Positions 1 to 27,046 of a stretch of 27,046 nt of DNA are shown in pieces; the stretch's first letter is position 1, and each line of letters starts with the position of its first letter. The notes under the pieces are model-generated. The model was given only the letters and a program-made list of their open reading frames with translations. It was not told where the DNA came from and did no database searches. The stretch comes from a virus: positions 1 to 27,046 of IMG/VR virus record IMGVR_UViG_3300032665_000160. One strand, 5' to 3'. A program made the translations under genes and the position numbers.

Positions 1-21
1 CGATTCACTCAGAGGGCACCA
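1..21 (+). tRNA. 3' end of a tRNA, cut by the window edge
   Basis: The first bases fit the 3' part of a tRNA: end of a T-loop (CGATT), T-stem 3' strand CACTC, acceptor 3' strand AGAGGGC, discriminator A and an encoded CCA. The anticodon lies outside the window, so the amino acid is unknown. It is followed after 7 bases by the next tRNA, which supports the reading. Confidence 0.7.
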
Positions 22-28
22 GATATAT

Positions 29-102
29 ACCTGGATAGTTAAGTGGTATAACGGAGGCTTGATAAGCCTTTATTACAAGTTCGATTCTTGTTCCAGGTAC
101 CA
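29..102 (+). tRNA. tRNA-Ile (anticodon GAU)
   Basis: The acceptor ACCTGGA pairs with TCCAGGT, followed by discriminator A and encoded CCA. The anticodon stem GAGGC/GCCTT closes the loop TTGATAA, giving anticodon GAT, which reads ATC. The T-arm ACAAG-TTCGATT-CTTGT is perfect. First complete member of the tRNA cluster. Confidence 0.92.
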
Positions 103-106
103 ATAT

Positions 107-180
107 CTCTCGCAAGTGTTCCGGTAGCACAAGGTTCTCCAAAAGCCTTGGACGGGGTTCGATTCCCTGGCGGGAGGCCA
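107..180 (+). tRNA. tRNA-Trp (anticodon CCA)
   Basis: The acceptor CTCTCGC pairs with GCGGGAG (one wobble), then discriminator G and encoded CCA. The D-stem is GTGT/GCAC. The anticodon stem AGGTT/AGCCT closes the loop CTCCAAA, so the anticodon is CCA and reads UGG. The T-loop is TTCGATT. It ends 2 bases before the 3' end of the convergent J-domain gene. Confidence 0.88.
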
Positions 181-181
181 A

Positions 182-772
182 TTATTTTAGAAGACCTTGT
201 ATTCTATTAATTTCATCTTGAATTGCATCAGACGAATAGAAATAATCTAAAAGATTTTCTGACATAAGATTGAGAATTTCAATTCTTCTTTCCATGTTCT
301 TACGAGTATTCTTCAAGTTGTCAATATGGTTCTGTGTGAACTTTTGCAACATGTTTTCTTTTTTCTTTGATTTGATTCGTACAACAATCAATTCAAATTT
401 GTGTATTTGTTTACTTATTTCGGCAATGTTATTGTTGACATTTTTAATACCCTCAATGATATCGCCTTTCATCATCATAATTAAATCATCCGTAATAGGA
501 TCCATTTTGTTTATGAAATGGTGCAACAGATTAGCAAGTTCGTTCATAACTTCAGCATTGACATCTCTAGGTTGGTCAAAGTTACCAGTCCTATCATAAT
601 TAGAACGTCTTTCCGGATCACTAAGGATCTCGTAAGCCATTTTAATTTTTTTAAAAATTTCTTCATCACCACCTTTATCTGGATGGTGTATTTGTGCTAA
701 AGTTCTGTAAGCATGTTTAATATCTTCACTTGTACAGTCTGGTGATAATTCCAGTAGTTTGTATAGGTCCAT
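182..772 (-). CDS. J-domain (DnaJ-like) co-chaperone
   Basis: The protein has 196 residues. Residues 1 to about 62 form a J-domain: helix I, helix II ending in the diagnostic HPD tripeptide at 30-32, and a DPERRSNYD-type helix III/IV region (YEILSDP). J-domains stimulate the ATPase of Hsp70 (DnaK). The rest (about 75-196) is predicted helical and charged, with no G/F-rich linker, no CxxCxGxG zinc repeats and no C-terminal substrate domain, so this is a minimal class III J-protein and not a full DnaJ. Inference: it recruits host DnaK for phage protein folding or assembly. The ATG at 772 is preceded on the minus strand by an AATAAATA late-type box (797-804) and only a weak ribosome site. The gene converges with the tRNA-Trp gene and diverges from the YkuK-like gene. 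J-domain call is firm; the cellular role is inferred. Confidence 0.9.
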   Translation of the reverse strand: MDLYKLLELSPDCTSEDIKHAYRTLAQIHHPDKGGDEEIFKKIKMAYEILSDPERRSNYDRTGNFDQPRDVNAEVMNELANLLHHFINKMDPITDDLIMMMKGDIIEGIKNVNNNIAEISKQIHKFELIVVRIKSKKKENMLQKFTQNHIDNLKNTRKNMERRIEILNLMSENLLDYFYSSDAIQDEINRIQGLLK

Positions 773-796
773 GATGTTTAAATAGTAGTGTTTAGA

Positions 797-804
797 TATT
801 TATT
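797..804 (-). promoter_or_regulatory. T4-late-type promoter box for the J-domain gene
   Basis: On the minus strand this reads AATAAATA, one base off the T4 late consensus TATAAATA, and lies 25 bases upstream of the J-domain start codon. In T4, gp55 with gp33/gp45 recognises this box. Promoter activity is inferred. Confidence 0.45.
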
Positions 805-823
805 GTTGTTAAAAAGGTGTTAC

Positions 824-1300
824 ATGAGAAATTTCGATATACAAGCAGTCAAAGATTTCATTTTGGCTCAAGGACCTGATACAAGAGTATATCTTGGTGC
901 CGACTCTGAACGACTAAGAGTTAATGGTGTATGGTATGCTGACTATGCACTTGCCGTTGTTGTTCACATTGATGGTTGCCACGGTTGTAAGATTTTTGGT
1001 TTTGTAGACCGTGAATTGGATTATGACCACAAGAAAAGTAAACCAGCAATGCGTTTGATGACAGAGGTATATAAAGTATCTGAGTTGTTTCAAGAAATGG
1101 CAGATGTCTTAGAAGACCGCCATGTTGAAGTGCATTTAGACTTAAATAAATCTGATGAATTCGGTTCTTCTTGCGTTGTGCAACAAGCAATAGGGTACAT
1201 CAAAGGTACATGTGATATCACTCCTATGGTGAAACCAGATGCACCTGCCGCAAGTTTTTGTGCTGACAGATTGAAAAGAATCTTGGCAGAGCAGGAATAA
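824..1300 (+). CDS. YkuK/DUF458-type RNase H-fold protein
   Basis: The protein has 158 residues from the ATG at 824, chosen because an AAGGTG Shine-Dalgarno sits 5 bases upstream; an upstream in-frame GTG at 788 would add 12 residues but has no good ribosome site. The pattern matches the YkuK (DUF458) family: VYLGADSE at 22-29 with a first acidic residue D27, a central HLDLN segment, and the KPDAPAASFCADR box near the C-terminus. The family is predicted to have an RNase H fold; its biochemical activity is not established, so nuclease function is only inferred. The stop codon overlaps a late-type box just before tRNA-His. Fairly sure of the family, unsure of the role. Confidence 0.72.
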   Translation: MRNFDIQAVKDFILAQGPDTRVYLGADSERLRVNGVWYADYALAVVVHIDGCHGCKIFGFVDRELDYDHKKSKPAMRLMTEVYKVSELFQEMADVLEDRHVEVHLDLNKSDEFGSSCVVQQAIGYIKGTCDITPMVKPDAPAASFCADRLKRILAEQE

Positions 1301-1303
1301 ATA
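1296..1303 (+). promoter_or_regulatory. T4-late-type box before tRNA-His
   Basis: AATAAATA overlaps the stop codon of the YkuK-like gene and lies just before tRNA-His and the HEXXH/GroES pair. It matches the late box at 7 of 8 positions; activity is inferred. Confidence 0.35.
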
Positions 1304-1305
1304 AT

Positions 1306-1382
1306 GGAGACTATAGTGTAACGGTTTAGCACCCGACTCTGTGAAAGTCGTAGAATGGGTTCGTCTCCCATTAGTCTCCCCA
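1306..1382 (+). tRNA. tRNA-His (anticodon GUG)
   Basis: The anticodon stem CGACT/AGTCG is perfect and closes the loop CTGTGAA, giving anticodon GTG. The acceptor GAGACTA/TAGTCTC has the extra G at position -1 (1306) opposite C73 (1379), the identity element of tRNA-His, and CCA is encoded. The T-arm is ATGGG-TTCGTCT-CCCAT. Confidence 0.92.
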
Positions 1383-1401
1383 AACTTTGTTAAGGAAAAT
1401 T

Positions 1402-1674
1402 ATGAAAATAGGTGGTATCTATTATGAGATTCTTCATAAGACAAATGAAGAAATGAATGGCAATATTGGTCTTGCTGATTTCAATAGACAAGAAATTAGC
1501 ATCAATACCGACCATACAACTCAAACTCAAAAAATTGCTTTAGTGCATGAGATTTTGCACATACTAGACAGCACCTATCATCTTAAATTAACCGAAGAAC
1601 AAGTAATCTATACCGCACATGCGTTGATAGGTTTCATTGAAGATAACAAAGATTTTCTGACCGATTTATTATAA
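1402..1674 (+). CDS. Minimal HEXXH metallopeptidase-like protein
   Basis: The protein has 90 residues from the ATG at 1402, chosen because AAGGA lies 5 bases upstream; a TTG at 1387 is the only earlier start. Residues 49-53 are HEILH, a gluzincin-type HEXXH zinc site in a helix (IALVHEILHILD), as in ImmA/IrrE-like and SprT-like small peptidases. The preceding strand (EISIN) fits the fold's edge strand. The third zinc ligand is not certain; E66/E67 (LTEEQ) are candidates. In ImmA-type proteins the peptidase cleaves a repressor, but no partner is visible here. It is followed after 9 bases by the GroES-like gene, so the two are probably co-transcribed. The motif is clear; substrate unknown. Confidence 0.68.
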   Translation: MKIGGIYYEILHKTNEEMNGNIGLADFNRQEISINTDHTTQTQKIALVHEILHILDSTYHLKLTEEQVIYTAHALIGFIEDNKDFLTDLL

Positions 1675-1683
1675 AGGAATATT

Positions 1684-1932
1684 ATGTACACACCCTTGCA
1701 TGACAAGATTATCGTTCAACGACTTGAAAAAGTCAATCAAACCGCTTCCGGTATTATACTCAAATCTTCACCCGAACCAGATAGAGCAAAAGTTGTTTCT
1801 ATCGGTCCTGATGTTGAAGAAATTTCTATCGGTGATGAAATACTAGTTAACTGGAACGGAGCAATTAAAGTAAAAGATGACTTATATACTTTAAAAGTAG
1901 AACACGTTGTAGCAGTATTTGAAACTGAATAA
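1684..1932 (+). CDS. groES: GroES-like co-chaperonin
   Basis: The 82-residue protein fits the Cpn10 fold: PLHDKIIVQRLEK at 4-16, a short mobile-loop segment ending in the hydrophobic tripeptide GIIL (about 17-26), AKVVSIGP in the middle and GDEILVNW. GroES caps the GroEL ring during folding. It is shorter than host GroES (about 95 residues), as expected for phage versions. T4 replaces host GroES with gp31 to fold its capsid protein; a similar role here is inference. The ATG at 1684 has AAAGGA about 6 bases upstream. It sits between the HEXXH gene and tRNA-Val. Confidence 0.9.
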   Translation: MYTPLHDKIIVQRLEKVNQTASGIILKSSPEPDRAKVVSIGPDVEEISIGDEILVNWNGAIKVKDDLYTLKVEHVVAVFETE

Positions 1933-1935
1933 TAA

Positions 1936-2011
1936 GCCTGGTTGCGTAGAGAGGTTATACGTCTCCCTTACAAGGAGAGCGATGAAAGTTCGAGTCTTTC
2001 ACCAGGTACCA
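1936..2011 (+). tRNA. tRNA-Val (anticodon UAC)
   Basis: The acceptor GCCTGGT pairs with ACCAGGT (one G-T wobble), then A and encoded CCA. The anticodon stem TCTCC/GGAGA closes the loop CTTACAA, anticodon TAC. The T-arm is GAAAG-TTCGAGT-CTTTC. Confidence 0.92.
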
Positions 2012-2017
2012 AATTTT

Positions 2018-2095
2018 GGAAGGTGAGCTAGTCTGGTGATTCAGCGTCCGCCTGAAGAGCGGAAGAATTAGGTTCGATTCCTAAACCTTCCACCA
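2018..2095 (+). tRNA. tRNA-Phe (anticodon GAA)
   Basis: The acceptor GGAAGGT/ACCTTCC is perfect, with discriminator A and encoded CCA. The anticodon stem TCCGC/GCGGA closes the loop CTGAAGA, anticodon GAA. The T-arm is TTAGG-TTCGATT-CCTAA. Confidence 0.92.
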
Positions 2096-2102
2096 AAATA
2101 AT

Positions 2103-2179
2103 GCCCTCGTGGACAAATTGGCAAAGTCAACGGTCTTAGAAGCCGAAGTTTGAGAGTTCGAGTCTCTCCGAGGGCACCA
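2103..2179 (+). tRNA. tRNA with UAG anticodon (reads CUA, Leu), short variable loop
   Basis: The acceptor GCCCTCG/CGAGGGC is perfect, with A and encoded CCA. The D-stem is GAC/GTC and the T-arm GAGAG-TTCGAGT-CTCTC. The anticodon stem CGGT/GCCG (outer A-A mismatch) closes the loop CTTAGAA, giving anticodon TAG, a leucine anticodon. Bacterial tRNA-Leu normally has a long variable arm; here only about 5 bases separate the anticodon stem and T-stem, so the molecule is class I in shape. The gene is convincing, its charging identity is not. Confidence 0.8.
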
Positions 2180-2181
2180 AT

Positions 2182-2264
2182 ACGAGTATGGCGGAATTGG
2201 TAGACGCACCGGTTTTAAGCACCGACGCCTAGGCGTGAGAGTTCGAATCTCTCTACTCGTACCA
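2182..2264 (+). tRNA. tRNA-Leu (anticodon UAA)
   Basis: The acceptor ACGAGTA/TACTCGT is perfect, followed by A and encoded CCA. The anticodon loop TTTAAGC gives anticodon TAA. A class II variable arm is present as the hairpin CGCC-TA-GGCG, typical of leucine tRNAs. The T-arm is GAGAG-TTCGAAT-CTCTC. Confidence 0.92.
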
Positions 2265-2265
2265 G

Positions 2266-2273
2266 TATAAATA
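2266..2273 (+). promoter_or_regulatory. T4-late-type promoter box TATAAATA
   Basis: An exact match to the T4 late box, directly after tRNA-Leu and 10 bases before tRNA-Gly(GCC). Activity is inferred from the match. Confidence 0.45.
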
Positions 2274-2283
2274 AAGAATCTAA

Positions 2284-2358
2284 GCGGGTATGGTGCTAGT
2301 GGTAACACATGACTTTGCCAAAGTTAAGTTACGAGTTCGATTCTCGTTACCCGCTCCA
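2284..2358 (+). tRNA. tRNA-Gly (anticodon GCC)
   Basis: The acceptor GCGGGTA/TACCCGC is perfect, with discriminator T and encoded CCA. The anticodon stem TGACT/AGTTA closes the loop TTGCCAA, anticodon GCC. The T-arm is ACGAG-TTCGATT-CTCGT. Confidence 0.92.
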
Positions 2359-2361
2359 AAA

Positions 2362-2390
2362 TTAACAAAAGTGTCACAATAAAATATACT
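2362..2390 (+). promoter_or_regulatory. Sigma70-type promoter before tRNA-Met and the GT-B gene
   Basis: The -35 TTAACA (2362-2367) and -10 TATACT (2385-2390) are separated by exactly 17 bases. Transcription would start near 2397, just before the tRNA at 2401 and the glycosyltransferase gene at 2507. Likely recognised by host RNA polymerase, so early or middle; inferred. Confidence 0.55.
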
Positions 2391-2400
2391 ATATACTAAT

Positions 2401-2474
2401 TGCGGGATGGTGAAATGGTATCACAGAGGACTCATAATCCTCAGTTCCTCGTTCGAATCTTGGTCCCGCAACCA
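2401..2474 (+). tRNA. tRNA with CAU anticodon (elongator Met or Ile2)
   Basis: The acceptor TGCGGGA/TCCCGCA is perfect, followed by A and encoded CCA. The anticodon stem GAGGA/TCCTC closes the loop CTCATAA, anticodon CAT. The stem lacks the three G-C pairs of initiator tRNA, so this is elongator Met or, with lysidine at C34, Ile reading AUA. The T-stem (CCTCG/CTTGG) has two mismatches, unlike its neighbours. Confidence 0.82.
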
Positions 2475-2506
2475 AACAAACTACTTCAAATTTAGGTGAA
2501 CAGATT

Positions 2507-3556
2507 ATGTCAAAAGTCTTATTTCTTCTCAAGCGCAGGGAAGATTATAACAGCATCACACATTCAAATGTAGGTCTAAGTACAGGACTTTACAATTCAG
2601 CAGTTTTTATGCAAAAGATGCTAGAAGAAAATGGTGTGCAGTCAAAATTAGTTGTGTGTGCCGATAATAATAATATTGACAGAGAAGTTAATATTTACAA
2701 ACCGACTCATGTTATTATTGAAGCACTTTGGGTAACCCCAACAAAATTCGATATACTGCAAAAACTACACCCTTCAGTCAAATGGATTATCAGATTACAT
2801 TCTGAGTTACCGTTTATGGCAGGTGAAGGTATTGCTATGGATTGGATTGCCGAATATTCAACTTATAAAAATGTTGTGATTGCTTGTAATGCTCCTAGAA
2901 TGTTATATGACATGAGAGAGTATGTCAAAGAACATTTTGGTTTTAGAATCTGTAGAGTAGAAGAAGAGGTCATATATTTACCGAATTATTACCCACAAGA
3001 ATTCAAAAAGAAAACAGAATTTTATACCGGTGAATATGTAAATGTGGGTTGTTTTGGTGCTGTCAGACCGCTAAAGAATCATTTGTCACAAGCATTAGGT
3101 GCTTTACAATTTGCAAATAGAATTAAAAAGAAATTAAGATTTCATGTTAATGCTGGTCGCATTGAGATGAAAGGCGAACCAATGATTCACAACCTTAGGT
3201 CTTTCTTTGAACAGATTAGCGATAGTGGTCATCAATTGATAAATCATCAATGGACACCTAGAGAAAGTTTTACTGATTTGTGTGCAAAGATGGATATAGG
3301 ATTACAGGTAAGTTTCTCTGAGACTTTTAATATTGTTGGTGCTGATTTTGTATCTGAATGTGTACCGTTTATCGGGTCAAAAGAGATACCATGGGCACCT
3401 AAAACGTTTATTGCCGATCCTACAAGCACAAAGAGTATTGCCGATGCATTAGAGTTAGCTTATAAATGGCCTCGTATAAATACATGGCTAAACAGAAAGA
3501 ATCTCATTAATTACACAGATGAGACTTTGAGAATATGGTTAAAATATTTCAAATAA
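2507..3556 (+). CDS. GT-B fold glycosyltransferase-like protein
   Basis: The protein has 349 residues and is probably cytoplasmic: no signal peptide or membrane segment. The N-terminal half begins with a Rossmann-like strand (KVLFLLKR) and a T-G-L-Y-N segment typical of nucleotide-sugar GT-B enzymes. The C-terminal half has VGCFGAVRPLKNH (about 181-193), like the start of the donor-binding domain of family GT4, and SETFNIVGADFVSE (271-284), in the place of the GT4 EX7E motif, with E272 followed seven residues later by D280. Substrate unknown; it could glycosylate DNA, virion proteins or host envelope. AGGTG about 9 bases upstream supports the ATG at 2507. It lies downstream of a sigma70-type promoter and tRNA-Met. 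GT-B assignment is moderately sure. Confidence 0.72.
   Translation: MSKVLFLLKRREDYNSITHSNVGLSTGLYNSAVFMQKMLEENGVQSKLVVCADNNNIDREVNIYKPTHVIIEALWVTPTKFDILQKLHPSVKWIIRLHSELPFMAGEGIAMDWIAEYSTYKNVVIACNAPRMLYDMREYVKEHFGFRICRVEEEVIYLPNYYPQEFKKKTEFYTGEYVNVGCFGAVRPLKNHLSQALGALQFANRIKKKLRFHVNAGRIEMKGEPMIHNLRSFFEQISDSGHQLINHQWTPRESFTDLCAKMDIGLQVSFSETFNIVGADFVSECVPFIGSKEIPWAPKTFIADPTSTKSIADALELAYKWPRINTWLNRKNLINYTDETLRIWLKYFK
3475..3482 (+). promoter_or_regulatory. T4-late-type promoter box TATAAATA
   Basis: An exact late-box match inside the 3' end of the GT-B gene, 83 bases before the small gene at 3566, which it may drive. Being inside coding sequence, it could be chance. Confidence 0.35.
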
Positions 3557-3565
3557 GGAATTAAA

Positions 3566-3757
3566 ATGTCACATCACATGGTAAAAAAACACAAATGGGT
3601 TAATGGTATTTTAGAGTCGTCTGCACACTTTTTCGATACGTTCGAATCTGCAAAATCATTTGTCGATAGTGCGGACGCAGATACATTAAAAATCTTTAAT
3701 ACAAATGGTGAATTAGTTCACGAAGTAAACGCAACAGACAATAATTCAATATCCTAA
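3566..3757 (+). CDS. Small hypothetical protein
   Basis: The protein has 63 residues and I do not recognise the family. It is mixed, with a basic, His-containing N-terminus (MSHHMVKKHKW) and a strand-rich C-terminus (LKIFNTNGELVHEV). The ATG at 3566 has AAGGA about 8 bases upstream. It starts 9 bases after the GT-B gene and ends in a 12-base tail-to-tail overlap with the minus-strand carboxypeptidase gene. Good ribosome site and fit between neighbours support a real gene; function unknown. Confidence 0.65.
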   Translation: MSHHMVKKHKWVNGILESSAHFFDTFESAKSFVDSADADTLKIFNTNGELVHEVNATDNNSIS

Positions 3758-4480
3758 AATTCGTTCAGCCTCTTGTATTCTTGTTTTAGTACTTCTGCTA
3801 CCTAAGATTACAAGTATTTTGTTATCTATCAGCATTACAATACACCCACCTGCAGGAAATGTCCATCCTGTTTTACTGACTTGAATATTGGTATATTTTT
3901 CTGTAAGTGGGTTTGTGTTTGTATAATCTACCCAATTGTCATTAACTAAGATTTTAGTCCTATATTGTTTGCTCATTGATATCAGAGGATAATTCTTTGT
4001 CTCTTTGACAAGTAACATTAAATCTTTTGCGGTACTAATATTACCTTTATCTAATCCTGTTGGCTCAACAATCTTAGTATTTTGCATACCAATTTGAATT
4101 GCTTTTTCATTGATTGCCTGAATACAAGCATTAAGACCACCGGTGTAATTCTGACATAATGTTAAAGCGGCACGGTTATCTGACGATACTAATGACATCT
4201 CTATTAAATCTTTTCTGGTAGTCTTTTGATTTTTTCTTGGTAATTTATCTCTTAATTCTGTAGTAAGAGTTAAGACTTGTGTTAAATCTTGTTTAGCATC
4301 TATTACGACCATTGCGGTAAGTAACTTTGTGATACTAGCGATTGGACGTACTTCATCTATATTTTGAGATGATATGATTGTACCATTAGTATCAGCCAAC
4401 AGCCATGATTTCGCTGTTAATGGCTTTGCATTACAGAATAGTGAAAACGTTAATAGGATGATAAATAATAAACGAGACAA
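3746..4480 (-). CDS. Secreted D-Ala-D-Ala carboxypeptidase / endopeptidase (peptidase S11)
   Basis: The 244-residue protein has the three active-site motifs of the penicillin-binding S11 family: SITK at 49-52 (nucleophile S49, K52), S-D-N at 100-102 and KTG at 203-205. Residues 1-18 are a signal peptide (basic start, hydrophobic LLFIILLTFSLF, cleavage likely after CNA). It should act in the periplasm on peptidoglycan peptides, trimming the terminal D-Ala or cutting cross-links like PBP7/DacA. It lacks the C-terminal membrane-anchor region of DacA-type enzymes, so it is the short form. The start is TTG at 4480 with AGAGG about 6 bases upstream; only this start keeps the full signal peptide. 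A minus-strand CATAAATA late-type box lies about 30 bases upstream, hinting at late expression and a role in lysis or wall remodelling (inferred). Confidence 0.88.
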   Translation of the reverse strand: MSRLLFIILLTFSLFCNAKPLTAKSWLLADTNGTIISSQNIDEVRPIASITKLLTAMVVIDAKQDLTQVLTLTTELRDKLPRKNQKTTRKDLIEMSLVSSDNRAALTLCQNYTGGLNACIQAINEKAIQIGMQNTKIVEPTGLDKGNISTAKDLMLLVKETKNYPLISMSKQYRTKILVNDNWVDYTNTNPLTEKYTNIQVSKTGWTFPAGGCIVMLIDNKILVILGSRSTKTRIQEAERILGY

Positions 4481-4510
4481 TTAAAACCTCTTTTTGCATT
4501 GATGAATGAA

Positions 4511-4518
4511 TATTTATG
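4511..4518 (-). promoter_or_regulatory. T4-late-type box for the carboxypeptidase gene
   Basis: On the minus strand this reads CATAAATA, seven of eight matches to the late box, 30 bases upstream of the TTG start of the S11 peptidase gene. Spacing fits a late promoter. Confidence 0.5.
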
Positions 4519-4549
4519 GACACTTAAATAGACTCATTTCAACAATCAA

Positions 4550-4696
4550 ATGCGCTTCACAACAAAACTTTTAGAATACATAGAAACAATCGAAAGCGTT
4601 GCACAATTCATATTATTGTTCTTTTTAATAGGAACATTTGTTGCAATTGGAGTATTACTCTTCGTCTGGTGGGCTCTCAAAAGTCGGCTTCTTTGA
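4550..4696 (+). CDS. Candidate small single-pass membrane protein
   Basis: A 48-codon open frame starts with ATG at 4550 and ends at 4696. It codes for a charged N-terminus (about 1-19), one strong hydrophobic stretch (FILLFFLIGTFVAIGVLLFVWW, about 20-41, with the two flanking W residues at the membrane edge) and a basic tail (KSR). It fills the only gap between the two minus-strand genes and overlaps the 3' end of the 4655-5464 gene by 42 bases on the opposite strand. No good ribosome site is visible, so this is tentative. The form would suit a small holin-like or other membrane peptide, but nothing proves it. Confidence 0.35.
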   Translation: MRFTTKLLEYIETIESVAQFILLFFLIGTFVAIGVLLFVWWALKSRLL

Positions 4697-5464
4697 CTTT
4701 TCTATATAATCCAGTATCTCTTTCTTACGCAACTCTTGTAACACATATTGATTTGTGTGGTCTTTGAGTCCGGGATAACGTTTCTCGGCATCGTGTGCAA
4801 TATAGGCAAACATACAACCAGTGCAAAATATTAAGAACAAAAAAAGTCCACCGAAATAGGCATCGGCTTTTAATGTTTTCATAAAGCGTTCTTTTCTTCT
4901 TGCCTCAGCCGCTTCCATCTTCATTCGCTTGGCAATAAGAATCTTTTCTTGTGCACCAAGTTCTTCCATCATCTTGTTCACATCTGTCCATAGAGCACCA
5001 AGTTCTGGTGGACTTTGATATACTACTAACTCACGTAAATCGACACTCATCTGCTCTAATTTCTTTTTCATTAGAACACGTTGTAGTGCACGTTTACCTA
5101 TACTAGCACCACCTTCGTAGATGTGTGTCTTAGCATACTTTTCTTCTTCCTCTAGGACAGTTTTGCACTTGTGGAAAGCATCAAAGAATTCACCAATCTT
5201 TTCACCAATTTCAGTATAGATATCATCAGTCTCTCCACCCTTTTTATTGAGTTCGATGATTTCATTTTTCTTTTCAATGTAGGCTTTTTTCTGCTCGGCT
5301 GAAGCAGGTTTATCTTTGTGATTGGCGTGGAACTGCTTGTCAAGGTCGTCTAATACTTCCTTAACATTTCCTGCGGCACCTTTGATATCTTTGTATAGCT
5401 GGCAACCTTTTTTTACGGCAGAGACGGCCGCATTTGCCATTGCAAATAGCGTAATTGGATCCAT
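4655..5464 (-). CDS. Hypothetical coiled-coil protein with one C-terminal membrane segment
   Basis: The protein has 269 residues; I recognise no enzyme domain. The N-terminus (1-40) is small-residue rich and moderately hydrophobic (MDPITLFAMANAAVSAV). Residues about 40-200 are long charged helices likely to form coiled coils. A clear transmembrane stretch (FGGLFLFLIFCTGCMFAYIA) lies at about 203-222, followed by a charged C-terminal tail. ATG at 5464 has AGGA about 6 bases upstream on the minus strand. Proteins of this make-up occur in T4-like marine phages as conserved hypotheticals; a virion-associated role is possible but not shown. Convergent on a tentative small ORF, divergent from the tRNA-Gly/replication promoter. 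Confidence 0.75.
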   Translation of the reverse strand: MDPITLFAMANAAVSAVKKGCQLYKDIKGAAGNVKEVLDDLDKQFHANHKDKPASAEQKKAYIEKKNEIIELNKKGGETDDIYTEIGEKIGEFFDAFHKCKTVLEEEEKYAKTHIYEGGASIGKRALQRVLMKKKLEQMSVDLRELVVYQSPPELGALWTDVNKMMEELGAQEKILIAKRMKMEAAEARRKERFMKTLKADAYFGGLFLFLIFCTGCMFAYIAHDAEKRYPGLKDHTNQYVLQELRKKEILDYIEKSKKPTFESPPDEE

Positions 5465-5528
5465 TACATCCTATGTGATAATTACCTAAACTTAATAATA
5501 AATACATGGTAAAAACAACATAAAACAC

Positions 5529-5557
5529 TTGACACCCAACTAAAATTCATATATAAT
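5529..5557 (+). promoter_or_regulatory. Perfect-consensus sigma70 promoter before the replication block
   Basis: TTGACA (5529-5534) and TATAAT (5552-5557) both match consensus exactly and are 17 bases apart. The expected start is near 5564, 13 bases before tRNA-Gly(TCC), then the Sm-like and gp43 genes. It should be read by unmodified host RNA polymerase, so expression from early infection is likely. Confidence 0.8.
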
Positions 5558-5576
5558 AGATGAACTATCTATTTAT

Positions 5577-5650
5577 GCGTGGTTAGTTTAATGGTAGAAT
5601 TAGAGCCTTCCAAGCTCAAGACAGGGGTTCGATTCCCCTACCACGCTCCA
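5577..5650 (+). tRNA. tRNA-Gly (anticodon UCC)
   Basis: The acceptor GCGTGGT/ACCACGC is perfect, with discriminator T and encoded CCA. The anticodon stem GAGC/GCTC closes the loop CTTCCAA, anticodon TCC. The T-arm has TTCGATT. It sits alone, apart from the main tRNA cluster, as the first gene after the sigma70-type promoter. Confidence 0.9.
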
Positions 5651-5667
5651 ACATTATAAGGTTTATT

Positions 5668-5973
5668 ATGATTCAAATATTGAAATTAGTTACCGGTGAA
5701 GAAGTTTTAGGTGAAATTACCAAAACCGATAAAATTTTTACAATTAAAAATCCGGTAGGTGTCGTTGCCGTTCGTGGTAAAGATGGTCAGCCGAACATCG
5801 GATTCTCACCGTTTCCACTACATGCCGATCCAGTCAAAGATTTAACTGTTGACTTTTTGATTGAATCTGTAGTATACTCATATACACCGGCACAAGATTT
5901 CATTGACAACTACAATCAAATCTTCGGTTCAGGCATCGTACTTCCAAAACCAAAAGAAATTATCCTAGGATGA
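5668..5973 (+). CDS. Small Sm-like (LSm) domain phage protein
   Basis: The protein has 101 residues. The N-terminus (IQILKLVTGEEVLGEI, about 2-17) followed by ITIKNP-like and strand-rich segments resembles Sm-fold small phage proteins, in which a short strongly bent sheet binds RNA. The C-terminal part (about 60-90) is likely helical. It lies directly before gp43, where T4 carries the translational repressor regA, but it is not related to RegA in sequence. Start ATG at 5668 has AAGG about 7 bases upstream; its stop overlaps the gp43 start in an ATGA junction, so the two are probably translationally coupled. Fold call is tentative. Confidence 0.6.
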   Translation: MIQILKLVTGEEVLGEITKTDKIFTIKNPVGVVAVRGKDGQPNIGFSPFPLHADPVKDLTVDFLIESVVYSYTPAQDFIDNYNQIFGSGIVLPKPKEIILG

Positions 5974-8519
5974 ACTTTTACACCAGCGTTCACGTTATCG
6001 GCAATAACGTAATGTTTCGAGGTATTAGAAATGGTAAAAGAGTCAGACAAAAGATTGAATACTCGCCATCTCTGTATCTTGAAACAAAAAAAGATTCCAA
6101 ATACAAAAGCCTACAAGGCCTAAACTTAGAGCAAAGAAAATTCGAAACTATCCGTGATGCTAGAGATTTTCTAGACGGTTTGCGAGATGTTGCTAATGCA
6201 CCTAAGATATATGGTCAGGCTCGTTTCGAATATGCTTATATTACAGACCATTATCCTGGTTTGATTGACTACGACTTCGAACATGTTAGAGTTGCCGTAA
6301 TCGATATTGAGGTCGGTTCAGAGAATGGTTTTCCTGACCCATACGAAGCCACAGAACCTATCACAGCGATTTGTATTCAATGGATCAATGGTAAGACGTA
6401 TGTGTTTGGTTGTGGTGACTATACAACTAAAGGTGATGAAATCTATGTGAAGTGTAAAGACGAATATGACCTTTGCAAAAGATTCGTAATGTTATGGGCT
6501 GAAGACCCACCAGATATTCTATCCGGTTGGTACATGAAAGACTTTGACGTACCTTATCTGGTCAATCGTTTTAGACGTATTGTGGGTGATGATTTTGCAA
6601 AACAATTATCACCATGGAACATAATCAAAGAACGTAAGACTATTATTAACGGTAAACAAGTTCTATATTATGAATTACTTGGGGTTTCTTGTCTAGATTA
6701 TATTGACTTATACAAATGGTATGCTCCTAACGGTAAGTCACAAGAAAACTATCGTTTAGAAACTATTGCACAAGTTGAATTGGGTGAGGGTAAGTTATCC
6801 TATGATGAATATGATAATCTACACACATTGTACAGACTTGACTATCAAAAGTTTATTGAATACAACATCAAAGACGTTGGTCTTGTAATGAGACTTGAAG
6901 AGAAGTTGAAATTACTTGAACTTGCCATCTCTTTGACCTATGATACAAAATCAAATTACGATGATGTGTTTGCACAGACTCGTATGTGGGATGCATTGAC
7001 TTATTCTTACCTAAAAGAGAAAGATATCATTGTACCGCCACGTATCGTCAAAGATAAGAACATGGCATTTGAAGGTGCTTATGTAAAAGAACCGCAAGTA
7101 GGTTTCCATGAATATGTTGTGTCATTCGATTTGAATTCTCTGTATCCTCACTTAATGATGCAATACAATATTAGTCCTGAGACTCTTATTGAACCTGAAG
7201 ATTACGGTGATGAGATGCGTGCCGTTATTGCACAAGGTGTTAATGTAGATACGTTGCTAACAAAGAGCATCGATATGACTGCTTTACCTAAAGATGTCGT
7301 TCTGACACCAAACGGTCAATTCTTTCGCAAAGATATACAAGGTTTCTTACCAAAGATGTTAGCCGAAATGTATGAAGATAGAAAGAAGTTTAAGAAACTA
7401 TATCTACAAGCAAAACAAGAACTTGAAAATGAAAAGGATGCATCAAAGCATTATGAAATTGAAAAGAAGATTGCAAGATATAACAACTTACAACTAGCAA
7501 AGAAAGTTGGTCTTAACTCTGCATATGGTGCTCTCGGTTCTCAATATTTTAGATTCTTCGACCTTAGATTGGCTCTTGGTGTAACTACTGCTGGTCAATT
7601 AAGTATTCGTTGGATTCAAAATAAGATTAACGATTACATGAACAATCTGTTAAAGACAGAAACTGATTATGTAATTGCATCAGACACCGATTCAATCTAT
7701 TTGAGACTTGGTGAGTTAGTTAAGAAAGTTTATGGTGTAGATGAACAAGTATCTTTACCTAAAACTAAAATAATTGACTTCATGGATAAAGTTTGTAGCG
7801 ATAAACTTGAACCATACATCGATAAGTCATACAAAGAATTGGGTGATTACATGCAAGTGTTTGCACAAAAGATGCAGATGAAACGTGAATCACTTGCCGA
7901 TAAGGGTATGTGGACTGCTAAGAAACGATACATTCTTAATGTGTATGATAACGAAGGTGTAAGATATAATGAACCTGACCTTAAGATTATGGGTCTAGAA
8001 GTTATTAAATCATCCACACCATCCGCTATCCGTGTTAAGATGAAAGAGATGATTTCATTGATAATGAAAGGTACTGAGAAAGATATTCAAAAGTTCATCA
8101 AAGAATTCAAGAAAGAATTCAAAGCGATGCCGGCAGAAGAGATTTCTTTCCCAAGAGGTGTAAACGGTATACGAAACTATTCTAATGCGGGTAGTCAATT
8201 GTATATTAAAGGTACACCGATTCATGTCAAAGGGGCTATTCTCTATAATCACTATCTAAAAGAAATGAAACTTACCAAAAAGTATGAATTGATTAAAGAA
8301 GGTGAGAAAATTAAGTTTACCTATTTGAAAGAGCCTAATCCGTTCAAAGATTCGGTAATATCGTTTCCTAGTCGTATTCCTACCGAGTTTGGGCTTGACA
8401 AGTATATAGATTATGAGTTACAATTCGAAAAGACATTCTTAGGACCTATGCAAACAATCTTAGATTGCGTTGGCTGGAGGGCTGAGAAACTTAATACGCT
8501 AGAAGGATTCTTTAAATGA
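5970..8519 (+). CDS. gp43: DNA polymerase, family B (gp43-like)
   Basis: The 849-residue enzyme has a full set of B-family motifs. Proofreading exonuclease: Exo I D112-I-E114, Exo II with D191-F-D193, Exo III YNIKD at 298-302. Polymerase: motif A DLNSLYP at 387-393, motif B KKVGLNSAYG at 511-520, motif C DTDS at 572-575, and the KKRY thumb/template contact. Catalytic Asp residues are all kept, so it should be active with proofreading. T4 gp43 has 898 residues; this is slightly shorter. It replicates phage DNA with the clamp, UvsX and the gp41-type helicase. It begins in an ATGA overlap with the Sm-like gene and ends in an ATGA overlap with the membrane protein gene, showing tight operon structure. 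High confidence. Confidence 0.97.
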   Translation: MNFYTSVHVIGNNVMFRGIRNGKRVRQKIEYSPSLYLETKKDSKYKSLQGLNLEQRKFETIRDARDFLDGLRDVANAPKIYGQARFEYAYITDHYPGLIDYDFEHVRVAVIDIEVGSENGFPDPYEATEPITAICIQWINGKTYVFGCGDYTTKGDEIYVKCKDEYDLCKRFVMLWAEDPPDILSGWYMKDFDVPYLVNRFRRIVGDDFAKQLSPWNIIKERKTIINGKQVLYYELLGVSCLDYIDLYKWYAPNGKSQENYRLETIAQVELGEGKLSYDEYDNLHTLYRLDYQKFIEYNIKDVGLVMRLEEKLKLLELAISLTYDTKSNYDDVFAQTRMWDALTYSYLKEKDIIVPPRIVKDKNMAFEGAYVKEPQVGFHEYVVSFDLNSLYPHLMMQYNISPETLIEPEDYGDEMRAVIAQGVNVDTLLTKSIDMTALPKDVVLTPNGQFFRKDIQGFLPKMLAEMYEDRKKFKKLYLQAKQELENEKDASKHYEIEKKIARYNNLQLAKKVGLNSAYGALGSQYFRFFDLRLALGVTTAGQLSIRWIQNKINDYMNNLLKTETDYVIASDTDSIYLRLGELVKKVYGVDEQVSLPKTKIIDFMDKVCSDKLEPYIDKSYKELGDYMQVFAQKMQMKRESLADKGMWTAKKRYILNVYDNEGVRYNEPDLKIMGLEVIKSSTPSAIRVKMKEMISLIMKGTEKDIQKFIKEFKKEFKAMPAEEISFPRGVNGIRNYSNAGSQLYIKGTPIHVKGAILYNHYLKEMKLTKKYELIKEGEKIKFTYLKEPNPFKDSVISFPSRIPTEFGLDKYIDYELQFEKTFLGPMQTILDCVGWRAEKLNTLEGFFK

Positions 8520-9496
8520 TTTTTATAACTTTATTCACCGCTTTAGCACTTTCTGGTGTAGCGGCATACTATTCAGTAATAGGACTTACTGCAATTTTCC
8601 CTGGTTCTTATTGGCCCATTATTGTAATGGGTTCTGTCTTTGAAATAGCAAAACTTGTTACAATATCATGGACATATAGAAATTGGGAGACTGCACCAAG
8701 AAGTCTTAAAGCACCGTTTGTCACAGCAGTCGTTATTTTGATGTTTATTACCTCAATGGGTATCTTTGGGTATCTATCAAAAGCACACTTAGAACATTCA
8801 GCAGACCTAGGTCCTATCGTTGACAAAGTGGCAATCATTGATGAGAACATAAAAATTGAAAGGGAAAAAATTGAAACTAACCGTAAAAACCTCAAACAAA
8901 TGGATGATAGCGTTGAACAAATTATGGGTAGAACAGATACAGAAAAAGGTGCCGAGAAATCCAATTTCATACGCAACAGTCAGAAAGCAGAACGTAGCCG
9001 TCTACTTAACGAAATCACCGTTTCGCAACAGAAGATTACTGTTCTTAATACTGAGAGAGCACCGATTGCGAACGAGCTTAGAAAGGCCGAGTCGGATTTT
9101 GGGCCGATAAAATATATTGCAGAGTTAATCTATGGCTCTGGTGACAGAGATGTAATTGACAAAGCAGTTCGTCTAGTCATTATGTTGATAATGATTGTGT
9201 TTGATCCATTAGCAGTATTGCTTTTAATTGCCGCTAATCGTTCTATCAAAGAACAATATGATGAGATGGCAGTTAAGAAATGGTTCAAAAAAGAAGAAAC
9301 GAAAGAAGAACAAAAGCCAACAACGGTTGTAAATCCGGTAACACCTAACGTATCAACACCTCCGTTGTGGACAGTTCAAGTGAATAAAGAGAATATTGCA
9401 AATATAGCATCACCTGGAGTCGCATCGACTACATATGATTATTCAGTTCCTTTTGCCTTTGAAAAAGCAAAAGACATAGCAAGTGGTAAATTTTAA
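8516..9496 (+). CDS. Multi-pass membrane protein with central coiled coil
   Basis: The protein has 326 residues and no known enzyme domain. Three membrane stretches lie at about 1-24, 28-51 and 68-88, and a fourth at about 218-242. Between the third and fourth is a long charged helix (about 100-200) likely to form a coiled coil. After the last membrane segment come a basic stretch and a low-complexity Pro/Thr-rich tail. It sits between gp43 and UvsX, starts in an ATGA overlap with gp43, and so is probably made at the same time as the replication proteins. A membrane-associated role in replication or infection takeover is possible but only inferred from position; similar hypotheticals occur in related marine phages. 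Confidence 0.82.
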   Translation: MIFITLFTALALSGVAAYYSVIGLTAIFPGSYWPIIVMGSVFEIAKLVTISWTYRNWETAPRSLKAPFVTAVVILMFITSMGIFGYLSKAHLEHSADLGPIVDKVAIIDENIKIEREKIETNRKNLKQMDDSVEQIMGRTDTEKGAEKSNFIRNSQKAERSRLLNEITVSQQKITVLNTERAPIANELRKAESDFGPIKYIAELIYGSGDRDVIDKAVRLVIMLIMIVFDPLAVLLLIAANRSIKEQYDEMAVKKWFKKEETKEEQKPTTVVNPVTPNVSTPPLWTVQVNKENIANIASPGVASTTYDYSVPFAFEKAKDIASGKF

Positions 9497-9508
9497 TAGG
9501 AGAACATT

Positions 9509-9718
9509 ATGGCAAAAGCATTAGAGAAAGCAACAATTGGTGAGAAATTAGCAAAAGTGAATGATAGTTTTACTGTCAACATGTATGACAATGGTTTTAT
9601 GTTTGAAATCTCTGGACGTGATAGTGCAGATGACTGGAAAAGCGCAAAGATTGTTGTGAATTCAATTCAAGACTTAGTAGAATTAATCAATGAGGCATCA
9701 TCTTTACCAAGAGACTAA
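9509..9718 (+). CDS. Small hypothetical protein in replication operon
   Basis: The protein has 69 residues; the family is not recognised. The N-terminal 20 residues are Lys/Glu/Ala-rich and helical; residues 21-69 show strands (FTVNMYDNGFMFEISG) followed by a helix (SIQDLVELINEAS), a compact small fold. A strong ribosome site AGGAG lies about 8 bases before the ATG at 9509. It sits 3 bases before the UvsX start and 12 bases after the membrane protein gene, so it is an operon member. Function unknown. Confidence 0.78.
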   Translation: MAKALEKATIGEKLAKVNDSFTVNMYDNGFMFEISGRDSADDWKSAKIVVNSIQDLVELINEASSLPRD

Positions 9719-9721
9719 TCA

Positions 9722-10792
9722 ATGAGCATACTTGAAAAATTAAAGAAGAATAGTAGCATCAAGGAGTCTGCTGTTCTTTCTAAATCTAAGTTCTTCACAG
9801 AGAAGGACATGATTCCTACTTCGATTCCTATCATCAACGTTGCACTTAGCGGTGCACTTGATGGAGGATTAACACCAGGACTCACAATGTGGGCCGGTCC
9901 TTCAAAGCACTTTAAAACTGCTTTTAGTCTCTTAATGGCTAAATCTTACTTAGACAAATATGATGATGCGGCACTTCTTTTTTATGATTCTGAGTTTGGC
10001 ACTCCTCAATCTTATTTCGATTCCTTCGGCATTAACACTAATCGTGTCCTGCATACTCCTCTTACTGACATTGAACAGTTGAAGTTTGATATTATGCAAC
10101 AGTTGTCTCAATTAGAACGCAAAGATAAACTGATTATCATTATTGATTCAATCGGTAATCTTGCATCTAAGAAAGAAGTTGATGATGCACTAGAAGGTAA
10201 GTCAGTTGCCGATATGTCTCGTGCAAAGCAAGTCAAATCATTGTTTAGAATGGTAACACCACACTTGACAATGAAAGATATACCGATGATTGTCGTAAAT
10301 CATACCTACAAAGAAATTGGTATGTTCCCTAAAGACATTGTTGGTGGGGGTACAGGTTCTTATTATTCTGCTGATAACATCTTTATTCTTGGTAGACAAC
10401 AAGAGAAAGAAGGAACAGAGATTGTAGGTTATAATTTCATTATCAATGTGGAAAAGAGTCGTTATGTTAAAGAAAAATCTAAAATACCAGTTAATGTATC
10501 TTTTGATGGTGGTATTAGCAAGTGGAGCGGCTTACTTGATATCGCTCTTGAATCTGGTCATGTAATTAAGCCTGCTAATGGATGGTATTCTAAAGTAGAC
10601 TTAGATGGTGTTGTAGAAGACAAGAAATATCGTTTAAAAGAAACCGATACGAAAGAATTCTGGACTCCTATTCTAAGAAACAAAACATTCCAAGACTTCA
10701 TCAAACAGAAATACCGCATATCTACCGGTAATATTATGCGTGGTGATATTGAAGAAACCTTTGCAGTAGAGACTTCAAACGGTGCGGAATGA
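9722..10792 (+). CDS. uvsX: UvsX-like RecA-family recombinase
   Basis: The 356-residue protein has the RecA core with a Walker A GPSKHFKT at 59-66, the form typical of T4 UvsX and not the GPESSGKT of bacterial RecA, and a Walker B strand LIIIIDS ending at D142. GGGTGSYYSADNIFILGR (about 203-220) corresponds to the DNA-binding loop region. It coats single-stranded DNA and catalyses strand exchange for recombination-dependent replication and repair; length is close to T4 UvsX (about 390). It follows the 69-residue gene by 3 bases and has little Shine-Dalgarno sequence, suggesting coupled translation. It ends in an ATGA overlap with the next gene. High confidence. Confidence 0.95.
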   Translation: MSILEKLKKNSSIKESAVLSKSKFFTEKDMIPTSIPIINVALSGALDGGLTPGLTMWAGPSKHFKTAFSLLMAKSYLDKYDDAALLFYDSEFGTPQSYFDSFGINTNRVLHTPLTDIEQLKFDIMQQLSQLERKDKLIIIIDSIGNLASKKEVDDALEGKSVADMSRAKQVKSLFRMVTPHLTMKDIPMIVVNHTYKEIGMFPKDIVGGGTGSYYSADNIFILGRQQEKEGTEIVGYNFIINVEKSRYVKEKSKIPVNVSFDGGISKWSGLLDIALESGHVIKPANGWYSKVDLDGVVEDKKYRLKETDTKEFWTPILRNKTFQDFIKQKYRISTGNIMRGDIEETFAVETSNGAE

Positions 10793-11109
10793 TAGAAGGC
10801 ATTGATTACTGTTTCATCTATCCTAAAGATGATAAGACATTAACCCATATCAAACTTTTAGATGGTGACTATAAAGATACCGTCTTTAAGTTTGGTAAGG
10901 TAAAAATAAAGGAAGAAATAGATGGACCCCATTTACATTTCTCCTTTGATGTGTTAGAATCTAAAGTGAAGAAACCTAAAAAACTACAACATGATAAAGA
11001 CTTTACAAAATATGTCGGTGACCTATTAGTAGAGTTAATGACTGATAATATAGACGAGGAAATAATTGATGAGACTAGAGCAGACGATATTAAGGAACCT
11101 GATTTATAA
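10789..11109 (+). CDS. Hypothetical protein between uvsX and gp41
   Basis: The protein has 106 residues; the family is not recognised. N-terminal 60 residues look like a small strand-rich domain (DYCFIYP, HIKLLDGDY, TVFKFGKVKI, LHFSFDV), then a basic KKPKK stretch and an acidic helical tail. It overlaps UvsX by 4 bases and the helicase gene by 41 bases, so it is part of the same operon. T4 has gene 40 at this place, but I see no sequence match. Probably helps replication or recombination; inferred only from position. Confidence 0.78.
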   Translation: MIEGIDYCFIYPKDDKTLTHIKLLDGDYKDTVFKFGKVKIKEEIDGPHLHFSFDVLESKVKKPKKLQHDKDFTKYVGDLLVELMTDNIDEEIIDETRADDIKEPDL

Positions 11110-12439
11110 TGAAGAGTACATTCGCAAAGTACTCCCTTTCATCAAAGATGAATACTTCTCCGATTCGATTGAAAAGACAATTTTCAAAGAACTATCCTCA
11201 TTTGTTTCAAAGTACAACACTACACCAACGATTGAAGCAATTGGATTAGCCATCAAAGAAAGGAGAAATCTCTCTGATGCTGAAGTGGAGAAGTCCGAAA
11301 ATTATCTTCAAGAGATTGAATTGGCTAAGGGACAAGAATCCAAGATTCAATGGCTCATTGAAAAGTCAGAAGCCTTTTGCCAAGAAAGGGCCATATACAA
11401 TGCAGTATTGGGGTCTATTTCTATTTTGGACGGTAAGGACAAAACAAATGACAAAGGTGCGATTCCCAAAATATTATCAGATGCCTTATCGGTAAGTTTT
11501 GATAATTCTATTGGGCATGATTACTTGGAGAACTCTGATGACCGATATGACTTCTACCACAGAAAAGAAGAACGAATCCCATTTGACCTCGACATGTTTA
11601 ACAAGATTACAAAAGGGGGTCTCCCAATTAAGACTCTTAATATTGCTCTTGCTGGCACCGGTGTTGGTAAGTCCCTTTTTATGTGTCATTGTGCCGCTGG
11701 AAATATGTCGATGGGTAGAAACGTTCTTTACATCACTATGGAAATGGCTGAAGAACGTATTGCAGAAAGAATAGATGCAAATCTATTGAATGTGACACTT
11801 GATGATTTGTTAGATTTACCTAAAGAGACTTATGATAAGAAAGTTGCGAATCTTAAGAACAAAGTAACAGGTAAATTAATCATCAAAGAGTATCCTACCG
11901 CATCTGCATCATCACTACATTTCAGAACCCTACTTAATGAACTTAATCTTAAAAAATCGTTTGTTCCAGATATCATCTATATTGATTATCTTAATATTTG
12001 TTGTTCTTCTCGAATTAAACCCGGTTCCAATATCAACTCCTACACCTACGTCAAATCCATTGCAGAAGAGTTGCGAGGTCTTGCCGTTGAATTCGGAGTA
12101 CCAATTGTTTCTGCTACACAAACAACACGGTCAGGATATGGTAGTTCAGATCCAGGACTCGAAGACACGAGTGAGTCTTTTGGTTTGCCAGCTACAGCCG
12201 ACATGATGTTTGCCTTGATTAGTTCTGAAGAACTTGAAGGACTCGGACAGATAATGGTCAAACAGTTGAAAAATAGATACACAGACCCATCACAATTCAA
12301 AAGATTTGTTGTAGGTATTGACAAACCTAAAATGAGACTGTATGATATAGATGATTCAGGTCAAACCGGTATCGTTGATTCAGGTATGCCATTTAAATCT
12401 GAAAGTCCTAAGAAGAAATTCGAAGGATTTAAGGTATAA
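11069..12439 (+). CDS. gp41: DnaB-like replicative helicase (gp41-like)
   Basis: The 456-residue protein starts at ATG 11069, with GAGGA 8 bases upstream; a TTG directly before it would add one residue. An N-terminal helical domain (about 1-150) is followed by a RecA-like ATPase: Walker A AGTGVGKS at 195-202, MEMAEERIAERIDA (about 224-237) like the DnaB H1a region, and Walker B IIYIDYL at 302-308 with D306. SATQTTRSG (about 345-353) corresponds to the H3 Gln region. It unwinds the fork 5' to 3' as a hexamer and works with primase and gp43. Close in length to T4 gp41 (475). It overlaps the preceding gene by 41 bases, and its stop overlaps a late-type box. Confidence 0.95.
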   Translation: MRLEQTILRNLIYNEEYIRKVLPFIKDEYFSDSIEKTIFKELSSFVSKYNTTPTIEAIGLAIKERRNLSDAEVEKSENYLQEIELAKGQESKIQWLIEKSEAFCQERAIYNAVLGSISILDGKDKTNDKGAIPKILSDALSVSFDNSIGHDYLENSDDRYDFYHRKEERIPFDLDMFNKITKGGLPIKTLNIALAGTGVGKSLFMCHCAAGNMSMGRNVLYITMEMAEERIAERIDANLLNVTLDDLLDLPKETYDKKVANLKNKVTGKLIIKEYPTASASSLHFRTLLNELNLKKSFVPDIIYIDYLNICCSSRIKPGSNINSYTYVKSIAEELRGLAVEFGVPIVSATQTTRSGYGSSDPGLEDTSESFGLPATADMMFALISSEELEGLGQIMVKQLKNRYTDPSQFKRFVVGIDKPKMRLYDIDDSGQTGIVDSGMPFKSESPKKKFEGFKV

Positions 12440-12442
12440 ATA
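12435..12442 (+). promoter_or_regulatory. T4-late-type promoter box TATAAATA
   Basis: An exact match overlapping the gp41 stop codon and 19 bases before the next start codon at 12461. It may give late transcription of the 93-residue gene and the glycan cassette. Confidence 0.5.
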
Positions 12443-12460
12443 CTATCTTTAAGGATCATA

Positions 12461-12742
12461 ATGGCTTTAACTGAATTTGATAAAATACTACAAGAATATA
12501 AGGACTCAGATGATGATTTCGGCTTTTCCACAGTCAGTCAAGAAGAATACGATGCGGTTGTTCAGAATACTAAGAATCAAACTGTTGAGGACTATCAGAA
12601 AAAACTCAAGGAAGTTGAAAAGATTATTGTCCCATTCTTAAATAAACTACATAGTACAGGAGATAAAGAATATATCTTCTGGCCTAATCGTAAACCAATT
12701 ATCGAAGAACAAATAAAGAAAATACTGCAACTAACACGTTAA
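12461..12742 (+). CDS. Conserved small hypothetical protein after gp41
   Basis: The protein has 93 residues. An acidic N-terminus (DKILQEYKDSDDDFGFSTVSQEE) leads into long helices and an aromatic motif YIFWPNRKP (about 70-78). I recognise it as a type seen in T4-like marine phages next to replication genes, with no known function. An AAGGA site lies about 6 bases before the ATG at 12461, just after a late-type box. It ends 4 bases before the first glycosyltransferase gene. Confidence 0.78.
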   Translation: MALTEFDKILQEYKDSDDDFGFSTVSQEEYDAVVQNTKNQTVEDYQKKLKEVEKIIVPFLNKLHSTGDKEYIFWPNRKPIIEEQIKKILQLTR

Positions 12743-12746
12743 TATT

Positions 12747-13472
12747 ATGAAACCTTTGGTCACCGTCATTACGCCAACTACAGGCAATCAAGTAGTTCGG
12801 AAAGCAATCGAATCAGTCAAAAATCAAACTTACGATAACATACAACACCTAGTTGTCACAGATGGACCTTATGGTGCCGCTAAGATAATTTTAGATGATT
12901 ATCCCGAAGTTGACAAAATCAAACTCCCTTATTCAACCGGTAAAGACCAATACAATGGACATAGAATCTATGGTGCTATGACCTATATTGCTAGAGGTGA
13001 CTTCCTTTGTTTCTTAGATGAAGACAACTGGTATGAGCCTAATCATATCGAAGAACTTGTAAAAGTTATTGAGAAAGGTAATAAATGGGCATACACATTA
13101 CGTAAAATTGTTAGCCAAGAAGGTGAATATATATGTAATGATGATTGCGAATCTTTAGGGAAATGGACTTCGGTTATTAATGACCAGTTCATTGATGTTA
13201 ACTGTTATATGATACCAAGAATAGCCGCTTTAGGTTTTTCACCATACTGGTATCGTAGAGCAAGACATCCTCAAGAGCAACCAGAAGTTGATAGAATTCT
13301 ATCACCGTTTATGATGCAGAATTTCAAAGAGTTTGATTGCACATACGACTATACGGTGAATTACAGAGTTGCAAGCAGAGCAGATTCTGTACAAGCAAGT
13401 TTCTTTCAAAAAGGAAATGAATTGATGTTAAAACAATATAATGGGAAATTACCATGGCAACAAAAGACTTAA
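12747..13472 (+). CDS. Family 2-like GT-A glycosyltransferase
   Basis: The 241-residue protein has the GT2 pattern: VTVITPT at 5-11 (nucleotide-sugar binding strand), SVKNQTY helix and acceptor region, then FLDEDNWYEP with the metal-binding D91-E-D93. GT2 enzymes transfer sugars from UDP- or GDP-sugars. No membrane segment, so it should act in the cytoplasm. First gene of a six-gene glycan cassette; it starts 4 bases after the previous gene and overlaps the next by 19 bases. Acceptor unknown; virion protein glycan or host surface glycan are both possible. Confidence 0.85.
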   Translation: MKPLVTVITPTTGNQVVRKAIESVKNQTYDNIQHLVVTDGPYGAAKIILDDYPEVDKIKLPYSTGKDQYNGHRIYGAMTYIARGDFLCFLDEDNWYEPNHIEELVKVIEKGNKWAYTLRKIVSQEGEYICNDDCESLGKWTSVINDQFIDVNCYMIPRIAALGFSPYWYRRARHPQEQPEVDRILSPFMMQNFKEFDCTYDYTVNYRVASRADSVQASFFQKGNELMLKQYNGKLPWQQKT

Positions 13473-14323
13473 TAATCGGTGCATTTAAAGGTTACACTTT
13501 TCGACAAGTTGAACCTTGGGTTAAATCACTAAACGAATGTGGGTTTGAAGGTGATAAAGTAATCATCTCTATCAATTCATCCGTTGAAACAAATCAAAAA
13601 CTCCAAGATTCTGGTGTAACTGTGTTACCATCACAGACTCCTGGTAATATGATGTTTCACATGGAACGTTTCTTACACATATACGACTATCTTAAAACTC
13701 ACGGTGAAAATTATCGTTATATTCTTACCACAGATGTGCGTGATGTAATTTTTCAAACTGATCCTATGGATTATATTGCTAAAAGGATGCAAAATCCTTT
13801 TAATAAATTTATTGCTGTATCAGAATGTATTCCAATACAAAACGAACCTTGGAATAGAGATAACATTATTAAGTGTTTTAATGACTATACATACAATAAT
13901 ATTAAAAATGAAGAAGTTTTAAATGTCGGTACTCTTGCCGGCAAATCGGAATATATAAGAGACTTATGCGGTATGTTATTTCATATGTCTTCTAATCGTG
14001 CAGATTGGGTTGCAGACCAAGCCGCTTATAACGTAATGATGAATTATGAGCCATATAGAAGTCAATCTTTCGTTTCGGATTTAGATGAAGAATTTGCTTG
14101 TAATTTGCATGTGACAAATAAGCCAGACCAGATTGAACAATTTAGACCATTCTTGACATGTGGAGTACCAGAAATTACTGAAGATGCATTTGTTGTAACT
14201 GCAAAAACAGGAAGACCATATTCTATCGTTCATCAGTATGATAGAGTGCCGGAATGGAAAAAAGCAATATTGAAAAGACTCGATATTGAAGATGCTGATG
14301 AGTTTTTTACTTATAAGGTGTAG
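13454..14323 (+). CDS. GT-A-like glycosyltransferase
   Basis: The protein has 289 residues. The N-terminus (LIIGAFKGYTFRQVEPWVKSL) looks like a nucleotide-sugar domain start, and TDVRDVIFQTDP at 93-104 holds the acidic residues D94/D97 that would act as the metal-binding DXD-type motif. A later NVGTLAGKSEYIRDL segment (about 157-171) and a W-x-x-DQAAYN motif resemble the acceptor and catalytic-base region of related sugar transferases. It overlaps the GT2 gene by 19 bases and starts the next gene within 3 bases. Sure of a sugar-transferase-like fold, not of the substrate. Confidence 0.72.
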   Translation: MATKDLIIGAFKGYTFRQVEPWVKSLNECGFEGDKVIISINSSVETNQKLQDSGVTVLPSQTPGNMMFHMERFLHIYDYLKTHGENYRYILTTDVRDVIFQTDPMDYIAKRMQNPFNKFIAVSECIPIQNEPWNRDNIIKCFNDYTYNNIKNEEVLNVGTLAGKSEYIRDLCGMLFHMSSNRADWVADQAAYNVMMNYEPYRSQSFVSDLDEEFACNLHVTNKPDQIEQFRPFLTCGVPEITEDAFVVTAKTGRPYSIVHQYDRVPEWKKAILKRLDIEDADEFFTYKV

Positions 14324-14325
14324 GC

Positions 14326-15024
14326 ATGGGTATGGTTAAAGGGAGTCTAATACTCTACAAAGCACTTAATGACAACCAACTTTTAGATTTTTCTAAGAAC
14401 ATTAAAGTTGCTGATATTGGTGCACAAACGGTACACTTTGATGACCGTTCTTTTTTCGAAACGCTTTTAGAATCATTTAAACTCGACAAATCAATAGCTG
14501 AAAAATTCTCGGATGGTATGACCGCAAGAACAATGCATGAAGCAATGGGTCATACATACGAGAGTTTCGATTTAGATTTGATTGACGATAAAGTGCATAG
14601 GACAGACTTAAATACTGATAGTTGTAAACCAGAATTCAAAAGTTATTTTGACCTTGTAGTAAATTTTGGTACAACAGAACACTTGAGCGGTCAAACAAAT
14701 GCTTTTAAGTTCATGCACGATTCTTGTAAGAATGGTGGTTTTATAATTTGTACTTTGCCGTGCATTGAACCGAATCACGGATTCTTTTCTTATAGTCCAG
14801 TATTCTTTGAGTCTATGGCCCACGACAATAAATATGAGAATCTTACAATATATCTACACGATGTTGAGGGTGATGATGCCGGCAATCTTTATGAATATAC
14901 AGGAACTGTACCATTGAAAAAATGTTATATTAATGTTATAATACGTAAAATAAATGATGACGAATTTGTCGAACCTAAACAAGTTTTTAATAATGGTAGT
15001 TTTCCAATAGGCAAGGTGGCATAG
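14326..15024 (+). CDS. Class I SAM-dependent methyltransferase-like protein
   Basis: The protein has 232 residues from the ATG at 14326, with AAGGTG about 5 bases upstream; another ATG two codons later is possible. VADIGAQ at 28-34 is a motif I-like SAM-binding turn. A middle segment FDLVVNFGTTEHL (about 109-121) matches the motif IV region and GGFIICTLP (about 137-145) the motif V region of class I methyltransferases. Target unknown; in this cassette a sugar or nucleotide-sugar is a reasonable guess. It sits 1 base before the YibB-like gene. Confidence 0.72.
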   Translation: MGMVKGSLILYKALNDNQLLDFSKNIKVADIGAQTVHFDDRSFFETLLESFKLDKSIAEKFSDGMTARTMHEAMGHTYESFDLDLIDDKVHRTDLNTDSCKPEFKSYFDLVVNFGTTEHLSGQTNAFKFMHDSCKNGGFIICTLPCIEPNHGFFSYSPVFFESMAHDNKYENLTIYLHDVEGDDAGNLYEYTGTVPLKKCYINVIIRKINDDEFVEPKQVFNNGSFPIGKVA

Positions 15025-15025
15025 T

Positions 15026-15823
15026 ATGGGTAATATTTCAATAGTAACGGCTTTCTTTGATATAGGTAGAGGTGATTGGACTCCTGACAAAGGATTACCA
15101 CATTATCTACAAAGAACAACAGACACGTATATCGAAAGATTCGGTCATCTAGCAAAACTCGACAATGAGTTAGTTGTTTTCACTTCACAAGACTTGGTTG
15201 ACAAAATTAAAGAAAAATGTGCTAATAGAAGTGCAACAACACACATCATTGCAATCGACTTTCACGGACAATTTCAAGAGCAACGTGAAGTAATTAGCAA
15301 GATTCAAAAAGATCCTAATTTTCAAAAGATGATTAGCCCACAACAAGTTAAGAATCCCGAATACTGGTCTGCTGATTATGTTCTCGTCAATTATCTAAAG
15401 ACTTTCTTTGTCGAGTATGCAATCAAAGAAAATTTTGCATCTAACGATTTAGTTGCATGGATGGACTTTGGGTATTGTAGAGAAGAATCTACTCTTAACG
15501 GTAAAACGGAATGGTCTTATGATTTTACAGAAGATAAAGTTCACTTCTTCGATTATAAAGATTATAATGGACAACCAATACAGAATATTATTGCCAATAA
15601 TGACGTTCACATATTAGGTGCTAAGATTGTAGCACATAAGGACGTATGGCCTAGACTAAGAGAATTAATTAGCGGTGCATTTAAGAATCTTACAGATGCA
15701 AACCTAATTGATGATGACCAAACAATGATGTTATTAGCAACTTTGTATCAGCCGGATTTATTCGAACTACATAGAATAGTAGAGAGTGATCCATTCGTAA
15801 TGTTTAGAGAATATTGTAATTAA
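15026..15823 (+). CDS. YibB/HtrL-like protein
   Basis: The protein has 265 residues. The N-terminal IVTAFFDIGRG at 6-16 and a central WMDFGY motif (145-150) are typical of the HtrL/YibB family, found near lipopolysaccharide genes in Enterobacteria and in many phages. The family is thought to be GT-A-like, but activity is not proven. ATG at 15026 has AAGGTGG about 8 bases upstream. It lies 1 base after the methyltransferase gene and 8 bases before the next methyltransferase. Fits a glycan-modifying cassette. Confidence 0.78.
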   Translation: MGNISIVTAFFDIGRGDWTPDKGLPHYLQRTTDTYIERFGHLAKLDNELVVFTSQDLVDKIKEKCANRSATTHIIAIDFHGQFQEQREVISKIQKDPNFQKMISPQQVKNPEYWSADYVLVNYLKTFFVEYAIKENFASNDLVAWMDFGYCREESTLNGKTEWSYDFTEDKVHFFDYKDYNGQPIQNIIANNDVHILGAKIVAHKDVWPRLRELISGAFKNLTDANLIDDDQTMMLLATLYQPDLFELHRIVESDPFVMFREYCN

Positions 15824-15831
15824 GGACTAAT

Positions 15832-16389
15832 ATGACAACAAAAGATTTTTCAAAAGTGTACGTTTCAGGCGAAGGTTTACCGCAATACATCAACCAACTT
15901 GGCGAAGGTACTGTAGGACTTGAATTAGGTGTTTGGACTGGTGAAAACTTTGCAAATATACTTCAACAATGTCCTGGTATCAAGACATTATATGGTATGG
16001 ACCCATACGCACCATATCAAGACTGGAATCGAATGATTACTCAAGAAATTATTGATGATGTTAAACGTCAATCGATGGAAAATATTCATCTATCTGGTCA
16101 CGAAGATAAAGTTCAATTCTTTTTCAATACTGCCGCTGAAGGTCTTGATTTGATTCCTGATGGTTCATTAGACTTCATTTTCGTTGATGGTGACCACTCA
16201 TATGAGAACGCTAAACACGATATCACAAACTATTATTCTAAAGTTCGCTCTGGTGGCTTGTATGCTGGACATGATTTTAGTCTTCCTGGTGTAACACAAG
16301 CACTTAAAGAGTTCATTAAAGAAGCAAACATCGATCCAAAATCCTTGATGTTTACCGCTAATGACGTTTGGTTGTGGTTCAAACCATGA
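15832..16389 (+). CDS. Class I SAM-dependent methyltransferase (type 24-like)
   Basis: The 185-residue protein has GLELGVWTGENF at 29-40 as motif I, a motif II-like MDPYAPY segment, and FIFVDGDHSYE at 115-125, the acidic DGDHSYE box seen in type-24 methyltransferases of surface glycan and antibiotic gene clusters. SGGLYAGHDF (about 144-153) follows. It is probably a sugar O-methyltransferase, inferred from the motif and from its neighbours. AAGGA about 7 bases before the ATG at 15832. It overlaps the next gene by 4 bases. Confidence 0.85.
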   Translation: MTTKDFSKVYVSGEGLPQYINQLGEGTVGLELGVWTGENFANILQQCPGIKTLYGMDPYAPYQDWNRMITQEIIDDVKRQSMENIHLSGHEDKVQFFFNTAAEGLDLIPDGSLDFIFVDGDHSYENAKHDITNYYSKVRSGGLYAGHDFSLPGVTQALKEFIKEANIDPKSLMFTANDVWLWFKP

Positions 16390-17057
16390 GTTATGCCTTT
16401 GTTGTAACGTCTGCATTATGCCCCAATACGGGTGTTTTCACTAAAGAACAAAGGTATGAACAAACACTAAACACAATCAAATCAATCAGAAGTAAAGTAT
16501 CAAACTCTTTTATTTTACTTTCTGATTCTGGACCTAATCCTGTACCTGAAGAATGGATCGAACATCTAACCGAGATATGTGATGATGTATTATTCGTCAA
16601 GGATCCTACATTAGAACAACTTAATATGTATCGTATGCAGACACCTGCCGAGATTCATAATATGAAAAATGCATTGTCATATCTGAAAAATTTAAATCTT
16701 TTAGGTATCGACCGAGTATTTAAGATTACCGGTCGAGCAGAATTGACTGATGACTTCAATATTATACAATATATCTCAAATCCTGCAATCAAAGACAAAT
16801 ACGTATTCAAAAAAAGCGTAGACTCATGGATGGGAAGAGGGTTTAAATTGTATGATACACGAATCTGGTCATTCGATTATTCTATGATAGATGAGGTTAT
16901 TGCAATGCACTCTGGTGCTTTTGATACCGCTTGCAGTTCTGGATTAGACCTAGAGCATGTATATTATCAATTGATACCACCTGCAAAAGTGGTAGAAAAG
17001 GATGTCCTAGGTCTAAGATGCTACGTGGCATCTGATGGTACGGTACGTAACGATTAA
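16386..17057 (+). CDS. Putative glycosyltransferase-like protein
   Basis: The protein has 223 residues from the ATG at 16386, which overlaps the previous stop as ATGA; an upstream start at 16368 would add 6 residues but is not needed. The segment FKITGRAELTDDF at 112-124 resembles the Lys/Thr-Gly-Arg core seen in phage and virus glycosyltransferases of the WavE-like type. There is no clear DXD motif, so enzyme activity is uncertain. It is the last gene of the glycan cassette; the next gene starts after a late-type box. Family call tentative. Confidence 0.6.
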   Translation: MSYAFVVTSALCPNTGVFTKEQRYEQTLNTIKSIRSKVSNSFILLSDSGPNPVPEEWIEHLTEICDDVLFVKDPTLEQLNMYRMQTPAEIHNMKNALSYLKNLNLLGIDRVFKITGRAELTDDFNIIQYISNPAIKDKYVFKKSVDSWMGRGFKLYDTRIWSFDYSMIDEVIAMHSGAFDTACSSGLDLEHVYYQLIPPAKVVEKDVLGLRCYVASDGTVRND

Positions 17058-17063
17058 AAAACG

Positions 17064-17071
17064 TATAAATA
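17064..17071 (+). promoter_or_regulatory. T4-late-type promoter box TATAAATA
   Basis: An exact match in the 56-base gap between the glycan cassette and the late block, 42 bases before the start at 17114. It marks the expected switch to late, virion-type genes. Confidence 0.65.
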
Positions 17072-17113
17072 CCAATACGGTAACCATAGTGTGTTACAAT
17101 TCATAGGAATTTC

Positions 17114-18043
17114 ATGTTATCATTCAAACAATTCATTCTAACAGAAGGTGGGAACATCAAGGCTAACGGTCATGCGGCCGAGCCTATTCAGATTCCCCAT
17201 GGTCAGCGCAAAGCAGTTCAAAAAGATATTCATGGTGTTGCTAAAGCGGTAGGAGATTCTTACCATAAAGCCCACGGTGAGCATTTGTTTGGTAAAGAGC
17301 ATAAAGCACTAAAAACTGGTTCTGCATTTGCTGGTTCTACTCATCATACAATGGATAAGAACATTAGCGATACAGAATTTCATCATGGAATGACAAAACC
17401 CGGTAAAGAACATCCTGAATCTGGTGATGTTGACTTGAAAGTACCGCATCACACATTAGATAAGTTACACGCACATTTAGACCAGCATGTCGGTAAGAAG
17501 TTCGGTCCGTATACGCTACTAGGCACAAAGAAAGGTGCTGGACAGAGACATGCTATCATGCAACATAATAAAACCAAAGCAAAGCATCAAATTGACTTTG
17601 AAGGTTCCGATTATGAGAAAGATGAGCCATCAAAAGGCGACCAGTTCACACATAGTTCTAATTGGCATGATAGAAAAGCTGGTATCAAAGGGGCTCATCA
17701 TAAGATTCTTATGAATGCCGCTGGTAGAGATAAACACGTATTTTCACCACAGTACGGTTTAGGCAATCGTGCTAACAAACTACCGCCATCAAAGCAAACG
17801 GATAGAACTAAAGACCCTAAAGAAGTGGCTAAACGTCTATTTGGTGCTAAAGCAGACCATGAGAAAATTCATTCATTCCATGGTGTCACAGACTTGATTA
17901 AAAAGCATGTTAAGCCTGAACATCATCAAGAAATCTATAATAAATTCAAAGAGAGAACTGGTAGTTCAGATGTTAAAAGTGCATTTAGTCACGAAGCCGC
18001 ACTAAATCACCTTAAGAAACATCTTGACGTACATGACGAATGA
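17114..18043 (+). CDS. His/Lys-rich nucleotidyltransferase-like protein with capsid-targeting-like N-terminus
   Basis: The protein has 309 residues. The start MLSFKQFILTEGG resembles the T4 internal protein capsid targeting sequence (MKTYQEFIAE) and has L9-T10-E11 followed by G, an (I/L)-x-E site for a gp21-type prohead protease. Residues about 85-160 carry SGDVDLKVP and then HQIDFEG, which could be the paired Asp motifs of a nucleotidyltransferase fold; related proteins in marine T4-like phages look alike. The N-terminal and linker parts are very rich in His and Lys. It starts 42 bases after a late-type box and overlaps the next gene by 4 bases. Gene sure; targeting and NTase function are inference. 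Confidence 0.62.
   Translation: MLSFKQFILTEGGNIKANGHAAEPIQIPHGQRKAVQKDIHGVAKAVGDSYHKAHGEHLFGKEHKALKTGSAFAGSTHHTMDKNISDTEFHHGMTKPGKEHPESGDVDLKVPHHTLDKLHAHLDQHVGKKFGPYTLLGTKKGAGQRHAIMQHNKTKAKHQIDFEGSDYEKDEPSKGDQFTHSSNWHDRKAGIKGAHHKILMNAAGRDKHVFSPQYGLGNRANKLPPSKQTDRTKDPKEVAKRLFGAKADHEKIHSFHGVTDLIKKHVKPEHHQEIYNKFKERTGSSDVKSAFSHEAALNHLKKHLDVHDE
17121..17134 (+). repeat. First copy of the CATTCAAACAATTC start repeat
   Basis: A 14-base sequence shared exactly at codons 3-7 of three different genes (copies at 25359 and 26066). It codes for (S/T)FKQF in each, near the N-terminus. DNA-level identity suggests selection on the peptide or recent sharing of the segment. Confidence 0.8.
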
Positions 18044-19338
18044 AAAGAACATTAAACGAATTTTTCAGAACCATATCTGAAGCCAAAACTGGTATAGTTG
18101 AGAAGTCACACTTCAAGGCTATATTTGTTACGGGCGGACCTGGTTCCGGTAAAGATATTGTAATTCGTGAGGCAATACCACACGAATCTTTTACTGAATT
18201 AAATACGATTCAGGCATTTAACTATTTGGCTGACAAGAAACGTCTTTCCGAGAAGACTTCCGATCCACGTAGAGAAGCCATTAGAAACCGTGAATGCCTT
18301 GTTATAAACGGTCCTACCGATGATTACGAACGTATGGACTACATACGTGAAGAACTCTCAGAACTTGGGTATGCAATATTACCGATTTTCGTTCGTGTTT
18401 CAAATGAAGCAAGTAAAGAAAGAAATGAAAAGTTGGCAAGAACGATTTCAGAGTCAATTAGACAAGAAAAGTGGCAAAAGTCGAATGATGTGCTTGGGAA
18501 GTTCATCCACGGTGATTGGAGTAATTCTTACAGTCAAACCATGTTATTTGAGAACGATTCTGAACTTGACAAAGTACAAGGTGAACTCAAAAGACTTAGA
18601 AAACGAATTTTTGAGTTTGTAGAAGATAGAAGTTGGTATACAATGAATGAAACAGCATATGAATGGCTAGACTCACGAAATAAGCTAGATATTAATGAAT
18701 CATTTAATTACTTTGTCGAAAAGGAAACCTTGAATGAAGGCAATAAAAAACTGGATAGTAAACACATTCAAACTAAAACCATCGGTAAATACAACCCAGG
18801 ACTTCTCGCTCCAACAACCTCAACACCAGACAATAGACCAGGTGCTAACGGCATCGGAAAAGCTGACGACCTCAAAGGGGGTACCTTCCCTAGAAAGAAC
18901 CCTAATGGATATACAATTGCCGGTGGCTCCGGAGCAGGTGCCTACGCCGCAACCGAAGAAACGCAACCCACGCTCAAAATCGCCGGTCCCCCAAAAATCA
19001 AAAAGTTCAACAAAGACGGCCAAATCGAAAAAATCCTCAAAGGCGCCAAAGACGGAAACGCAGTAAGTGGCGGTAGAAATACTTTAGGTAATGGTATGGG
19101 TGATACGTTTAGTTCACGTTCAGGACTTCAAATGGGTCTTGGAGAACACAGTTTTAGTGCTTTTAGAAAGCAGGCAGAATCAATAGATAGTCCAGGCGAG
19201 AACGCATGGGGTGTCTCTGGTGTTGCTACAGGCGGTATGGACAAAGAAGGTATGAGAACTTACAAGGATAAGGACCAGATTGAAAAAATGGCACCTACCG
19301 TAAAAAATAAAAACAAGAAAAGACTAGGAGTAGTATAA
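18040..19338 (+). CDS. P-loop kinase-like protein with long Gly/Pro/Lys tail
   Basis: The protein has 432 residues. Residues 32-39 are GGPGSGKD, a Walker A P-loop; the following region (about 45-215) fits a small kinase fold with an R-rich lid (NEASKERNEKLARTI). Polynucleotide or zeta-toxin-type kinases are alternatives. The N-terminus (MKRTLNEFFRTISEAK) has I12-S-E14 followed by A, another gp21-like site, with a NEFF stretch reminiscent of the T4 targeting peptide. Residues about 240-432 are Gly/Pro/Lys/Asn-rich linker. Codon use changes to C-ending codons between about 18800 and 19063, an odd feature (see findings). It overlaps the NTase-like gene by 4 bases and abuts the next start. Kinase call moderate. 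Confidence 0.68.
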   Translation: MKRTLNEFFRTISEAKTGIVEKSHFKAIFVTGGPGSGKDIVIREAIPHESFTELNTIQAFNYLADKKRLSEKTSDPRREAIRNRECLVINGPTDDYERMDYIREELSELGYAILPIFVRVSNEASKERNEKLARTISESIRQEKWQKSNDVLGKFIHGDWSNSYSQTMLFENDSELDKVQGELKRLRKRIFEFVEDRSWYTMNETAYEWLDSRNKLDINESFNYFVEKETLNEGNKKLDSKHIQTKTIGKYNPGLLAPTTSTPDNRPGANGIGKADDLKGGTFPRKNPNGYTIAGGSGAGAYAATEETQPTLKIAGPPKIKKFNKDGQIEKILKGAKDGNAVSGGRNTLGNGMGDTFSSRSGLQMGLGEHSFSAFRKQAESIDSPGENAWGVSGVATGGMDKEGMRTYKDKDQIEKMAPTVKNKNKKRLGVV

Positions 19339-21368
19339 TGTTCGCAAAAGACAAAGTAACCCAATCAATGTTAGATGCAGTTAATGCTGTTATCGGTGAA
19401 GCAGAAAAGAAAGCAACGGGTAAAAAGCCGGGTTGGTTAATTGATGCTGAAAAAGCCGCAGAAGCAAGAGAAGGTAAATTAAAAGAAGATGCAGAGCAAA
19501 TTGATGAGATTGATGCCAATGCTATTCTAGCTATGGCTAAAAAAGTAAGCCCTACTGCAAAAATGAGAGCATCTAGTGATGAAATGAAAAAAGACCGTGA
19601 TGAGAAAAGTGCAAAACAAGATGCACCAAAACCTCATGTACCGAAAAGTACTTTTGGTGACACGAAGGGTTATGGACAAGGACGCTACATGGGTGACTCT
19701 GTAGAAGTTACGGATGAATTGGTTGAAAGTAAAGACCAAAGATTTATCGATGCAGTTTCAAAAGTAATCAATGGTGGAAAAGGTGTTACTGTTGAAGAAG
19801 AATCATTGCAAGAGAAAAACTGGATTAAAGGTGCTATCAAGCATCCTGGTGCATTGACAGCCGCCGCTAAAAAAGCAGGCGAGTCAAATTCTGAATATGA
19901 ACAACAACATAAGCACGATTCCGGTAAAGCTGGTAAACGTGCAAGACTTGCATTAACACTAAAGAAAATGCATCACGAAGAAGTTACTAAAGAACCAGAA
20001 GGTTCTTATTCTTCTAAACGTTTTGAAACTGATGCCCAACGTATTGCACGTATGGCAAAAGAAAAAATGCAAGCTAAGAAAAAAGAAATGGCGAAAAAAG
20101 AAATGGCGAAAGAAGAAGTTGCTCTAGATGAGAAAGACGAATTGCGTGACCGTATCGGTACAAATATTGTTAACAAGAAACCAAGAGAAGGTCAAACTGA
20201 TTTAAGAAATATTCCAGCAGGAAATAGACCAGATGGTAAAAATAAGTTCTCTCAGAGTGAAAAAGATTCTCAACCAACTCGTTTGAAGAATAGCATTAAA
20301 GCATCATTAGGTAAACACACTAAACCAAATCTACCGGAAGAAGTTGAGCAAATGGATGAAGTTGAAAATGCATTTACTGCATACAAGAACAAGAGACCTA
20401 GTGAAATTGGTAGACATCTAACAAGAACACATGACTCAAAACGTCTTTCTGATACAAGCGTAATGTATACTAAGAAGCATGGAAAAGATTTAGATGCCGC
20501 TAAAGATGCCGCTAAAGATGCAGAAACAGCACACAATGCTACTGTATTCGCAAAGAAAAAAATGAATAAAGAAGATGCTGGTTTAGGCGATAACGGTACA
20601 AATGAAGAAGTCGCATTTGAAGCGAGAGATTGGGTTGTAAAAGATCCAAAAACTGGTGCTGACAAAGCATGGGGCCATGAAAGCGATTGGAGACCAGTTG
20701 CAAAACCAAAAGCACAAGGTTCCGGTAAAGCCTCAAACTTGGCTGGTAAAGCATTGCAGAAAACAAAACAAATGACTAAAGAAGATATTGGTTTAGATAC
20801 ACCAGTACCAACAAAGCCAAAGACAACTGATACTCTTGCTGGTCGCATTAAAGTTCCTAAAAACTTCCATAATCAACACGTTGATTCTAAAGTCGAATTG
20901 AAAGCGGAAGAAGCACATCCAGATGCCGCTGAAGACAAAAAACTTATCTCTAAAATGATTAAAAAAGATGATGAGAAAGAAGAAAAGAAAGATACTAAAA
21001 AAGATATCGGTCTTATCAAAAAATACATGCATAAAGAAGAGATTGAACACTTAGCAGGTAACCATGTTGAAGTACATTCTGGACATCACCAAGGTGTTGA
21101 AGGTACACTTCATGCAGTACACGGTGATATCTTTGAGATTAAGCCACACGGTGCGGAATCTGAAGAAGACCATGTATATGTACCACAGAAACATGTAAAA
21201 TCTGTTAAGTCTGTTGACGAGGCATTTCACGGACCTGAAGCGGGTTCTGGTACAGGCGATTCACCAATGGCAACTAATGATTCTAAGCCAGTAAAGTTGG
21301 CAAAATATCTTGCAGTCAAAACTGCTGATAAAATGAAGAATGAAATGCTTGGAAAGATGACTAACTAA
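19338..21368 (+). CDS. Long Lys/Glu-rich probable virion protein
   Basis: The protein has 676 residues, mostly highly charged and low-complexity, with Lys and Glu throughout. The start MFAKDKVTQSMLDAVNAVIGEAEKK is of a type I know from structural proteins of T4-like marine phages. I19-G-E21 followed by A is a possible prohead protease site. Short repeats occur: KED(A/I)GL-like units near residues 410 and 480, tandem AAKDAAKD, and a doubled KKEMAK at about 250-260. Near the C-terminus LAGNHVEVHSGHHQGVEG (about 572-589) resembles a KOW/SH3-like strand pattern. It is read without a gap after the kinase-like gene and 8 bases before the next. Structural or internal head role inferred. Confidence 0.72.
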   Translation: MFAKDKVTQSMLDAVNAVIGEAEKKATGKKPGWLIDAEKAAEAREGKLKEDAEQIDEIDANAILAMAKKVSPTAKMRASSDEMKKDRDEKSAKQDAPKPHVPKSTFGDTKGYGQGRYMGDSVEVTDELVESKDQRFIDAVSKVINGGKGVTVEEESLQEKNWIKGAIKHPGALTAAAKKAGESNSEYEQQHKHDSGKAGKRARLALTLKKMHHEEVTKEPEGSYSSKRFETDAQRIARMAKEKMQAKKKEMAKKEMAKEEVALDEKDELRDRIGTNIVNKKPREGQTDLRNIPAGNRPDGKNKFSQSEKDSQPTRLKNSIKASLGKHTKPNLPEEVEQMDEVENAFTAYKNKRPSEIGRHLTRTHDSKRLSDTSVMYTKKHGKDLDAAKDAAKDAETAHNATVFAKKKMNKEDAGLGDNGTNEEVAFEARDWVVKDPKTGADKAWGHESDWRPVAKPKAQGSGKASNLAGKALQKTKQMTKEDIGLDTPVPTKPKTTDTLAGRIKVPKNFHNQHVDSKVELKAEEAHPDAAEDKKLISKMIKKDDEKEEKKDTKKDIGLIKKYMHKEEIEHLAGNHVEVHSGHHQGVEGTLHAVHGDIFEIKPHGAESEEDHVYVPQKHVKSVKSVDEAFHGPEAGSGTGDSPMATNDSKPVKLAKYLAVKTADKMKNEMLGKMTN

Positions 21369-21376
21369 GGTTAAGC

Positions 21377-23221
21377 ATGACTGAAAAGTTTAAAAAAGTA
21401 AAAGCGTTATTGCAAAGACCGGCTCCCCCAAAGAAATTTGGTACAGACCCATGGGAGCCTTGGTCTGCAACCAATCAGGTATCTGAAAACTCTATTAAAG
21501 GACAACGTGCCGGTACGCTTGCACGTTTTCTCAAGTCTAGAGGTATTAATCCTACATTCGTTTCAAAAAACCAAAGAATTGCACATACAAAATCTGATAT
21601 GTACAAAAAATGGATGAGAGACCATATGTTCGAAGCAATTGATGTACCTGAGCAACCCGAAACTGCCGATAAAAATGCATCAGATGCACAAATGTCATAT
21701 GCTAAAAAGAATAAGAAAAAACTTCATATGTCTAAAAACATTGAAACACCACCTGGATCAATGGTACGAAAAAATATGGAATCCGTTGAACTGGATGAAG
21801 TTCTAACTAAATCTACAACTGCTGGCGAGACTATCGATGACTTTGTTCACTCAAAGAATAAGATGTTTGCCGGTGACTCTAAGGTTCAAAGAATTAAAAG
21901 AGCATTAGGTGCTTACTATAAAAAGCAGAATGAAGAGACTGGAACTAAGGAAAAGAAAAAGAAAACTTTGAATCCTGGTGGAAGTATGCCCACAACTACA
22001 AATAATAAGACAAGTTATTCTTATAATGACATGACTGAAGAAGCGGAAGACTCGATAAAAGAATCTGTTATTCGCTCAGAAACAATAGGACCATACACAC
22101 ATGAACTACATAAGACACCATGGGGATATCAAGTAAGAGTTCATGCTGGTGGAAAACAAGTTCATTCAGATATAACCAAGCCCACAGAAGAAAAAGGTCA
22201 CAAAAGTTTTGATAGTAATATTGCCTACACAAAGAAACAATTAAGAATTCACGAGCAAGGTGTGGCGGAAGGTCACGATGATTTCAAATCATCTCATCAA
22301 AATGTAGTTGCTCAAGCAAAAGCAGAACACGGCGAACCTGAAAGACATGAATACAAGTTTGATAATATGAGTGGCAGACATGGTGCTCATAACTCATATT
22401 TACATTATCCAGACAAAAAAGTTACAGTAAACACACAAATGTTCAAGCACGGTCCAGCGCACAATGTATTTGTTAATCGTAGTAAACAAGGTGTGGCGGA
22501 AGGCAAGGAAGAATTACACGCCCAACTCCAAACAATTAATCAAAGGTTAAAATTAATGAGAGGCGGTCCAGTTGGAGAACCTAATAGTATGGCTTTTGTT
22601 GAAAAACGCAAAGCATTACTAAAACAAAAAGAACAAACATTATTACAATTAAAGCAAGGTGTAGAAGAAGGTTGGGCTGTTAATAGTGACATTATTTCTG
22701 ACGAAAAGAAGGATACCAGAACTGCTTCCGAAAAAATGTCTGATTATGCTGTCAAACGACACAAAATTTACCAAGGTATTGCAGACAAACAGAAAGAGCA
22801 TATCAAAAAGTGGAATGAAGACCACAAAGATGAACCTCATCTACAGATACCGGTAAAAGAAGACATATATCAGGATGGACAATCCGCAACACAAACGGTA
22901 TTTGACATGGGTAATAATACAGACGATACTTCGCAAAGATTCAATAGAGTCAAAAATGCTATGAAAAAGAAGCATGTCAAAGAAGACACATACGATTGGG
23001 AGAAGGCTGACAAATCAGTAGCCACTCCAGGCAAAAAGCCAAAGATGGATAAATCAAATGAAAAGACTGGCGAGGCTACAACTAAACCTAAAGCCGCCGC
23101 TGTTCTATCTGGTGGTACAACTATGACGGGTGAACCAAGAGATACGATTGAGATTGACCCGTCCATGCAAGGCAGACCAGGACAAGATGGTGGTCTGCCG
23201 TCAGCTAAAACAAAAAGATAA
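21377..23221 (+). CDS. Modular QGVAEG-repeat protein, probable virion or internal head protein
   Basis: The protein has 614 residues, highly charged, with no membrane segment. A conserved module DEVLTKSTTAGETIDDF (about 140-156) and its downstream basic stretch occur in other T4-like marine phage proteins. Three short near-identical units, Q-G-V-(A/E)-E-G at residues 294-299, 371-376 and 427-432, separate domain-sized segments of 77 and 56 residues that share no obvious sequence. Each repeat ends in V-x-E followed by G, close to the (I/L)-x-E consensus of the T4 prohead protease. It stops at a GATAAATA late-type box. Function of the inserted segments unknown. Gene sure; polyprotein idea is inference. 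Confidence 0.72.
   Translation: MTEKFKKVKALLQRPAPPKKFGTDPWEPWSATNQVSENSIKGQRAGTLARFLKSRGINPTFVSKNQRIAHTKSDMYKKWMRDHMFEAIDVPEQPETADKNASDAQMSYAKKNKKKLHMSKNIETPPGSMVRKNMESVELDEVLTKSTTAGETIDDFVHSKNKMFAGDSKVQRIKRALGAYYKKQNEETGTKEKKKKTLNPGGSMPTTTNNKTSYSYNDMTEEAEDSIKESVIRSETIGPYTHELHKTPWGYQVRVHAGGKQVHSDITKPTEEKGHKSFDSNIAYTKKQLRIHEQGVAEGHDDFKSSHQNVVAQAKAEHGEPERHEYKFDNMSGRHGAHNSYLHYPDKKVTVNTQMFKHGPAHNVFVNRSKQGVAEGKEELHAQLQTINQRLKLMRGGPVGEPNSMAFVEKRKALLKQKEQTLLQLKQGVEEGWAVNSDIISDEKKDTRTASEKMSDYAVKRHKIYQGIADKQKEHIKKWNEDHKDEPHLQIPVKEDIYQDGQSATQTVFDMGNNTDDTSQRFNRVKNAMKKKHVKEDTYDWEKADKSVATPGKKPKMDKSNEKTGEATTKPKAAAVLSGGTTMTGEPRDTIEIDPSMQGRPGQDGGLPSAKTKR
22256..22272 (+). repeat. QGVAEG repeat, copy 1
   Basis: CAAGGTGTGGCGGAAGG, in frame as Q-G-V-A-E-G (residues 294-299). 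Identical to copy 2 over all 17 bases. Confidence 0.9.
22487..22503 (+). repeat. QGVAEG repeat, copy 2
   Basis: Same 17 bases as copy 1, residues 371-376, 231 bases further on and in the same frame. Confidence 0.9.
22655..22671 (+). repeat. QGVEEG repeat, copy 3 (diverged)
   Basis: CAAGGTGTAGAAGAAGG, three base changes from copies 1 and 2, giving Q-G-V-E-E-G at residues 427-432. Confidence 0.8.
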
Positions 23222-23224
23222 ATA
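23217..23224 (+). promoter_or_regulatory. T4-late-type promoter box GATAAATA
   Basis: Seven of eight positions match the late box. It overlaps the stop codon of the QGVAEG protein and lies 32 bases before the structural protein start codon, good spacing for a late promoter. Confidence 0.6.
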
Positions 23225-23256
23225 GTAAATAAACAGTTTTCTAAGGAGAAAAAAAG

Positions 23257-23967
23257 ATGTCCTCATGGGGTAATAAAGATTTTGCGAATAACGCACCAAA
23301 TTGGGCTGTAAGAACAGTACCAAACCATAATGCAAACACAACCGCAAGACCAACTGCGGCAAACGTTGCATATTTGTATCAGAACACTTCACCTAACGTA
23401 TACCAAACCGGTGTTACTGTTGGTTTATGGAATGTTTCACAGGCTGAAGAAGCAGTTGCAGTTAATGGTGTAAATCCAACTGCCGGTCCTTCACATGATG
23501 GTTGGGTAATCAAGACTGTAGGTCAAGGTGGACGTGCTGGTAGAATTCAATATGAGACTTTAGTCGTTCTGGCTAATACACCATACGAATCAGCCGCTGG
23601 CCAGAACTTGTTCCCAGATACCGCAATTACATTTGTTCAACCATCTACACTACAAAGCATTGTTCATGGTGGCGGAAATACTATCACAATTTCTGTTTCT
23701 GGTACATCTGTAATACCAGCAACAGCAACAGTAACATACTTGTGGCAGTATAACAATCAATCAGGTGGTGGTTGGAACAATGTTACAGCAAATACATCTA
23801 ATGCGGCAACAACAGGTAACACAACAGTTACTTTAGTTGTGACACCATCAGATACATCTACAAACAACTTCGTTTATCGTGTTCTTGCAAATGCGACAAA
23901 TCCTGGTGTTGTAGGTTCAAATACAACGACATTTACTTCTTCAAACTCAAGAACATTAGTGTCTTAA
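23257..23967 (+). CDS. Virion structural protein with C-terminal Ig-like domain
   Basis: The protein has 236 residues. The N-terminal part (SWGNKDFANNAPNWAV) and GGRAGRIQYETLV at 91-103 are typical of a family of structural proteins in T4-like marine phages. Residues about 128-236 are Thr/Ser/Asn-rich strands with a conserved W (about 163) and Tyr, the pattern of an immunoglobulin-like domain often displayed on phage capsids or tails. A strong AAGGAG ribosome site lies about 8 bases upstream, a late-type box precedes it and a strong terminator follows, suggesting a highly expressed single unit. Confidence 0.85.
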   Translation: MSSWGNKDFANNAPNWAVRTVPNHNANTTARPTAANVAYLYQNTSPNVYQTGVTVGLWNVSQAEEAVAVNGVNPTAGPSHDGWVIKTVGQGGRAGRIQYETLVVLANTPYESAAGQNLFPDTAITFVQPSTLQSIVHGGGNTITISVSGTSVIPATATVTYLWQYNNQSGGGWNNVTANTSNAATTGNTTVTLVVTPSDTSTNNFVYRVLANATNPGVVGSNTTTFTSSNSRTLVS

Positions 23968-23973
23968 TAAAAC

Positions 23974-23996
23974 AAGGGGCCTTGTGCCCCTTTCTT
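23974..23996 (+). terminator. Rho-independent terminator
   Basis: A perfect 7-bp stem AAGGGGC/GCCCCTT with a 5-base loop CTTGT, followed by TCTT. It lies 6 bases after the structural protein stop. The T-tract is short, so readthrough is possible. Confidence 0.85.
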
Positions 23997-24000
23997 AACT

Positions 24001-24387
24001 ATGTTTGAAAATTTGAATGAAGATAATTTTATGATGTATGCAGTTAAATGCTATACGTCTCCTAATTGTATTATGTCGGAATTTGAAAGTGATATTAAAA
24101 GAATCAAGTATCTTAAAAGACTTTTTAGACGTTATAAATCTACTAAGTCTCTTAAAGAACGATTAATTTTAAATCACATTATTTTATTGAATAACGTTTT
24201 TGGTCCTGAATCTATGTCTAGAATGTTATTCTATAAGATAGATGAGAGAGATTATGATGTGCTTAAGACATTCTTAGCGTATTTGAATTTGTTACCGGAT
24301 TTCATCTATGGTGTAAATGGTAAAAACATCATAGTGTCAAATATACCATACGAGGAAAGTGTTGCAGAAATACTAAGTCAAATATGA
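24001..24387 (+). CDS. Conserved hypothetical protein of T4-like marine phages
   Basis: The protein has 128 residues. The start MFENLNEDNFMMYAVK and core motif RLILNHIILLNNVFG (about 53-67) match a family I know from these phages; it is helical and without a known function. The ATG at 24001 lies only 4 bases after the terminator hairpin run and has no Shine-Dalgarno, so translation may need readthrough or a leaderless start. It overlaps the next gene by 4 bases (ATGA-type junction). Confidence 0.82.
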   Translation: MFENLNEDNFMMYAVKCYTSPNCIMSEFESDIKRIKYLKRLFRRYKSTKSLKERLILNHIILLNNVFGPESMSRMLFYKIDERDYDVLKTFLAYLNLLPDFIYGVNGKNIIVSNIPYEESVAEILSQI

Positions 24388-25355
24388 TAAATTTTAAAAA
24401 TTTTAACGCAGAAGATTATATTGTTGAGGCAAAAAGTGGCACTAGCTATAGTGATGAGCACGCTCATGCGAGAATATGGAATCATATGACCGGTCTCGGT
24501 ATTGCTCACGACAAAGCAAAGATGCAAAAAGAATTTGCAAAAGCGAAGACAGATAAAACACATCCTTTGCATTTCTCTAAAGCCCCCGATGAAGGTTTTG
24601 TTGGTGGTAAAAAAACGAATGCCGCAAAAGAGAGTTACCATCAAGAACATGAAAATGCAATTCACACAGTACACGCATTAGCAAATCATCCAGATTTCAA
24701 AGAAGCAATAAAAAAGAAACACAAAGCAGTTGTTATGGGGAATCAAAAGGGTGAAGTTTCTGATACGTGGAAGAAATATGGTGCCACGAAGGGCGGTACA
24801 TCAAAATCAGACGTTGCAATTAAAGATCCTAATGATGAACACCATCACGGTCTAAAACTTTCTATGAAGAAAGGTGGTGGTTCTCAATTAATGTCTGGTG
24901 GACCTGAGGAAAATGCCGCAGTACATCACCATGCCGCACATGAGATGTTAAGTAAGCATCCAAGTTATAAAGACTTACCAGAAAAAAGAAAAACAAAGAT
25001 TCATCAAGAAATTATGAACCATATACATCATGTTTCTTCTCAATTAAATGCAATGAAAAATGCATCTAAGGAAAAACAAACTCAACACAGAGAAATAGCA
25101 CAACATCATCTTGACACGATTCACAATCAACATCCTGCATTAAATCATTATGTTAGAAAAGAAGCCGCAACTGGTAGAGGTAAATTCGGTGAAGGTTCTG
25201 CACATGCGGCATCTTATCTAGTAAAATCCGCTTCACACGGTGGTGATGCAGAAGTGAAACATGTAGATAAACATGATTGGTCAGGACCAAAACCAAGAGC
25301 CGCACTTCCAAAAGGTGAAGGACGTTCAGGAAATGTTAAATCGGACGAGAAATGA
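24384..25355 (+). CDS. His-rich, possible nuclease-fold virion protein
   Basis: The protein has 323 residues. The start MINFKNFNAEDYIVEA has FKNF like the FKQF start of neighbours and an I13-V-E15 followed by A, a possible prohead protease site. The middle (about 140-175) has TSKSDVAIKD and GLKLSMKKGGGSQLMSGGPEE; in related marine phage proteins this block is conserved, and the D then strand K pattern could fit a PD-(D/E)XK-type nuclease core, but key residues are not certain. Very His-rich (HHVSS, HHHAAHE). It ends in a 4-base ATGA overlap with the next gene. Gene sure; nuclease fold tentative. Confidence 0.6.
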   Translation: MINFKNFNAEDYIVEAKSGTSYSDEHAHARIWNHMTGLGIAHDKAKMQKEFAKAKTDKTHPLHFSKAPDEGFVGGKKTNAAKESYHQEHENAIHTVHALANHPDFKEAIKKKHKAVVMGNQKGEVSDTWKKYGATKGGTSKSDVAIKDPNDEHHHGLKLSMKKGGGSQLMSGGPEENAAVHHHAAHEMLSKHPSYKDLPEKRKTKIHQEIMNHIHHVSSQLNAMKNASKEKQTQHREIAQHHLDTIHNQHPALNHYVRKEAATGRGKFGEGSAHAASYLVKSASHGGDAEVKHVDKHDWSGPKPRAALPKGEGRSGNVKSDEK

Positions 25356-26059
25356 AATCATTCAAACAATTCTGCAAAGAAGTAAAAGAACCTACTGGTG
25401 AATTAAAAAAGGCTTGCTGGACCGGGTATACGGCAGTTGGTACAAAAAAGAAAAATGGTAAAACAGTACCTAACTGTGTGCCAGAAGAAGTTGAATTATC
25501 CGAAGAAGATACTAAAGTCAAACATGTTCATCACAATGGTGAGAAGATTGGCGAAACTGGTGTAGATTCAGAAGCATCTCCAGGTAATGGTAAGTGGTTT
25601 GCTAAACACTATAAATCAAAAATGGATTCTGTTGGGTTTGATTCTAGAAAAGAAGCAGAAGCAGAAGTTCGTGCTGCTCATGGGATTAAAGAACAGGCCT
25701 GTTGGTCTGGTTATACTGCTGTTGGCACCAAAGAGAAAAATGGTAGAACAGTACCTAACTGTGTGCCAGAAGAATTCATGCCAGAATCTGAGGCATGGGA
25801 AAGAAAAGAAGGAAAGAATCCTACAGGGGGTTTAAACTCAAAAGGTGTTGCATCTTATAATAGAGCAAACCCAGGTCATCATCTACAGACGGCAGTAACA
25901 ACAAAGCCATCGAAATTAAAACCTGATAGCAAAGCCGCAAATCGTAGAAAATCATTTTGTGCTAGAATGTCTGGTATGAAAAAACGTTTGACTTCTGCAA
26001 AGACTGCAAACGATCCAGATTCACGTATCAACAAATCTTTAAGAAAGTGGAACTGTTAA
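25352..26059 (+). CDS. Virion-type protein with duplicated Cys/Trp module and basic C-terminal domain
   Basis: The protein has 235 residues. The start MKSFKQFCKE shares the FKQF box. A 26-residue module beginning ACW(T/S)GYTAVGTK and ending NCVPEE occurs twice, at residues 21-46 and 116-141, each with two Cys. Between them is a segment of about 69 residues, possibly a passenger domain. The C-terminal about 80 residues (NPTGGLNSKG to RKWNC) include SFCARMSGMKKRLTSAK, a basic domain seen in other T4-like marine phage structural proteins. It overlaps its neighbours by 4 bases and 1 base. Structural role inferred. Confidence 0.72.
   Translation: MKSFKQFCKEVKEPTGELKKACWTGYTAVGTKKKNGKTVPNCVPEEVELSEEDTKVKHVHHNGEKIGETGVDSEASPGNGKWFAKHYKSKMDSVGFDSRKEAEAEVRAAHGIKEQACWSGYTAVGTKEKNGRTVPNCVPEEFMPESEAWERKEGKNPTGGLNSKGVASYNRANPGHHLQTAVTTKPSKLKPDSKAANRRKSFCARMSGMKKRLTSAKTANDPDSRINKSLRKWNC
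25359..25372 (+). repeat. Second copy of the CATTCAAACAATTC start repeat
   Basis: Same 14 bases as 17121-17134, coding for SFKQF at the start of the duplicated-module protein. Confidence 0.8.
25412..25489 (+). repeat. ACWTGYTAVGTK module, copy 1
   Basis: Codes for the first of two 26-residue Cys/Trp modules in the same protein; copy 2 at 25697-25774 differs at only a few residues (T/S, K/E, K/R). Confidence 0.85.
25697..25774 (+). repeat. ACWSGYTAVGTK module, copy 2
   Basis: In-frame second copy of the module, residues 116-141. The DNA has diverged by silent changes in its 5' half but is near-identical in its 3' half (ACAGTACCTAACTGTGTGCC in both). Confidence 0.85.
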
Positions 26060-26247
26060 TGTTCACATTCAAACAATTCAGAAAAATTCAGGAAGATGGT
26101 GCTGTTGTAGCAGGTCCTACTAATGTGACTGCTGGTGTTGCAGGCATCGGTGCTCCTGGTCCTGGTAACTTTGCAGAACCTGGTGGTAAGAAAAAGAAAC
26201 CTCCTGTAATGGGACATATGTTTGCGAGAAAACCACCAAAGATATAA
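26059..26247 (+). CDS. Small conserved phage protein with FKQF start
   Basis: The protein has 62 residues from ATG at 26059, which shares one base with the previous stop (TAATG). A start at 26047 would add 4 residues. MFTFKQFRKIQEDG carries the FKQF box and an I10-Q-E12 followed by D, another possible protease site. The rest is Gly/Pro/Lys-rich (GPTNVTAGVAGIG, GGKKKKPP), a type of small protein I know from T4-like marine phages. Possibly a virion protein. Confidence 0.75.
   Translation: MFTFKQFRKIQEDGAVVAGPTNVTAGVAGIGAPGPGNFAEPGGKKKKPPVMGHMFARKPPKI
26066..26079 (+). repeat. Third copy of the CATTCAAACAATTC start repeat
   Basis: Same 14 bases as at 17121 and 25359, coding for TFKQF at the start of the 62-residue protein. 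Confidence 0.8.
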
Positions 26248-26250
26248 ATC

Positions 26251-26814
26251 ATGTTTTCATTTAATTATTTTTTGGGATTGTTACCGACTTGGATACCTTG
26301 GGCAATAGTAGGTGTTGGTGCCGCACTATTTCTAATTGAAGTGTGTTTGAATTCGTTCATACCATTTTTCTATAGATTGCCAATTCGTTTGATTGCCATC
26401 ATAATCTTTGGTGCCGGTTTCTATGTAGATGGAAGACAAGACGTTTTAATTAATGCTAAGAATGAAGTTGAGAAAACTGTGGCAGAACAGAAAGTTGTGA
26501 CACAAGAAGTTGTTAAATACGTACATGATAAAGTATATCAAGATAGGGTGATACATGACCAAGTTATTAAAGAAATTACTACAACAGACGACCACATGTG
26601 TGATGTTCCTCAGTCTTTTGTATGGGTGCACAACAACGCCGCTCAAGGTGCCGTTTCCCGATTACCCTCAGGAGTGGCTGGAACCAGTTCCGGAGTTGCA
26701 CTCTCTGAAGTCGAAAGAACAATTGCCGACAACTACGAACTCTACCACGAACTTGCCGACAAAATGACCGGTATTCAAATGTGGCTTAAAGAACAAAAGA
26801 GGATTAACCCATGA
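26251..26814 (+). CDS. Rz: Rz-like inner membrane spanin
   Basis: The protein has 187 residues. Two membrane stretches at about 14-32 and 43-59, then a charged coiled-coil periplasmic part (about 66-115), then CDVPQSFVWVHNNAAQG (117-133), a pattern typical of the C-terminal part of Rz-like proteins. Rz spans the periplasm with Rz1 and fuses inner and outer membranes during lysis. Classical Rz has one membrane segment; the second hydrophobic stretch is atypical. The Rz1-like frame is nested at 26555-26767. It ends in an ATGA overlap with a lipoprotein gene. Confidence 0.78.
   Translation: MFSFNYFLGLLPTWIPWAIVGVGAALFLIEVCLNSFIPFFYRLPIRLIAIIIFGAGFYVDGRQDVLINAKNEVEKTVAEQKVVTQEVVKYVHDKVYQDRVIHDQVIKEITTTDDHMCDVPQSFVWVHNNAAQGAVSRLPSGVAGTSSGVALSEVERTIADNYELYHELADKMTGIQMWLKEQKRINP
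26555..26767 (+). CDS. Rz1: Rz1-like outer membrane lipoprotein nested in Rz
   Basis: The protein has 70 residues in the +1 frame, wholly inside the Rz-like gene, the same layout as lambda Rz/Rz1. It has a lipoprotein signal peptide: basic start (KLLKK), hydrophobic CVMFLSLLYG, and lipobox L-Y-G-C with C25 as the lipidation site. The mature part is Pro-rich (PLKVPFPDYPQEWLEPVPEL), as in o-spanins. A GGGTG site lies about 6 bases before the ATG. Codons of the Rz frame become C-rich from about 26640, as expected where two frames are both constrained. It lacks only a classic small residue at lipobox position -2. Confidence 0.82.
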   Translation: MTKLLKKLLQQTTTCVMFLSLLYGCTTTPLKVPFPDYPQEWLEPVPELHSLKSKEQLPTTTNSTTNLPTK

Positions 26815-27046
26815 AGAAATTATTAGTTGTCGCTTTTCTTTTATTATCAGGATGCGGTATTCTTCAAGTGTCGCAATTTGATGGAAATGAGTATGGTTTT
26901 GTCGTAAATATTAGGTCTACGGCATCAACACAGAAATGTACACCAGAGAATGTCGAATCACTATATCAAACAGCATTGAACTTGAGAAACTATAGTGAGT
27001 ATGTACCACATAATGAGAATACATTTATTATGTCGAAAGGATTGTT
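26811..27046 (+). CDS. Lipoprotein, 3' end beyond the window
   Basis: The frame starts with ATG at 26811 in an ATGA overlap with Rz and is still open at the window end (78 codons visible). The N-terminus MKKLLVVAFLLLSGCG is a lipoprotein signal with lipobox L-S-G-C, C15. The mature part is polar (NIRSTASTQKCTPENV) and not recognised. Being directly after the spanin genes, it may be part of the lysis module or a surface lipoprotein such as an exclusion factor; not decided from sequence. Confidence 0.78.
   Translation, partial: MKKLLVVAFLLLSGCGILQVSQFDGNEYGFVVNIRSTASTQKCTPENVESLYQTALNLRNYSEYVPHNENTFIMSKGL

What the first reader, a model, noticed from the sequence alone, without database searches (positions are those of the whole stretch)
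17114..26247. Shared FKQF-type N-termini resemble T4 capsid targeting sequences on unrelated proteins
Proteins starting at 17114, 25352 and 26059 open with MxxFKQF, and the one at 24384 with MINFKNF. The three FKQF starts share 14 identical bases (CATTCAAACAATTC) although the rest of the proteins are unrelated. T4 internal proteins share MKTYQEFIAE, which sends them into the prohead and is cut by gp21 after (I/L)-x-E. Here LTE|G (17114), ISE|A (18040), IVE|A (24384), and IQE|D (26059) sit 11-15 residues from the start. Together this suggests a set of proteins packaged inside the capsid and perhaps injected.
Basis: partly seen in the sequence, partly recalled or inferred. Interest (0 to 1): 0.78.

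Follow-up and report, generated by a model that had tools for sequence, protein, structure and literature searches.

The report
Capsid-packaging tags on phage proteins
Several unrelated proteins of this environmental T4-like phage share a short starting sequence that matches the known T4 "pack me into the head" tag, and virus-particle data from two related phages indicate that such tags mark enzymes carried inside the particle and probably injected into the host.

Summary
ORFs at 17114, 25352 and 26059 begin MxxFKQF, 24384 begins MINFKNF, and an exact 14-mer occurs three times. The bodies are mutually unrelated.

The tag is at protein level: close relatives keep FKQF with other codons. It matches T4's capsid targeting sequence (CTS). 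T4 IPI itself starts MKTFKEF, IPII/IPIII start MKTYQEF, and the only other T4 match is gp61.1 (MKTFKEFIKE).

A degenerate pattern for this start gives at least 120 IMG/VR stretches. A permuted control gives 3, all inside ORFs, and 85,000 prokaryote genomes give 13. The tagged proteins fall into at least 81 unrelated body families, including ADP-ribosyltransferases and cytidylyltransferases. Their bodies are basic and depleted of gp21 sites.

gp21 protease is present in the two longest close relatives. Published virion proteomes agree: in S-CREM2 all three strict matches (SAM hydrolase, kinase, cytidylyltransferase) are virion proteins, and the looser pattern gives 6 of 7 (p = 0.0005).

The packaging interpretation is therefore supported for 17114, 24384, 25352 and 26059. 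It is weak for 18040. Cleavage and injection are inferred for this phage, not shown.

Extra: gp61.1-type proteins, including 26059, resemble the N-terminal arm of their own phage's mature capsid protein.

The parts
17114..18043 (+). Tagged protein 1 (309 aa, pI 9.5); leader MLSFKQFILTE = 17114-17146, predicted gp21 cut E11|G12GN; body with nucleotidyltransferase-like signature (GS..., GDVDL, QIDF)
   Evidence: F4, K5, Q6, F7, E11, G12, G13, N14 invariant in relatives down to 69% identity; CP220 homologue has ILE|GGN and Vibrio Va1 homologue starts M-GGN; no L/I-x-E in the body; AF2 topology and weak Foldseek hits to TUT7
17121..17134 (+). 14-mer CATTCAAACAATTC, copy 1
18040..19338 (+). P-loop (kinase/AAA-like) protein with weak CTS-like leader MKRTLNEFFRTISE|A (18040-18081); least certain member
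   Evidence: 11 L/I-x-E in body, so not depleted
19338..21368 (+). Basic low-complexity protein without the leader; neighbour in the cluster
   Evidence: pI 8.9; position matches MS-detected virion ORFs of S-SCSM1 between gp41 and gp61
21377..23221 (+). Basic low-complexity protein with repeated QGV(A/E)EG motifs, without the leader
23257..23967 (+). Head-protein-like ORF within the cluster
   Evidence: phrog_613 head protein, E 8e-6
24384..25355 (+). Tagged protein 2 (323 aa, pI 9.4); leader MINFKNFNAEDYIVE = 24384-24428, predicted cut E15|A16
   Evidence: P-RSM6 homologue MKSFVSFKSEAKLLE|G; at the same place G003 has an unrelated body with leader MKSFKQFINE
25352..26059 (+). Tagged protein 3 (235 aa, pI 9.5); leader MKSFKQFCKE = 25352-25381; two CWxGYxxVGTKxKNG repeats and a C-terminal DUF6321
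   Evidence: PF19846 E 9e-21; tagged homologues L150, L101, L247; leaderless DUF6321 proteins in podoviruses
25359..25372 (+). 14-mer, copy 2
26059..26247 (+). Tagged protein 4 (62 aa, pI 10.5), counterpart of T4 gp61.1; leader MFTFKQFRKIQE = 26059-26094, predicted cut E12|D13
   Evidence: N-terminal match to T4 61.1; primase gp61 follows in G003
26066..26079 (+). 14-mer, copy 3
26113..26139 (+). GPTNVTAGV in protein 4, resembling GPTNVTGGV in the N-terminal arm of the relative's major capsid protein

Best explanation
The shared starts are capsid targeting sequences of the T4 internal-protein type. During prohead assembly the leader (aromatic at residue 4, F at 7, a hydrophobic-x-E a few residues on) docks each tagged protein into the scaffold core. 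The prohead protease gp21 then cuts after the E, releasing the basic body into the maturing head. The body stays with the packaged DNA and is probably ejected into the host with it. Shown here: the leader, its conservation, its spread over many unrelated cargoes, gp21 in close relatives, depletion of gp21 sites in cargo bodies, and co-occurrence of such leaders with virion detection in two cultured relatives. Inferred for this phage: packaging, cleavage, injection and the activity of each cargo.
For: T4 itself: starts of the form M-K-T-[FY]-x-E-F are IPI (MKTFKEFTSTTTPVSTITE|ATLTSE), IPII, IPIII (annotated internal virion proteins) and gp61.1; residues 4 and 7 of the CTS direct targeting, 8 and 10 processing, and gp21 cuts after L/I-x-E (PMC9026906). 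Breadth: at least 120 IMG/VR stretches (capped) for M-K-[ST]-F-K-[QE]-F-hyd-x-E against 3 for a permuted control, all internal, and 13 in genome contigs; 192 tagged proteins in 81 body families. E at residue 9 or 10 in 44 of 56 non-redundant proteins found without requiring it. Bodies: L/I-x-E 0.66 of shuffled expectation against 1.24 in length-matched untagged proteins of the same loci (0 of 5,000 draws); median pI 9.65 against 5.92. Protease: PF03420 in G003 and G005, in 10 of 22 tagged contigs (9 over the curated cut-off) and in all 8 cultured T4-like phages searched. Virion proteomes: S-CREM2 strict pattern 3 of 3 virion (p = 0.01), loose 6 of 7 (p = 0.0005); S-SCSM1 NMNAT MKSFLQFLKE|A is a virion protein. 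Modularity: Va1 homologue of 17114 starts M-GGN, exactly after the predicted cut; DUF6321 proteins of podoviruses lack the leader. Same gp41-to-gp61 position as S-SCSM1 virion ORFs 89-93, 95 and 97.
Against: No virion data for this phage. S-SCSM1 ORF30 (MKTFKQFMSES) was not detected in its virions, so the tag is not a perfect predictor. Virion detection may be carry-over, as the S-CREM2 authors say. 18040 has many internal gp21-type sites; 25352 lacks a canonical L/I at P3. Several cyanophages (S-PM2, P-RSM6) and HTVC008M have no strict match, and 12 of 22 tagged contigs show no gp21 (fragments). The S-CREM2 and S-SCSM1 tests rest on few hits.
Confidence: 0.85

Rival explanations
1. The leader is a prohead or scaffold docking tag of capsid-morphogenesis proteins: tagged proteins help assembly inside the head but are not injected effectors.
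For: DUF6321 genes sit beside scaffold and capsid genes in podoviruses; 26059 resembles the capsid protein's own arm; a phrog_613 head protein lies in the cluster.
Against: Many tagged cargoes are enzymes with no assembly role (ADP-ribosyltransferase, cytidylyltransferase, SAM hydrolase, kinase); T4 IPI, IPIII and Alt act in the host.
Confidence: 0.3
2. The shared 5' ends are traces of recent recombination or gene duplication at DNA level without a targeting role.
For: Exact 14-mer in three genes; P about 1e-3 given the peptide.
Against: Relatives keep the peptide with other codons and G003 has no exact 14-mer; the same peptide start is found on 81 unrelated families, with E at a fixed distance.
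Confidence: 0.04
3. The N-terminal peptide binds another early-infection or assembly partner (for example the membrane initiation complex) and the E site is not a cleavage site.
For: Several leaders lack L/I at P3 (25352 CKE; many FQE or FTE starts).
Against: Bodies are depleted of L/I-x-E relative to neighbouring proteins; the only L/I-x-E in 17114 and in T4 IPI, IPII, IPIII and 61.1 is in the leader.
Confidence: 0.08

Closest known systems
T4 capsid targeting sequence (CTS) of internal proteins IPI, IPII, IPIII
   Same: N-terminal position, aromatic at 4, F at 7, hydrophobic-x-E then A/G/S/D, basic bodies, few or no gp21-type sites outside the leader, gp21 protease in relatives
   Different: FK[QE]F rather than YQEF (though T4 IPI is FKEF); far more cargo families; E at residue 9-15; bodies unrelated to the T4 IPs
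T4 gp61.1
   Same: Small basic protein with MKTFKEFIKE|D leader, located before primase gp61, as 26059
   Different: Function unknown in T4; bodies share only a short pattern
T4 Alt (packaged ADP-ribosyltransferase)
   Same: Same kind of cargo: tagged ART-PolyVal and ADPrib_exo_Tox proteins occur among tagged environmental proteins
   Different: None in this window; Alt itself was not compared here
Virion-associated enzymes of cyanophages (NMNAT/cytidylyltransferase, SAM hydrolase, APH/ChoK kinase)
   Same: Mass-spectrometry-detected in virions and carrying a MKxFxxFLxE leader
   Different: The original papers do not discuss a targeting leader in the passages read here and leave packaging open
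Inner-body or ejection proteins of phiKZ and SPN3US
   Same: Packaged, cleaved after E by a gp21-type protease (PMC9026906)
   Different: Different propeptides; no short FKxF tag was compared here

Membership tests
T4-type capsid targeting sequence | Leader at the extreme N-terminus of otherwise unrelated proteins | tested here: met
T4-type capsid targeting sequence | Aromatic at residue 4 and F at residue 7 (targeting residues in IPIII) | tested here: met
   17114, 24384, 25352 and 26059 have F4 and F7; 18040 does not keep the spacing
T4-type capsid targeting sequence | gp21 site L/I-x-E at the end of the leader | tested here: inconclusive
   Present at 17114, 18040, 24384 and 26059; 25352 has CKE
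T4-type capsid targeting sequence | gp21-type prohead protease encoded by the phage | tested here: met
   In close relatives G003 and G005; the window itself is only a fragment
T4-type capsid targeting sequence | Cargo body spared by gp21 (few internal L/I-x-E) | tested here: inconclusive
   Met for 17114, 24384 and 26059 and for the family at large; not met for 18040; 25352 has 3
T4-type capsid targeting sequence | Tagged protein found in purified virions | tested here: inconclusive
   Met for related phages S-CREM2 (3 of 3) and S-SCSM1 (1 of 2); no data for this phage
T4-type capsid targeting sequence | Leader removed in the mature virion; leader sufficient to package a foreign protein | not testable with these tools
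   Needs N-terminal mass spectrometry and fusion experiments
T4 gp61.1 | Small tagged protein immediately upstream of primase gp61 | tested here: inconclusive
   G003: 3034 lies upstream of primase at 6617 with about eight small ORFs between; the window ends before primase. In T4, 61.1 is directly next to 61
T4 gp61.1 | Sequence homology of the body | tested here: inconclusive
   hhalign 92% probability but over only 18 columns, mainly the leader
Nucleotidyltransferase superfamily (17114 body) | GS...DxD...D motif and fold | tested here: inconclusive
   Motif-like residues conserved; AF2 mean pLDDT 49; Foldseek best hits TUT7 at E 0.03

The most novel reading that the evidence does not exclude
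The FK[QE]F leader marks a large, mostly undescribed repertoire of enzymes that T4-like phages worldwide carry in their heads and inject. One of them, gp61.1, is a small protein in many T4-like phages that imitates the N-terminal arm of the phage's own mature capsid protein and evolves along with it, including in laboratory T4.
Probability: 0.5. Interest if true: 0.87.

Novelty: new member of a known kind. Interest (0 to 1): 0.72.

Why it matters
Which phage proteins enter the host with the DNA is usually found only by virion proteomics. If this leader is a reliable packaging tag across T4-like phages, injected cargo can be predicted from sequence, in uncultured phages too. It would explain why cyanophage virions contain NMNAT/cytidylyltransferase, SAM hydrolase and kinases, and it predicts a previously unremarked internal protein (gp61.1) in T4 itself, where the claim can be tested easily.

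Tried and rejected
The search for related loci with the 24384 protein found no relatives. PDB sequence searches with 17114 and 24384 gave nothing useful. AlphaFold2 of 24384 was uninformative (pLDDT 46); that of 17114 poor (pLDDT 49). A PD-(D/E)XK nuclease reading of 24384 was considered from motif inspection only and is not claimed. tblastn of 26059 against cultured phages found nothing; the gp61.1 link came from leader, position and intermediates. A first count of E positions on loci L214 onward was biased against hyd8-x-E10 because loci shared with the earlier scan had been reused; it was redone on the listed scan rows. The 14-base DNA identity was considered as a recombination mark and rejected as the main explanation. 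L246 (an HK97-type capsid protein starting MKTFKQFLES) is probably a chance match. S-SCSM1 alone gives no significant enrichment.
Full report
Observation. The window is a 27,046-base virus fragment with T4-type gp43, UvsX and gp41. FKQF at residues 4-7 of three of about 32 starts has a probability near 1e-12 by composition. The DNA identity itself is less remarkable: given the peptide and the codon usage it has a probability near 1e-3, and close relatives keep the peptide with other codons. The peptide is what is conserved: in relatives of 17114 down to 69% identity, F4, K5, Q6, F7 and E-G-G-N are invariant while residues between vary and one is deleted.

The T4 comparison. In the T4 genome the starts of the form M-K-T-[FY]-x-E-F are ipII and ipIII (MKTYQEFIAE|A), ipI (MKTFKEFTSTTTPVSTITE|ATLTSE) and gene 61.1 (MKTFKEFIKE|D). 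The first three are annotated internal virion proteins. So the F-K-x-F form is already used by T4, with the presumed cut site as far as residue 19 in IPI, which covers the spread of 10-15 residues seen here. According to a review of Black's work (PMC9026906), residues 4 and 7 of the CTS direct targeting, 8 and 10 processing, gp21 cuts after L/I-x-E, and CTS-fused foreign proteins are packaged and delivered.

Breadth. The same codons in another order gave 3, all one 13-residue tail inside longer frames. One genome for each of about 85,000 prokaryote species gave 13, several of them chance or phage-like. With a second scan that did not require the E, 192 tagged proteins fell into 81 body families at BLASTP E 1e-3; single contigs carry up to four different tagged proteins (L090). 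In the unbiased rows, E stands at residue 9 or 10 in 44 of 56 non-redundant proteins, against 4 to 8 of 56 at later pairs of positions. Pfam recognises among 60 representatives ADP-ribosyltransferase-type families (ART-PolyVal E 1e-23, ADPrib_exo_Tox, DUF3990), cytidylyltransferase, methyltransferase and a lytic transglycosylase domain; PHROGs adds more cytidyltransferases and an endonuclease VII.

Cargo bodies look protected from gp21. Tagged bodies contain 51 L/I-x-E triplets where shuffled bodies contain 77 (ratio 0.66); length-matched untagged proteins from the same loci have a ratio of 1.24, and none of 5,000 matched draws was as low. T4 IPI, IPII, IPIII and gp61.1 each have exactly one strict L/I-x-E counted from the leader. 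Tagged bodies are also basic (median pI 9.65 against 5.92), as the T4 internal proteins are said to be; all window proteins of the cluster have pI 8.9-10.5. Within the window, 17114 and 26059 have no such site in the body, 24384 one, 25352 three, and 18040 eleven; 18040 is therefore the doubtful member.

Protease. gp21 (PF03420) is present in the near-full-length relative G003 (170 kb) and in G005; in G003 it lies next to scaffold and major capsid genes. It was also found in 10 of 22 further tagged contigs (one of them below the curated cut-off) and in all eight cultured T4-like phages searched.

Independent virion data. Two T4-like cyanophages have published virion proteomes. In S-CREM2 (PMC10665884, Table 3, 52 proteins) the strict pattern matches three ORFs in the genome and all three are virion proteins: SAM hydrolase (MKDFDSFLEE), APH/ChoK kinase (GTG start, MKRFDAFLTE) and cytidylyltransferase (MKNFSSFLTE|A); Fisher p = 0.01. 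The looser pattern gives 6 of 7 in virions, p = 0.0005; the looser pattern was written after seeing some of these N-termini, so its p-value is optimistic. The virion-detected Cas9-like nuclease has RFASFMAE|A near its N-terminus. In S-SCSM1 (PMC9602691) the virion NMNAT starts MKSFLQFLKE|A, but ORF30, MKTFKQFMSES, was not detected. Over 13 genomes the pattern M-K-x-[FY]-x-x-F-hyd-x-E had 14 hits against none for the reversed pattern. The S-SCSM1 virion ORFs 89, 90, 91, 92, 93, 95 and 97 lie between gp41/mazG and primase gp61, the position of the window's cluster: G003 continues from 3034 to primase at 6617. A cytidylyltransferase was also found in the virion proteome of S-SZBM1 (PMC9146016); its N-terminus was not read here.

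Modularity. The Vibrio Va1 homologue of 17114 has no leader and begins M-GGN, exactly at the predicted mature N-terminus; the Campylobacter CP220 homologue has ILE|GGN. DUF6321, the C-terminal domain of 25352, occurs without the leader in podoviruses, next to scaffold and capsid genes. At the position of 24384 the relative G003 has an unrelated body behind MKSFKQFINE. In cyanophages the same body (VNISGDFNGNLY) follows MKTFKQFMSE in one phage and MKSYNEFISE in another, linking the FKQF and YQEF forms.

Most likely mechanism. The leader docks the protein into the prohead core (inferred from T4), gp21 cuts after the E (inferred; site conservation and body depletion support it), and the basic body is kept with the DNA and ejected (inferred from T4 IPs and Alt; IPI and IPIII act in the host). 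For 17114 a nucleotidyltransferase-like enzyme is possible but weakly supported. 25352 is a DUF6321 head-associated protein.

An unexpected addition. T4 gp61.1 resembles, right after its leader, residues 67-93 of gp23, the stretch just behind the gp21 cut of the capsid protein (score 69, best in the T4 proteome, 0 of 500 shuffles). In Syn9, S-CREM2, S-SCSM1 and G003 as well, the best genome-wide match to the phage's own capsid-protein arm is a gp61.1-type ORF; S-CREM2 ORF160 and S-SCSM1 ORF97 are virion proteins. The matrix of mimic against arm is highest with the own phage for T4, Syn9, S-CREM2 and G003, and second highest for S-SCSM1. In G003 and for window 26059 the similarity is short and weak (GPTNVTxGV; 3 of 500 shuffles reach it). 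None was found in S-PM2, HTVC008M or G010. Many records already label gp61.1 as a putative capsid protein; no paper describing the mimicry was found in the few searches made, and the library is incomplete.

Verdict. In kind this is the T4 CTS system; what is new is its reach, the cargo list, the support from existing virion proteomes and the gp61.1 observation.

Noticed in passing
26059-26247; T4 gene 61.1; S-CREM2 ORF160; S-SCSM1 ORF97; Syn9 154414-154950: gp61.1-type proteins resemble the N-terminal arm of their own phage's mature major capsid protein, right behind the gp21 site; strong in T4, Syn9, S-CREM2 and S-SCSM1, weak in G003 and the window.
   Followed up: partly
L322-L325 (RB43, Aeromonas 65, ZZ1, Vibrio V07 gp61.1): In these phages the gp61.1 tail is fused to a larger N-terminal domain (about 100 aa where the full length is visible) instead of the short T4 leader, with the junction at an E like the T4 cut site.
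   Followed up: partly
21377-23221: Repeated QGVAEG/QGVEEG motifs separate segments of about 55-80 residues, as if several modules were strung together with protease-like sites.
   Followed up: no
25352-26059: Two copies of a CWxGYxxVGTKxKNGxxVPNCVPEE module; the same cysteine-containing module recurs in many tagged or DUF6321 proteins of other phages.
   Followed up: no
L289, L291 (podoviruses P-SCSP1i, HTVC131P): Short DUF6321 proteins sit beside scaffold and capsid genes in T7-like marine phages, suggesting a head role for this uncharacterised domain.
   Followed up: partly
12747-17057: A block of sugar-transferase and methyltransferase-like genes lies between gp41 and the tagged cluster.
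   Followed up: no
L090: One 14-kb viral contig carries four different tagged ORFs within about 3 kb.
   Followed up: no
S-CREM2 ORF12 (OR473000, 7704-10313, minus strand): A virion-detected Cas9-like nuclease has a CTS-like RFASFMAE|A near its N-terminus; the annotated start may be too far upstream.
   Followed up: no
L246 4567-5838: An HK97-type capsid protein begins MKTFKQFLES; probably a chance match to the pattern.
   Followed up: no
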